Of a stretch of DNA of 64,000 bases, positions 1 through 64,000 are shown piece by piece; position 1 is the first letter of the stretch, and every line of letters begins with the position of its first letter. Location: assembly GCF_037392515.1 (NCBI RefSeq), contig NC_090280.1, positions 60,277,504 to 60,341,503 on the forward strand, in the 5' to 3' direction. Under the pieces are notes generated by a model, which worked only from the letters and a program-made list of their open reading frames with translations, searched no databases and had not been told where the DNA came from. The position numbers and the translations under genes were made by a program. The stretch comes from Haliotis asinina. Taxonomy: Eukaryota; Mollusca; Gastropoda; Lepetellida; Haliotidae.

Positions 1-455
1 GCACAATCATTACCATGGTTGTGTTATTTATTAAGCTTTTAATCAAAACTTCCTTGCACATGTCAGAGCAAGAATAACTATCCAAACCAGGTTAAGAAGA
101 ACAATAATCATCATAAAAATGCATATATTCCTAACTGAATCGGTTGAACTAACCTTTCATGGCATCATTTCGAGGCTGCCAACTAGAGTATGTCTTTGGC
201 CAACAAAATAAGCTTGTATGAGCGAGCACTGCTTAATGGTTGATTAGAGTTACACCCTGGTCAGCATGGGTTCAGATGTGTCAGTCAAGGGTTTTGGTCA
301 CATTCAAGTGTCCTTTTACCTTTGTTCACTTTGTAGACACTACAGTGCTTAGTGAAGTTCCATGGACTTACCATGGATTAAAACAGATTAATGGGTGACA
401 AACGATGCTTGTGTAATAAATGATATTTGTAACACACGACTTGTGTAAATACATA
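1..455. other. No gene recognised
   Basis: AT-rich sequence with no long open frame, tRNA-like fold or repeat that I recognise. It ends at the left inverted repeat of the Tc1-like element. Confidence 0.5.
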
Positions 456-461
456 ATATAT

Positions 462-2007
462 ATATACACATGAGCATTAATTAAGCACCACCCATTTCCA
501 TGCTATAAGATTGTATTTAACACAACACACTGGCCATTTATGATATTGAAACCAAATACATGGTTATAATTTCGTTAACTGAACCATCTAAAGTGCCAAT
601 CCATCAACTACCAACACTGCTGCTACTTGACGTTCATATGGGGGCACTAAAACCGTAATCAGCAATCATGTCCAAAACTATGGTCACACAGACACTGTCT
701 GTGGTCCAACGTTCAAAAATACGTTCACTGTTCAATCCTAAGCCAACAGTAATTGTGATATCAGTATATAGTGTATCCTCCCCTTGCGCGGATAAATGGT
801 GCGACCCTCATGCTGGAAATCAAACGTCGAATGTGCACCTTTGAAATTCACCGCCCTTCCTCATGAAGAGCCTGGACTAATTCCTGTTGATTTTTAACCT
901 GTGGATCCCTTACTTGAACTTGACGCCCCAGATGATTCCATAAACGCTCAATTGGGTTGAGATCATGACTTCTCGCAGGCCAAGGTAACTTGTCAATTGC
1001 ATTGTTCTACAAGTATGTGATGACAGCTCTGGAACGATTGGGCAGTGCATTATGGTCCATGAACACTTGCCAACTGGCGAGGGGGTGGTTATCAAAATGC
1101 GGGACAACAGCAGCTTCCTGTACTTCCAGTTGGTGTCTCTGACCATTGAGTGTCCCTTGAATGGTGATAAGATTCAGCTTACAGTCATAGGAGATACACC
1201 CCTACACCATTTCAGATACACCGCCAAAGGGTTCAGCTGCATGGACCATCCGCTGATGATAGGCCTCATTACTCTTTCTCCAAACTCGCCAACGGCCATC
1301 AGTCACACGAAAAGGAAAACGGCTTTCATTGGACCAAAGGATCCTGCGCCATACCCTCAGATTGTGGTTTTGTCGTTGATTACACCAAACGTGAAGTCTT
1401 GTATCTATCAGTGAGTAAGGGACGTCTGCACAGACCTGAGCCTCCTTCGGATGGTGCTGGTTGAGAGACGAACGCCCACTCTCCATTGTTCTCTGAGATC
1501 TTTGGCATTGGTCAATGGTCTGCGTCTCACTAGGCGATCTTGGGTACGGTCATCAATGGTCTTTCTCGGCCTTCCTGGTCGTAGACGACCCTTGACGTAA
1601 CCAGTGGCCGTATGTTTCCTTACAAGGCGACTAATGACAGTGTGACTGATATTGAATCTGGACCCAATGCTGGGACAGGACAAACCAGCTTCATTCATAC
1701 CAACAATCTGCCATCTGGTATTTTCAGAAAGCCTACGACTCGGTATGTCCAAAACGTTCAATTCCAACACTATTTACTTATAAATGCGTCGATAAGAAAG
1801 CATTGAGAATACTTCATTTCACCTTTTCATACCCCTCAGTCGGTTGTATCATGACAGAACTTGAAAAGCATGCATTTGAGTCAGCACGTTTCATGCTAAC
1901 TACATGTGTATTTAGATATAAATGGTTGACTTCTCTGTTTTGATCCCTTTTTGTTACAATTGAAAAATATTTTTGGTGGTGCTTAATTAATGCGCATATG
2001 TATATAA
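462..2007 (-). mobile_element. Tc1/mariner-type DNA transposon, decayed
   Basis: Imperfect terminal inverted repeats bracket a broken minus-strand transposase. The left end (about 462-492) reads GAGCATTAATTAAGCACCAC, and the right end (about 1972-2007) carries its reverse complement with two or three mismatches. The outermost bases run into TA-rich sequence, as expected for a TA target, so the exact ends cannot be fixed. The length of about 1.55 kb is normal for a Tc1 element. It is non-autonomous because the transposase is broken. Confidence 0.75.
761..1770 (-). pseudogene. Tc1-like transposase pseudogene
   Basis: About 336 codons, close to the usual 340 of Tc1 transposases, read on the minus strand in at least three frame segments. 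The N-terminal segment (1770-1408) has the paired-type helix-turn-helix, with the GRPRKT hook that follows it. The middle segment (1486-1202) has WSNESRF, the second catalytic Asp region of the DDE domain with the Asp changed to Asn. The third segment (1146-about 830) holds the NPIERLW motif of the last catalytic acid, and a last short frame reaches a stop at 761. At least three frameshifts separate these pieces. It is a dead DNA transposon gene, not a host gene. Confidence 0.8.
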
Positions 2008-2121
2008 TAAGCTAATATCGTCTCGTAAACTATATATTTAGGACAGTGGGTAAAATGAAAATGGGTAGAATGAATGCATGGAGAAGGGCCTATTTACCTG
2101 TTCATAATAATGAGCTATTCA

Positions 2122-2235
2122 ATGTGTGTGCGTGTGCATGTGCGTGTGCGTATGTGTGAGTGTGTGCGTGTGTGTATGAGTGTTTGTGTGCGCATATGCA
2201 TGTGTGTTAGTGTATATGTTTCTGTCTGTATTAAA
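2122..2235 (+). repeat. Imperfect (GT)n microsatellite
   Basis: A GT-rich tract interrupted by C and A. Open frames over it on both strands (Val/Cys/Arg-rich or His/Thr-rich) are composition artefacts. Confidence 0.85.
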
Positions 2236-2309
2236 AGTGTGAGTCTGTATTTCTGAATTGACAGAAAAAAGGAAACCGCCAACTGCATGGTTAACGAACA
2301 GGGCATCTG

Positions 2310-2580
2310 TTAAAGGTCACATGCAACGTAAAACACAACTTTGCTGATTCTGATACCTTTCGGTATGCAATTACCGAAACAAATTATCAAAAATTCCGAT
2401 TCAACCTATAAAGTTGAAAAAAGCCCGCGAAATCGGAGTTCAAACGATTCACTGCGCTCAGAACACATGCGCAGTGAATAGGTTCGCGGACCTTGAAACA
2501 GTGTGTCTGCGCAGTTACAGGTCGGGAAAGACGTATTTCCGAAACAGATAGCTTCAACTGATGTGGCTCTCCCGGCAATA
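2310..2580 (+). mobile_element. TTAA-type MITE, 5' part (family I copy 1)
   Basis: It starts TTAA-AGGTCACATGCAAC exactly as the complete copy at 5352-5932 and stays alignable through a GCCCGCGAAATCGGAG block. After that it diverges and runs into the LINE fragment at about 2580. The 3' inverted repeat is missing. Short antisense frames here are not genes. Confidence 0.7.
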
Positions 2581-2581
2581 G

Positions 2582-3018
2582 TGGTTGTGTGAACATCGAA
2601 TGTGGCCATCTCGGCTATGCTGTCACACAAAAAGACGAAACAAAGATGCAGAAACACAGCACACTTTGTGTAACCACTGTAACACAGGACATGTCCAGGA
2701 TGAATTTCATATGTTACTGCAATGTCCAGAATTTAACGATCTGAGAATAAAGTATTTAAGATTTCTCGATGGCAAATATGTTTGTAAATCTCAAATGGTA
2801 AATTTACTTAATTCACAAAATAGACATACCGTCAAAGCAATAGCAGAATTTTTGAAATGTGTACTTTCAAAAAATGCTCAAAACAGTGCCTAAATGTACC
2901 CTTTCTACTTTCTTACCACGTGACAACAAACGTGTTGTAACAACAATTGCAACATGGGCCAGTTGGCCAATATTACTGAATAAAATCTGTCTGTCTGTCT
3001 GTCTGTCTGTCAAAATGA
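2582..3018 (+). mobile_element. LINE 3' end fragment with (CTGT)n tail
   Basis: An open frame of about 100 codons (2585-2893) encodes the C-terminal tail of a non-LTR retrotransposon ORF2. It shows the CNHC...H...CPEFNDLR zinc-binding motif that follows the reverse transcriptase thumb. After the stop the sequence has a short GGGCCAGTTGGCC hairpin, AATAAA, and a (CTGT) tail of about eight units at 2987-3018, a typical LINE 3' end with a microsatellite tail. It is severely 5' truncated. The same hairpin and ATAAA arrangement occurs in the LINE pieces ending near 16206 (plus) and near 11405 (minus), so the three are related. Confidence 0.75.
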
Positions 3019-3397
3019 ATGATTCAAACCCGCTCCCGTATTTAACAAAACAAGACATATTCCCTCATAATTTTATTCCGATTACAGCATGTTTTGTTTC
3101 TATAACTAGCACATTATATACTAATAATTATGTTATATACAATAATAACACATAATGATAAGCACATAAGCAGTCCCTCCTCACATATAAGAAGCGTCAG
3201 TTATTTAAACTGTAAATGAAATTTCTATTACAGAAAGGTTAAACGATTCGTAATGGAACATTCCAATTATTAATGGATGACGGGCGTGTTGATTGGAGTC
3301 AGGGTCTCTTTTTCAATGTTGTAAATCATATGTTTGTATTGTAATATTCAAAACGGATTACAGCAGATTACATTAATCCTAATCGTTAAGTATACTT

Positions 3398-3810
3398 CAA
3401 TTAAGTGTGTTGTTACAAGGCACCTCATACATCATTGTGTTGAACGTGAGATTATCTCTATGAGTGAGTGAGTGGGTTTAGTTTTACGCCGCTTTTAGCA
3501 ATATTCCAGCAATATCACGTCGGGGGACACCAGAAAGTGGGCTTCACACATTGTACCCATGTGGGGAATCGAACCCGGATCTTCGACGTGACTAGCGAAC
3601 GCGTTTACCACTAGGTTACCCAACCACCCCATGCCTAAGAATATAGTAGGGAAACATTGTTGAGAACTTGCTATCTTCTCAATTAATTTACCTCAGTATG
3701 TTGTTACAAGGCACCTTTTACATTATTGTGTTAAAGGAGAGATTGTGTCTAAAATGTAGTAGGGAAAACATTATTGAGAACATCATATCTTCTCAATTAA
3801 TTTACCTCTT
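3398..3810 (+). repeat. Local tandem duplication, about 115 bp units, interrupted by a SINE
   Basis: The blocks TGTTACAAGGCACC...CATTGTGTT (3409 and 3699) and TCTTCTCAATTAATTTACCT (about 3673 and 3787) each occur twice, with TAGTAGGGAAA(A)CATT between them. Two to three diverged units can be made out, and the SINE at 3462-3631 sits inside the array. No gene is seen. Confidence 0.6.
3462..3631 (-). mobile_element. tRNA-derived SINE
   Basis: Read on the minus strand, the head has tRNA-like pol III boxes: an A-box-like GGTAACCTAGTGGTAAAC and a B box GGGTTCGATTCC. A conserved body follows, and then the tail TAAACCCACTCACTCACTCA. The tail core TAGTTTTACGCC is shared with the SINEs at 13165-13421 and 41081-41318, although the heads differ. 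The B box sits in a repeat body with a simple tail, so this is a SINE and not a tRNA gene. Confidence 0.8.
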
Positions 3811-4045
3811 TATAAATAGGGAAGTGACCCAACTGCATCCATCAGACAATGGCAAACTGTATCCATGTGTATATGCACTACTGCCTAATCGTATTAGGGA
3901 TACTTATGTCGGACTCTTCACATTGTTGAATGATGTAGCTATGGACAGAGTAGGAGAACGTGCTCCAAGTGAAATCCAGACAGACTTTGAGGCATCAGCC
4001 ATTAGGGCAGTAGAAGTGTATGGTGGTTGTGAAGTACGTGCATAA
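3800..4045 (+). pseudogene. MULE-type transposase fragment
   Basis: The C-terminal 75 or so codons of an open frame ending at 4045 read YPCVYALLPNRIRDTYVGL followed by a TDFEASAIRA motif. This is the signature of the MULE transposase core: the PxxYALLP...TYxxFL block and the DxExA motif around the second catalytic acid. Nothing upstream or downstream continues the domain, so this is a scrap. The first 50 codons of the open frame lie in the local repeat and are not part of the domain. Confidence 0.6.
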
Positions 4046-4734
4046 TTATTATCTACATGTATATCATTTGTATTATGTATTATCATTGTTTCCATGTCTG
4101 AAAATAAATGAAATTCGCTGAGCAATAAAAAAACTTTGTCATTTGTTGGACCTTTGTAGGCAGAGTGGGAATGTACCCAAGAAGTTACACAGGTAGGTTC
4201 ATTCAGCAACTAAGTGATCAAGTCCATTTTAACAGGGGTAGAACAGGTCGGCTCATGTCCTGGCCACTGAAGCACATCATGTGGCTTTAAGCTGTAGGCA
4301 GATTGGGAATGTAGGCACTTTGGGAAGACGCCTTACAGCATCGTGGGACGCGCTAACGAACCCAATGTGAAAGTTATATTACAGCGCCATTGAAATACAT
4401 GCTAAAGCAATGTCAATCGTGTAGTAATTTATTTACCTATTACCAACCATTTATTCGTGTACTAAATATATGACAAACCTGACCCTAGTCATACGAATGT
4501 ATTGAAATGCATGTCTTCCACAGCATTTACACGTGAAATACATGCTGGAAACCACATGAAAACTATGGTCTCATTGACACAACTGTGAAATACATGTAAA
4601 TGCAGAGTTGATTGTTCTTGTATTTTAACACCGTTTTAAATGTATGTAAATCTGACAGCCAGATGATACGCAGATTTCAAGCATTGTTCATATGGCCGCA
4701 GGATGACACGTCTGTTGAGCCACACGTCCATTTT
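4046..4734. other. No gene recognised
   Basis: Unique-looking AT-rich sequence. Two short similar phrases (GTAGGCAGA(G/T)TGGGAATGTA near 4156 and 4291) hint at an old repeat, but I cannot name it. Confidence 0.4.
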
Positions 4735-5076
4735 GTAACAATGATATATTTAGAGATCAGCATCCCACTAGAAACGGCTGTCGTATGTTTATGTTAAAGT
4801 GTGGGAGTTACGACCATCATAGCACTATAAATGCTTTGTGGTACATCGCCTGTGTATTACAGGGTATTACTGCTTTAAGGGTCCTGTCCACTATATTCTG
4901 ACCAGTGAGATGGAGAAACTTCTGAAGTTTTCTCTGCAATATACATGGCCATGTAACTCTTATCTCTCATCTCAAATTACATCTCAAGTCACAATATCAG
5001 CATAGTGGTGAGATAAATCTTACCCTGCCTCCTTGGTGAATAACGTATCCAACAAAAGATTCGATCTGATTTTGGT

Positions 5077-5101
5077 GGGGGGGGGGGGGGGGGGGGGGGG
5101 G
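5077..5101 (+). repeat. Poly-G run of 25
   Basis: 25 consecutive G. Its length may be an assembly or sequencing approximation. It lies in the duplicated segment where copy B has no such run. Confidence 0.9.
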
Positions 5102-5351
5102 TTGGCAGCGCCACATCTGTATTCACCTGAGATATACCAGTCGAGCACCTGGGTCACTTGATTTCCTCCCTCATCAAGCTGACATATCTGGTATCACAAC
5201 GATATCATTCACAACAACGCTTCCTACGCACCATAACTCAACACAAAGTTCTGCAATAAAAGCACAAGTATTTCTCTATTACTTGTGATCATAACCATCT
5301 TGGATGCAGCCGCCAAGGACATTTGGCATGTGACAACTGTATAGTACGTAG

Positions 5352-5932
5352 TTAAAGGTCACATGCAACGTAAAACACAACTTTGCAGATTCTGATACCT
5401 TTTGGTATGCACTTACCGAAACAAATCATCAAAAATGCCAATTCAAACTATAAAGTTGAAAAAACGCGATGAAAAAAAAAGCCCGCGAAATCGGAGTTCA
5501 AACGATTCACTAAATTTCTAAAAGCGCTGGGGGAAAAAAGTGGTTTCAACAGCTGTGCTGCGCTGCGCCTATAATGCATGCGCAGTGAATAGCTTCGTGG
5601 AGCTTGAAACAGTATGCAAGCCCGGTGTATGAGGTCGTGAGCAGTAGTCTAATCTTGGTTGTGTACTCAAACAAGTAAATAATTTATTCGTTACATAAAA
5701 AGGCTTGTTGATTGTGGTAAGCAGCCTCTACTACAGAGAAAGCTCAATGTCTGGTTTATTGACACATATATGTCTGCCTGCTAAGTACAAAATGCGTCAC
5801 TTTTGAATCGCGATTGTACGCATATAATTTTGTTTATTTGTTTTCTTATAAGCAGCAATGTATATTATATGTCATGAATGAGTGATAATTGTGTTTTAAT
5901 TATAATTGATTTTGGTTGCATGTGACCTTTAA
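5352..5932 (+). mobile_element. TTAA-type MITE, complete (family I copy 2)
   Basis: 573 bp between two TTAA tetramers (5352-5355 and 5929-5932). The ends AGGTCACATGCAAC and GTTGCATGTGACCT are perfect inverted repeats. The TTAA target duplication and A-G-G ends suggest mobilisation by a piggyBac-type transposase (inference). There is no coding capacity. Related pieces lie at 2310-2580 (left part) and 10574-11100 (right part). Confidence 0.85.
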
Positions 5933-5954
5933 CATCATAGGAATGGTTTGTGTG

Positions 5955-6450
5955 ATGAGTGATTTATGAATCCTGTTATAACAACGTGCATGATCACAGT
6001 AAATACAGACTAGCCCCCCAGCAGTTGTCAGCCTGGTTCTTTGGGTATTCTGCGCTGGCGCCATACTGCCTCCACCACCATGAGCGTGCCGACAAAGGAT
6101 CAGGTAGTTGAGGGGAACGGAAGCCAGTCTTTCCTAAAAATAGTTATATTCTCGTTCGCGTTGGAAAGTCGCAGGAAGCTGGTCGTAAAACATTTTCCTT
6201 CACCCCGAAACCGAGAGGTCGTACATAATGGTTCCACTCAAACGTAAGTAAATGCAGCAGATAGCAATTATGAAGGTGGATCATTCAGTAACTTTTATTC
6301 CTGTGAGTTGTGCCTGTTTGTTGGTGATCGTCGGTATCGAGATGTGTTTCCGTTCGCTATATCCACCATTTATGTCTTGGTCAGATGCGCTTGCCTCGCT
6401 TAACAGTTACCTCACGACAACTCGCATTCGTGGTTCACATTTACATCTTT
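5955..6450 (+). repeat. 5' module, copy A (also at 14385 and 42671)
   Basis: About 450 bp shared with 14385-14830 and 42671-43090. Landmarks are TCAGCCTGGTTC, TATTCTGCGCT, a short frame that starts near an ATG in CACCATGAGCG (6079) and ends GGTTCCACTCAAACGTAA, and a strong donor-like CGTAAGTAAATGCAGCAG. In copies A and B it is directly followed by the start of a LINE endonuclease domain, so it may be that LINE's 5' UTR/ORF1 region. A duplicated host first exon is the alternative. No known domain is seen in the short frame. Confidence 0.6.
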
Positions 6451-7010
6451 GAATGTGCATGGGTTCGTAGATAATCTGCAAGACGGTGATTTTTTCAGTT
6501 ATTGTTTAAACTTTGATGTAATTGGGTTTGTGGAAAATTGGAATAATGTCACTCTTATTAGTCTTAAAAATATCACATCTTAATGATTTAGAAATCACGT
6601 TGTCCATCAGAGTAAATTTAGCAACAGTTTAAAGGTGGTGTACCTGTGAGTGTTAACCCAGGGAGACTATATACAGATTGTAGATTATCCCTGGTTAAGC
6701 AAACAGCAAGTGAACATGTAAAGGGGTTTTGGAATAGTTTCATTGATTTCCCCTTTGTTTTATTTGATATATCGTAATGTGGAACATCTCATCACATTCT
6801 GTTGGGATGTGTTTACATCAATCTGGTTAACGTCTCAATCAAAAGTGATCCAAGACAGCTTAAAGGAATTGATTATTTAGAGCAATGCTTGTTGTCTTGT
6901 ATATTAAATATGATATCATAGTGTTTGTTATATTTTGGTGGGGAACTTTAATTCAAAGATGGGAGACATAAGTGATTTCATCATTCAATATGATAACCAA
7001 CATACCTATT
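6440..7010 (+). pseudogene. LINE endonuclease remnant, copy A
   Basis: Broken frames match an APE-type endonuclease of a non-LTR retrotransposon. An NVHG...NLQDGDF...FDVIGFVENW start corresponds to the usual WNVNGL...F.SY..NFDVIGFVETW. Further on there is a central LLGCVYIN piece and a GGEL-FKDG / NSKMGDISDF block resembling the GDFNAxMGD motif. Several stops and frame changes are present. The rest of the LINE is missing here. The start of the same element, plus its 3' half, survives in copy B (14840-16206). Confidence 0.65.
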
Positions 7011-7600
7011 TCGGAATACATACCTATTTTGACATACCTATGTCATACCGTCATTTTCTGTACAATCCTTTTTACCGTGGTTGTTGTTGTGAGCTGGTGT
7101 TGGTATTGCAGAGAATTTTCCTTTTGCAAGATATTGTGATGCGATAGCATACATTGAGGTTTTGTATTGCAATATATTGCAAGAAGTTTTTTAAGACAAT
7201 TTAACATCAACACAGTTGTTACAAGTCTAAACTAGTTTCTCCACTCTCCAAACTAAAAGCCCTGAGATCTTAGACAGCATCTTGACCTGGCCAGGACATA
7301 TCAGAGATCACTGGTCATTAATTAGGAAATAATTAAAACATTCAGATCCAAACATTGCAAAACACTTGAACAGAAATTATAAACACAACTTCAAAACAAA
7401 CATAATTTGACTTCTTATATGGAAATGTCTGAACATTTCTGAGCATTATGAAGTTTTCCTAATGCGTGGCAAAATACTGATTTTTGATCAGCGTATTGCA
7501 ATATGTATCATTTTCATGTCTGGACCAGTAAATACTGGTAAACCGGTTTTATTGCTCAGCCCTAATTATGAGAGAGTCACGATGTTTCTTCTGTTTTCAG

Positions 7601-9300
7601 CAAACACCACAACGTCCACATCTTAATGATGGAAGGTGAAACCCACAGAATCATTTCGTGTCACTGAACCAAATGGAATCTGCTGAAGGAGTTTGCTGAA
7701 AACAGATCTGAAGAAACATTTTTTAACTCCTGGGAAACAGGTGATCACAAGAAAGACCCCATAACTGGAATCCTGGAAGGTGGTGATCTCAAGACGGAAT
7801 TTGTAATTGGAACCCTGGAAACTGGTGACGTCATATAAGAACCCATTATTTGAAAGCTGAAAATAGGTGATCTCATGAGACAGTATGTTATTGAAACGTT
7901 GGAAACAGATGGTTTGGAGATCATGAAACAAAGTGGTCTAACAAAGATATATATGTTGTGTAAGCTCTCAGGTAACTGGATAAGGCACATGCTCGGTCAT
8001 GGTAAATTGAAGACGTGTGCTGAATGTTGGGAAAACACTCACACTATCAGGAAATCTTCAGAGACACATGAAGATGAATCAGTGCAATGTGTGTGAAAAA
8101 ACATTTACAAGACCTAATAATGTGCAGAGACACATGAGGATTCACAATGAAATCAAGCCTTATGAATGTGTTGAATGTGGGGAAAAATTTATGCAATCAC
8201 TTAATTTGCAGACACACATGTTGAGTCACAGTGGAATCAATCCTTACGAATGTGTTGCATGTGGGAAAAAGTATAAGCGATTAGACAGTTTGAAGGTGCA
8301 TATGAGGAGTCACAGTGAAATCAAACCCTATCAGTGCATCATGTGTGAAAAAACATTTACGCAGTCTCATAGTCTGAAGGTACACATGAGGATTCACTCT
8401 GGAATAAAACCTTTTGATTGTGTTGAATGTGGGAAGAAATTTACATCTTCAAGTGCTCTGCGGAGTCACATGAACATTCACAGAGGGATTAAGCCATATG
8501 AGTGTGGTGAATGTGGGAAGAAATTTGCACATCCAAGTCATCTGCAGACACACATGATGATTCACAGTGGTATCAAGCCATATGAATGTGTTGAATGTGG
8601 AAAGAAATTTATGTATTCAAATTCTCTGCGGAATCACATGAGGATTCACAGTGGTATCAAGCCCTATGAATGTGTTGAATGTGGGAAGAAATTTACCCTT
8701 TCAAGTACTCTGTGGAATCACATGAGGATTCACAGTGGTATCAAGCCTTTTGAGTGTGGTGAATGTGGGAAGAAATTTACAGATTCAAATCATCTTCAGC
8801 GACACGTAATAATTCACAGTTGAATCAAACCTTATGAATGTGATAAATGTGGGAAAACGTTTGCACATTCTGGTTATCTTCCCAGCCACAAAAAGATTCA
8901 GAGTGAAACGAAACCTCATTAGTGCATTGTGTGTGTAAAAAAACATTTACTCAGTCTGGTAACCTTCAGGTACACAAGCTTTGAGGAGTCAAGCTTTGAA
9001 ATTGTGTTGAATGTGAACAAAGATTTGAACACTCATATTGTCTTCAGAATCATGTGGTGATTCCCAGTGGAATCACGCCTTAAAGAATATGTTGAATGTT
9101 TGAAAAAATTTATACAATTAGGTGTATTCACAGTAGAAACAAGCAGTGAAGTCTTACCACTGTGTCTGTTTTGGGAAAGGATGTACACATGCAGGCAGCA
9201 TGCAGAAACACGTAAGGATTTACAGCGTAATCCCATCTTATCAACAATGTTGTGAACGTCGGAAAACATTAGCACTGTCAGGTACTTTCAGCCATTAAAC
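7601..9300 (+). pseudogene. Zinc-finger terminal exon, copy A (whole exon incl. decayed parts)
   Basis: The exon begins after a good acceptor (TTTCTTCTGTTTTCAG ending at 7600) that is conserved in copies B (17221) and C (55379). Its first 400 bp encode, in one frame, repeats of the type TLETGD with acidic and basic residues, then a stop in GDVI. A decayed first finger (CAEC) follows, where an extra T shifts the frame; the same extra T is present in copy C. The intact nine-finger array (8017-8823) follows, then a TGA, then one more in-frame finger (CDKCGKTF, 8833-8919) and several ruined fingers to about 9300. The exon is therefore partly decayed outside the array. Confidence 0.65.
8017..8823 (+). 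CDS. C2H2 zinc-finger protein, nine fingers
   Basis: 268 codons open with nine complete C2H2 fingers (CxxCxxxFxxxxxLxxHxxxH) joined by linkers of the SGIKPYE type, a variant of the TGEKPY linker. Such arrays bind DNA in the nucleus, usually as transcription regulators. There is no KRAB, BTB, SCAN or other effector domain in the frame. The first Met lies inside a decayed finger, so the true start may be upstream through splicing or absent. The TGA at 8821 truncates the array: one further good finger continues in frame after it. Copies B (18042) and C (55970) are close relatives. An uninterrupted array suggests recent function, but expression is unproven. Confidence 0.65.
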   Translation: MLNVGKTLTLSGNLQRHMKMNQCNVCEKTFTRPNNVQRHMRIHNEIKPYECVECGEKFMQSLNLQTHMLSHSGINPYECVACGKKYKRLDSLKVHMRSHSEIKPYQCIMCEKTFTQSHSLKVHMRIHSGIKPFDCVECGKKFTSSSALRSHMNIHRGIKPYECGECGKKFAHPSHLQTHMMIHSGIKPYECVECGKKFMYSNSLRNHMRIHSGIKPYECVECGKKFTLSSTLWNHMRIHSGIKPFECGECGKKFTDSNHLQRHVIIHS

Positions 9301-9690
9301 ACTTCAGAGGATTCACAGTAGAATCATCTAAATTTTAGTGTCGGTGTGTTTCTTCATACATTTTTCACAAATTGTTCTTATGAAGGAAGTCTATATATTT
9401 AGTCAGCCATTCTGCAGCAGCCTTTTGTTTCCGGATACATCCCTTGGTCAAATGCAGACAAGTATTCCAGTCCCAGCAGGTGCTTGGTTTACCACCAACT
9501 TGTGCTGAATAAAATTGACATTACCACCATACTGTCCTCTTTGGTAATTACTTTCTTACCACCTGCCTCGTGTAGTAAACATTGTCAGCATAGGGTTGGT
9601 AATGCATGTGAAACTTAACTTTAGACAAGTTTGATAGTGATAAATGAGTAGACCTGTGAGGTTGAAAATCTTGGGTTTTGCCATCTCAAA

Positions 9691-10149
9691 CTCACTTATT
9701 GGAATAAACCCAAGGAACGTACAGCTCTCTCCTTTCCGATTTCAAGATAAGGAAATTTTAATTTTTATGTCAAACTTCACATTTCTTTGTAAATACCACC
9801 CAGAAAAGGTCAGGGTTAAGTTTGACACATTCCTGTGATGTAAAAACACTCATCAAAAGACCTTCAAAGGTATATGCTGGGTCAAGATAACTCTTTCTGT
9901 AAGCGGTTATTTTGTAAGCAGTTGCCGTACCTACTGTGTTATACAATACAATACATTGCTTTTATTATAGAGCTAGTTCAAGATTACTAATTGCTACTTA
10001 GACACTTGTCTAGTGATATCTATACGCATTGCACTGGGGGCTCCTTACGTTTTATGTTTTTCATAGAATGCGTACCAAAGTTAAATGACGTGCCCAATCT
10101 GAGTACTTCTCATCTACTGCATTTGCCCCTTGCATGTATTCTGATAACT
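9691..10149. other. No gene recognised
   Basis: Short open frames only. AT-rich spacer between the duplicated segment and a minisatellite. Confidence 0.4.
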
Positions 10150-10545
10150 GGAATTTACTTACACTGGTCGTAAATCCGTACAACTTACTGCATTAAGTGT
10201 GACATACCTGTCATGGTCATAAATCCCTATTGTAGTTAAGGCAATAGTTACAACATAGCGTAACAGGTTTAAACCCTCATCGTAGTTAAGGCATCAGGTG
10301 CAGCATGCCATAATGGTATTAACTCCTTACTCTCGGTAAAGCATTAGGCACAACAGAGTGTAGCAGTCATAAGTCCTTACTCTCAGTAATGCGTTAGGCA
10401 CAATAGAGTGTAGCAGTCGTAAGTCCTTACTATCAGTAATGCGTTAGGCACAATAGAGTGTAGCAGTCGGAAGTCCTTACTCTCAGTAATGCATTACTCA
10501 CAATATAATATAACAGTCATAAATCCTTACAGTTGTCATGAAGTA
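10150..10545 (+). repeat. 50-bp tandem repeat, about 7-8 units
   Basis: The phrase AA(G/A)TCC(T/C)(T/A)AC recurs with a strict 50-bp period at 10221, 10271, 10321, 10371, 10421, 10471 and 10521. Units contain GTTAGGCACAATAGAGTGTA. The central units are nearly identical and the outer ones are diverged. Confidence 0.85.
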
Positions 10546-10573
10546 GGCACAAGCGCAATTTAAATGCACTGAG

Positions 10574-11100
10574 TATAAGGTCGTGAGCAGTAGTCTAAAC
10601 TTGGTGGCGTACACAAACATGTACAAAATCTGCTTGTTACATAAGAAAACAAAACATGCTGATTGTGATAAGCAGACTCTTATCACGGAGGAAACTCAAT
10701 GTCTGGTTTATTGACCCTTATATGTCTGCCTCTCTGTCTGCTAATGACAATATGCAATGCACAACTTCAATCGCTGACCACATGCAGTTAACACCTATCT
10801 GGCTTATAAGCCACAGACAAAGAGTCGGTTTAGGGTATGGCATATGAAGCAGTGGCCAATGGAAAAGCTGCGTTACACTTGAGTGAACACTCACCGGCGC
10901 TGACTGGGTTCGGTATCACTGCTGCTTCGTTTCGAGGGAGCTGAAGCCAAGTACACAATATTGCACTTTTGATTTGCGATTATATGCTTACAATTTTTTT
11001 TATTTGGGTTTTCTTCGTATTTAGCAATGCATTTTATATATAATGAATAAGTGATAACTGTGTTTTAATTATGTTTGATTTTTGTGGTTGCATGTAGCCT
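10574..11100 (+). mobile_element. TTAA-type MITE, 3' part (family I copy 3)
   Basis: Aligns with the right four fifths of the MITE at 5352-5932, from GTGAGCAGTAGTCTAA through CTCAATGTCTGGTTTATTGA to the end GTTGCATGT. The left inverted repeat is missing and the right end is degraded (GTAGCCT instead of GACCTTTAA), with about 200 bp of extra or diverged sequence in the middle. Confidence 0.7.
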
Positions 11101-11239
11101 ACTCTTATAGATATAGTTTAGTTACACACACACTCAGACACAGACACACTCAGAAACACACACAACGAACCTGGTGTTGGTTGACAGTATGTTAGGGTAC
11201 TAGTGTGTGTTGATCGACACTTGGTTGAACCAGAGGCCA

Positions 11240-12700
11240 TGTAATACAGTATATGGTCTTTGGTTGAATTGCTGGGTGATGATCAAAAGTTGGGGGAACA
11301 ACTACTGTTTGATGCTCGATGGTTCTGCTAGACGATGATTGAAAGTGGTAGAACTGCTGGGTGATGATCAACAATAAGGTAAACTGCATGTGGAGTGATT
11401 GATGGAGCGATCAATCAGTTTATTGCATGAAGGCCAGTGGCCCATATACAAAATATACATGTATAGAATGTACAACATATACAACATATGACACATGTTA
11501 CAGTGAATCTCTTCTCAATGAGATGCATGATGAATATATAGAGCTGTCTCATGTTGCTTTACTTGAAAGTATTGAATAAAGTTTTGTAGCATTCTTGTAT
11601 GATCTTAGCCATGGCGGGAAATACATCTGCCTTAAATCATTATATACAGGACAGATAAATAAAAAGTGAAATTCATTCTCAACAGTGTTACAGAATGGAC
11701 AGAGCCTTTGTGATTTTATACCGGATGAACATCTTCCTTGATTGATACATAACTCATTTAGACCTAGTCTCAGGCGTATGAAAGCGTTACGAGGGTTTGT
11801 ATTACGTAGGTTGTATAGATACGAGTCGGGTTCAAGTAGAGATTTAAACTCACGATAACAGTCATACCTTGAACTTTCATATAGTGATGAATGCCAGTCC
11901 TGTTTAAAGATATCGATAGCCCTGGTACGAAAATGTTTGATATATGCATTAACATCGCCCAGGGTTTGGGATAACCAGACGAATCCAAAGCCGTATCTAA
12001 ACAAAAGACTCCGAATATGGGTTGCCCAAGTGTTTTTACCAATATTATCAAGATGAACAACCATATTGTAGGTTTTTTGGGCAGACGATGTTCGGGCATA
12101 TTTATTATTTTACCCCAGTACTTTAAACAGTGAGAGTAAGAAATTATGTACAATAGGTATCTCCCACATTCACCGTACACCATACTATTAGGGGTAGACA
12201 TACCAACATTTAAAAACCTTCTACATGCAAGAAGGTGAACCTTTTCGATGACATAAAATTCCTTGAAGCCCCAGATTTCAGATCCATAGAGCGAAAACGA
12301 CAGTTGCCAGAAGCGCTGGGTGATGATCAACAGTAAGGTAAACTGCTTGTGGGCTGATTGAAGGAGCTGGGGATGGGGTTGGGTTGGGTTGCTGAGGGGA
12401 AGGGGGTAGGGGGAATGGCTACTGGGTGATGGTTGTCGGGTGATGGTACTACTGGGTGATGGTCAGTAGTTGAGAAAACTCCTGGATCATGATAAAATGG
12501 TAAAAGGTGGGGCGAACTGGCTGTGATCAACAGTGGCTGGAACTACTGGTACTGATCAGCATTTGCAAGATTATCTCGATGATGACTTAAAGTTTGATGG
12601 ATGGATCTCGTGGATGATGACTGACTCCTGGATAATGAATGGTGGTTGGTGGATCTGCTTCGTGACGATCAACTCTGGGATATGCTGCTGGTTGATGATC
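11240..12700 (+). repeat. Degenerate GGGTGATGATCAACAGT minisatellite split by a LINE
   Basis: Units built on CTGGGTGATGATCAACAGTA with TGG/TGATT-rich spacers occur at 11270-11400 and again at 12320-12700. The LINE fragment 11405-12320 lies between two near-copies of GGGTGATGATCAACA(A/G)TAAGG. Proline/histidine-rich open frames here are composition artefacts. Confidence 0.6.
11405..12320 (-). mobile_element. LINE 3' fragment (RT C-terminus), minus strand
   Basis: Two overlapping open frames on the minus strand (12330-11770 and 12064-11549) together cover the region after the reverse transcriptase palm. Motifs are a YGSEIWGF block, VHLLACRRFLNV, VYGECGRYLLY, then the zinc-binding CPFC...HFLFICPVYNDLR. 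One frameshift separates them. The 3' end has GGGCCACTGGCC, AATAAA and a short GATT-type tail at 11405-11430. The ORF2 N-terminal part is absent (5' truncation). It is the same family as the remnant at 14840-16206, which has the same motifs in the same order. Confidence 0.8.
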
Positions 12701-13164
12701 GACGTTTTATGGAAAGCAACGTCTGGTATATTTAGAGATCAGCGCCCCACTCCACAATACAAGGACTGTTTATATTAGTTTATATTATAAAGTTTATATT
12801 AAAGTGTGGGCGTTAAGGATCATCACAGCACTACAAACAGCACTCTGATACTACAGAGTATTACAACTCTGAGGGCCTCTCCGCTATATTCTCACCCAGT
12901 GAGTTGGAGAACCTTCTGAAGTCTTCTCTTCAGTATTTGGCCAGGTAACACTTATCTCTCATCTCAAATTACACCTCAAGTCACAAGAAGATCAGCATAG
13001 TGTTGAGATCATTCTTACCCTGGGTATTCAGCATCTGACTCCTTTGATGAACATTATTGCTATAATAACATGTTCAGTAGTATAATGGCTTTGGATTTGT
13101 ACAGCCACTATTTACTATTGCCACTAAACACTTTGTATTGTTTGTAATCATTTGTAAACTCAGT

Positions 13165-13421
13165 TAAGTCCCGGGGTAGAATAGGTCTTCAGCAACCCAT
13201 GCTTGCCACAAAAGGCGACTATGCTTGTCGTAAGAGGCGACTAACGGGATCGGGTGGTCAGGTTCGCTGACTTGGTTGACACATGTCATCGGTTGCCAAT
13301 TGCGCAGATCGATGCTCATGTTGTTGGTCACTGGATTGTCTGGCCCAGACTCAATTATTTACAGACCGCAGCTATATAGCTGGAATATTGCTGAGTGTGG
13401 AGTAAAACTAAACTCACTCAC
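13165..13421 (+). mobile_element. tRNA-related SINE, long type
   Basis: About 257 bp starting GTTAAGTCCCGGGGTAGAAT and ending in an ACTCACTCACT tail. Inside is a pol III-like stretch (TGGTCAGGTTCGCTGACTTGG and GGTTGCCAATTGCGCAGAT) and the conserved AATATTGCTGAGTG core. The minus-strand copy at 41081-41318 is the same family. I recall this as a very common repeat of abalone genomes. Confidence 0.75.
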
Positions 13422-13609
13422 TGTAAACTCAGTTAATTTTAGAATTGTAAGTCAAAACAGGTCTCTTTCTATTTGTTGGTTTCACAGCTTGACCATTCGC
13501 GAGGAAGTCACCTTTAGACATTTTACATCTTTGAACTTGGGAATCACTTGATGGCGGGCAATTTGATTGACAGGTTTCTGCTGCAAACACGTATCACGTC
13601 GTGATATTT

Positions 13610-13745
13610 TGACAGTAGTGGTAGAAGTGGTAGAGGTAGTAGTAGTAGCTGTTGCTGCTGAAGTGGAAGTAGTTGTTAGTAGTGGAAACAGCTGTTGTTG
13701 TCAGTAGTGGTCGTGGTAGTGGTAGTAGCAGCATTAACAACACCA
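13610..13745 (+). repeat. Imperfect trinucleotide (GTA/GTG) microsatellite
   Basis: Runs of GTAGTAGTAG, GTGGTAG and GTTGTTGTC. No coding role is seen. Confidence 0.7.
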
Positions 13746-14384
13746 GCAGTTTTTTAACGGCAGTGATTTCCACGGGAGATCAAATCAGAGTTGCAGGCCC
13801 CTACATGTCCAAAGAAGACTCGACCTGATTTTTTGGTTTGGCAGCACCACGCCTGTACTCGTCTGTTTCACCTGAGTTGTACCTGTCGAGCACCTGGGTC
13901 ACTTGATTTCCTCCCTCATCAAGCCAACATACCTGGTATCACAACGATATCATTCACAACAACGCTTCCTACGCACCATAACTCAACACAAAGTTCTGCA
14001 ATAAAAGCACAAGTATTTCTCTATTACTTTCTGTGATCATAACCATATTTGATGCAGGCGCCATGGATATTGACCAGTGGGCTGCGTTCCTTATTCCTTA
14101 ATAACATTGTGATTGTGGGTTCGGTTTCTCAAGGTTTGGATCATAAATCCATCTGGTGTCTAGGTTTAATTTTTGTCAGCACCGAACCTCAACCATTGGC
14201 ATTGCCCAAAGCTGTTAACCTCTACGACCAGTAAACAATAAATTAAAGGGCCTTCTTCCCATATGAAGTTCACACGTGTGAGGTGTGATGTTATGATGAA
14301 TTCACAACAATATTAAAGATATATCAAATATCTCTGTTAACTTTTAAACTATATTGTACGTAGTTAATATCCTAGTAATGATTT

Positions 14385-14830
14385 GGCGATGAGTTGTCTC
14401 TGAACCCTGTTATAACAACATGCATGATAACAGTAAATACAGACTAACTCCCAGCAGTTGTCAGCCTGGTTCTTTGGGTATTCTGCGCTAGCTCCATACT
14501 GCCTCCGCTACCATGTGCGAGCCGGTAAGGGATCAGGTAGATGAGGAGAGGGGAAGAAAACCAGTCTTTTCTAAAAATAGCTACATTCTCGGTCTCGTTG
14601 GAAAGTCTCAAGAAGCTGGTTGTAAGAGATTTTACCTACATCCTGAAGCCGAGAGATCGTACGTACATAGTGGTTCCACTCAGACGTAAGTAAATGCAGC
14701 AGATAGCAATTATGAAAGTGGTGCATTCAGTAACTTCTGCTGTTGTGAGTTGTGCCTGTTTGTTGGTGATCGTCGGTATCGAGATGTGTTTCCGTTCGCC
14801 ATATTCACTATTTTTGTTGGGGTCAGATGC
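14385..14830 (+). repeat. 5' module, copy B
   Basis: See copy A at 5955. Here a short frame begins in CTACCATGTGCGAG (14513) and stops at TCAGACGTAA. A second open frame (14694-15191) runs without a break from the module into the LINE endonuclease start, favouring the view that the module is the 5' region of that LINE. Confidence 0.6.
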
Positions 14831-14839
14831 GCTTACCTG

Positions 14840-16206
14840 GCCCAACAGTTACCAAATGACAACAGGTCTCGTTCGTGGTTCACATTTATTGAATGTGCAT
14901 GGACTCGTATATAATCTGCAAGACAGTGACTTTCTCAGTTATTGTTTAAACTTTGATGTAATTGGATTTGTGGAAATTTGGAATAATTTGACTTTTAAAA
15001 CTATCACATCTACATTTAGAAATCATATTGTCAGAGTAAATTTAGCAACAAAGGTGGTGTACCTGTGTGTGTTAACCCAGGGAGACTATGTAGAGATTGT
15101 AGATTATCCCTGGTTAGCAGCAAGTGAACATCTATATAAACATAGATTAATGTATCTAATAAATCAACTTGAGTACATCTGTCAACAATAAAAATTAAAT
15201 GTCAATATTGATAACTCAACGATCATAACTTTCAAAAATGGTGAAAAATTTTAAAAAGGAAAATGGTTTTATAAAGATGAAAGATTAGAGGTTGTAAGAA
15301 ATTGCAAATACTTGTGTTTACAGGTTGTAAGAAAATACTTGGGTGTACCTTTTACAAGTCCAAGGACTTGTCATTGCACTGCAACAAAGCCCCACTACAA
15401 GGTAAAAAGATTTAATAGGCATTTTAAGAACCATAGGACCTCTTCCAAATATTAGCTTTGACAGCTTTTTCAAAATTTTTGACACTAAGATTAGTCCTCT
15501 CTCTATGGTACAGAAGAATGGGACCAAGAGATCTATGACACGATAGTAGAAAAGGTACATCTATATGTGTGCAAAAGACTTTTAGAAGTAAATTCCAACA
15601 CCCTAAATGTCACAGTTTGTGGGGAATGCGGGAGATATTCCATGTGTATATTTAGCAACACTGAAGTAATAAAATACCAGAGATACTGTTTAAAATGCCA
15701 AGCACCAGAGCACCCAAATGCAATAACTTAACAGCACTGCAGCATTTTACAGTAATGTTTAGAAATTCAGAACAGCACTAGCCCATTTCACTTTCAGATG
15801 TAATTCCCATGATCTTCAAATAGAAAAAGGGTAGGCGTTTAGGGATACCACGAGAAAAACGATTGTGTAAATATTGTACTTATCAAAAGGTAGATGATGA
15901 ATACCATATCTTGCTTGTTTTTCCATTGTATGCAAGTACCACAAAAGAATACCTTAAAAAATATTTCTACTTGACCCCCAGATCGATAAATTCTATACCC
16001 TCTTGACATCCCAAAATCAATCAGTCACAAGATACCTTGCAATGTATATGTACCATGCCATGAATATGAGATCCTCTGTATTACAGATGTGATATTACTT
16101 ACTGTATATTTATGTATGTTGCACTGTCTGCTACTGATGTAATATGTATTATGGGCCAATGGCTACTTCAATACTGTACATAAAGATTGATTGATTGATT
16201 TATTGA
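14840..16206 (+). mobile_element. LINE remnant, copy B, with (GATT)n tail
   Basis: The 5' part encodes the start of an APE-type endonuclease (LNVHGLVYNLQDSDFLSYC, then DVIGFVEIWNN). Near 15120 it jumps to the far end of the reverse transcriptase (FKNGEKF, then YLGV, a CKRLLEVNSNT block and VCGECGRY), so most of ORF2 is deleted. The C-terminal zinc motif is present but damaged (CKYC...HILLVFPLY). Several stops and shifts occur throughout. The 3' end has GGGCCAATGGC, ATAAA and GATTGATTGATTGATT at 16186-16200. It is related to the fragments at 2582 and 11405. Confidence 0.75.
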
Positions 16207-17220
16207 TAATATTATAAATTTATATGGGTGAGATCTGATAGATTTGTATTGTGCTCACAGCATACACATGATATATGGGTGAAGTAGATCTGACCCTCGG
16301 GGTGACATGACTTGTTTCTCTCACAATAGCTCCAGTATGGTGGACCATTTGCTTGTGTTGAACTGATATATTTGACATGGACCACAACTTCATTGTAGAA
16401 ACCCGTCGTGAATCTGACGATCCACTCATTGTACTTACGTTCTCCCCACAGATGTGAAGGGGAGCGTGACAGTGTGCAACCTATGTGAAGATATACGTGA
16501 TATATGAGGAAAGAAACCAGTCTTTGTTGAATAGGTAAACACTGCCCTGGCATCATATGGACTTGAGAACTTCAAAATACTATACAATCTGTACATTCCT
16601 TTTTACAGATTTGCTTTGCCAGACATCAATTTAGAGTTTTGTTTTGACAAGATGATGAACTAGTCATAGCCCTTAAATATGTAAAATCACTAAAATTATG
16701 GATATTAATCTACTGAATACAATTCATTGTCAAACTGTAGATATGATCAATATACATCCCGTCATTGGCATTTTCCATGTTGAATGTTGAACATTACCCA
16801 GCTAAGTAGTGTATAGCTTTTTGTGTATGAGAAGACATTTTTACAGTATCAGGTTTGTGATTATGCTGCATGTCATACCATCATTTTCTGTATAATCCTT
16901 TTTACCCAGTTGTTATTGTAAGTTGGGGTGGGTATTGCAGAGAATTTTCATATTGCAATGCGAAAGAAAGCATCTATTCCAATGCAAAAGCATTTATTGC
17001 GATAAGTGTTGCAGTATATTGCAAAAAGTGTTTGAGGACAATTTAACATCAATACAGTTGTTACAAGTTTGAACTAGTGTCTCACTCGTGAAACGAAAAG
17101 CCCTGAGATTTTAGATAGCTTTTTGAACTGGCCAGGACATATCAGAGTCCGAGTAAATGGGGTTCAACTGTATATTGCACAGCGCTAATTATGAGTGTCA
17201 AGATGTTTCTATTGTTTTCA
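16207..17220. other. Intergenic part of copy B
   Basis: No gene recognised. From about 16860 (CATGTCATACCATCATTTTC) it matches copy A from about 7045, showing that the region is the old intron or upstream flank of the zinc-finger exon. Short minus-strand frames near 16220-16556 have no recognisable content. Confidence 0.5.
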
Positions 17221-17221
17221 G

Positions 17222-18041
17222 CAAACACCAAACATCCACATCTTAATGATGAAGGTTGAAATCCACAGAATCATTCTCCTGTCACTGAAACAAATGGAAT
17301 CTGCTGCAGGGGTTTGCTGAAAACAGGAGATGTCAAGAAACATTTTGATTAACTCCTTGGAAACAGGTGATCACAAGAGAGACCCCATAACTGGAACCCT
17401 GGAAGCTGGTGATCTCAAGAAGGAACTTGTAATTGGAACCCTGTAAACTGGTGATGTCATGTAAGAACTCATTAGTGGAAACCTGGAAATAGGGATATCA
17501 TAAGAGAACATGTTATTGCAACCATGGAAACAGAAGGTTTAAACATGAAAACTGTAGTGGTTCAAGAAAGCAGTAACATGTTGGTAGAGCTCAAAAACAT
17601 GTTCCAAGTCAGGTTCCTGTAAAAAGGCACATGCTGTGTCACAGTGAAATCAAGACTTGAGTGTGCTGAATGTCAGAAAAACATGCATACTATCGGATAA
17701 TGTTCAGAGACACAAGATACACAGCAGCATCAAAACTCATAAGTGCATTGTGTGTGCAAGACATTTACACAATCTGTTCATCTGCAGGAACAAATGAAGA
17801 TTCCCAGTGGAAACAAGCCTCATCAATGTGTTGCTTGTGGGGAGAAGATACACATTTACATTATCTTCAAAAACGTAATGATTGACAGTGGAAGCAAACC
17901 TTATGAATGAGTAGTATGTGGTAAAACAGTTACACATTCAAGTAATCTTCACAAACATAAGGATTCACAGTGTAATCAAACCACATAACTGTGAGAAAAC
18001 ATTTACACACTCATATGGTGCTCATGAGGATTTAAAGTTGA
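17222..18041 (+). pseudogene. Zinc-finger terminal exon, copy B, decayed front
   Basis: Follows a conserved acceptor (ATTGTTTTCAG ending at 17221). It has the same acidic repeat region as copies A and C, then four or more ruined fingers (CIVC..., CLWGED, CGKTVTHSS and similar) broken by stops and shifts. The open array starts only at 18042. Confidence 0.6.
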
Positions 18042-18635
18042 ATGAAGCCTTATGAATGTGGGAAAAGATTTGCACAATTGTGTAACCTGAAGACACACAT
18101 GATGATTCACAGTGAAATCAAACCTCATCAGTGCATGGTGTGTGAGAAAACATTTACAAGATCTGTTCATCTGCAGAGACACATGAGGATTCACAGTGGA
18201 ATCAAGCCTTTTGCATGTGTTGAATGTGGGAAAAAATTTACACAGTCAAATAGTCATCAGGCACACATGAGGATTCACAGTGGAATCAAGCCATATGAAT
18301 GTTTTGTATGTGGGAAAAAATTTACACAGTCAAGTACTCTGCAGAATCACATGAGGATTCACAATGGAATCAAGCCATATGAATGTTTTGTATGTGGGAA
18401 AAAATTTACACAGTCAGGTACACTGCAGACACACATGATTATTCACAGTGGAATCAACGCATATAAATGTGGTGAATGTGGGAAACAATTTACACATTCC
18501 AATTATCTTCAGAGACACATGATAGTTCACAGTGGAATCAAGCCTTATGAATGTGATGAATGTGGGAAAAAATTTGCACGTTCAGGTTATCTTCACAGAC
18601 ATAGGAAGATTCACAGTGAAATGAAACCTCATTAG
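18042..18635 (+). CDS. C2H2 zinc-finger protein, six intact fingers
   Basis: 197 codons. The first finger is damaged: YECGKRF has lost the CxxC spacing. Then come six complete C2H2 fingers with SGIKPYE-type linkers, ending HSEMKPH and a stop. Fingers 3 and 4 of the intact set ([14 protein letters not shown] and [14 protein letters not shown]) are near-identical, a sign of recent finger duplication. No start codon has a good context because the frame opens inside a finger. With ruined fingers on both sides this is probably a remnant of a longer gene, more decayed than copies A and C. A DNA-binding role would be expected if it is expressed. Confidence 0.5.
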   Translation: MKPYECGKRFAQLCNLKTHMMIHSEIKPHQCMVCEKTFTRSVHLQRHMRIHSGIKPFACVECGKKFTQSNSHQAHMRIHSGIKPYECFVCGKKFTQSSTLQNHMRIHNGIKPYECFVCGKKFTQSGTLQTHMIIHSGINAYKCGECGKQFTHSNYLQRHMIVHSGIKPYECDECGKKFARSGYLHRHRKIHSEMKPH

Positions 18636-19509
18636 TGCATTGTGTGTGAAAAAACATTTACTCAGTCATGTAAACTTGGGATCCACATGAGGATTTACAC
18701 TTGAGTCAAGCCTTGTGAATGTGTTGAATGTGAATAAAGATTTACACAGTCATGTGGGCTTCAGAATTGCATGATGATTCACAGTAGAATCATGCAGTGA
18801 AGACTTAGCACTGTGTTGTTTTGGGAAAGGATGTACACATGCAGGCAGCGTGCAGAAACGCATCACGATTCAAAGTGTAGTCCCATCCTATCAGCAATGT
18901 TGCGAACATGGGAAAACATTTGCTCTGTCAGGTACTTTCAGCCAGGAAACACTTCAGAGGATTTACAGTAGAATCAACTGAATTTAAGTGTGCGTGTGTG
19001 TCTTCAAACATTTGTATATAACAAATAAATTCTTATGTAGGAAGTCTATATGTTTAGTCAGCCATGTCTGCACTAGCCCTTCTTTTTCGGGAACATTCCT
19101 TGGTCAAATGCAGACAAGTATTCCAGTCCCAGCAGGTGCATGCTTTACCACCAACTTTTGCTGAATAAAATTGACATTACCACCATACTGTCCTCTTTGT
19201 TGTAAGTGCCATGGGGAAGTGCTGATAGGTATTTTGTTAGCAGCTGGCCCAAGTTGACTGTTGTTCCACCATGAAGAAAACTGTGTTTTCTTTGGTAATA
19301 ACTATCTTACCACCTGCCTCATGTAGTAAACCTTGTCAGCATAGGGTTGGTAATGCATGTGAACTTAACTTTAGACAAATTTGATGAGGATAAATGAGTA
19401 GACCTGTGAGGTTGAATATCTTGAGTTTTACCATCTCAAACATACAAATTACACCTCAAGTCACAAGAAGATCATGTATTCAGCGGTGTTTGTATATCTG
19501 TCTGTACAT

Positions 19510-19870
19510 GCATCTTGTTTCTTGTTTTAGCGACATCTCAGTTCTCATGAACTTTTGTACCCAATGTCTTCAAATTTGGTGACAGCTTACCTTGGGGTAT
19601 TGCACAGACATTAGTCAGTTTGGATGATCTTGACCTTATTTTTAAGGTCACCAGACTCTTTCACTACTTTTAAAACTTGTGCTACAGTGATATCTCATGA
19701 ACTGTTGTACCCAATGTCTTCAATTTGGTGACAGCCCACGTTGGGGTGTTACACATACACCAGTCAATTTGGGTGACCTTGACCTTATTTTGAAGGTCAC
19801 CACGACTCTTGTTAACGCGATATCTAATGAACTGTTGTACCCAATGTCTTCAAATTTGGTCACAGCAAAG
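19510..19870 (+). repeat. Tandem repeat (3 units, about 130-155 bp) with AAGGTCA half-sites
   Basis: CTGTTGTACCCAATGTCTTC recurs at about 19701 and 19832, with a variant at about 19550, followed each time by AATTTGGT(G/C)ACAGC. Two units contain TGACCTTGACCTTATTTTGAA followed by GGTCACC (19627-19653 and 19770-19798). This is a direct repeat of the nuclear-receptor half-site TGACCTTGACCT next to an inverted AAGGTCA. Confidence 0.7.
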
Positions 19871-19989
19871 CGAGGTCTGCATATTTATTATGTTTTTCCT
19901 GAATCTTGCCAATTATGTAGCTGTCACACACGCACACTATAATGTTGAGGTTGAGGCTGCTGATTTGGTGATGGTCCCATGGGCCCTCC

Positions 19990-20600
19990 TTTCGGTTCAT
20001 GCAAAGATCATGGGAAACAAGGGATGGAAGAGTCTGTTACTTCTTCAGGTCCGCTACTTCACTATACAACTTTCTGAGCATCCCTTTGATCTCCTTCACC
20101 TTAATGTCATGTGGGTTTACTGAGGGTTGAAACCGTCTTCTTGGCTCCAGCACCTCATTGCCGCAAATCCACTTCAGCTCTCCGCAGAGCTCTAAGAAGA
20201 GAGATCTCAGAGTTCTGGCTTTGACCATGATCACAACTGTATACGGGGTATCTCATTCCTGGTTGACTGGGGAACTGGCTTTGTATCTCTGCTTGAATGA
20301 ATAAATGCTCGAACCCTCATGCCCATGCGGCAGCTTCCTCTGTGGCCTCTTGACGTAAGCTACAGAAATGAGCCAAAGTGACTGACCCGTATCTAACTAG
20401 AATCTAGCTTGGAAATGAGTTGTTTGATGTCAGCCTCAGGTCCAAGACACATGGCTAGCAACAGTTTGTGATGAAAAAGACTTGTTTTGAATCGCTCTTA
20501 GTAGCGCGCCAGGTTCTGTGACTTTGTCATAAACCTTGTCAGCTTGCTGTCCTCTGTTTAAAGTTCTGAGTCTATTATCAGTTGAATATTTCTACTGGTC
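19990..20600 (-). mobile_element. Gag-like retroelement fossil (uncertain)
   Basis: The minus strand reads, in broken frames, a leucine- and charge-rich sequence with a KLDS..YG...S piece and a 65-codon open frame at 20234-20037. It resembles gag-like parts of Ty3-type elements, but the match is weak and from memory. Broken in several places and old. No LTR seen. Confidence 0.3.
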
Positions 20601-20608
20601 ACGAGGTA

Positions 20609-20722
20609 TGAATGAATGAATGAATGAATGAATGAATGAATGAATGAATGAATGAATGAATGAATGAATGAATGAATGAATGAATGAATGAATGAATGAA
20701 TGAATGAATGAATGAATGAATG
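20609..20722 (+). repeat. (TGAA)28 microsatellite
   Basis: About 28 perfect units. The serine/isoleucine/histidine open frame on the minus strand is an artefact of this tract. Confidence 0.95.
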
Positions 20723-20815
20723 GCTTCTCAACAGCAATCCCCAAATTTTGAAACCTGTTCAAATTTGCAATTAACATGAACTTTACATACAAAATTAATC
20801 AGGACCTTCCTGGAA

Positions 20816-20820
20816 AAATG
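20816..20820. other. Target-site duplication, left of Polinton
   Basis: AAATG directly left of the inverted repeat is repeated at 35223-35227. If the first A of the repeat is counted with the target, the duplication is the 6-bp AAATGA expected for Polintons. Confidence 0.8.
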
Positions 20821-21143
20821 AGTAGTATAGGGAATGGGGGTTCTGGCTCACTTTCAAGAAATGTCTCTACAAAGCCTTATTTAGTAAATAAGGCTTTGGT
20901 TGGACCATTAGATCTTGCTACTATTACCCCTACTACAAAAAAGTTGGCGGTAATTACTGTGCCTTGGTAGGAGGTAACACTGTGCCGTACGGTACGATCA
21001 ATAATTCTTCTCTTACAAACCCCCTACCCGGCCCATCCCTCAAGTAGTACAAGTTAGGTTCGTCGGCTTTCATATCCACTTTATCTATGTTGTAAGTTTT
21101 GACTGACCATATAGGATCGGTGGCTCGCTTACGGCTATCGCCC
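20821..21143 (+). repeat. Polinton left terminal inverted repeat, 323 bp
   Basis: Identical by eye to the reverse complement of 34900-35222, beginning AGTAGTATAGGG. It includes the last 190 bp of the integrase gene (20954-21143) and a 27-base palindrome (20871-20897). Confidence 0.95.
20871..20897. repeat. 27-base palindrome in left inverted repeat
   Basis: AAAGCCTTATTTA, one central base, then its exact reverse complement. The partner copy in the right repeat is at 35146-35172. It lies about 50 bp from the element tip, where it could form a hairpin or a dimeric protein site. Confidence 0.85.
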
Positions 21144-21922
21144 TCGTGTTCCCCCGGCTGGTATAGATACCTCACTAGGGCCCTATCTGGTATCTGTTTC
21201 TCCTTCCCACGCAATGGAGCGGCCGACTCTGCAACTATTGATTTTAGTTTGATAGCGTCTGCCGGTTTCTTACCGGTGAGACGGGTGACTTCATGGTTGA
21301 TTGCCGACACCACCTTGGGTAACCTCGTGACCCATTCAGTCGATCGTTTTCCAGGGGTGGCCATCTCCCTAGCATACTGATAGCCGAACAAGCGCTCAGC
21401 CAAAGTCCTATTAAATCTCTCAACTATGGCTTGGCTGCGATGGGCTCCGGCCGTGCCACGCCTGACCTTTGTATCGTGTTTGGCTAGCAGTTGTGACACG
21501 GCACCCATGAACTCCCGTCCGGGGTCAACTTGCAGCTCTGTTGGCCACGTCAGTGGGCTGCGTTTGTATATGCGTTCGAATCCTCTGGCTACCTGGGCCG
21601 AATCTTTCGTGGTCAAGGGTTCGGCTTCCTTGTAACGACTGGCTACGTCCACTACGGTTAAGGCATACTTGTACCTCTTGTCGTGGGGTAGGAACAGTAG
21701 GTCTGCCTGGTGAATGCTATTAGGTATGTTAATACCGAACCTCCTTCTAGGCACGTAGCGTGGTGCCGGCAAATAGATCTGCCACAGGGCTTGTTTTTCA
21801 AGCCACGCTTTGGCTTCCTCCGGGGGTACTCGCGCTATTTTAGCTAGCTTATCTACTGCGCTAGCTCCTTTCCAGTACCCACGCGGGCTGTAGTAAATAG
21901 CCTCAAATTTTTTCATGTCCAT
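20954..21922 (-). CDS. Polinton integrase (DDE/RVE type)
   Basis: 322 codons. A retroviral-type integrase core spans about residues 65-200. The catalytic acids are placed as expected: Asp in HQADLLFL, Asp in QVDPGREF, and Glu in AIVERFNRTL. It cuts and joins the element ends to host DNA. The C-terminal 63 codons lie inside the terminal repeat and contain a chromo/SH3-like tail with YLRDGPGRGF. The start at 21922 overlaps the end of the polymerase gene by 20 bp, so the two are probably on one transcript, with integrase as the last gene of the leftward block. The frame is open throughout. Confidence 0.92.
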   Translation of the reverse strand: MDMKKFEAIYYSPRGYWKGASAVDKLAKIARVPPEEAKAWLEKQALWQIYLPAPRYVPRRRFGINIPNSIHQADLLFLPHDKRYKYALTVVDVASRYKEAEPLTTKDSAQVARGFERIYKRSPLTWPTELQVDPGREFMGAVSQLLAKHDTKVRRGTAGAHRSQAIVERFNRTLAERLFGYQYAREMATPGKRSTEWVTRLPKVVSAINHEVTRLTGKKPADAIKLKSIVAESAAPLRGKEKQIPDRALVRYLYQPGEHEGDSRKRATDPIWSVKTYNIDKVDMKADEPNLYYLRDGPGRGFVREELLIVPYGTVLPPTKAQ

Positions 21923-24900
21923 ACGCGTATGTGTTTATTCCATCAATAGCTATCCAACGTTTCGTGTCCATAGGCGATAGGGACGTCTTGTTTATAGTCA
22001 GTCCGTATATTTTATGCCCATCACTTCTAAGTGTGTTCATTTTATGTCTAAAGGTACGGGTCTTGAACAGGGCTTCCTTGAATCTGGCGTGTTTGATGTG
22101 TTGTTTCACCACATACTTCTTAACCCCCTTAGCCTTCCGGATCTCACTATTGTCGGCTTTCAGTATGGAGTACATCTTAGGTCTCAAACCTATGTACTCG
22201 GCTATGGGCGTGCCAGCACACTCGTCCTTCATCTTACCTAGGACCTTTTTATTTACCGTGCTGTGTAGGGTATGGGTCTTAGGGTAGTCGCTGGTGTCGT
22301 ATAAATCGAGGTGTTTTTTCATGTCCTCGTACACGTCCTTGGTTCGAATCTCCATCAGCAGGGAATCCGTGTCAGTGTACAGTACTTCACACCTGTCACC
22401 GTACTGTTTCTTGAGCTCGTTGTAGTAAAAGTCGTACATCAGGTGTTTGGATAAATCGAGGATGCTCATCCCCACGTAAACAGGCCGGTTGAATTTTATG
22501 TGGCTTTTCTTTATGTGTAGGGCAACCAGGTTGTCTGTGAATATCTTACTACGGTTGAATGCCGGACTGGCTATCAATTTCCTGAGCTTGTCTTCCTCAC
22601 TAGATCTAACCAGCTTCACGGTCACGCGTTTCCTCAGGTTTTCCATAGTCTTACCAAACACCGAGTTATTCATGAGCTTGTAGAGATTTTTCTCAAAATC
22701 ACTGGTGGCTTTTTTTCGTAGGTCTGTGTTCATTCTGATGTAGGGCTCCATCCATGGACTCTGGTCGAACATGAGCACCCTGTGTATTTTGGTCAGCCTC
22801 ATACCCAACGACAGGTACAGCTGTAGGTTGCGATAGTGAACGATGTACTTGGTCTTATTCATTAAGTTAGGCACGAGTTTTTCAACGTCTGTCACACGCC
22901 CACCTGACAAGTTATGTTGGTACTCAGACATCCAGTCTGGGTTAACCCTCATACGTTCGGGGGCCAGGGGGTAGCTGTTGTGTGATGTGTGTAATTCCTT
23001 GGTATACTCTAAGTCAACCTCGAGGATATACCCTTTGTTCGAATCTGGTGCAACCCCCATAACATCAACGTGGGGTACCCATTCGAATCCCCCTGTAGGT
23101 AGATACTGACTCATGGCCCAGCCGTACAGGTTGTTTGCGTCGAGGTAGAGAATGTGATTGGTTGGTTTGTTAGGATCGTAACCTTTCACATATTGATTAT
23201 TTGCTTTCGCGTATCGTTTGGATGCCATGGAAATCCCACCTCGCAAGCCTTTCTCAATGAATAGGTGCATGTCGTAATCTGTGAGCAATTCCAAATTAAC
23301 TCCGGTCTTTTTAAGCAAGGCGTCCCACGACAGACCTGGGCTGGTGTAATACCATGCGGGGTCGAGTTTATACTGCTTTAAACAAGTCCGCCTGAACGTT
23401 TCAAACACGTCGGCTAACAGCAGTACATCTGTCCTCAAGTACAGGTCGTGATAATCACCCAGGTTCTTACAACCCAGTTTATTCCATACGTTAGTCGCGT
23501 GCGAGTAATCATCTCGTGAGACGGACGCCTCATTCAGCTTGCTATAAAAGCAGTCAATAGGGGGTAGTCTGGTCTCGGTGAACTTAGCCCAATTATCCAT
23601 GTACTCATAGGGGTACACACCCTTCCTCATAAGCAGGGGTCTAGTCTCGGCATCTGTGTATCGATCGGTGATAGGGAAGGTATTGTTGGCCTTGACCAGA
23701 CTGTCGAGTGACGACAGGAGGAACTGAAACGAGTCAATGAACCTAAGTCCGTTTAAGCTGAAGGAGATGTATCTCTCCATGTTGTTGGGGATGCACGTTA
23801 TATTACCATCGATTTTCGCGATGGCCTGCATGATCAAGTGTGAGTCGTACCCTCTCAAGTTGTGAAAGACAACGGGGATGTTTATTGTCTTAGGGTTGAT
23901 TTTAAGCTTGAGGTTGCACGCGTTGTGAGCGGCGCCTCTATACTTACCAGTTATGTGGCAGTGATCTCTCACCGAATCACCGTTAAGTGGTGAGTCACAC
24001 ACGTGACAGTGAGTGCTACTAGCGTGAGCTAGCCTGTCGACTCGGGTCATACGCATGGGAGCGATTCTATACAATGCATTCCTAATAATTTTTTCTTCCT
24101 CCTGCAAACACTTTAGAAACCTTTCAGCCGCGTCAGGGCCCCTATACACTACCGGAGCTTTCGTTTCCCCGTCACAACGGACGACAATGTATCCAAACGA
24201 ACAGGCTTTATGCTCTTGTGTCTTGTGGGTGAAGCTACCCCCACTAGGGGAATCCCCACCCACAACTAAGGCTTCGAAGTCGGCGTATATAATATAAGGT
24301 ACAGACATTTGGTTCTTGTGGTTACTGAATTTTAGGATATTTTCACCTTCCTTAGGCATGTCGACTCGTATGGCCGTCTGCCCCACACCTTGACAATCAT
24401 CCCGGTGGGATTCTAATAAATCAGCTCGTGTGAAGCCATGTAGACATCGTTCACAGAAGTGGGTCTTTTCTCTGTGTGCCGATTGGTCATACAACAGCCT
24501 GCTAAAGTGTTTTATCCATGTGTAGTGATACTTGTCACCTCGCTGGATCATGAATATATTGATAACTTGGCGATCCTTCACCGGGCTGACCCTGTGTACT
24601 ATTGTTGTGTTACCTTCGTGCCCAAAGACATTTATAGCTAGATTATTCTGTTTTTCTACTTTAGTGATCTGGGATATGGGGGTGGGTTCATCTATACCAT
24701 CCCAATTAAGCCCATCATCTTGGGGATAGCTAGAAAGCCTATCTGAATTCTTACCAGCTGGAAATAAGGCTGACCTGATAGCTAACCTCAGGCAATCGTT
24801 TCCTCTATTCTTAACGTTTACTATGGCATGTTTGTTCCTATAGTAGGGAGGTAAAGCTAGGTATGACCCGCCTCTGAACGGCACGTAGTTAGCTATGTCT

Positions 24901-25595
24901 AGATAGACGTTATCGATTTTATCTACAGCCCACCCGGACCCCAAGTGTGTATAGCGTTCTAGGTATTCTCGTATCTGCTGAAAACTTGTATCGATTGATG
25001 CGTCAATGGTCTCTGCATGTGTGACGACCTCTTGTTGACCTCGGAAGTAAGGCTGAACATACTCAGTGGTACTCCCAACCTGCTTATCGAGCGACATTTT
25101 CACTGTGATCTGAAACTTGATACTTCCTAAGTTATTTAGTTCCTGGTTGACCTTATCAGCTATCAGAGGCTTGATATCTGTAATGTCTATGTTTTTATCA
25201 ACGTGCATGCGCCAACCTCTCAAATAGTTGCCTACAGCGCGCTCAGTGCGCACGAACTGTAGGTCAATAGCTCTATTCTGTCGTAATAATTCTACAAGCT
25301 GTGGTTTTCTCATACGGGAATACCCGCCTAAACCCAAATTGTGTGCCTCGACTTTCAGTTGTTTTACAGTGGGAGGTTTTGCTACGGGGGCATGTGATAA
25401 CAATGCGGTTAACCCGGCTCTCCCCAGGTTTGAATAACCCGTGTGTCCAAGCTGTTTTGCTTGAGCTTTTAATTGTTTTACCGTAGGAGGGGCTTCTAAA
25501 CCTAGTAATCTCAACAATGCTGACTTCCGCATTCTAGAATACCCGATAACACCTCTCTGTTTTGCGACCCTCTTGAGCTCGCTTACAGTAGACAT
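21903..25595 (-). CDS. Polinton protein-primed DNA polymerase B
   Basis: 1230 codons, the usual pPolB size. It copies the element using a protein primer. From the N-terminus: three SAP-like helix-extended-helix repeats (about 3-31, 38-67 and 76-106; each with a TVKQLK start and a GYS turn); a C2H2-like knuckle (381-401); the first exonuclease motif YADFEAL (437-443); an endonuclease-VII-like Cys/His zinc site (530-565); the second exonuclease motif HNLRGYDSHL (578-587); and polymerase motifs A (DANNLYGW, 819), B (NNSVFGKT, about 976) and C (YTDTDS, 1073). The SAP-like repeats suggest DNA or terminal-protein contact (inference). The start at 25595 leaves a spacer of about 60 bp to the upstream gene. 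Confidence 0.95.
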   Translation of the reverse strand: MSTVSELKRVAKQRGVIGYSRMRKSALLRLLGLEAPPTVKQLKAQAKQLGHTGYSNLGRAGLTALLSHAPVAKPPTVKQLKVEAHNLGLGGYSRMRKPQLVELLRQNRAIDLQFVRTERAVGNYLRGWRMHVDKNIDITDIKPLIADKVNQELNNLGSIKFQITVKMSLDKQVGSTTEYVQPYFRGQQEVVTHAETIDASIDTSFQQIREYLERYTHLGSGWAVDKIDNVYLDIANYVPFRGGSYLALPPYYRNKHAIVNVKNRGNDCLRLAIRSALFPAGKNSDRLSSYPQDDGLNWDGIDEPTPISQITKVEKQNNLAINVFGHEGNTTIVHRVSPVKDRQVINIFMIQRGDKYHYTWIKHFSRLLYDQSAHREKTHFCERCLHGFTRADLLESHRDDCQGVGQTAIRVDMPKEGENILKFSNHKNQMSVPYIIYADFEALVVGGDSPSGGSFTHKTQEHKACSFGYIVVRCDGETKAPVVYRGPDAAERFLKCLQEEEKIIRNALYRIAPMRMTRVDRLAHASSTHCHVCDSPLNGDSVRDHCHITGKYRGAAHNACNLKLKINPKTINIPVVFHNLRGYDSHLIMQAIAKIDGNITCIPNNMERYISFSLNGLRFIDSFQFLLSSLDSLVKANNTFPITDRYTDAETRPLLMRKGVYPYEYMDNWAKFTETRLPPIDCFYSKLNEASVSRDDYSHATNVWNKLGCKNLGDYHDLYLRTDVLLLADVFETFRRTCLKQYKLDPAWYYTSPGLSWDALLKKTGVNLELLTDYDMHLFIEKGLRGGISMASKRYAKANNQYVKGYDPNKPTNHILYLDANNLYGWAMSQYLPTGGFEWVPHVDVMGVAPDSNKGYILEVDLEYTKELHTSHNSYPLAPERMRVNPDWMSEYQHNLSGGRVTDVEKLVPNLMNKTKYIVHYRNLQLYLSLGMRLTKIHRVLMFDQSPWMEPYIRMNTDLRKKATSDFEKNLYKLMNNSVFGKTMENLRKRVTVKLVRSSEEDKLRKLIASPAFNRSKIFTDNLVALHIKKSHIKFNRPVYVGMSILDLSKHLMYDFYYNELKKQYGDRCEVLYTDTDSLLMEIRTKDVYEDMKKHLDLYDTSDYPKTHTLHSTVNKKVLGKMKDECAGTPIAEYIGLRPKMYSILKADNSEIRKAKGVKKYVVKQHIKHARFKEALFKTRTFRHKMNTLRSDGHKIYGLTINKTSLSPMDTKRWIAIDGINTYAYGHEKI

Positions 25596-25653
25596 CGTGT
25601 TTACACCTAAGAGAACTAATGTCTAATTGGTTCACAGTAAGGGGAGGTAACTC

Positions 25654-25914
25654 TTAAGTGGCTATCTTGAGCAGTCGCCTACGTTCTTTTATGTAGCCTT
25701 TTTTATTCTCGTATATGAGTTGATGTCTGACTACGTTCGCTCCGTGAGCTTTACATAAACAGTAGTGCCCTTTAACCCCGATACCACACACAGAACACGT
25801 GTAGTTAGGACTTCCCATATGGAAACAACAGAACCCCTGATTCCTGCATTTCCTACCACAGGCCTCGGTCTTCCCCATAAGTATGTATTCGCATCGGTAT
25901 GGAGCGGGTCTCAT
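25654..25914 (-). CDS. Small Cys-rich zinc-knuckle protein (Polinton)
   Basis: 86 codons with ten Cys residues and several His arranged as CEY...CGRKC...CCFH...CSVCG...CLCKAHG, suggesting two zinc-binding knuckles, followed by a basic C-terminus (KERRRLLK). It may bind nucleic acid. The gene lies between the polymerase and a membrane protein in the leftward block. I do not recognise a named family. The start is chosen as the first Met after the spacer. Confidence 0.7.
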   Translation of the reverse strand: MRPAPYRCEYILMGKTEACGRKCRNQGFCCFHMGSPNYTCSVCGIGVKGHYCLCKAHGANVVRHQLIYENKKGYIKERRRLLKIAT

Positions 25915-25933
25915 GTTTACTTATATAGGTATT

Positions 25934-26359
25934 TTAGTTTAATTGCTTCGCAACCAACGCAGTAGCTGCTATACCCAACACTATGAAGCCCAGTTCACGA
26001 TTCATTTGTCCCTTGGATGGTGTGTAGTACTGAGCGAGTGTGGGTTTATTGAGCGGTTCCAATTGTTTACCAGTTAGTAGGTAGTATTCTTTCATTGCTT
26101 CATCGACATCGTAGAATGTTTTAATGGCATGGTTTTCACGCTTGAGTTGTTCGTTAATAAAATCGATCCTCTGGAGGCGTTTTTTAACGTACTCGTCCTG
26201 TGCTCTTTGTAATTTCTCAGTAGCGAGATCGTGTCGCTTCCTTTCTTCCTGTATTTCAGCCGCGTGATCATCTCGTAGTTTCGAGAAGAGGTAATTACTC
26301 CCGGAAAATGCCAGGGCATTCACTAACGCCCCACCGACCATCATAGCTATCGTGGCCAT
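25934..26359 (-). CDS. Membrane / coiled-coil protein (Polinton), unknown function
   Basis: 141 codons: a hydrophobic N-terminus (about 1-28), a highly charged helical middle (30-95) with a heptad-like pattern, and a C-terminal hydrophobic segment (LGFIVLGIAATALVA, about 124-138). It could be a two-membrane-pass virion or assembly protein, or a scaffold. Only 8 bp separate it from the next gene upstream (26368). Family not recognised. Confidence 0.7.
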   Translation of the reverse strand: MATIAMMVGGALVNALAFSGSNYLFSKLRDDHAAEIQEERKRHDLATEKLQRAQDEYVKKRLQRIDFINEQLKRENHAIKTFYDVDEAMKEYYLLTGKQLEPLNKPTLAQYYTPSKGQMNRELGFIVLGIAATALVAKQLN

Positions 26360-26367
26360 CCCTATAT

Positions 26368-26595
26368 TTATTTCATTATATTATCAGGTATTATTCCTTG
26401 TTTTACTAGGATGTCTTTTGTGGCCATCGCCATACCAAGGTTCATTATAAGCATACCCATATCCTGCAGGTTGAAATCTAGCTTGATAGTTGGTTGTTTA
26501 AGCACCATTTTAGTCAACCGAGCGTACCCTACTGCTAGACTGGCTACCACTGTGGCGTGGTATGCGTCGTTGACGAACGTTTTCCCCTCAGACAT
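26368..26595 (-). CDS. Small hydrophobic protein (Polinton)
   Basis: 75 codons with two mildly hydrophobic helices (about 13-32 and 45-63) rich in Met, Ala and Val. It has no Cys and no known motif. The start is preceded by TATATAAAAATA-like sequence on the coding strand, a plausible promoter. The position among small membrane genes suggests a virion membrane or assembly role (inference). Confidence 0.6.
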   Translation of the reverse strand: MSEGKTFVNDAYHATVVASLAVGYARLTKMVLKQPTIKLDFNLQDMGMLIMNLGMAMATKDILVKQGIIPDNIMK

Positions 26596-26620
26596 TATGT
26601 ATATATAAAAATATTTTAAA

Positions 26621-26983
26621 TTATAACATGATATGCGGATCTACCGTGGGGGATACCCCCACACCCCCACTGTTGGGGGATACCCCCATACCCCCACTGT
26701 TGTGGGTGGGTGGTGGCTCACTGTGGGAGGCGTATAACCACGAGATAGCCAAGGCAGCAGTTACACCTACAGCCAACAACAGTCGGGTTGGGTTGGCCAC
26801 TTTATGTTGGTTACACCACCGTTTTTTACCGGCAGCTACTCTCTTAGGATTCTTCTGTCTGGTTACTGTTGGGGGTACCCCCACTGAAGGGGTCTCCACC
26901 GTCACCTCGGGACTCACTGTTTGGGGTGTGGGGGGTACCACCACTGGGGTCTCCTCCACTGGGGTTTCCTGTGCAGCATCCAT
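26621..26983 (-). CDS. Proline-rich single-pass membrane protein (Polinton)
   Basis: 120 codons: a Pro/Thr/Val-rich N-terminal half, a basic stretch (RQKNPKRVAAGKKRW), one hydrophobic segment (LLLAVGVTAALAISWLY, about 68-84), then a repeated GGVGVSP-type tail encoded by a tandem GC-rich palindromic repeat (26643-26705). The first 140 bp overlap the end of the next gene upstream in another frame. No family recognised. Confidence 0.6.
   Translation of the reverse strand: MDAAQETPVEETPVVVPPTPQTVSPEVTVETPSVGVPPTVTRQKNPKRVAAGKKRWCNQHKVANPTRLLLAVGVTAALAISWLYASHSEPPPTHNSGGMGVSPNSGGVGVSPTVDPHIML
26643..26705. repeat. Tandem GC palindrome unit x2
   Basis: Two copies of GGGGGATACCCCC (26648-26660, 26675-26687) embedded in 27-bp units that encode the repeat SPNSGGxGV in the gene 26621-26983. 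The same palindrome type recurs through the Polinton at 24247, 26871, 27379, 28258, 30468 and 30822. Confidence 0.8.
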
Positions 26984-27440
26984 CTATACTATTATTATTC
27001 TTTCTCTCAAATTGACAATGTTTTGCTGTGATAATCGCCGCCGTCACTGGAGCCAACAACATACCATATTTGTGGTACAGCCCGCAGCTGATAGAGCTCA
27101 CGGCGTGTTCGATAAAAGGGTCTTTCTCGAGGTCCTCCCACAGGTAAAGTCGGCGCTCTGGTGGAATGGGAAGGAAGTGTGATACAATACCGGTGTATAT
27201 CTGGGTCATAGCCGATCCTATTGTCTTTGTCATTTCTGCTCCGAGCCGGGACTCGTATCTAGCGTACAGCTTATCGATTTCTTCGGCTGACATTTTGTGA
27301 ATTTTATCCGGGGTGTAGTCTCCAAAGTAATGTTTGGCTTTGCCGCCAACAGCCAACGCCACCAGTTTCTCTCGCTTGGGGGAATCCCCAGTGGGGGAAC
27401 CCTCCAACGACAATTGTTCGAGCAATTCCTCACACTCCAT
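26844..27440 (-). CDS. Polinton protein of unknown function, Gly/Pro-rich tail
   Basis: 198 codons from the Met at 27440, which has a good initiation context (AAGATGG) and TATA-like sequence just upstream. The frame is open further, to 27548, and would add a hydrophobic 36-residue leader, so a signal-anchor form is possible. It is mainly helical and charged (KHYFGDYTPDKIHKMSAEEI region), with a hydrophobic stretch LLAPVTAAIIT, then a low-complexity Gly/Ser/Pro/Asn tail that overlaps the downstream gene by 140 bp. No catalytic motif is recognised; in particular it does not show a protease triad. Confidence 0.65.
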   Translation of the reverse strand: MECEELLEQLSLEGSPTGDSPKREKLVALAVGGKAKHYFGDYTPDKIHKMSAEEIDKLYARYESRLGAEMTKTIGSAMTQIYTGIVSHFLPIPPERRLYLWEDLEKDPFIEHAVSSISCGLYHKYGMLLAPVTAAIITAKHCQFERKNNNSIDGCCTGNPSGGDPSGGTPHTPNSESRGDGGDPFSGGTPNSNQTEES

Positions 27441-27547
27441 CTTATAATATAACAAGTAAGATTTAGTTTTAACTATATAATACCCGATACAGACAAAACA
27501 CAGAGAAATGAAAGTTAAGTTGCACACGACAAATACTTCAAATATCA

Positions 27548-27632
27548 TAGCTTTGCTTAGCTTTTGCTTAGCTTTGCTTAGCTTTTGCTTAGCTTTGCTT
27601 AGCTTTAGCTTAGCTTTGCTTAGCTTTGCTTA
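27548..27632 (+). repeat. GCTTTGCTTA tandem repeat, about 8 units of 10-11 bp
   Basis: Alternating GCTTTGCTTA and GCTTTTGCTTA units fill the gap between the unknown gene and the ATPase gene. The last unit supplies the ATPase stop codon. It could be a transcription end or spacer, or polymerase slippage. Confidence 0.85.
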
Positions 27633-28301
27633 GCAAACTATATATGCTACTGGTTGGTCGGTCTTTAGAACGAGCTTAGCGTGTTTAGTTTCAGCGAGCT
27701 GTTTCTTCACCCGTTCCCGTTCTAATTTATTCATCACATCGTTCTCTCTCAAACACTCCTCAAACGAATCCCTGTCCTTACAGTGAAATAAGGCCACCCA
27801 TCGCGTCTGCTCCCTGAGGTCTTTCAACACCGAGTTGAACTTCTGCGTTAGCACCCAGACGCTGTGATTTGCATGCCGGCCGGAGAAGGCCAGGTACGAT
27901 AGCATGTCTCTCTTTTTTGTTATCTCGCGATTAGCGCTGCAGTCGTCCAGTATAAACAGCGTCGGTTCCCCTTTAAATTTCTCGTGAAGAGCTTTCAACC
28001 AGTCCTGCAGGCGTGTTCCAGGGTCGATTTTGTGTACGTCCGGGTCCGTCATCACCCAAGGTCGCGCGTACGTTTTATTCATGCTCAGAGTAGGGCACAT
28101 GATAACGATGTTATCGAACACATCCTTGTAGTAACCCTCCAACATATCCAACACGAAAACGGTCTTCCCACAGCCAGTCTGCCCGCATATGATAGCGCAG
28201 TGTGGGTCAGTGGGTAACCCCAGGGGGCTGTGGGGCAGTTTATTGTTGGGGGGTGTGGGGGGGTACCCCCCATCAGTAGATGGCTTGCACGAATCTCCCA
28301 T
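27630..28301 (-). CDS. Polinton genome-packaging ATPase (FtsK/HerA type)
   Basis: 223 codons. Walker A GQTGCGKT (about residues 39-46), Walker B LFILDDC with the catalytic acid, and a downstream sensor-like VLTQKFNSV block are typical of the A32-like packaging ATPase of double-jelly-roll viruses. The enzyme drives DNA into the preformed capsid. The N-terminal linker is Pro-rich and is encoded by a GC palindrome (28258-28271). The start overlaps the 3' end of the major capsid gene by 29 bp, so both are read from one leftward transcript. Confidence 0.92.
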   Translation of the reverse strand: MGDSCKPSTDGGYPPTPPNNKLPHSPLGLPTDPHCAIICGQTGCGKTVFVLDMLEGYYKDVFDNIVIMCPTLSMNKTYARPWVMTDPDVHKIDPGTRLQDWLKALHEKFKGEPTLFILDDCSANREITKKRDMLSYLAFSGRHANHSVWVLTQKFNSVLKDLREQTRWVALFHCKDRDSFEECLRENDVMNKLERERVKKQLAETKHAKLVLKTDQPVAYIVC

Positions 28302-29535
28302 TGTCTATATTAAGTTGCGCGTCCATAATAACGTACAGATATAATTTCAACTTACCAGCGGGTTGAGCCTTCTTAGTAATCTGGATGGTTATCCCTTCGC
28401 TGCCGTTATCTATACGACGCCCGCTACCGTGCAGTTTATCATCATCCGTGGATCGCATGTCCAACCATAGGGCGTACTTGGTGGTCAGGTATTCACCGAT
28501 CTGCACGGAGCCGAGGTCCAGGTCCTTTGTTATATAATGTTGGGTCCCCACTGGTAGCTTTTTTATCTCATCCCACTGCTGGTGTGGTCTCATACCATGA
28601 CTGAACAGCTGGTTGGGCACGCCCTCGATGGTAACTTCCACCTTTTCAATCTCGGGGTTGAAAAACTTCTCGCTGTCCCTCCGGAATGGATCATAATCCT
28701 CCACGGGGACGACCAGGATACCTTTCATTGATCGCGCCGGCACGTTCAGGTTGATATTCCACACAGTGTCGCTCTTATCTCGCACGACTGATCTATGTCT
28801 CAGTACGCGATCGTACAGGATAGCCATCTTCCCAGAGTACTGGCTTCGAACCTGCCTGGCCAGCTCCGGGCTAGTGACCATGTCGAACTCCAGAGAGATG
28901 TTGTCTATGGAATAACTGGCCTCATCACCGTTCGGCGTACGCACTACTTTGCTATAGTCGTTAAACGTGAGCTCGTATTCTAGCCTATCACCCAGCGCGG
29001 CCTGGTAAAACGGCGCGTGTCCCGTGAGCAACTCGAAGTCGAGCGGCACGCAGAATCGATTCCCGTATGCTAGAGCGATGGCCTTTTCACCGGGCGATAG
29101 CTTGTCTTGCTGGTCTGTCGTGAAGACGTATCCTATGCGCGCCCGGGTTGATTTGCTGATACCCTGGTACACATCATTGACTCGTTCTCCCTCGCTTTTC
29201 CAGAGATCCTTGTGGCAGTGAAACACGTCGCTGTCGTCGATGCTCAGCACCTCGTTACCGCTGATCTTGACGGTCGTTTTCTTGATGATAGCTCGACCCA
29301 CGTTCCGCACTAGCTCGCGTTTGTCGTTGTCGGAGGTCAACGTGATATTGAACGCCAGTCGAACAGTGCCTGGTACAATGAGGTCATTCTCACCAAGGTT
29401 TGGAAATCTAACCAGCAGAGTTTGATTCTGGTCTATCTTGCTGGGATTGTTGGTGATGGTCACCGACTGGCGCACGGCTCTGGCACCTAATGGCTCTCTC
29501 AATTTTCTGAAAGGATCTAATTTTCTACCGTACAT
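28273..29535 (-). CDS. Polinton major capsid protein (double jelly roll)
   Basis: 420 codons, within the range of Polinton MCPs. It is beta-rich throughout with short loops, has no Cys clusters or membrane segment, and ends with a LYLYVIMDAQL strand typical of jelly-roll proteins of this group. Identity rests on size, beta pattern and position directly ahead of the packaging ATPase. It would form the hexon-like capsomers. The start at 29535 lies 33 bp from the divergent gene at 29569, with a TATA-rich spacer. Confidence 0.85.
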   Translation of the reverse strand: MYGRKLDPFRKLREPLGARAVRQSVTITNNPSKIDQNQTLLVRFPNLGENDLIVPGTVRLAFNITLTSDNDKRELVRNVGRAIIKKTTVKISGNEVLSIDDSDVFHCHKDLWKSEGERVNDVYQGISKSTRARIGYVFTTDQQDKLSPGEKAIALAYGNRFCVPLDFELLTGHAPFYQAALGDRLEYELTFNDYSKVVRTPNGDEASYSIDNISLEFDMVTSPELARQVRSQYSGKMAILYDRVLRHRSVVRDKSDTVWNINLNVPARSMKGILVVPVEDYDPFRRDSEKFFNPEIEKVEVTIEGVPNQLFSHGMRPHQQWDEIKKLPVGTQHYITKDLDLGSVQIGEYLTTKYALWLDMRSTDDDKLHGSGRRIDNGSEGITIQITKKAQPAGKLKLYLYVIMDAQLNIDNGRFVQAIY

Positions 29536-29568
29536 TGTTATATATAAATAAAATATATTTAAATACTA
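29536..29568. promoter_or_regulatory. Bidirectional AT-rich promoter spacer
   Basis: 33 bp between divergent start codons, reading TATATATAAATAAAATATAT: TATA-like in both directions. It probably serves the MCP block (left) and the 29569 gene (right). Confidence 0.5.
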
Positions 29569-30738
29569 ATGGATGAAGACATACCTATGGATGAGATACC
29601 GGGCGCTAGTGCCCAGGCATTCGATGATGAGCAGGAGACCTCATTTACTAGTTCGCCATTGAGCCAAGAACTTTTGGCAACAACGGTAGATGATTATTAC
29701 GAAAGTTTAAGAAGTGATAAAAACTACGTTAATCCACAGGGTCGATACATTGATAATTTTTTTATTGATACAAAGGGTGTTCTACGCCTTAAGTCTAAAC
29801 CAGAGGTTGACCTCGTTAACAAGCGCAATAAAAAACCACTGGCCTTATCAACTCTAGCCAGACGCTATGGTGTTGAATTTATCCGTGAACATCTAAACAT
29901 GCATGATTACGGTGGTGCAATACCTAAGGCCGTTGTTGAAGATCTGCAAGCTACCAGATCCCACCTCACCACTAGAGATGAAATGACACCGCAGCGTGCT
30001 ACAGAAGCCTCGGACAGCATAGAAAAACTGTTGAGCACCTACTGGGACAAACCGTTACCGGGGTTTGACTTTCCGGTAAGGGAACTGCGCGGCTTAGACG
30101 AAGCCGTGAAACGCGTGCGTGGAGAACTCGTGAACAACATGGGGAAACTGAACGAAATCGACGAGCACATCGCTAGGGAAAAAACCAAACTAAACGAAAC
30201 TGAAAACGATGATATGAAGCGTCGTATCAATGAACGAATACGTGATTTAGAAGACGAGAGACGTACACGATTGGAAGCCGCTTCCTCGAATCGTGAACAG
30301 CTTCGATCCCAGATCAGTCGTATTCGGGAAACAATCGATAGAATACTGAATAAGGATACAACTTTAGCCAACAGGATTCGGATATTGTTCCGGGAGCAAG
30401 GGATCACCATCGCCAGCATTCTAACTGCATTGGGTTTCATCATATCAACCCTGGTGGTGTCACTGACGGGGGGAACCCCTGTGGGTCCTGCCGGCGGAGG
30501 GGGAACTCCCAGCGGTGGTGGTGGTGTTAAAGACTGGATTAAAAAACTCAGGGAAGGCCTAGCTAAACTGGCTGGTAAAGCCGCCGAAGCCCTTCCCGGC
30601 ATCCTGGGTAGCATCGTCTCGTGGTTGTTGGGCGCTCTGTCTAAAACTGCCATGTGGCTCAGTCAAAACCTGTGGGCAGCCATCGTCGCAGTGGCGGGTC
30701 TGGTGTACGTAGCGGCTAAGAAATCTTTAACCAAATAA
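29569..30738 (+). CDS. Polinton coiled-coil / membrane-active protein
   Basis: 389 codons. An acidic N-terminus; a conserved block with YIDNFFIDTKGVLRLKSKPE (about 60-80) and LALSTLARRYG; a long charged coiled coil (about 180-265); a hydrophobic segment (ITIASILTALGFIISTLVVS); a Gly/Pro-rich linker made by a GC palindrome; then an amphipathic and hydrophobic C-terminus (KDWIKKLREGLAKLAGKA and onward), ending in a membrane helix. I recall the same layout in other animal Polintons, function unknown. A capsid-internal, membrane-disrupting role like adenovirus protein VI is possible (inference). The 3' end overlaps the convergent gene by 23 bp. Confidence 0.75.
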   Translation: MDEDIPMDEIPGASAQAFDDEQETSFTSSPLSQELLATTVDDYYESLRSDKNYVNPQGRYIDNFFIDTKGVLRLKSKPEVDLVNKRNKKPLALSTLARRYGVEFIREHLNMHDYGGAIPKAVVEDLQATRSHLTTRDEMTPQRATEASDSIEKLLSTYWDKPLPGFDFPVRELRGLDEAVKRVRGELVNNMGKLNEIDEHIAREKTKLNETENDDMKRRINERIRDLEDERRTRLEAASSNREQLRSQISRIRETIDRILNKDTTLANRIRILFREQGITIASILTALGFIISTLVVSLTGGTPVGPAGGGGTPSGGGGVKDWIKKLREGLAKLAGKAAEALPGILGSIVSWLLGALSKTAMWLSQNLWAAIVAVAGLVYVAAKKSLTK

Positions 30739-31939
30739 GTCCCAAAGTTACCCCACCAACCACTAGGGCTGTTTTATTATCAATATGCTGCTGATTGGAG
30801 GCCTGAATATGGGGGTGTGTGGGGGGTACCCCCACATGAACTTTAGGCTCCGGAGGTGGCTCCACTATACCCGTTTCACGTGGTGGGATGTGTGGGATAT
30901 AGGGGGTGTTAATATCGGGGTTGATGCCCAACTTTTGGTCCGCCGTGGCTATGACTATTTTGTTGTTATAACCCACCACTTTTTTTACTCTCAGTTGCAT
31001 ATCACTCGGAGACATATACAGCCCCACACCGAACACGTAGTTAACTTTCGATCTGGCGTATTCTAACACGTTTTGGTAGCGTTCGATGGCCCGCGGGAGA
31101 TCAACTGGAGAATTAATAGCATCCTCAACGTTGGCAACGAACTGTTTCTGAGCGTCGTAAGCAGTTCCCTTACCGATGATGTTGGAACGCGTTTGCGACT
31201 GCGCACCCAACAGCGACCACACATACGTTCGAATCGAGTCGTTCAAGCGTATTGTACCAGCACGAGTGAATCCTTTCGATGTGTCCAGCATGAACATTTT
31301 CCACCCGTCTGCGGTTGACTGCTCCACTTTCTGGACTGTGAAAGCAACACCACCTTTAAAGTTCATACGATCATCCCTCCATTCATTACTCGACAAAGCA
31401 AAGTCCGGGCGTAGTTTACCTTGTTTCAGTACAAGATCACTGAGTTCTTTCACTGATCGCACGCCATCAGAAGGAATACCCAACCCGTGGTTCGGCCCCG
31501 GCAAACGCCAATCCGTCTTCGGGTTTATTTCGAATTCATTACAAATACGTTCGTAGGCCCGTCTATCGTATGGGTTGTTTGTTGCGTCCCACGCTTTGTC
31601 CTGTGGGAGGGGGGCACTGATCTCTTTAAGGATACGTCTGACCTGGTAGTACACGTGGAACTTGAACACAGACTGACTCAGCGGTCCACGCTGAGAGTCG
31701 GCCAATGCCACACCACACCCCGTTGTAGCGCACCACACAGCAAAGTTGAATTGATTCTGCCAGAACTGCATAGGGTTGTTGAACCACGCGTGGACTGCCT
31801 CAATGTTAGTCACCATAAGCTTATACTTATCGAACACATCTAAAAGCTGGGCATTGAAATACAACTCAGGAGCAACCACGATCTTCATGGGGGAGAAATC
31901 TACATCCAGTTTAGGGTAAAACACACCAGGGGAATACAT
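30716..31939 (-). CDS. Polinton conserved protein, C-terminal membrane anchor
   Basis: 407 codons from the Met at 31939 (MYSPGVFYPKL), chosen because the extra 42 codons upstream run through the promoter spacer and the opposite gene. A large globular part with a WFNNPMQFWQNQFNFAVWC block near residues 52-70, a Pro-rich linker (EPPPEPKVHVGVPPTHPH) partly made by a GC palindrome (30822-30833), and a C-terminal hydrophobic segment (ALVVGGVTLGLIWL). Similar proteins occur in other Polintons as I recall. A virion or entry role is likely but not shown. Confidence 0.7.
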   Translation of the reverse strand: MYSPGVFYPKLDVDFSPMKIVVAPELYFNAQLLDVFDKYKLMVTNIEAVHAWFNNPMQFWQNQFNFAVWCATTGCGVALADSQRGPLSQSVFKFHVYYQVRRILKEISAPLPQDKAWDATNNPYDRRAYERICNEFEINPKTDWRLPGPNHGLGIPSDGVRSVKELSDLVLKQGKLRPDFALSSNEWRDDRMNFKGGVAFTVQKVEQSTADGWKMFMLDTSKGFTRAGTIRLNDSIRTYVWSLLGAQSQTRSNIIGKGTAYDAQKQFVANVEDAINSPVDLPRAIERYQNVLEYARSKVNYVFGVGLYMSPSDMQLRVKKVVGYNNKIVIATADQKLGINPDINTPYIPHIPPRETGIVEPPPEPKVHVGVPPTHPHIQASNQQHIDNKTALVVGGVTLGLIWLKIS

Positions 31940-31974
31940 TTTAAAACTATTATATAAATAAATATATATGTAAT
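31940..31974. promoter_or_regulatory. Bidirectional AT-rich promoter spacer
   Basis: 35 bp between divergent starts with TATATAAATAAATATATATG: TATA-like both ways, same design as 29536-29568. Confidence 0.5.
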
Positions 31975-32628
31975 ATGTACATAACACTTCCAGGAATAAC
32001 GAGCGGTGAGGCCGTTCAGCTGACGCACGCGATCGATAACACGTCAGGTCAACTCGAAGTCGCACTCTGTGATATCACCTACCTACCGCAATGGACTAAC
32101 ATTAATATCAGCAACAATAAGCTGTTCGTCAGTGGAACTCGCAGCCAGATAACTGGCGGCTACTACAGCGTGTGCTCGCTAAACGACGAGGTCTTCAAAC
32201 CCCTGGGAGCCGAACTCAAGATGAACGACTCAAACGGCACAGTGGTGTTAATCAACAACGGAAGAACCTCCTTGAGGCTCGGCCGGCCATTAGCGAGGAT
32301 ACTCGGTATGTCTCCTGACGAGATAAAACCAACAACAACCGTCACAGGCACGAAGTTACCCGACCTAGTACCGTACCGAGAGCTGTACATTCATCTCGGT
32401 CAGGTGAGCACAACGTATAACATTCAAGGAGGTCACCCTTCCACTATATTGAGAGCAGTGCCGGTGAAAACTGAGAAATTCAACGACGGTAGAACCGAGT
32501 CATTTTCACCACGGCAGTATAAGAGATTAACCCAGGGCAACATACCTGAGCTGACAATATCGGTGTTAGATATAAATCATAATCCTGTAAATATAGGATA
32601 CCTCAGCTTAACGCTTCACGTAACATGA
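31975..32628 (+). CDS. Polinton penton-like minor capsid protein
   Basis: 217 codons, beta-rich, no membrane segment. The C-terminal strand pair (LTISVLDINHNPVNIGYLSL then TLHV) resembles the end of single-jelly-roll penton proteins of Polintons, where a DxxGNPxxL turn precedes the last strand. It would occupy the five-fold vertices of the capsid. It heads a rightward block and its stop overlaps the next start (ATGA). Confidence 0.75.
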   Translation: MYITLPGITSGEAVQLTHAIDNTSGQLEVALCDITYLPQWTNINISNNKLFVSGTRSQITGGYYSVCSLNDEVFKPLGAELKMNDSNGTVVLINNGRTSLRLGRPLARILGMSPDEIKPTTTVTGTKLPDLVPYRELYIHLGQVSTTYNIQGGHPSTILRAVPVKTEKFNDGRTESFSPRQYKRLTQGNIPELTISVLDINHNPVNIGYLSLTLHVT

Positions 32629-33536
32629 CCAGCGCACAAGGGCCCGGAGTGAAAAAATGCGTCAATATCGGGATCTCCGACCTCGGAGACACGCGCGGTT
32701 TCGACGCTCCCGGAGTAGATGGTAAATCGTATGCCTTGCAACTGAAAAACAACATTTACAAACGCGTTGAAGTCACCTCCGGTGGAACCCTAAGTGATAT
32801 AGTAGATACCACAAGAGCAACAGTCAACACTAAGTACACCCTTGTCAACACCGGTGATAATAATTGGGTAATATACCCATCGTTCGGTGGTAAACTGTTC
32901 GACTTAGACGATGTTGAGAGCACTACCGTCGTCAAAAACAAACCATATATGCTCGTCTTCACCGAAGATGACAAGTGGGTGTTGTTACCCGATAACAAAT
33001 GGTTTCTCAATATTAAACTCGTCTCCCCTTACGTGTTCACGGATAACAAAGACAACCACCTAAACAAAGTCGTGAACAATGGAACCCTGCTCGTGGCTTA
33101 CGTCCCAACTCATAGACGTAGTATAGTCGTCAGCCCAGTCAACACTATAGCAGCCCACATGCTATCGAGTAAACCGGCCATGCAAAACGTGAAATTGCAG
33201 TTGGTGTCTGAATTCGAAGGCGTGGTCAAGATACTAGAGGATCTACCGGCAAACTCAACATTGTTCATCAAAGTCTACCTAGGGGAACCATCGGGGAATG
33301 ATGTCGAGATCGTGAAGGGGATCAAACTCGGGTGGGTGAAACGACACCAGTTTCAAGTTTGCAACGTTTACGTGCGGGTGGGTGTCGACTCCAAGACCAG
33401 TCTGCAGGGGGTCAACGTGATCGTGGAAAACAAGATATCATTAATCAATATATTCCTGCCTGACAACATACACTTCATGGGTATTAAGTTAACCCCTGAA
33501 TTATTATCAGAAAACCAGTTGGAAATTATATCATAA
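32625..33536 (+). CDS. Spike/fibre-like protein candidate 1 (Polinton)
   Basis: 303 codons; the start overlaps the penton stop (ATGA), so the two are translationally close. The N-terminal module DLGDTRGFDAPG...NNIYKRV (about 18-48) is shared with the next gene. The central and C-terminal parts are beta-rich and include a WFLNIKLVSPYVFT block that also has a counterpart there. It has no membrane segment and few Cys. Location behind the penton gene and a shared N-terminus with a different body suggest a vertex spike, fibre or receptor-binding protein (inference). No family recognised. Confidence 0.65.
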   Translation: MTSAQGPGVKKCVNIGISDLGDTRGFDAPGVDGKSYALQLKNNIYKRVEVTSGGTLSDIVDTTRATVNTKYTLVNTGDNNWVIYPSFGGKLFDLDDVESTTVVKNKPYMLVFTEDDKWVLLPDNKWFLNIKLVSPYVFTDNKDNHLNKVVNNGTLLVAYVPTHRRSIVVSPVNTIAAHMLSSKPAMQNVKLQLVSEFEGVVKILEDLPANSTLFIKVYLGEPSGNDVEIVKGIKLGWVKRHQFQVCNVYVRVGVDSKTSLQGVNVIVENKISLINIFLPDNIHFMGIKLTPELLSENQLEIIS

Positions 33537-33546
33537 TAGTATAATA

Positions 33547-34251
33547 ATGACCAGTCATCATCCCAACACTACGCTTAACGACCTGGGAGATACGGAGGGA
33601 TTCGATCAGCCTGGTGAGGAAGATGAATTATACATCCTGCACTTCAAAGACAACGTGTACAGACGGGTGTCGTTATCAGATTTAAAAGAACCCAAATGGC
33701 TGATCAACTTAACACTCGCCTCACCTTATATCACAACAAAAGAGGGGTGGAGGTTTATCTCTAAGATTAGGAATAACGGTATCTGGCCCGGGGATTTCAT
33801 TACGGGGAATGAAGCAACAGCCGAGGTATATTTTCATGAAGGAAAAATTGGATTAATTTCTGGAATAGAAAGTAAATTAACATTTAGCAGTAGTTATTTA
33901 CACGAAAGGCAGCTTGAGATATACTCCCCCTACACAATCATCATAGAAGTCATGTTTACGTATTTTGACCAGGAAAACTCCTCAAAAGGACGTCAATTTT
34001 TACCCGGGGTGTCAATACACTGGTTTACCGAACACTTAAATCAATATTGCCGTATTATTATACAACGGGATACCCCCACGGGTTCTATAAAACGTTTAAT
34101 AAGCCTGAGTGGGGTTTTTATTACAACAGAAAAGTCTATTAACCTCTCACCTCTTAGCATTAGTTATGATCTACTCCTTATAGGCTTCAAATACATTGAT
34201 AGACTATTAACTGAAACCCAATTAAAATATTTTTCAAAATATATATTATAG
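33547..34251 (+). CDS. Spike/fibre-like protein candidate 2, paralogue
   Basis: 234 codons, 10 bp after the previous gene. Shared with it: DLGDTEGFDQPG...DNVYRRV (about 12-40), a WLINLTLASPYITT block, a following IRNNG, and an ending T-E-x-Q-L. The two bodies otherwise differ, and this copy lacks about 60 residues found between the first two blocks of its partner. Base composition is more AT-rich than in neighbours in the second half. A tandem duplication that then diverged is the simplest reading. Confidence 0.65.
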   Translation: MTSHHPNTTLNDLGDTEGFDQPGEEDELYILHFKDNVYRRVSLSDLKEPKWLINLTLASPYITTKEGWRFISKIRNNGIWPGDFITGNEATAEVYFHEGKIGLISGIESKLTFSSSYLHERQLEIYSPYTIIIEVMFTYFDQENSSKGRQFLPGVSIHWFTEHLNQYCRIIIQRDTPTGSIKRLISLSGVFITTEKSINLSPLSISYDLLLIGFKYIDRLLTETQLKYFSKYIL

Positions 34252-34252
34252 G

Positions 34253-34870
34253 ATGGGTCTGTACCCAGTCGTAGAGGAAGTAGCGAAGACGTTGGAAACC
34301 GTAGATGGGTTCCGCTTGAGGCAGTTATGTGATGTGAAACGTCAACTAGAACAAGACCGTGACACGCGGAAAGCACTATGTAAAAAGTACAATAGAGCTT
34401 TCAATATCGTGGACGGGGCTGACACTACCCTTATGGTAACCAGCATGGGACTAGGGGCGGCAGGCGTTGGGTTGTTAACCACAATCGTGGCTGCACCTAT
34501 AGTGCTAGGTATTGAAATAACGGCTGGGGTGACAGGGTTGGTAGGGTTGGCGCTTAAGTTAGTATCACGCAGACTTAATCGTAAGGCATTGAAACATGAC
34601 GAGATCAGGGTTCTGGCCGAAGCAAAGCTCAACACAGTGAGTGAGCGAATTTCCACGGCACTCTCTGATAGTAAGATCTCAGAAGAGGAGTTTCGTTCAA
34701 TCCTATCTGAACTCACAAAATATAACGGAATGAAACAAGATATTCGGTCCAAGTCTCGTAAGTCTGCTATCAGCGAGGATGAGAAAAAAAAGTACATAGA
34801 ACAGGGGATACAAAAAGCCCAACAAGCCTTTATTACGAACACCAAAGAGATCATAGGCGGTTCACGTTAA
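34253..34870 (+). CDS. Polinton two-pass membrane protein with coiled coil
   Basis: 205 codons starting one base after the previous stop. An N-terminal helical part (LRQLCDVKRQLEQDRDTR), two hydrophobic segments (about 59-80 and 82-102, Gly/Ala/Val-rich with VGLLTTIVAAPIVLGIEIT), then a long charged helical tail with SKISEEEFRSIL. I recall this as a frequent open gene of animal Polintons without known function. It is the last gene before the right terminal repeat. Confidence 0.75.
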   Translation: MGLYPVVEEVAKTLETVDGFRLRQLCDVKRQLEQDRDTRKALCKKYNRAFNIVDGADTTLMVTSMGLGAAGVGLLTTIVAAPIVLGIEITAGVTGLVGLALKLVSRRLNRKALKHDEIRVLAEAKLNTVSERISTALSDSKISEEEFRSILSELTKYNGMKQDIRSKSRKSAISEDEKKKYIEQGIQKAQQAFITNTKEIIGGSR

Positions 34871-34899
34871 ACTGTTTCATCGATATAAACATAACATAG

Positions 34900-35222
34900 G
34901 GGCGATAGCCGTAAGCGAGCCACCGATCCTATATGGTCAGTCAAAACTTACAACATAGATAAAGTGGATATGAAAGCCGACGAACCTAACTTGTACTACT
35001 TGAGGGATGGGCCGGGTAGGGGGTTTGTAAGAGAAGAATTATTGATCGTACCGTACGGCACAGTGTTACCTCCTACCAAGGCACAGTAATTACCGCCAAC
35101 TTTTTTGTAGTAGGGGTAATAGTAGCAAGATCTAATGGTCCAACCAAAGCCTTATTTACTAAATAAGGCTTTGTAGAGACATTTCTTGAAAGTGAGCCAG
35201 AACCCCCATTCCCTATACTACT
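34900..35222 (-). repeat. Polinton right terminal inverted repeat, 323 bp
   Basis: Reverse complement of 20821-21143 with no difference seen. The inner 190 bp (34900-35089) are a second copy of the integrase 3' end, including its stop. The inner 30 bp upstream (34871-34899) are unique. Confidence 0.95.
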
Positions 35223-35227
35223 AAATG
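35223..35227. other. Target-site duplication, right of Polinton
   Basis: AAATG(A), matching 20816-20820. Confidence 0.8.
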
Positions 35228-35550
35228 ATAACTAAAATGATACCTTTGACGTTTAAAAGCCCTTGGAACAGATTATAAATCAGTAATCATCTGAACACTG
35301 AAGATAGAAATAGGAACGGCGTTACTGGATGCATCTGAATTCTATCATTAGCACATGATTCAAACACCGTTCAAGGACATAATCATGTGATCAATTATCA
35401 GTCAGTATCATTCATGTTTGGCAACCTCAGGACACTGGTCTCAGGTAGGTGTGCTCTCCAATGCACACTCTAGCACCTTGCACCTTGCCGTCTGGGCCCT
35501 GGTGAGCCCAATACGCCAGTTGGCTCTAATGTGCTGCGGGGTCCATAATC
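35228..35550. other. No gene recognised
   Basis: Flank between the Polinton and the BEL/Pao fossil. Short frames only. Confidence 0.4.
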
Positions 35551-35551
35551 A

Positions 35552-37880
35552 TCACATCATCCACAGAGATGCGGCTGTGATATGTGTGCCATTTGCCTCG
35601 TGGTTGAAGTGTTGGTAGGTATCGTCAGATGAAGGTCTTCTAGAAGCGAACACCTGACTGTGTCGCCAACGTCTTCTACTCAAGAGCTCATCTTCTGAGT
35701 AAACAGCTTGTGAAAGTATCTGGTATGTAGCTGGTCGTCCGATCACCTGGTTTGGAGTCACTGGACCAATTGATGCAACATTGCTGGAGACATATCCGAG
35801 AGATTTCGAGTTAGAGATTGAACATATTTCTGCTAACGCTGTCCTAAGGACTGATTCTGTAACTTTCTGAGTTCCTAGGACAGCTTTAAGATCCCGCTCC
35901 ACTGATCGTTCTTCTCTTTACCACATTCCTCCAAAGTGAGGCGCATAAGGAGGTTTGCACTGGAAGGTAATTTTGTGTGGTGCAGATGGTAGGGTTAATT
36001 GCTTTGAAGGCCTTGGCAAGTTCTGAGTCTCCTCCCTTGAAGTTAGTACCACAGTCTAACGGTATGCCTCTATATGAATCTTCGTAACTCATGTGGAAGC
36101 TGTCAGTGTCCATGTTCTCTAGTACGTCTAAGTGCATTGCTGTAGTTGTCATACACTTGAACACAATACCCCACCTTTTCTCTTGCCCCTGACTCACTTT
36201 CATCCACATCGGACTGAAGCAACCCATACCTGTAGAATAGAAGGCAGACTTGTACAGTCTCAGTCTGGAGTTGGGGATGTCTGCCATTTGGGGTAACTTG
36301 GGCATCGCACGGAGTCTCTGACACTCCATGCAGCCTCTTTGGTGCCTCATAGAATCAAGACCACTCTGCTAACAGTCTCTCAGGATCTCAGCTAACAGTC
36401 TCTCAGGATCTCAGCTAACAGTCTCTCAGGATCTCAGCTAACAGTCTCTCAGGATCTCAGCTAACAGTCTCTCAGGATCTCAGCTAACAGTCTCTCAGGA
36501 TCTCAGCTAACAGTCTCTCAGGATCTCAGCTAACAGTCTCTCAGTCCATTGTGTTTGAATGAATAACCATATCGCTTGATTAATAACTTGGTGATGTGAT
36601 GACTGGGAACAAGAACAACAGGGTGTTTCACATTCTCAGGAATATCCTCGGCTTCATGGAGTCTAGCACCACCACGGATGAGTTGTGTTTTAATCGTAGT
36701 CTGGGGCAACTTGAGCAACCAAATGGCTTTTTGGCCATAAGTGTTTTGACTTCATCATGAAAGCTCTGCTCCTGGATTCTTTGAAAGAGCATCAACTCAA
36801 CCTCGAATAGAGATTTCACAGCCACATCGTCAACACACATGATGTAGACATTCACTAAGTCGTCAAACGTATCATATTTTGTTGGATGTGGTAGGCTCGA
36901 CACATCAACATGAAACGTGACTGTTGTCTTTTTCAGCTCAGGCTCAGTATCAGATATGGTGGTGTCACAGTTAATGGCCTCGGCTGACGGCCATTGTTCA
37001 GGTTTGACCACCACAAAGGACTGTCCATTGCGCCAACAGGATTCCCCACACAGCTCACTGAGCAGTTTCCCTCTCGTCAGGTCGTCGGCTGGGTTTTGCT
37101 TCGTACTGACGTTATGCCAGTTTTCGACAGGGGTGGGGGACTGAATTTCTGTTGCACGAGTGCCAACATGTACCTTATAGTGCTCTCATGATCAAGGTAT
37201 CATAGTTCACTGGGCGGTCAATTGCACCTCCAGATGTCTCATTGCTGTAGGTTTGACCACAGTTCAAAGGTTGTAACTTTGCTTCTGGGGGTAAGTCGGC
37301 AAGTACGTCTGGCACATTACTTGCCTACTGGCGAATATTGAATCCTTCTTCCACCAAGGCCTTCCTGAGGTTTGTCACGAGAGATTTTGCTTGACAAATG
37401 TTACTTCGGCTATCAAGGCAATTGTCAATGTGAAAAAGCCTCATTGACACATCTGGTCACGTCTGGGTACTGCTGTTTGACACCACGAACATACTTCATG
37501 AGGGCGAATGTAGCACAACAGCGACTACATGTGGTGCCAAAATGCAATACTTGCGACTGGTATATCATGGGTACTTCTTCACTTTTCATGTCCCGCCATA
37601 TGAATCGGAGGGTATTTTGGTCCTCAGAGATAAGGCGCACTTGGTGGAACATCAGTTTGATGTCCCCGAAAATGGCAATCTTGTTCCTCCTAAACCTGAG
37701 CAAACACCAAGGAGGGAGATGTCACTCGATGGGCCTGGTAAGAAATGTTTGCTCAAGTTCAATCCCCTGTATTCCAAGGAACAGTTGAAGACCAACTTGC
37801 TTGTTGTTATTAGTGATCACATGGTGAGGTATAAACCAGGATTCCCCCGACTTACTAGTTTCCTGGTAGAATTGTGAGTT
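35552..37880 (-). mobile_element. BEL/Pao retroelement fossil
   Basis: Minus-strand coding parts in the expected order: reverse transcriptase (about 37880-37400, with IFGDIKLMFHQV and IRFIWRD-like blocks), the region between RT and integrase (about 37010-36600), integrase (36350-35890) and integrase C-terminus (35900-35552, with VYSEDELLSRRRWRHSQV). No LTRs were found. Broken, with many breaks (well over five), and old. A 23-bp minisatellite sits inside it. Confidence 0.8.
36368..36545 (+). repeat. 23-bp minisatellite, about 8 units
   Basis: GCTAACAGTCTCTCAGGATC followed by TCA, repeated almost perfectly within the BEL/Pao fossil. Confidence 0.95.
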
Positions 37881-37974
37881 CAGGTCTGCTGGCATGGCGT
37901 TTTTCAGTACGTCTCAGGTTTGGCATCATCAGGTTAGCAAGACCTAGACACACAAATACACATGGTCCTAACAT

Positions 37975-38430
37975 CCTTCCTAGAGTCTGACAACAGACTT
38001 ACAGAACTCAAGAAGCAAAGAAGAGACGACAAACAAATGATGCAACATTAAACACAGATCATCAAGACTGGGTGGCCAAACGACAAGTCCAGCTGCCCCA
38101 AAACTGTTGCAGATTTCTGGCCAGTACATGATGAGCTGTCGTATGGAGAAGGCGTAATCCTTCATGGGGACAGCATAGTGATACCCAGCCGAATGAGGAA
38201 AGAAATGCTCTCCAAACTTCACACGGACACATGGACAGAGAGAAAACCAAACGTTGTGCACGAGATGTATTATATTGGCCTGGAGTGTGCTCCCAGATAG
38301 ACGACATAGTCTCTACCTGTGGGATCTGTCAAGAAAACCAAAGGTCACACCCTAAAGAACCACTCAAACCTCCCGAAATACCATCACGGCCATGGCAGAT
38401 TCCAACTACATTGTATACTGAGTCAAAAAA
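37975..38430 (+). mobile_element. Ty3-like retroelement fossil fragment (integrase N-terminus)
   Basis: The plus strand encodes the end of an RNase H-integrase junction and the HHCC zinc-binding N-terminus of a Ty3-like integrase (ARDVLYWPGVCSQIDDIV, CGICQ). Broken, at least two breaks, and only a small part of the element remains. Confidence 0.75.
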
Positions 38431-38717
38431 AAGAAAGTTCACAAAATGTGATTTTACAAAATAATGAATATTTTTCTTTGATCATACATCTATGTCTCCG
38501 AAATGGGATCCCTATCTCTCGACTCTAGAAAACCGTTAGCAAAACCCACTGCAACCCATCTAATCATCGTGCAGATGACGTTGGTGCTAAATCAGGTTTT
38601 GCACGTGCAGTAGATCACGTGATCTTCGCATCAACGTTCTCTTCATTTGCAAGTGTTTGCATTGGCCTCAAAAAATTGAAAAAAAAGTGTTAAACCAAAG
38701 TTCTAATGGTACTTTAA
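38431..38717. other. 5' flank of Tc1-like element
   Basis: Probably the non-coding left part of the Tc1-like element. The A-rich stretch GTCAAAAAAAAGAAAGTTCA at 38425-38444 could be its left inverted repeat, but no matching right end was found. Confidence 0.35.
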
Positions 38718-39655
38718 ATGCCACGATTGTCAAATGTGCATCATGCCGTTGGCAATTTTCAAGCGGGAAGATCAGTTATTGATGTCGCAAGAGCAGTGGG
38801 ATGCAACCGTCGTACTGTGTATGACTTGCGAGGTCGTCTAGAACAAACTGGCACCACTTCAGGTCGCCCAAGGTCAGGTCCTCCACGTGCGACGTCACTA
38901 GCAGAAGACAGATTTCTGCCGGCTACACGAACCAGGGCTGAGACGTTTAGAGGTCGACTGTCCTCTAACCATTCAAAATCGGTTTTGGGCTGCCAGTCTC
39001 CATTCTCGACGACCGTCTCGTGGGCCAATATTGACGCCGTTTCATCAACGTCAACGTCTGCTGTGGGCCCAACGTCACCTCCGATTAACCCAGAGAGACT
39101 GGAATCGAGTTGCCTTTAGCGATGAATCCATGTTTACCCTCAGATTCGCGGACGGTAGGCATAGAGTCTGGAGACGACGTCGTGAACAGTATGCCCCGTG
39201 TTGTGTACAGGAAGTCGACAGATTTGGGGTCAGAAGTTGCATGATGTGGGGTGCTTTCTGTGGGAACAACCGAGCCCGAGATCTGGCCATCCGTGGAAAC
39301 CTCACAGCTGCTGCGTACCGCGACCAGGTGATCACCCTTGAACTCGTTCCTTTCATGGAGGCTCATGGCCCAGGTATACAGTTCCAGCATACCGCGACGT
39401 GGACACGAAATTTCCCTCAAAACACTGGAATCAACATCATGGACTGGCCATCGAGGTCCCCTGACCTTAATCCAATAGAGCTCTCGGGAGAAGGCTTCGT
39501 GGTCTGAGAAACCAACGTCATAATTTGCAGGAACTTGGCGCTGCCTTGCAAGAGCAATGGCGCATAATCCCCAATCACGTGTTCAAGCAGTCGATGAGGT
39601 GACGGTGTTTGGCAGTGGTGAATGCGCGGGGCGGCCATACGCAATACTGAACTGA
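38718..39655 (+). pseudogene. Tc1-like transposase pseudogene
   Basis: About 310 codons in at least three frames. The N-terminal helix-turn-helix (VGNFQAGRSVIDVARAVGC) with a GRPRSGPPRATS hook is open from 38718 to about 38930. From 39031 a second frame gives RDWNRVAFSDESMFTLRF, the second catalytic Asp motif, and PDLNPIE near 39462 for the last catalytic acid. The third part (HNLQELGAALQEQWRIIP-like) follows in another frame and ends near 39655. Two frameshifts and a stop make it dead. It is a different lineage from the element at 462-2007. Confidence 0.8.
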
Positions 39656-39880
39656 GAAATTTCGAATTTTTATTCTAGTGACTTGAAATTCTGTATGCCC
39701 ATGTTTTGGAACGGTATTTCTTATACACAAAATCTTATTCAGTGATCCAGAAACTAAAGAGTTTCTTTGTTCGTCGTGGCACCCCAGTACAACTTCAAGT
39801 ATTTGTCTAAACCCTGGAACTTTAACCAGACAACGGTGAAGATTAGAATAAATTATTTTCAGTACATGAACTACATACCG
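39656..39880. other. Unassigned, likely LINE upstream sequence
   Basis: No clear domain; it lies between the Tc1 remnant and the LINE reverse transcriptase. Confidence 0.3.
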
Positions 39881-42540
39881 CCCTCGAGTAAGCTCATGAT
39901 ACAGCAACAGGAGCTGATAACATACATTATCAACTCCTGAAGCACTTGCCCAAATCATGTCTGGAAACGTTGCTACATGTTTTTGATTCACTGTGGACTT
40001 CAGGGCATTTCCCAGCTTCCTGGCGTAATGCCATTGTTGTCCCCATTCCAAAACCTGCCCGGAAACATACTGATCCGTCTAATAACAGACCAAACTCTTT
40101 AACGAGTAATGTGTGTAAAACCATGGAAAGAATGGTGAGTAATCGATTAGCATGGTATCTTGAAACCAATAACCTGATAACAAATATTCAATGTCGTTTC
40201 AGGAAAGATCGTACTACCATTGATCATTTGGTACGTCTAGAATCCCTTGTTAAAAATGCTATAGTAAATAAACACCATATAGTATAGATATTCTTTGATC
40301 TCGAGAAAGGATACGACACTACCTGGAAGCATGGTATTTTAAAGGATGTACATAATTTTGGTTTAAGGGGCTGTTTACCTCTTTATATATCGCGGTTTTC
40401 AAAAGACAGACTTTTTCAAGTCCGAGTGGGTCTGACCATTACAATCAGGAGCATGGCATCCCACAAGGCAGTATTTTGTCTGCCATTTAATATCAAGATG
40501 AACAGTTTCTCCAAGGTATTAAATGGTTTCAATGGATGGATCACTTTTTATGGATGATTTTAATATTTCTTGTCGAGGTAAGAATGCGCATATTATAGAA
40601 CGGCAACTGCAGTCGTGTTTGAAATAAATAAATGGTGTCTTGAAAACGGCTTTAAATTTTCTAAATCCAAAACTAATTGCATCCACTTCCGCCGTAAATA
40701 TAAACTACATAAGGATCCAGAATTGCTTTTAAATGGCACGCCCACCAAAGATGTCAAGGAAGTCAAGTTCTTACGCCTGATTTTCGACTCACATTTAACT
40801 TTTCTTCCGCACATCAAATCCCGAAAACTTAACGGCCTGAAGGCACTCGATTTATTCAAAGTCGTGTCTAACTCAAGGTGAGCAACGGATCAGGTTACCC
40901 TTCTACACCTGTATAGATCTCTTGTCCGTTCGAAACTTGATTATAGCTCCATTGTAGATGATGGAGCCTGCAAGAGCAACCTAAAACTACTCGTATTAGA
41001 TTCTGTCCATCATCAAGGTCTAAGACTTTGGGCTCCTTTCGAACGTCACCGGTTGATAGCCTGTACGTCGAGACTGATGAGTGAGTGAGTTTAGTTTTAC
41101 GCCTCACTCAGCAATATCCAGCTATATAATAGCGCTCTGTATATAACTGACTCTCGACCAGACAATCCAGTTATCAACAACATGAGCATCGATCTGCGCA
41201 ATTGGGAACCGATGACATGTGTCAACCAAGTCAGCGAGCCTGACCACCCAATCCCGGGTGCCTTTGCCTTTTATGGCAAGCATGAAGGCCTATTTTACCC
41301 CGGGACCTTCACAGGTCCGAGGCTGATGAACCATTTATTGAGCAGCGCCTATAAAAATAGCTTTACAGTGCATAACAAAGCTATATTCCAGTGAGTCAAA
41401 CCCTGCATATAACTGTGTCTTCAATCTTCTCTGTGATGATTTAAACAATAAGAAATCTTCTCTTGTTCGGCCTCTTGGTTTAAGAATTAAACCATTGACT
41501 TCTGCTGCCGGCATTGAGCTGGATAATATAGCTCCTTTCCGTCTTCTTTCTTCTCCTTCTTGGCGATTGGTTAGGCTCCAAGTGGACCTAATATTGACCA
41601 CATTTAAAAATTCAGATACTAATGAACTACAATATAAACAAGAATTTAGTCAATTACGTACTAAATATAATACATATAAATCCTTATTTAAAGCTGGATC
41701 CAAGGATGATGGCGTTGTAGCTTGTGCCACTGTCATTAGATCCAGAACAATATCTTCCCGGTTACCTGATAACATCTCTAATTTTACAGCGGAAGCGCAT
41801 GCCATATTAACAGCCTTAAAATATATTAATACACTCCTTAAGTATAAACAATATATCATCTTTTCAGTCTCCCTTTGTTTGCTCCAGGCCATTGAAAACG
41901 TATCATTATACATCCACTTTTACTAGAAGTTATTGAATTGTGTAATGATCTTGCTACTGGCCAATACGACATCGTCTTCTGTTGGTTATCCAGCCATGTA
42001 GGAATCTCTGGTAACACATTTGCTGACCTTGCTGCTAAAGCAGCACTCAACAAATCTGTAACATCACTTCATATTCTTGACACTGATTATAGAGATACCA
42101 TTAGATCTTATATCCGTGATCTGATACAGAAGAAGTGGGAGTCCCAAGTAAATATAAATAAATCCCATTATATTGGTTATACCTATTTGGGTTGTCAGTG
42201 CTGATTTGATGAGGTCATCATGCGTCAATGTCGCATTGGCCACACAAGATACACGCACGAATAAATTTTAAAAGGTGAGGATCCTCCGTTCTGCATGTGA
42301 TCCCTTGTGATGTAAGAATCACATTAGTCATACCTTGCTTTACTAACTTGCTTGACTGTGTTGAGTATTCCATCACAAGGGACAACTATTTCAAATCATG
42401 AACTATGAAGGATCTGGTTTAACAATACCAGTTCTCATTTAATAACTGCATTTAAAAAATAGATCTATTAACTGATTTGTAAATAGATACATATTTTATA
42501 TTTGGAAGTCTAAATAGTGACTCAAATTGTTAGTGGCTGT
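39880..42540 (+). mobile_element. LINE of the I/jockey group with RNase H, decayed
   Basis: In order on the plus strand: the RT start (FPASWRNAIVVPIPKP, then RPNSLTSNVCKTMERMV at 40020-40140), the RT core with damaged catalytic block (about 40290-40600), KWCLENGFKFSKSKT, FLRLIFDSHLTFLPHI, a thumb with LYRSLVRSKLDYSSIV, then RNase H (FTAEAHAILTALKYI, and CWLSSHVGISGNTFADLAAK) to 42200, and a C-terminal piece with CRIGHTRYTH. At least six stops or frameshifts. A SINE interrupts it at 41081-41318. A second short RT-like piece (HLHRSLVRSKLDYGYIVYG, 42560-42640) follows. Confidence 0.8.
41081..41318 (-). mobile_element. SINE (long type) inserted in the LINE
   Basis: Same family as 13165-13421, opposite strand. 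It is flanked by an 11-bp target duplication GAG(A/G)CTGATGA (41070-41080 and 41319-41329) with one mismatch. The LINE frame resumes on the far side. An open frame across it is not a gene. Confidence 0.85.
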
Positions 42541-42670
42541 ACCTTCCAAGGTTGTCAAGCCACCCTCCTTCACCTCCATCGATCACTGGTCCGTTCCAAA
42601 CTTGATTATGGCTACATCGTATATGGTGGCTATTACTGGGGGGAAATTAGTGAATCGTTTGAACTCTGAT

Positions 42671-43090
42671 TTGGCGATGATTGGTCTCTGAACCCCAGGT
42701 TGCGGCTACAGGTTGAAGGTTACAGAAAACACAGACTAGCCTCCGGTCCCTGTTTAGTTTTCAGCCTGGTTCCCTGAGTATTCTGCGCTGACGCCACATC
42801 GCCTCCGCTACTATGAGGGAGTCACCAGGGAACCAGGTCGTTGAGGAGAGAGGCAGAAACCAGTCTTTTCCAAAGATAGTTACATCCGCGCTCGCAACGG
42901 GATATCTTATGAATCTGGTCGGAAAAGACGTTCCTTCACCCCGGAGTTGAGCGGTAGTACTAAGCGGTGGCACTCAAACGTAAGTAAATGCAGCAGACTG
43001 AAGTTAGAAGGTGGAGCATTCAGTAACATTTACTCATCGAGTTGTGTCTGGTTGTTCGTGATCGTCCGTGTCTAGATTATGTAGATGTGT
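42671..43090 (+). repeat. 5' module, copy C
   Basis: Matches 14385-14810 at moderate divergence from TTGGCGATGA to GTTCGCCATTTGCACTATT, including CACTCAAACGTAAGTAAATG. Here no LINE endonuclease follows, which argues that the module can exist on its own. Confidence 0.6.
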
Positions 43091-43202
43091 TTCTGTTCGC
43101 CATTTGCACTATTGCCAAACTACGTAAATTACTTGTGATTGTGAAGTTTTTAATGCATCTGTGCCATAGGTGACACATTACGAGAGTTGGGTACAACTTC
43201 CT

Positions 43203-45224
43203 TTAAAGGGGCACTGATGCGGAGCAGTTTCCGTGGACTGGTGTAAACTTTTGTTATTGTTTTTCTCCCGTGAGTACCCGGATGATATCCCAGAATTCGT
43301 GACTGGTTCGTGACCTCTGCTGCGCAGTCTGTAAGCGCAATTGATAGTTTAATTATAGACAGATCAACTGAGGTGAAGTCATTTGTACTTCATTACAAAT
43401 GTATTATGAAAACAAATGAAACACTTTGAAGGTTAATCATCTGCCAGTGGTAGAAATGGTAAAAAAAACTATTAGGACGGGAAAATAACGAAGCCAGTGT
43501 ACGTCTCTATATTTTGTCTCATAACCCTAATTAGTTTACTGTCATATTTGTATGATTCTGAAAATTAATAAAAGAACACACGATTTGCTCATACTCATAG
43601 TAAATTTCTAACATAACAGCAACATTTATACATTGTATAGATTGCCAATGTGGTTCCTATTTCACACACATACGCGATCTAGTGTGTGTTTTCTGTCATA
43701 CAGATTCTGCTGAATGCTACAACAAATAAATTAAAACAAAATGCAAACAATGAATGTAAAACAGACTAATTTTATAGCAACAATGTCAGGCTACTACCTT
43801 GTTCAGGAATGTATCCATCAATATCCACGTAAAAGAAATCGTATTCCATTCATCTGCAGTTGGTAAATAATCCTGCTCTGTGTCGCGTGTCTTACAACTG
43901 TCTCATTTGCGAAAAAGTAACACATCGTTTCACGTCTTTCATTGGTGAAAACCAGATAAACCTCTCATTGGTCTCCCAAGATAGTACACCTGGCAACTAA
44001 TTGTATGATGTCCACTATTCTAAGTAATTTAGTTAACCAATATTGAGCAATCAATCAATCAACGCAAGGGTGGTTAATTCTTTGAAGGGAGGATGTTGTT
44101 TTTGCACTCACACTTTACGACAGGGTGTAGTCATCTACACACACTGCCTTTTGACAAATCCGCTAGAAGATAAAAGTAATTAATCAATCAGTGTGTTATC
44201 GGTTAATCCTTTGATCGATGTTTGTTTTTGTAACTCAGTTGATAAACCCTCTTGCATCACTTACATGCATATATTACATAACATACAATACATTTGCCAT
44301 TACAGACCTTAATTTATAATGTTGAGTATTTACTCCAGACAGGAGAAATGCCAAATGGGAACCTTTGATGAGTAACCGAAGTGGTGTTGCTACTAATTAT
44401 ACCTGTTATAAATTCATGAATTGACCATCCAGAGAATGATGACAAATAACACGTGTAGGTTTACACCATCAAACGCGAGTTACAGCAAGGAAGATGTAAT
44501 GTCTGTGTCGCATGCAGCCTGTAAACACTTATGGGCCGAAACTGTTTTGAGGATACCAACGGAATTTCGTTACATAAGGAATACACACAGGCATTTGCTG
44601 TGTACTTTGGTAAATAGGTGAAATAAGGGGTTTTTTTTACGTAAGACAATTTTCAGATTTCTCTACCAAAGGCAAAGTCATCGTTTTTTGGTTTACGAAT
44701 TCAAATACATCAACTGTGTGTTATTATTATCATAAATAATAAACCATTGTAGCTACCATAGCTACCAAAATTTACGTATGCTATTTGCTATCACAGCTCA
44801 ACCAACACTCAAAACTACCTAAATATAAAGCTTTGCAATCTTCCGTACTGAAACAAATGGCTTGCTACGTGCCTGTAGACATCATATTTTGATGTAACAT
44901 GATTAAATATCGAGGTTAAAAACACAGAAATAGGATCAAATTGGATCAGTAAGTATACCATCCAAGCATCCGAAAAGAACTACACTGCTGGGATATATGG
45001 TTACGATCAGACAAGGAATACCATGGATATTTTTAAACAAATGGCATGTGATGGGCATCCGGCCTCCTGACTGCTTAGGTGAAGAAATTCTGCTAATATG
45101 GACAGGAGCCCAGTTCCTTTGTCCGTCACGGTCGAAGGAGTGGGCGCTGACCAATTTGCGGTCTGCTTTCGTAATTAGAACGTTGGCGAGAAGCATTATT
45201 CGCTCCGCATCAGTGCCCCTTTAA
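43203..45224 (+). mobile_element. TTAA-flanked element, family II copy 1, 2.0 kb
   Basis: 2014 bp between two TTAA tetramers (43203-43206 and 45221-45224). The ends AGGGGCACTGATGCGGAGC and its reverse complement form the terminal inverted repeat. Copy 2 lies inverted at 48394-50399 with high similarity. It contains only short frames. The one at 45196-44936 (minus strand, 86 codons, with DRDGQRNWAPVHISRISSPK) is also present in copy 2. It is probably non-autonomous and moved by a piggyBac-type enzyme (inference from TTAA). Confidence 0.85.
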
Positions 45225-47470
45225 TACTAGAGGTACTGTGCCTAAGGCAGTTCCGGATCACTAACGAAACACCGACTGCATGCGCCTCCGCAAAAAATAT
45301 ATCTGAAGCGACTAAGGGCAATTTCTGTCTAGGCAATGTTTCATGCTACTCACACCAAAATATAAAATTTATTCGGGCCTGAGCAACTTCAGGGATATCG
45401 GAAAAGAAACGCTCCTCCATAACGGCAGTTCCGAATCATTTCAGGGTATTCCAGATCACGTGACATAACGATCGAGGCAGTGTTCGGTTATTGACGCTGG
45501 TTTGGGGCAACAGGGGTCTGTGTCAAACAATGACACGCGTTTAATTGAACAGATGCGTTTACAGTATTCATAATGTTTGATAAACGAATTATTAACAAGC
45601 ACAACAGTTGATAACAACATCAGATTGGTAGGTAGGTTTAACAGTTGCTGCTCATAGCAACATATCCCAGAGTCATGATTCCAAGCGCAGGCACATCAGA
45701 CCCAGGGAACCAGGCTGGGTACCAGTGTGGGCTGAAAAATTTTCTCTTGGGGATTATACATACGTGGTTTATGGTAGTGAACTCTTCAGTATTGATATAT
45801 AATGTTTTGTCGTGACTTTTACATGCGACTTTAACTTGTAAAGTACAACTGTCAAGACAAAATAACCCATTTTTTTAGAACCTTTTACGCTTTATTCGGT
45901 CAATATGACGATTTTAACATCACATCATCAGTTACTGATTGTAAAGCTTACGAGCATAATCGATTAATGCCTGCGTATTTGAACTCTTTATAGGTGTGCA
46001 TCTTCGTATGTCTTAAAATGAAACAAACGAGTGTGTACTACAGCCTCATTGATTCCACCTCTGGCATAAGTAACCAGGCATTTTTGTCATAAAAGCCCAC
46101 TCTCTGTTGCTGTGGTTAATAACGTAATGACATGGTATGATCCTGTCTCATTCTTTCTCTGCCGGTGCAGCAGGCCAAGGGGGAAAACAGGTTCTCCAGC
46201 TGGCTCAGCACACACACTGCCATCAACATCAAGAATTTGCCTGAATGACCCTGCAAGACTGCTTGGCACTTGTAGTGAATCGTACCATAGTAAAATGCAC
46301 CAAGTTATTAAAAAAAGAATAACATGACTTTAAAAAACCCAAAACAATTTCAATCCCAAAGCATTCATGTGGCATTGTCAAGTTGGTTATTTCCTGACAG
46401 ACTATTCTATACAGCAAATTATGTTTTGGTGAAATGAAGACCAAAATGTTTTATGTATCTACTTTGAGCAAAGAACATCTAGGACAGACCCTTGAGTGAG
46501 TATATATATTTAACATAGGGAACTGAAGTAACATCGGGGAACTAATAACTTTATTTCAACGGTAGTTACCATTTTTCGGTGGTTGACGGAACTGACTTGA
46601 ACACGTGGTTCCATAAATTGCTCATTTCTCCAAAAATATGGCAGATGTAGAGAAGATTTTGTTGCTTTTCACAGGTGAAAAGTATATGCATGCAATGGGT
46701 TGTTAACATGAAGCAACTTGATTCTATTCTTATTTGAGATGGGCTGTTCCGAATGAGTTATCTTTTCCTGACGTGCCAAAGATAAATTACGCGATGATAG
46801 GTATTCTCGTTACAGGGCGAGCAAGTAAACTTCTGGTTCAGATCAAGTTAAACAAAATATATCACCTTAAAGTGCACTGTCTCGGATTTAAAATGAGAGA
46901 TTGAGTGAAGAAATCCATCAAGATTTACAGTTTCTAGGGATTAATGTATGAGGCAGTGATCTAGAATAACTGTGATCTGGAATACCCTTACCCATTGTAG
47001 ATGCAAGATAGTAACAGGCAGTGGTATGAACACAAAGTTCATGGTTGTGGGGGTAACTATTACAACGAACACATTTAACACTGATGGTTTAGACTGCTTT
47101 AGACTTTAGTTTGTCTAATCTCAATAGTATTCTGTCTGTGGTCTTCTCCATGTGGGAGATGTCCAGTGGTTGCAGCAACTGCAACCACTGTGCTGTTGTG
47201 AGAGCGAGTCAGAGTTTTTTGCCCATGTTAGGAATACATTTCAGCACAACACCTGCATCCCACACACACCGATGCCAACCACTCCTATTTTGGAGGAGTT
47301 ATTCTGAGCAAAAGTGAACTGTGTTAGTATGTTAATGATAGCTAGTTAACAACTTTTTTATTTTAAAGCAAAATATTCTGCAAAAACCTCAGAGTTGGTA
47401 TGATGTTCTGATTACGATGAGCGTTATATTGAGTATGTTATGTTGATTAATTTTCAAGCTAGACTGTAAT
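45225..47470. other. No gene recognised
   Basis: 2.2 kb spacer between the TTAA element and the minus-strand DIRS-like fossil. Only short frames with no recognisable content, no repeats beyond AT-rich runs. Confidence 0.4.
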
Positions 47471-47474
47471 TCAT

Positions 47475-50400
47475 CTGTCCGCTTTTGAGCCAAACGGACT
47501 ATAAACCACGCTGAAATAGGCTGGTGAGGAATAAGAGTATATCATTCACAGATGCACAAATGGGATCAACATCCCTTTCACAACAGACTATTTCTCTCTT
47601 GTGAAGGAAAACTTTGTACTGTTTTTGAGTTGATTGTCGCCAGGAGGCCATAATGACTGGTCTAGTGTCGGAATTCCTCTTGCCTCCATTGCTTGCCACA
47701 CAAGTGTCCTGCCAACAGTGTGAGTTTCTTCCTCAGTGGGTGAACCTCCTTGTTGTGTCGTAGTCTCATGAGGTCCAAGCTTTGAGGCAGGATCTGTGGT
47801 CTCTATAAGTTTTACATACCAATTCTGTGTTGGCCAGTCTGGTATCACCATAACCTCTGTGCCCTTGTCTTGCTCCAATTTCTGCTAGCAGTTGCTGATG
47901 ATGCTGAAAGGAGGTAACTGGTAGATGTAAACGCTTGCTAAATGCATGACAATATATGGCACCTGGGTCAGGTCTCCATGAGACTTACTTAGGGATTTGG
48001 GGATTAAGCCGTGATGCGAACATGTCAATGCCTGTTGTGACCCACAACTGACATATCTGGCTAAATACACTATGATGTAACTTCCACTCTGTTTTATCAT
48101 CAAAACAGCCTGGATTCTCTATCTGCCAGAATTGTTTGTTGTTCCTGCTATGTGGCTGGCACTTAACCAAATGTCTTTTGTGTAGGCCCATGACCAAAGA
48201 TCCCTTGCAAGGAAGTGACAGTTTCTTCAATTGCTACCATCCATGGAATTGATGTAGCTGACAGCAGTTGACTGCAATGCTAAGAGTACAGCCAGAAACT
48301 CATTATTGTGCCTTTCTACCTCTGTCATGGACCATCTACCATTTGACTGTCCTCCTCATTTTGTAATAAGTAAATTAGTGAGTTCAATGTCTATTAAAGG
48401 GGCACTGATGCGGAGCAAATAATGTTTCTTGCCAACGGTCTAATTATGGAACCAAACTGCAAATTGGTCAGCGCCCGCCCCTTCGACCGTGACGGACAAA
48501 GGAACTGGGCTCCTGTCCATATTAGCAGAATTTCTTCACCCAAAAGAGTCAGGAGGCCGGATGCCCATCATATGCCATTATTTAAAAATATCCATGGTAA
48601 TCCTTGTCTGATCGTAACAAAATATCCCAACAGTGTAGTTTTTTTTTCGGATGCTTGGATGGTATAGTTACTCAATTTGATCCTATTTCTGTGTTTTTAA
48701 CCTCGATATTTAATCATGTTACATGAAAACATGATGCTTGGATGGTATAGTTACTCAATTTGATCCCATTTCTCTGTTTTTAACCTCGATATTCAATCAT
48801 GTTACATGAAAATATGATGTCTACAGGCAGGTAGCAAGCCATTTGTTTCACTCCGGAAGACTGCAAAACTTCATATTTAGGTAATTTTGAGTGTTGGTTC
48901 AGCTGTGATAGCAAATATCATATGTAAATTTTGGTAGCTATGGTAGCTACAATGGTTTATTATTTATGATAATAAAAACACACAGTTGATTTATTTGAAT
49001 TCGTAAACAATAAACGATGACTTTGCCTTTGGTAGAGAAATCTGAAAATTTTCTTACATAAAAAAAACCCCCTTATTTCACCTTTTTACCCAAGTACACA
49101 GCAAATGCCTGTATGTATTACTTATGTAACGAAATTCAGTTGGTATCCTCAAAACAGTTTCGGGCCATAAGTGTTTTCAGGCTGCATGCGACACAGAGAT
49201 TACATCTTCCTTGCTGTAACTCGCGTTTGATGGTGTAAACCTACACGTGTTATTTGTCATCATTCTCTGGATGGTCAATTAATGAATTTATAACAGGTAT
49301 AATTAGTAGTAACACCACTCAGGTTACTCAACAAAGGTTCCCATTTGGCATTTCTCCTGTCTGGAGTAAATACTCAACATTATAAATTAAGGTCTGTAAT
49401 GGCAAATGTATTGTATGTTATGTAATATGTGCATGTAAGTGATGCAAGAGGGTTTATCAGCTGAGTTACAAAAACAAACATCGATCAAAGGATTAGCCGA
49501 TAACACACTGATTGATTAATTACTTTTGTCAAAAGGTAGTGTGTGTAGATGACTACACCCTGTCATAAAGTGCGATTGTAAAAACAACATCCTCCCGTCA
49601 AAGAATTAACCACCCTTGCGTTGATTGATTGATTGCTCATTATTCGTTAACTAAATTACTTAGAATAGCGGACATCATACAATTAGTTGCCAGGTGTGCT
49701 ATCTTGGGTGACCAGTGAGAGGTTTATCAGGTTTTCACCAACGAAAGACGTGAAACGATGTGTTACTTTTTCGCAAATTAGACAGTTGTGTAAGACACGC
49801 GACACAGAGCAGGATTATTTACCAGCTGCAGATGAATGGAATACGATTTCTTTTACGTGGATATTGATGGATACATTCCTGAACAAGGTAGTAGCCTGAC
49901 ATTGTTGCTATGAAATTAGTCTGTTTTACATTCATTATTTGCATTTTGTTTTAATTTATTTGTTGTAGCAATGTATAAATGTTGCTGCTATGTTAGAAAT
50001 TTACTATGAGTATAAGCAGACCGTGTGTTCTTTTATTAATTTTCAAAATCATACAAATATGACAATAAACTAATTAGGGTTATGAGACAAAATATAGAGA
50101 CGTACATTGGCTTCGGTATTTTCCCATCCTAATAGTTTTTTACCATTTCTACCACTGGCAGATGATTAATCTTCAAAGTGTTTCATTTGTTTTCATAATA
50201 CATTTGTAATGAAGTAAAAATGACTTCACCTCAGTTGATCTGTCTATAATTAAACTATCAGTTGCACATACGGACTGCGCAGCAGAGGTCATGAACCAGT
50301 CAAGAATTCTGGGATATCATCCGGGTACTCACTGGAGAAAAACAATAACAAAAGTTTACACCAGTCCACGGAAATTGCTCCGCATCAGTGCCTCTTTAAG

Positions 50401-51890
50401 GTAGCGTCATGCTGGTTTATCTTAGTAGTTCTGGGTGATGGTGTCTCAATCTCACTTATGTCAGGCAAATCAATGTGGCATCCAACTACAGTATCTAACA
50501 AAAATGGCTTTGCACATATTCAGCTATTCACCTTGTATAGCATTCAGATGGAGGTGAAGCATATACCTGTATGATATCTTGGTCTAATTCTTCTTCTTGG
50601 GGAACTGAGGTGGGCAAGGGTGCTGAGGTTGTAGGCGCTTTGATAAAAAATGCCTCCAATCCTGATACTGATAAGGTGTCTTTGATCCATGCTGGTTATG
50701 TAATGGTCTGCCTTGTCTTTTGCCCCTGATGCTGGAGTTGCCTCTGTTACATGATTGAAAGAGACCACTGAAACGGACTTTAGCCAGAGCTTTGTTAGAT
50801 CGTTCAGTGTCATCAAGACGTTTGTTTCATCCCCAAAAATGTGTTCGTTGATTGGCACTGATGTTGAAAACAAGAGCATATAACTATGATGCACATTAGG
50901 TTTGATGAGGTCCCGATGCCTATCCTTGAGGTCATAGTTGGCGAAGCTGGTCATTTCAGAAGCTGACACACTGGTCTCGACATCCACCACCTTGGTCACA
51001 ACGATTGGCTGTACGACATCCTTGATGTCATAAAGTTCATCTGTTGCCTTTGTCATGAGGCAGGCAATCTTCACAATCATCATTTGTGTTTTCTGTAATT
51101 TCTTGTCCATTGCAATAGTGTCGTTCTTCATCAAGGCCTATTACTATCATTTCATATCAGGTCGGGACAAGACTAGCACATCTCACTGGTCGCACAGCAA
51201 CATCCATTTTCTCTTTTACTTTAGCATCATCAAGTCGACTTTCCTTAAACATAAGGTTGTCTATAATTCCCGCCAGGAGAGTGTTCACTGGGGGTCTGGT
51301 CTTCTCATTCGCTGCGAGTTTGTCATGCATGTTCTTGAAAATGTTTTCTGGGTCAGCGGATCGATCCTCATAATCTTCATTGTCTGAGAGAGATGCATGT
51401 GATTGTCCAGTCACACACAGGTCTCAGAGCAGGTGGTGTGTACTTGGTCTATACTGTGCCTTTGGAGGAGAGGGTCCTGCTGTTTGAGAGTCCTTACTTT
51501 CAAGTTCATTGTCATCATCATATTCATAGTTTGCGTATTCACCAGGCTGTGAATCCTTCAGGGCGTGCTTCAAGCCCTTGAAACCTTCATTAATAGAATC
51601 TTTCAGTTCATGGAGTGTCCCTCTTATGAGGTGCTTTAGTTGTTCTGATGTACTTGCTTAGCTAGAAGTGCTACTCGTTTGAGATGACTGTCTACTGCAC
51701 ACAGAGGCAGTAGCATACGCATGTTCGTTCACTAAAGATAAATCCCTCATCGGCTTCGCTGAGTTCACATTCTCCCTTCTGGGGTCCTTTACATACACCT
51801 GTTGCATGTCAGCTTGATCAGCTTTGTTGATGTCCGTCATCTTGGATGGTAAGATCCCGCGAGTGTGCACACTCATGCAATGTTACGGCT
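47475..51890 (-). mobile_element. DIRS-like retroelement fossil, minus strand
   Basis: Minus-strand parts: a gag-like region (51880-50540), the C-terminal part of RT-RNase H (about 48390-47590, with a FASRLNPQIP block and a PDWPTQNWY motif) and the start of a tyrosine recombinase (about 47700-47475, DPICASVNDILLFLTSL). The TTAA-flanked element at 48394-50399 is inserted into it. Most of the RT is not found. Broken, many breaks, old. No terminal repeats were identified. Confidence 0.7.
48394..50399 (-). mobile_element. TTAA-flanked element, family II copy 2, inverted
   Basis: 1998 bp between TTAA tetramers (48394-48397 and 50396-50399), the inverse of copy 1 with scattered differences and a small duplication near 48700-48790, where GATGCTTGGATGGTATAGTT occurs twice. 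Frames at 48422-48667 and 49687-49899 are the counterparts of sequence in copy 1. The second (70 codons, RFIRFSPTKDVKRCVTF) resembles nothing I can name. Confidence 0.85.
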
Positions 51891-53220
51891 GTTCTCACTA
51901 ACAGCGCTGAATTGATCCTCTAACACACAGATCCTCTAACACAGGGAAAATGGCAGAGCAGAACTGAAGTGGTTCAATTTTTTTGCATATATTATTCTGA
52001 ACGATGTACAACGGGACATGATGGAGTATGAATAGCCTAAATTTGGTGTTTTGACAGACCGTTATCTTGCGAATTTCCCATTCTTAACGGAAACAAATAT
52101 ACCATTTTCCAGATAGGTAAATCTCTACTAACATTTTTGCTGCACAATTTTGTATAGATCAGGGTGTATTTTTGCAAGGCATTCTGATTTATCTGTTAGA
52201 TATTGTTTATGTTAGGGACTGTGTATTGTAATTGAATATTTTTACAATAGAGGGTAATATGATAGTGAAATTCCCAGATAACTGTGGAGGAAAAAATCAT
52301 ATGATTGTATTTTTTGAGCTTTATTAAATGTTTTATCAGCATTTCCATCACGTCTGTTGTGTTGATGTCAGTCATGTTGATGGTCTAAAATAGTGCGGCG
52401 GTGTTGAATGTACATGCGTAGTGAAGCGCTGTGGAATCCGACGCATTTTCAATCCAAAAATTTTGAATGGCATTTGTGGAAATTTCCAAAGTCCGCGTCA
52501 AAGTCCATGGAGTTGTTGAAATTGTTATGATGTGCCATCCTTGCAATAAAACGGAAGTAGTTATCACAATAAGATTTGTTATTGCGCAGTGAAAGGGCCT
52601 AAAATCAGATGAGCATCGATCCAGAATTGATGCTGTCTGATTTATCTGAACAACCAATCAGAATCCAGTATTTTCTTGAGTCATAGTAGAATTATAGGCC
52701 GATCAGCCCGTAGCAAAATAGGCAGAAGGGCCTATATTATCCTCTTTGGGCTACTACAGACTGATTCATAGGTTTGCCCAACCCGATTCTTGTTGGGGTT
52801 GAATGCGCTTCTGTGACCGAGGCAATGCTTCCCCTTTGCAGCGATGTTGTACTGATGGCTTCTATTGCTGAAAATAACATGTATTTGGTCCAAAACTGAT
52901 ACACAAGTATGTATATAGATGGCTCTCAGTGAATGGGTTTTGGACTAAGGAGGAGTCATTTTCAGCAATACTAGTGATGCGGTCCTACTTTGTCAAGACA
53001 TGTGGAGTGCTTGTATTGTATGGGGTGTCACTTACTTGGTACATAATATTTAATGGGCATCTTTCATGCTGTACATGTTTCTCCATGTAAATTACCCACA
53101 TTTGACCACTTTCTAAATGACACTGTGCATGTAGCTTTCACACATAGGAGCCTTGCCAGTTCACACTTATCAGATGGATGCACAAAGTCTGCAGTCTACG
53201 TTACCAGTTGTCCGTTGTCC
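51890..53220. other. No gene recognised
   Basis: AT-rich stretch with short frames. A 90-codon minus-strand frame at 52657-52385 has no domain and looks spurious. Confidence 0.4.
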
Positions 53221-53224
53221 AGTT

Positions 53225-53295
53225 TGTGGAAGTCATGGTGACTGATGGGGTTAGGTGACTGACTATGAAGGTGTGGGTTCAAATCCTGCATGAGA
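53225..53295 (+). mobile_element. tRNA-derived SINE head
   Basis: GGGGTTAGGTGACTGACTAT resembles an A box and GGTTCAAATCCTGC a B box, at tRNA-like spacing, followed by a non-tRNA 3' body. The acceptor stem does not pair, so it is a SINE head rather than a tRNA gene. Confidence 0.5.
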
Positions 53296-53529
53296 CCCAA
53301 CAAAAGTACTAGAGTTTATACTACACACAAAAACCCTAAATTTTCATAGTCCTATATAAACTTAAATGTGGTGAGGCTATTCATTCTCTAAGGTAATTGC
53401 AACCTTTTGTAAAGTGTGCTTAATGGGCAAAAGCCACGGTGAAAGTACACTCCACTTAAAGAAGAAGCACCAGAAGTACTGGTTGTCAAGCAGTTACCGT
53501 CTCAAAAGGTGACCTGAAATAGATCGAAC

Positions 53530-53799
53530 GTGGCAGCACCTGGTTGCACGTTGCCGGTTGTTCAGGACTTCTACAACCATATGAGGAATACTGAGACTTG
53601 TATGAGGCAATCCACAAATATGTTGGTAGACATCTTGCCTAGACAGGACATCCATGATGATGAAGCGAAGCAGCTAGAGGAGAAGGACGAAGAAGAGAGC
53701 CATTTTGATAATCAGAGAGTAGGGCAAATGGTGGAAGCGACGCGAAGTTGGGTCTGCATTTTGATAGTGGCCGTGCTTCTATGGAACATCGCTCAATAG
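53530..53799 (+). CDS. Short open frame of unknown nature
   Basis: 89 codons with an acidic middle (EEKDEEESHFDN) and a hydrophobic C-terminus (WVCILIVAVLLWNIAQ), which would give a tail-anchored protein. No family recognised and no splice context is evident. It may be chance or a piece of a longer gene. Adjacent to a Tc1 fragment. Confidence 0.25.
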   Translation: MAAPGCTLPVVQDFYNHMRNTETCMRQSTNMLVDILPRQDIHDDEAKQLEEKDEEESHFDNQRVGQMVEATRSWVCILIVAVLLWNIAQ

Positions 53800-53849
53800 A
53801 AGCATAGCAGAACTCTGGCCCACATACCAGTCATATGAAAAGACAAACG

Positions 53850-54065
53850 TAAATGATGTAAGACAATCTGTCGGTCTTCTGCGTGTGACGTCATACGTGG
53901 TCGACAGGACAGGGGCAGTCAGCTGTGGTGCCAGTGTGATGGACGGGTCTGCAGATTATGGATGGTCCGTCGACTGCATCCCGTAAGCCCCGCAACATCA
54001 GTGAATGACGTTCCTGTATTCAGCATGCCATTGGTCCGTTCACGCTGAATGTTTGACAGTCGTGG
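53850..54065 (-). pseudogene. Tc1-like transposase N-terminal fragment
   Basis: The minus strand reads RTNGMLNTGTSFTDVAGLTG, then CSRRTIHNLQTR, and after a stop LPLSCRPRMTSHAEDRQI. This is the first helix-turn-helix and hook of a Tc1 transposase, similar in layout to the one at 38718. No catalytic domain remains. Confidence 0.6.
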
Positions 54066-54461
54066 CATTGCAAATTAACAAATAATTAGCCATAAAACCT
54101 TGATTTTCTAAGATGACACCCTACTCTGCTACCATGAGATCAGTTGCATGCGTATCAACAGGTCACATGATTTTAGCGTGCAGTGCTCTCCCCCTTGCTA
54201 CATACGCCGACCAGTAGAATGAATGTGTGACATAATGCCGTTGACAATACATTTAACCATAATCACAACAAGAACTCTTTCAAGAAAAGTTTAAAAAAAT
54301 ATTTGAAAAATAATGTGTGTCAAGTTTGTATTTTTGCTGAGTTTATATAATTGCTTAACAAAGGAAAACAGTCATTGTGAATGAAGGTCTGTGTTGATTT
54401 TAATTCAAACCATACGGATAAACACACAAACTTCATATATGTTCTTAACCCAATTGAATAC

Positions 54462-54960
54462 AGTTGTGCCCCGTTTATCCGAACACTTGTGTTTTTATTG
54501 AAATTGTCCAGATAATCTAATTTTTGGATATCTGAACCACAGGCCATATGTACAAAGAAACGGACAAAGTAGGCATCAGACTTATTCTTTATTGATTACA
54601 CATAAACAAATATCAGTGCTTACATGAAATATCTCATACCTGTTTATGCAGTAATGCTGGCTTGAGGAAGTCAGTCATCGACAGCTTTTTGAGGTGGCTG
54701 TGTAGAAAAGCGAGAAGACAATCACTGGTCAGTTCATGACTGGCGACATTCACAAGATCATCAGCAGTAACAGTCACAGTTGCAACTTTTGCATAGGATC
54801 GTAGTGCATTGTGAAGTTCTGACAAGGCTGTGTCTTCTTGTGTGTTCTAATTTGATTGGATAATATCTACATGACGAAAGCAGTTAGCAATTGTCTTTTC
54901 GCTCACAGACGTCCAGACTTGCTTGATCATAAAGATTAATTAATTATAGTGACCCACAAA
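54462..54960 (-). mobile_element. pogo/Tigger DNA transposon remnant
   Basis: On the minus strand, codons near 54950-54640 read VSEKTIANCFRHV and then LVNVASHELTSDCLLAF, matching the region after the DDE core of pogo/Tigger (CENP-B-like) transposases (W..VT.KTI.NCFRHAGF). The terminal inverted repeat CAGTTGTGCCCCGTTTATCC lies at 54462 directly after a TA, in the style of Tigger ends (CAGTTG...ATTATCCGAA). The 5' part is missing, and at least one stop separates the two pieces. Confidence 0.65.
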
Positions 54961-55379
54961 TAGACATGCCTCAAAATATACTCGGTGTCACCTTGCTACT
55001 CAGAAGTAGTTAATCTTCTCATGCTTCAAAGACTGATGACTTCTTTCATGGCAGGCAAGGTCCTCTGTAATCGCATGTGTGAACACACAGGTGCTCAGCC
55101 ATCCAGATATACAACACAAAAAATACACATAAGTTAGTGTTTTGTATGTGAAAATGACCGTACAGTTACGAAAACCGGATTTCCGGAGCTATATGGAACA
55201 ATAATCAATATATACATTGCTTTTAACTCATTTTGCGCAATGCAGTTTATCATCTGCCTGCACATAACTTTATCAGACATCTATTTAGTGCTTTGTTTTG
55301 ACATGTCACAACATTATTTTATGTATGGTCCTTGCCCAAATTGATAAATTGAGTGTTGTGATGTTTCTTCTGTTTTCAG
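54961..55379. other. Flank of zinc-finger copy C
   Basis: From about 55240 it resembles the sequence ahead of copies A and B, ending in the acceptor TTTCTTCTGTTTTCAG at 55379. Confidence 0.5.
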
Positions 55380-55969
55380 CAAACAACATAACATCTACAT
55401 GTTAATGATGAAAGTTGAAACCCACAGAATCATTTTGTGTCACTGAAGCAAATGGAATCTGTTCAAGGGGTTTGCTGAAAACAGATCTCCGGAAACATTT
55501 TTATTGACTCCTGGGAAACAGGTGATCACAAGGAAGACCTCCAAACTGGCACCTTGGAAACTGGTGATCTCAAGAAAGAACTTGGAATCCTGAAAACTGG
55601 TGATGTCATGTAAGAACCCAATATTAGAAACCTGAAAATAGGTGATCTCTTAAGAGAACATGATATTAGAACCCTGGAATCAGATGGTTCAGAGATCATG
55701 AAAACCATAGTTGTCCAACATAGCAGTATCATATAAATGTTGTGTGAGCTCTCAAACATTTTGGAATTCAGGTAACTGTACAAGGCAAATGCTGTGCCAT
55801 AGGGAATTGAAGACTTGTGCTGAATGTTGGGAAAACATTCACACTATCAGGTAATCTTCAGATACATATGAAGGAATCAGAAGTCATCAGTGCAATGTGT
55901 GTGGAAAAACATTTGCAAGACCTAATCATCTGCAGAGACACGTGAGGATTCACACTGGAATCAAGCCTT
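55380..55969 (+). pseudogene. Zinc-finger exon, copy C, front part
   Basis: Exon start after the conserved acceptor; acidic repeat region (GTLETGDLKKE), the same stop context as A and B at GDVM (where the DNA reads ATGTAAGAAC, a possible donor), a decayed first finger with the extra T shared with copy A, then one good finger ([21 protein letters not shown]) in another frame. A frameshift within the next finger (near 55985) separates it from the open array. Confidence 0.55.
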
Positions 55970-57067
55970 ATGAATGTGTTGAAATTTTGGAAAAAATTTA
56001 CACAATCGTATCATATACAGACACACATATTGAGTCACAGTGAAATCATGCCTAATGAATGTGTTGCATGTGGGAAAACATTTAAACGTTTAGACACTTT
56101 GAAGGTGCACATGAGGAGTCACAACGAAATCAAACCCTATCAGTGCATCGTGTGTAAAAAAACATTTACGCAGTCTTATCATTTGAAGGAACACATGAGG
56201 ATTCACACTGGAATAAAACCTTATGAATGTGGTGAATGTGGGAAAAAATTTGCATTTTCAGGTAATCTGCAGAGACACAGAAAGATTCACAATGGAATCA
56301 AACCTCATCAGTGTAATGTGTGTGAGAAAACATTTACACAATCAAGTAGTCTGCAGATACACATGAAAATTCACAGTGGAATCAAGTCTTATGAATGTGG
56401 TGAATGTGGGAAGAAATGTACACACTCAGGAAATCTGCGGGAACACATGAAAATTCACAGTGGAATCAAGCCTTATGAATGTGGAGAATGTGGGAAGAAA
56501 TGTACACACTCAGGACATCTGCGGGAACACATGAAGATTCACAGTGGAATCAAGCCGTATGAATGTGCTGAATGTGGGAAAAAATTTACACAATCAGGTC
56601 ATATGTGGGCTCACATGTCGATTCACAATGGAATCAAGCCTTATGAGTGTGTTGAATGTGGGAAAAAATTTGCACGTTTAGGTTGTCTTCACAAACACAA
56701 AAAGATTCACAGTGGACTCAGACCTTTTAGGTGTAATGTGTGTGAGAAAACATTTATGCGCTCTGATAGTTTGCAGGCACACATGAAAATTCACAGTGAA
56801 ATCAAGCCTTTTGAATGTACTGAATGTGGTAAAAAATTTACATCATTGACTAGTCTACAGACTCACATGAGGATTCACAGTGGAATCAAACTTTATGAAT
56901 GTGTTGAATGTGGGAAAAAAGTTACAAGAGCAACTAGTCTGCAGAATCACATGATAATTCACAGTGGAATCAAGCCTTATGAATGTGATGAATGTGGAAA
57001 AAAATTTGCATGTTCAGGTTATCTTCACAAACACAAGAAGATTCACAGTGAAATGAAACCTAATTAA
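55970..57067 (+). CDS. C2H2 zinc-finger protein, twelve fingers
   Basis: 365 codons with one degenerate finger ([15 protein letters not shown] lacks the CxxC) followed by twelve complete C2H2 fingers with (S/T)GIKPYE linkers, ending HSEMKPN and a stop. Fingers 5 and 6 of the intact set ([14 protein letters not shown] and [14 protein letters not shown]) are near-identical, indicating recent internal duplication. A DNA-binding nuclear role is expected. The Met at 55970 is generated by the frameshift inside a finger, so the native start is unknown. This is the best preserved of the three copies and the most likely to be active. Confidence 0.65.
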
Positions 57068-58320
57068 TGCATTGTGTGTGAAAAAAAATTACTCAAATCC
57101 CCTGCACACACACAAAAAAATGCATTGTGGAATCAAGCCTTATGAATGTGTTCAATATGAAAAGAAATTTACATGATCAAGTCATCTGCAGATTCACATT
57201 ATGCTTCACAGTGGAATCAAGCATTATGAGTGTGTTGAATGTGGGGAAAAATTTGCACAGTCAAGTTATCTTCTCAAAGAGAAGAAGCATTCACAGTGGA
57301 AGCCCTTCTGAATTTGTTGAATGTGGGGAAATTTTGCACTTTCAGGTTGTCTTCAGAAACACTAAAAGAATCACAGTGAAATCAGACCTTTTCAATGTAA
57401 TGTGTGTGAAAAAACATTTACATCCTGCAATGGTCTGCAGGCACACATGAAAATTCACAGTGAAATCAAGCCTTATGATCAGGTCATATGCGGGCTGTGA
57501 TGATGCTTCACAATGTAATCAAGCCTTATGAGTGTGTTGAATGTGGGAAAAAATTTGCACAAGAAAGTTATCTTCACAAACACATGAAGATTCACAGTGA
57601 AATGAAACCTTACTAGTGCACTGTGTGTGAAAACCATGACATACTCCAAGAATCTGTACACAATCTACACAGTCGGGGGCCTGCAAATACACATGAGCAT
57701 TCATAGTGGAATGAAGCCTTATGAATGTGTTGAATATGGGGACAAATTACACATTGAAGTTACCTTCAGAAACACAAGAAGATTCTCAGTGGAATCAATT
57801 ACTTCATTGGTGCATTGTATGTGAGAAAATATTTACACACTCTGATAGTCTACAAACACACGTGAGGATTCACACCTTATGAATGTGTTGAATGTGGGTA
57901 AAGATTTACACTCTCATGTGGACTCCAGAATAACTTGGCCATTCACAACAGAATCAAGCCCTATGAATGAATATGGCAAACAACATTAAAATTACACAGT
58001 TTCTCACCTATAGGTACATAGAAAGATTGACAGTGGAATCAAGCAGTGAAAACTTATTACTGTGCTGGGTTTGGGAAGGGATTGTAGATCTGCAGGCACC
58101 CTCCAGAAACATGTACGGATTCACTTGGTGGAGCTCCGTCTCATTAATGTGGTGAATGTGGGAAAACATTTGCACTCTCAGGTACTTGTAGCCGGGAAGC
58201 ACTTCAAAGAATTTGCAATAGAATGAACGGAGATTAAGTGTTCTGTATGTATATCTTATTGCACATATTTTATTAATGCTACTTTAAATTTTTCACAAAT
58301 ACTTCTAAATAAAGGAAGTC
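57068..58320 (+). pseudogene. Decayed zinc fingers and 3' end, copy C
   Basis: At least eight further fingers can be read in changing frames (for example [30 protein letters not shown] and [18 protein letters not shown]), broken by stops and shifts. The 3' end has AATAAA at about 58309, aligned with AATAAA at about 19025 in copy B. Copy A has lost it. Confidence 0.6.
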
Positions 58321-58810
58321 TGGATATGCACAAGTGGCTGTGTTTCTTGTTTATAGCTCCACATGTCAAGTTCATCAGTAGTCAGTTAACAAACATGCAC
58401 GCATCAGCCTTTACACTATAGAAGATTGGCATATAGTTTTGCATGAAATGCATGTGGACTAGTTTTTTTTAAAAATAGCTCTTCATCCAATGATCCAGTC
58501 GATCTCAAGTGGATGTTTTGTCAGACAATTTAATCACATTGTAAATCACCGATTTTATGCATTTGTGTGAAAGAATCTGTCTATGTAACTGTCAACAAAA
58601 TAAACAGCAGAACGCTGACAGCTTGCAGAGTGAGGGAGCCAATGACCTGTAACAGTGGCAGTGTTGGGTCAGATAGGTAAATGCACATGCAGTTCATGAT
58701 ATTTACCTGTTCACTGCACAGTGATAGACAGTTTGGGTCATTCACATTGACTACTTCTAACTGTCAACTTGAAAGCTTATTCAGATGATGCTAAGCTTTT
58801 AATTAGAAAG
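58321..58810. other. No gene recognised
   Basis: Spacer between zinc-finger copy C and the IS630-type gene. Nothing recognised. Confidence 0.4.
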
Positions 58811-58814
58811 GTAG

Positions 58815-59228
58815 GCACCCAAAGTTAGATTCCTTTGACATCAGGGTCATCAGAGATGTCATTAACCTGCTATTTGCTGGAAACGAACACCTGTCCACAA
58901 GAAAGTTAAAACACATCCTTGCAGAGGATCATGACATTAATATTTTTAGGTTTGAGCTAAATGAGCTAAGCAAACTACTACTCAAATTTGGATACAAGTA
59001 CAAGAAGGTTGCAAACCAGAAACGTGTTATGTGAGAGATCTGATATTGTGAAGATAAAGTGTAACTATCTGAGAGAAATTAAGCAGGTAAGAGAGAGTGG
59101 GTTCGAACCTATATATCTGGGTGAGTCCTAGGTCAGTGCAGACCATGTTGCTACCAGACAGTGGCTACCCACTGATCCCAGTGATGGTATGAAAATACCA
59201 ACAGGTAAAGGCGAAAGTTTAATTCTCC
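58815..59228 (+). pseudogene. IS630-type (DDE_3) transposase, front half
   Basis: A broken frame with a winged-helix-like N-terminus (VINLLFAGNEHLSTRKLKHI, then LSKLLLKFGYKYKK) and then PIYLGES, a stop, and VSADHVATRQWLP...IPTGKGESL. This corresponds to the YLDETWVNAHH...GKGERLI region around the first catalytic Asp. The Asp is Gly here, with a nearby stop, so it is inactive. The gene is interrupted at about 59228 by the DIRS-like fossil and continues at about 63141. Confidence 0.7.
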
Positions 59229-62200
59229 TTCAGCATCTGGTCACGTGAGACCCCGTGAGATTGCGCGTAAGGAATTGGCTTCAGTGCTATTTTGGACATC
59301 GGCAGAGGTAGCGGCACGTTAGCGAGCTTAATTGGAATTCCTTATTTGCTTTAAAATTTGTGTGTTTCTACAGTTTTGGGAGCCTACAACTAGTGTTTGG
59401 ACTCAGTCATGTGTTTGCTACTAGCGGAGTATCTTCAAACAAGTGTGTGAGTGTTGAAACTGTGTTTTCAAAACTTTGGACTCGGCCATGTCCACAGCTA
59501 ATCATGAACTAAGTTTGAGGCACAGAGGAGCTGTTCGTGGCGATCTAAAAGCAGAATAAAAGCCGCTTTGCTCACACGAAAATCCAGTGACAGCTTTGCT
59601 ATTTGGAGACAAAGTCCAAGAACAAATAAAAGAACTGTCGGAGACGAATAAGATGGGTGTTAAGATGCGCCACTCAGGTGTCTACAAGACAGGTACTCCT
59701 AGTTACCGTTTCAACTCTCGTTGCGGAGGCAGAGGGATACACAGACAGGATCGACAGGATCGTGGACATTTTTCAGGAGGCCATTCAGGATCTTCAGAAC
59801 GAGGACCATCTCCTTACAGAAGCAAACACCCCAGGAGGGAGTGGAAGTGAAAGAACTGTGAATAAATGAGGTGAATAAGCTGCCACCAGCAGGGCACTCT
59901 CAGTTAGAACTTTCAAACATTGCAGGCAGATTAGCTAAATTTTTACCTCAGTAGAGAAAGTTAAACTCTGACAAGCACATTTTGAACTCTGATAAGCACA
60001 TTTTGAACTACTGAAGGTTACAAAATTGAGTTTGTTGAGCATCCATATCAGGTTTCAAAGCGTGAGACACAGTTTAACAAATGGGAGACTGAGGTGCCAG
60101 ATGGTGAAATTTCCAAAATGCTTGCAAAAGGTGTTATTGAATTAGCCCCTCCTCATACAGATGAATTCATCGGCAGTGTTCTTAGTGCCCAAACCAAATG
60201 GTTCATTCAGAGTAATTTTAAATCTAAAGATTTTAAACAATTCTATTGAAAAAGCCCACTTCATGATGGAACACTTAAGGTCAGCATTACGACTGATGAC
60301 TCAGGGTTGTTATATGGCATCAGTTGATCTCAAGGATGCTTATCCGGTGGTCAATATTGCCCCGGAAGATAGGGTTTATCTCAGGATTATATGGAAAGGC
60401 ATCACCTACCAGTATACATGTATGCCGTTGGGTTGTCCCCAGCACCTCGAGTATTTACAAAACTGTTGAAACCCGTGTACAGCGGACTTCGTGATAGGGG
60501 TTACTTATCTGTAGCATACATGTATATCGATGACTCCTGTTTGCAGGGAGAGAGCAAGAGGCAGTGTCGAAACAATGTTTTGGCAACAAAGTATCTGCTC
60601 GAGGAACTGGGGTTTGTGATAAATGAGGAAAAATCGGTCCTTGAGCCCTCTCACATTATAGTATTCCTAGGGTTTGAACTGAACTCGGTCAACATGACAA
60701 TCTCTCTAACTGCCAAGAAAGTGCTATTTGCAACAAGAAAACTCTTCCCGTTCGTCAAGTTGCTAAACTGTTAGGGATTTTGATTTCCTACTCCATTGCA
60801 GTTCCCTTTGGGCTTTTGTTCACTAAACAACTGGAAATCGAAAAAATCTCTTGCCCTTAAAATGTGTAATGGTGATTTTCATGCAAAAATGGCCGTGTCT
60901 CCTTTGAGCTGGAGTGGCCTAAAATGGTGGGCAGACGACATAGAGGGAAGTAGAGCGCCAGTGTCACGGGACCTCCCTTCTCGGACATTAACCACTGATG
61001 CATCTGCGCATGGATGGGGTGCTGTCCTGGATCATTTCAGTGTTAAGACGGGAGGGGCAGGTGGTCCTTGAATGAATCTGGACAAAAGAACAATGTTAAT
61101 TATCTTGAGGTGAGAGCAGTGTATTTGGGCCTAAAATGTTTATCAAAAGAACTTTTGGGACATCATGTCAGAATCAGAATTGACAGTTCTACAGCTGTGT
61201 CATATGTGAATCACATGGGAGGTACTAAATCTCCAGTTTGCAATGCTGTAGCAAGGGCTATATGGTTGTATGCTGTGGACAATCAGTTGTGGCTAACAGC
61301 TGTTCATCTCCCTAGGTGTGAGAACAAGGAGGCTGATACGGAAAGTAGAGTGTTTCACGATGAAACAGAGTGGATGCTTAACCGCAGGTTGTTTGTGCGA
61401 ATAGCAGATGTTTACTTTAAGCCTGTCATGGATTTGTTTGCTTCTCGTTTAAACAAGCAGTTACCACAATACATGTCCTGGCGGCCAGATCCAGATGCAT
61501 ATGCAGTAGATGTTTTTGTCTATGATTGGTGTGATACCTTATTTTATGCCTTTCCTCCTTTTAGTGTGCTGGAACGAGTAGTTCAGAAACTCAGAGTGGA
61601 ACAAGCAGGGGATTTAGTGATACTTCCAAGGTGGCCATCACAGAGCTGTTTCCCTTTGGCCATGAGAATGTGTGTGTCTCCCCCGGCCCGAAAGGCAGCA
61701 AGACTTTAGTTCTGCCATACAAACCAGACGAGGTTCATCCCGTGTTACAAAATGCAACTCTTGGCTTGCCATCTGTCCGGCGAGATTTGGAAAGGACTGG
61801 GCTGTCTGAACGCTCAGTTTCTTTCTTGGCGAAAGAGTACTCTAGATCCCAGTATGAATCTTACTTATTGAAATGGCAACAATATTGTTATGAAAACCAG
61901 TGTAATTACCTGGAACCATGTGTAAATAATGTTATAGATTTCCTAGCTTCACTTTACGATAAAGATAGTGGGTATAGTGCAATTAACACTGCTCGCAGCG
62001 CTTTGTCTAGTTTACTAACCTTACAGTCCGGAAAGCCAATTGGACAACATCCCTTAGTTAGGCCTTTCATTCGTGGTGTATTTAATTGTAGGCCTACATT
62101 GCCCAAATAACAATATACTTGGGATGTTGGTATCGTGATGAGACACCTTGAAAACAACGGAGATAATGAGAATCTGTCTCTCAAAGAACTGACTTTTAAA

Positions 62201-63140
62201 ATAACTGCTACTGGCATTGACAGTGTTTGAACATTGAGAAAATGTCGAGACAACGTAATAGAGTAGTGTTTACATTTTCTGAGTTGTTTTGAGAATCCTA
62301 GATTATGTGTTATGAACTGCCTGAATGAGTATTTAGATAGGACAGCAAAACTGAGATCGGACAGTGCACTACTTGTAGGATTTACTATGCCCCACAAGCG
62401 GGAAAGTCGAGATACCATAGCTCGTTGGCTTAAAGTTTCAATCCAGGAAGCAGGCATTGATGTGAGTCAGTTTACTGCACACAGCACCAGGTCAGCTTCA
62501 ACAAGTGCAGTTTCAACTATAGGAGTGCCTATTCAGACCATTATGGACACTGCTTGGCGGTCTTCTGCAGAGACATTTCAAAAGGTTTTTTTGTAGACCA
62601 GCCTCTGAGCACCTCTCTTTTGGAAATGCAGTTTTAGGCTCTTCTTCCATGGATTGATCATCTGGTATCATATGTAACTGTTTACTGAATTTCTGCCATG
62701 AAGGGCAATGTTACCTCTCCTCAGGATTGTTAACATGAAAAATGAAGGGTTTTTCGTGTATTGTAAGTAGGTCTTTCCTAGATGAATGTGATAGAGATAT
62801 AAAGAAATTGTTGCAACATAAGTGTTGTTCATTTTGTGTTGTGAACCTGCTTTGAAATCTCACGGGGTCTCACGTGACCAGATGCTGAAAGAGAATTAGA
62901 AAATTAAAGGAGACTTACCTGTAAGGTGAAGTTCATTTATAATTCTTCGAGGCCTCTGGGAACAAGTGAGATCACGTGCCACACCCACCCACCCACTTAT
63001 CTGGAGTTGGATGTAGTTCACAACAAAAGTTAAATACTGAAGCCGATTCCTCGCGCGCAGTCTCACGTGATCTCACTTGTTCCCAGATGCCTCGGAGAAT
63101 TATATTCAAACTTCACCTTACAGGTAAGTCTCGTTTCATT
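59222..63140 (+). mobile_element. DIRS-like retroelement fossil, plus strand
   Basis: Parts in order: left inverted terminal repeat (about 59222-59295), a gag-like remnant (59460-60000), reverse transcriptase (60060-60770), RNase H (60960-61700, with TTDASAHGWGAVLD and FASRLNKQLPQYMSW), tyrosine recombinase (61740-62600, with FTAHSTRSAS), internal complementary region (62855-62978) and right inverted repeat (about 63035-63107). The tip and internal copies pair as DIRS elements typically do. Broken, about five or more breaks; moderate age. It sits inside an IS630-type transposase gene without an evident target duplication, as DIRS elements are known to do. Confidence 0.8.
62916..63130. repeat. 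Inverted repeat at right end of the DIRS-like element
   Basis: The arms 62916-62978 and 63064-63130 (ACTTACCTGTAAGGTGAAGT and its complement at the tips) can pair. The spacer is about 85 bp with a CCACCCACCCACCCAC run. Confidence 0.8.
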
Positions 63141-63823
63141 TTCTAATCGTTCTGCATGCTAGTTCCCACCGCTTATTCCTACCTGGGTGTGATTTAGGTA
63201 AAGAGCACAGATGGTAGGGACTATCATACACAAATGAACTAAACGGTTTTTACACAGTATGTTAATGAACCCAGTTGTTGCCAGCTCTGCCTGACAAAAG
63301 CCTTGTTGTCATGGACAATGCTTCCTATCACAGTCTTCGAGATCAAAACAATAGGTGCCCAACTTCCAATACAAAGAACTCAGATATGCAGCAATGGCTA
63401 ACAAATAACAATATACAATTTTCAATTAAGGCCACTAAACCACAGTTGTACTCTTTGATTAAAACTAACCAACCTCCACCCACATATATCACTGACAACA
63501 TGCTACACCAACACGGCCATAAGGTCTTGTTATTACCACAGTACCACTGTGATCTCAACCCAATCAAACTTCTCTCGGGAGACCTTAGAAGTACAGTGGC
63601 CCGGAAAAGGTTCAAGTTGAATGATGTCAAGCACATTGTGAACACTGCTATATGTAACACTAACATTGCACGCTGGCATGCATGTATTGAACATGTCAAG
63701 AAGGTGGAGAAAGAGTACTGGCTTTAAGGAGGCTTGAAGGAGCAAACAGTTGATCCAGTTGTCATCCGTCTGGACACTGATAACTCCTTCGTGGAAGAAT
63801 GGAGTGAACTTGATGAAGTTTAA
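63141..63823 (+). pseudogene. IS630-type (DDE_3) transposase, back half
   Basis: Resumes with LIVLHA and LFLPGCDL, then an open frame (63275-63727) with VVMDNASYHS (second catalytic Asp), a linker, and YHCDLNPIKL where the family usually has YHCELNPIEL, so the last catalytic Glu is Lys. After a shift the C-terminus continues as RLDTDNSFVEEWSELDEV to the stop at 63822. It joins logically to 58815-59228. Confidence 0.75.
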
Positions 63824-64000
63824 TTCTGTAATTATATTTACAGAAAATAATGGTATCCAGCCAGATACGCTCAAAGAAATATAAATTCTTTTGACACTGA
63901 CAGCACTAATTCCAACGACTTATGGTGTAACATGAAACACTCATTTCACATAAAGTTATCATGACAATATAAATATTAACTATCTATGTGCTTAAAGCTA
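63824..64000. other. No gene recognised
   Basis: AT-rich window end. Confidence 0.4.

What the first reader, a model, noticed from the sequence alone, without database searches (positions are those of the whole stretch)
20821..35222. A Polinton with identical 323-bp ends that looks whole
The inverted repeats match base for base by eye, the target duplication is still visible, and every main gene is open. In a neighbourhood full of decayed elements this one stands out as very recent, so the lineage may be active or recently endogenised in this animal.
Basis: partly seen in the sequence, partly recalled or inferred. Interest (0 to 1): 0.75.

Follow-up and report, generated by a model that had tools for sequence, protein, structure and literature searches.

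The report
Young viral element with serotype-like cassettes
A mollusc, probably a snail, carries about 390 copies of a young virus-like transposon; in the copies read, the replication genes are nearly identical while three putative structural genes differ sharply and are mixed between copies, one of them under strong selection to diversify, which suggests that this element makes, or recently made, infectious particles.

Summary
The inverted repeats at 20821-21143 and 34900-35222 match at 323 of 323 bases, flanked by AAATG duplications, and all 13 main ORFs are open. RVE integrase, protein-primed PolB, pox-A32-like ATPase and a probable capsid protein make it Polinton-like. Two canonical features are not met: 28 of 29 copies have a 5-bp, not 6-bp, target duplication, and no Ulp1/adenain protease was found.

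It is one of about 390 copies (388 forward and 387 reverse termini, control 0) in a mollusc. TIR pairs of 29 copies differ by 0-16 mismatches.

The new point lies in the copies. Backbone proteins are 86-100% alike (PolB 97-98%, MCP 96-98%), dN/dS 0.13-0.28. Three cassettes (p389, p407, p234b) drop to 48-83% in many of the 20 copies compared and assort nearly independently. p234b has a nearly constant N-terminus and a hypervariable remainder; a sites test puts about 31% of codons at omega about 6.7 (2dlnL 270; lowest p among four control genes 0.019). I read p234b, with its paralogue p303, as a receptor-binding, fibre-like virion protein of a recently or still infectious virus. That function is inferred, not shown.

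The parts
20816..20820 (.). left copy of 5-bp target site duplication AAATG
   Evidence: 5 bp in 28 of 29 copies
20821..21143 (+). left terminal inverted repeat, 323 bp, AGTAGT end
   Evidence: copies genome-wide
20954..21922 (-). RVE-type integrase, 322 aa, D74/D133/E168; its last 63 codons lie inside the left TIR
   Evidence: Pfam rve 2.1e-10, IS481 model 2.5e-16 but below its cut-off, motif positions; dN/dS 0.23
21903..25595 (-). [quoted passage not shown] Rho_N-like repeats, Cys/His of an expected vOTU region, endonuclease VII-like, exonuclease and polymerase motifs
   Evidence: PF03175 3.5e-6 on a sub-piece, Rho_N and Endonuclease_7, motif positions (motif names from recall and PMC11071308 passages); dN/dS 0.15
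25654..25914 (-). p86, Cys-rich small protein, no amino-acid change in the aligned parts of 10 other copies (62-86 residues compared)
25934..26359 (-). p141, unknown
26844..27548 (-). p234, unknown, hydrophobic N-terminus; 86-96% identical in 10 other copies
27630..28301 (-). genome-packaging ATPase, pox A32-like, Walker A GQTGCGKT
   Evidence: Pfam Pox_A32 1.3e-8, phage terminase family 2.5e-8
28273..29535 (-). [quoted passage not shown]
   Evidence: weak Pfam Capsid_N 0.0056, below cut-off; 100 of 100 scored genomic copies open, 97-100% identical (best 100 of 2738 candidates); fold model unusable
29569..30738 (+). p389: coiled-coil-like middle (weak matches) and C-terminal membrane-like segments; cassette about 29581-30370 exists in two deep types
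30716..31939 (-). p407 (ATG-start form of a 449-codon ORF); N-terminal cassette about 31270-31980 exists in two deep types
31975..32628 (+). p217, candidate penton / minor capsid protein (assignment by position and recall only)
   Evidence: dN/dS 0.16; no family match
32625..33536 (+). p303, better conserved paralogue of p234b sharing the N-terminal tail
   Evidence: paralogy; dN/dS 0.58, M2a 2dlnL 24.2
33547..34251 (+). p234b, hypervariable fibre-like protein; nearly constant tail, variable part about 33690-34180
34253..34870 (+). p205, membrane-like segment, conserved
   Evidence: dN/dS 0.20; hydropathy
34900..35222 (-). right terminal inverted repeat, identical to left
35223..35227 (.). right copy of target site duplication AAATG

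Best explanation
This is a recently inserted, structurally complete copy of an endogenous Polinton-like DNA virus family that has multiplied to about 390 copies in a mollusc. Likely cycle (inferred from gene content and known relatives): PolB copies the linear genome from a protein primer at the TIRs, the integrase joins it to host DNA with a 5-bp stagger, and capsid protein plus ATPase can build and fill particles. Shown here, in 11 to 21 copies: backbone genes are under purifying selection, while three cassettes (p389 N-part, p407 N-part, p234b C-part) are exchanged between copies by recombination, and p234b evolves under strong diversifying selection behind a nearly constant N-terminal tail. 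Inferred: p234b, with its paralogue p303, is a fibre-like receptor-binding or surface protein, its tail attaching to the particle and its variable part facing receptors or host immunity. The copies then record an infectious population of surface variants, like serotypes.
For: Identical TIRs, TSD and open ORFs. About 390 copies: 388 forward and 387 reverse termini, control 0/0. Of the 100 termini listed, 47 pairs form and 39 of 47 are 13.9-14.9 kb apart. TIR pairs in 29 copies: 0 to 16 mismatches, 98 in 9,082 columns, 8 of 29 with none. Junction-spanning paralogous empty sites for 9 of 29 copies, one gap-free over 260 bp (searched against copy flanks and the window only). Purifying selection on INT, PolB, p141, p234, ATPase, MCP, p217, p205: dN/dS 0.13-0.28. 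Cassette map; p389 x p407 type combinations AA 7, AB 5, BA 3, BB 6 of 21, distance correlations between the three cassettes 0.03, 0.07 and 0.09. p234b: dN 0.184 vs dS 0.133, bootstrap 0.999; variable part dN 0.259 vs dS 0.142, dN>dS in 196 of 201 diverged pairs; M2a vs M1a 2dlnL 270, 31% of sites at omega 6.7; each of three variable blocks significant with its own tree, tail not; controls p217 p=0.41, p205 p=0.11, MCP p=0.49. 142 of 150 scored genomic p234b frames have no stop while identity runs from 100 to 74%.
Against: p234b has no detectable relative: Pfam 0 of 9 members, PDB profile 0 hits, and both structure models were unusable, so a fibre role rests on architecture and selection only. 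Single pairs are less decisive: of 4 disjoint pairs only 1 is individually significant, and own vs C9_14.07 has dN 0.221 below dS 0.238. The fourth control, PolB, gave p=0.019 for M2a, so recombination or broken copies inflate the test somewhat. Not every copy is intact: 3 of the 10 full-length copies read in pieces show a stop or frame break in PolB or p234b, one of them also a deletion over p407/p217. Some segments outside the cassettes keep shared history (correlation up to 0.49). No virion, transcript or free relative was seen: viral-contig searches found none in 7 of 7 scans. No protease was found. MCP and penton calls are weak.
Confidence: 0.6

Rival explanations
1. A purely intracellular self-copying transposon: p234b diversifies in an arms race with a host nuclear or cytoplasmic restriction factor, not with a receptor, and no particle ever leaves the cell.
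For: Copies are endogenous and numerous; no free viral relative found; p234b function unknown.
Against: The capsid-like gene and packaging ATPase are kept under purifying selection (dN/dS 0.13 and 0.17); the constant-tail / variable-rest layout and the adjacent, better conserved paralogue suit an attached surface protein better.
Confidence: 0.25
2. The cassette diversity is only the by-product of recombination between a few old Polinton lineages, with no present-day selection for variety.
For: p389 and p407 each fall into two types; between types dS is mostly 0.45-0.75 (two p389 values higher), against mean dS 0.03-0.11 in the backbone, and dN/dS is below 1.
Against: p234b has many types (8 at 15% distance in 21 copies), low dS and dN above dS; third codon positions change least (0.36/0.36/0.28), which neutral mixing does not produce.
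Confidence: 0.1
3. Old insertion whose ends were made identical by gene conversion.
For: TIR identity alone cannot exclude it.
Against: Open genes, CpG o/e 0.90 against 0.50-0.54 in flanks, clean TSD; across 29 copies TIR pairs range 0-16 mismatches, so conversion does not keep ends identical in general.
Confidence: 0.03
4. Assembly artefact (collapsed or mis-joined repeats) creates the mosaic copies.
For: Long near-identical repeats are hard to assemble; three equally scoring p234b copies lie on one contig, C26.
Against: Each of the four cassette combinations occurs on several chromosome-scale contigs; each of 29 copies has its own matched TSD at both ends, which mis-joins would tend to break.
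Confidence: 0.02

Closest known systems
Vertebrate Mavericks/Polintons (PMC8097293; abstract and Results section read)
   Same: (AGT)2...(ACT)2 termini, TIR and total size within the reported ranges, PolB, integrase and ATPase under purifying selection, many copies in some genomes (up to 287 in the axolotl, all seeming defective)
   Different: 5-bp instead of 6-bp TSD, no protease found, ATPase is A32-like and next to the capsid gene, many open copies (that paper counts at most 38 intact ones in a genome; I did not count intact copies genome-wide), cassette diversity and a gene with omega above 1 (that paper gives omega about 0.001 for all eight core genes in cyprinids)
Adintoviruses and 'meldviruses' such as Meld23486 (PMC11071296; passages read)
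   Same: PolB plus retrovirus-like integrase united with virion genes resembling those of poxviruses
   Different: no chromodomain found in the integrase; host is a mollusc; no sequence comparison with the named genomes was possible
Nematode Mavericks with a fusogen (PMC10680173, meeting report; passage read)
   Same: Polinton carrying a putative surface or entry gene
   Different: here the candidate has no membrane-like segment, is hypervariable and has a paralogue beside it
PLVs with phage-like fibres and adenovirus paired fibres (PMC12220804; passages read)
   Same: modular attachment proteins bound to the penton, sometimes two per penton
   Different: p234b/p303 match none of those domains

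Membership tests
[quoted passage not shown]
   PF03175 3.5e-6 on a sub-piece, just above cut-off (whole protein and another piece gave no PolB hit); motifs A, B, C located
Polinton/Maverick (Polintoviricetes) | RVE-family integrase | tested here: met
   PF00665 2.1e-10, above cut-off; D, D, E with 34 residues between the last two
Polinton/Maverick (Polintoviricetes) | genome-packaging ATPase | tested here: met
   Pox_A32 1.3e-8, above cut-off
[quoted passage not shown]
   Capsid_N 0.0056, below cut-off; AlphaFold model pLDDT 35, unusable
Polinton/Maverick (Polintoviricetes) | single jelly-roll penton | tested here: inconclusive
   p217 is a candidate by position; no family match
Polinton/Maverick (Polintoviricetes) | Ulp1/adenain cysteine protease | tested here: not met
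   no Pfam match in any of 14 ORFs; PMC4028283 reports it identifiable in 74% of Polintons, so absence is not disqualifying
Polinton/Maverick (Polintoviricetes) | long TIRs with AGT-type ends | tested here: met
   323 bp, AGTAGT...ACTACT; end motif as in PMC8097293
Polinton/Maverick (Polintoviricetes) | 6-bp target site duplication | tested here: not met
   5 bp in 28 of 29 copies, 6 bp in 1. That Mavericks with 5 bp are known is recalled (Pritham 2007), not read here
Adintovirus | integrase with C-terminal chromodomain | tested here: not met
   only rve found above cut-off
Adintovirus | hexon recognisable by BLASTp to adintovirus hexons | not testable with these tools
   no animal-virus protein collection offered for sequence search
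Virion fibre / receptor-binding protein (function of p234b) | known fibre or head domain | tested here: not met
   Pfam 0 of 9 members, PDB profile 0 hits
Virion fibre / receptor-binding protein (function of p234b) | near-constant N-terminal tail with variable, positively selected remainder | tested here: met

The most novel reading that the evidence does not exclude
The family is a still-circulating (or very recently circulating) infectious polintovirus of a gastropod. Its roughly 390 integrated copies are a genomic archive of recombining serotypes, with p234b the receptor-binding head under diversifying selection and p389/p407 two-type structural partners. This would be evolutionary evidence for an extracellular, receptor-using phase of an animal Polinton.
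Probability: 0.4. Interest if true: 0.9.

Novelty: new variant of a known kind. Interest (0 to 1): 0.75.

Why it matters
PMC8097293 (abstract) says that Maverick virions had not been observed, so whether animal Polintons are transposons or infectious viruses has rested largely on capsid genes. Diversifying selection concentrated in one putative surface gene (and weakly in its paralogue), with purifying selection elsewhere and exchange of structural cassettes between copies, is what a receptor- or immunity-facing virus population leaves behind; it is harder to explain for an element that never leaves the cell. The host is sequenced and many copies are open, so particles, expression and insertion polymorphism can be looked for directly.

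Tried and rejected
Relatives outside the host genome: seven viral-contig scans with MCP, ATPase, PolB, p407, INT, p217 and p234b gave none; phage tblastn with the ATPase gave none. Structure: MCP alone gave mean pLDDT 34.9 and p234b aligned with p303 gave 30.1; neither was used and no fold search was made. PolB was missed by Pfam on the whole protein; one of two sub-pieces rang. PDB sequence searches with MCP, p407 (as the 449-codon ORF), PolB, p303 and the p234b profile gave nothing of use. COX1 as a host marker: no match in the assembly. A paralogue of the own target site inside the window: none. Considered and rejected: ends kept identical by gene conversion, assembly artefact, chance inverted repeat (see rivals and observation check).

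Sampling: the 29 TIR copies were chosen because at least one TIR ranked among the 40 most similar to this one; the ten full-length copies read in pieces are those with both TIRs in that list; the ten extra cassette loci were picked by hand from the 100 best MCP matches. So the age spectrum and type frequencies are not a random sample of the about 390. The middle of the element was not included in the identity profile, only in the gene comparison. Dropped before counts: stop codons and gapped codons left out of dN/dS; parts of p389 cut by piece borders; for the sites tests near-duplicates were removed and sets capped (kept: p234b 12 of 21, p303 11, p217 10, MCP 9, p205 7, PolB 6).
Full report
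CHECK. The two ends of 20821-35222 are identical over 323 of 323 bases and then diverge. The termini are AGTAGT...ACTACT, the commonest end motif reported for vertebrate Mavericks (PMC8097293, Results section read). The flanks share AAATG; the next base, A, is also the first base of the TIR. In 29 copies with both ends read (all 29 that have at least one TIR among the 40 full-length matches), the duplication is 5 bp in 28 and 6 bp in 1. The 13 main ORFs of this copy are open. The integrase gene runs 63 codons into the left TIR.

GENES. Integrase: rve 2.1e-10. PolB: the whole 1230-aa protein matched Rho_N and Endonuclease_7, and one of two sub-pieces matched PF03175 at 3.5e-6. Polymerase motifs and a Cys and a His where a vOTU region is expected were located (motif names from recall and from PMC11071308 passages). 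ATPase: Pox_A32 1.3e-8. MCP: only a sub-threshold Capsid_N match, 0.0056. p217 as penton is a guess from position and recall. No Ulp1/adenain protease was found in 14 ORFs; PMC4028283 (passages read) reports it in 74% of Polintons. So the element works like a Polinton and shares its core, but it does not meet two canonical features.

HOST AND COPIES. The window lies on a 106-Mb contig of a 1.14-Gb assembly in 159 contigs. Sixteen matches to the molluscan haemocyanin domain PF14830 lie in two clusters of eight. That this domain marks molluscs, and eight units per gene a gastropod most likely, is recalled; the 14 control genomes of that call do not test other animals. Mavericks as such are reported from mollusc genomes (PMC5439488 and PMC10294476, passages). 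The terminal 30-mer occurs 388 times forward and 387 times reverse, with none for the reversed control, so about 390 copies, near 0.5% of the genome if full length. Of the 100 listed places (of 775, those with no mismatch), 94 form 47 pairs, and 39 of 47 pairs are 13.9-14.9 kb apart; the other eight run from 1.2 to 20.5 kb. For MCP, 100 of 2738 first-look candidates were scored: all 100 open and 97-100% identical. Of the ten full-length copies read in pieces, seven showed no stop or frame break in the parts read and three did: two with a stop in PolB (one of these also with a stop in p234b, the other with a deletion over p407/p217), one with a broken PolB frame and a stop in p234b.

AGE. Within-copy TIR mismatches in 29 copies: 0 in 8, 1 in 7, then up to 16; 98 in 9,082 aligned columns, mean 1.1%. 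Two of the eight also carry a 14- or 9-base gap, so 6 of 29 are identical throughout. Zero in 323 bounds this copy's divergence below about 0.9% (rule of three); at an assumed 2-5e-9 substitutions per site per year (not measured here) that is under roughly 1-2.3 million years. CpG o/e is 0.90 inside and 0.50/0.54 outside. Insertion is directly visible: joined flanks of 9 of 29 copies match other DNA across the junction, six of them at 80% identity or more, one without any gap over 260 bp against window 13163-13422 (only the flanks of these copies and the window were searched). For this copy's own site the assembly holds only the two flanks (2 of 2 candidates), so it may be fixed or simply unsampled.

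CASSETTES. Ten other full-length copies were read in pieces, plus the cassette region of ten more. In the two profiled parts (about 21.0-25.6 and 30.0-35.0 kb) the backbone stays mostly at 94-100% of bases, with local dips such as 86-96% near 24.4 kb. By protein, INT is 98-100%, PolB 97-98, MCP 96-98, ATPase 91-99, p234 86-96, p217 94-100, p205 91-100, p303 88-100. But p389 (29581-30370), p407 (about 31270-31980) and p234b (about 33690-34180) fall sharply in many copies, with clear edges; their lowest protein identities are 48, 63 and 62%. p389 and p407 each have two types at 15% distance; p234b has eight. Between types dS is mostly 0.45-0.75 in p389 and p407 (two p389 values are 1.2 and 1.6) against mean dS of 0.03-0.11 in backbone genes. 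All four combinations of p389 and p407 types occur (AA 7, AB 5, BA 3, BB 6 of 21), and distances of the three cassettes are nearly uncorrelated (0.03, 0.07, 0.09), while other segments reach 0.49. Example: this copy and C9_14.07 are identical in the p407 cassette, differ by 2 bases in the TIR, and differ by 32% in the p389 cassette. C4_2.14 is 97-100% like this copy from 29.5 to 33.7 kb and then 67-86% through p234b.

SELECTION. Mean-pair dN/dS: INT 0.23, PolB 0.15, p141 0.28, p234 0.27, ATPase 0.17, MCP 0.13, p217 0.16, p205 0.20, p389 0.45, p407 0.38, p303 0.58, p234b 1.38 with dN>dS in 99.9% of site bootstraps (11 copies for INT, PolB, p141, p234, ATPase and MCP, 21 for the rest). In p234b, third codon positions change least. 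Its variable part has dN 0.259, dS 0.142, dN>dS in 196 of 201 diverged pairs; of 28 pairs of type representatives 24 have pN>pS, and of 4 disjoint pairs 1 is individually significant. Split into blocks with separate trees: tail p=0.99, three variable blocks p=7e-28, 2e-10, 5e-14; p303 p=6e-6; MCP p=0.49; PolB p=0.019. The PolB value warns that recombination or dead copies add some false signal, far smaller than that of p234b. Genome-wide, 150 of 3821 candidates for p234b were scored: identity runs from 100 down to 74% and 142 of 150 have no stop.

MECHANISM. Shown: young copies, purifying selection on replication and packaging genes, cassette exchange, diversifying selection on p234b, paralogy of p234b with p303. 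Inferred: protein-primed copying, integration by the integrase, particle formation. Most inferential: that p234b is a surface protein facing receptors or host immunity. It has a nearly constant tail and a variable remainder, and lies beside a better conserved paralogue, as paired fibres do in some adenoviruses (PMC12220804 passages). It has no relative in the libraries searched.

LITERATURE. Searches of the held library, of which I saw the 10-20 top listings each (titles and abstract starts), showed no report of diversifying selection or cassette reassortment in an animal Polinton; subscription papers are not held, so this is weak evidence of absence. PMC8097293 reports at most 38 intact copies in one vertebrate genome and strong purifying selection on all eight core genes in cyprinids.

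Noticed in passing
window 43203-50399: Large imperfect inverted repeat: several abutting arms, about 2 kb each side, 92-98% complementary, around a 3.2-kb centre. Not identified.
   Followed up: no
window 8006-8977, 17971-18858, 55866-57589: Three C2H2 zinc-finger arrays with 84-bp repeats in three related segments, some interrupted by stops; the element lies between two of them.
   Followed up: no
window 13163-13422: Copy of a dispersed repeat into which several other family members inserted; it is a gap-free paralogous empty site for the copy at C4:31.53 Mb.
   Followed up: partly
between p86 and PolB, own 25596-25653: Five of ten other full-length copies carry about 380 extra bases here, a sixth probably so (p86 not reached in its piece); this copy and four others lack them (read coordinates).
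   Followed up: partly
G000 C12:37648722-37649938: A 1.2-kb pair of perfect 30-base termini, perhaps a non-autonomous deletion derivative.
   Followed up: no
G000 C26: Three equally scoring p234b copies (74%) within 185 kb of one contig, perhaps a segmental array.
   Followed up: no
window 35886-36350, 39031-39507, 61068-62110, 63275-63727: ORF fragments that look like decayed integrase, mariner-like, DIRS-like RNase H/recombinase and DDE transposase remains (reading from recall; no family search).
   Followed up: no
window 36364-36544 and 10270-10569: 23-bp and 50-bp tandem repeats.
   Followed up: no
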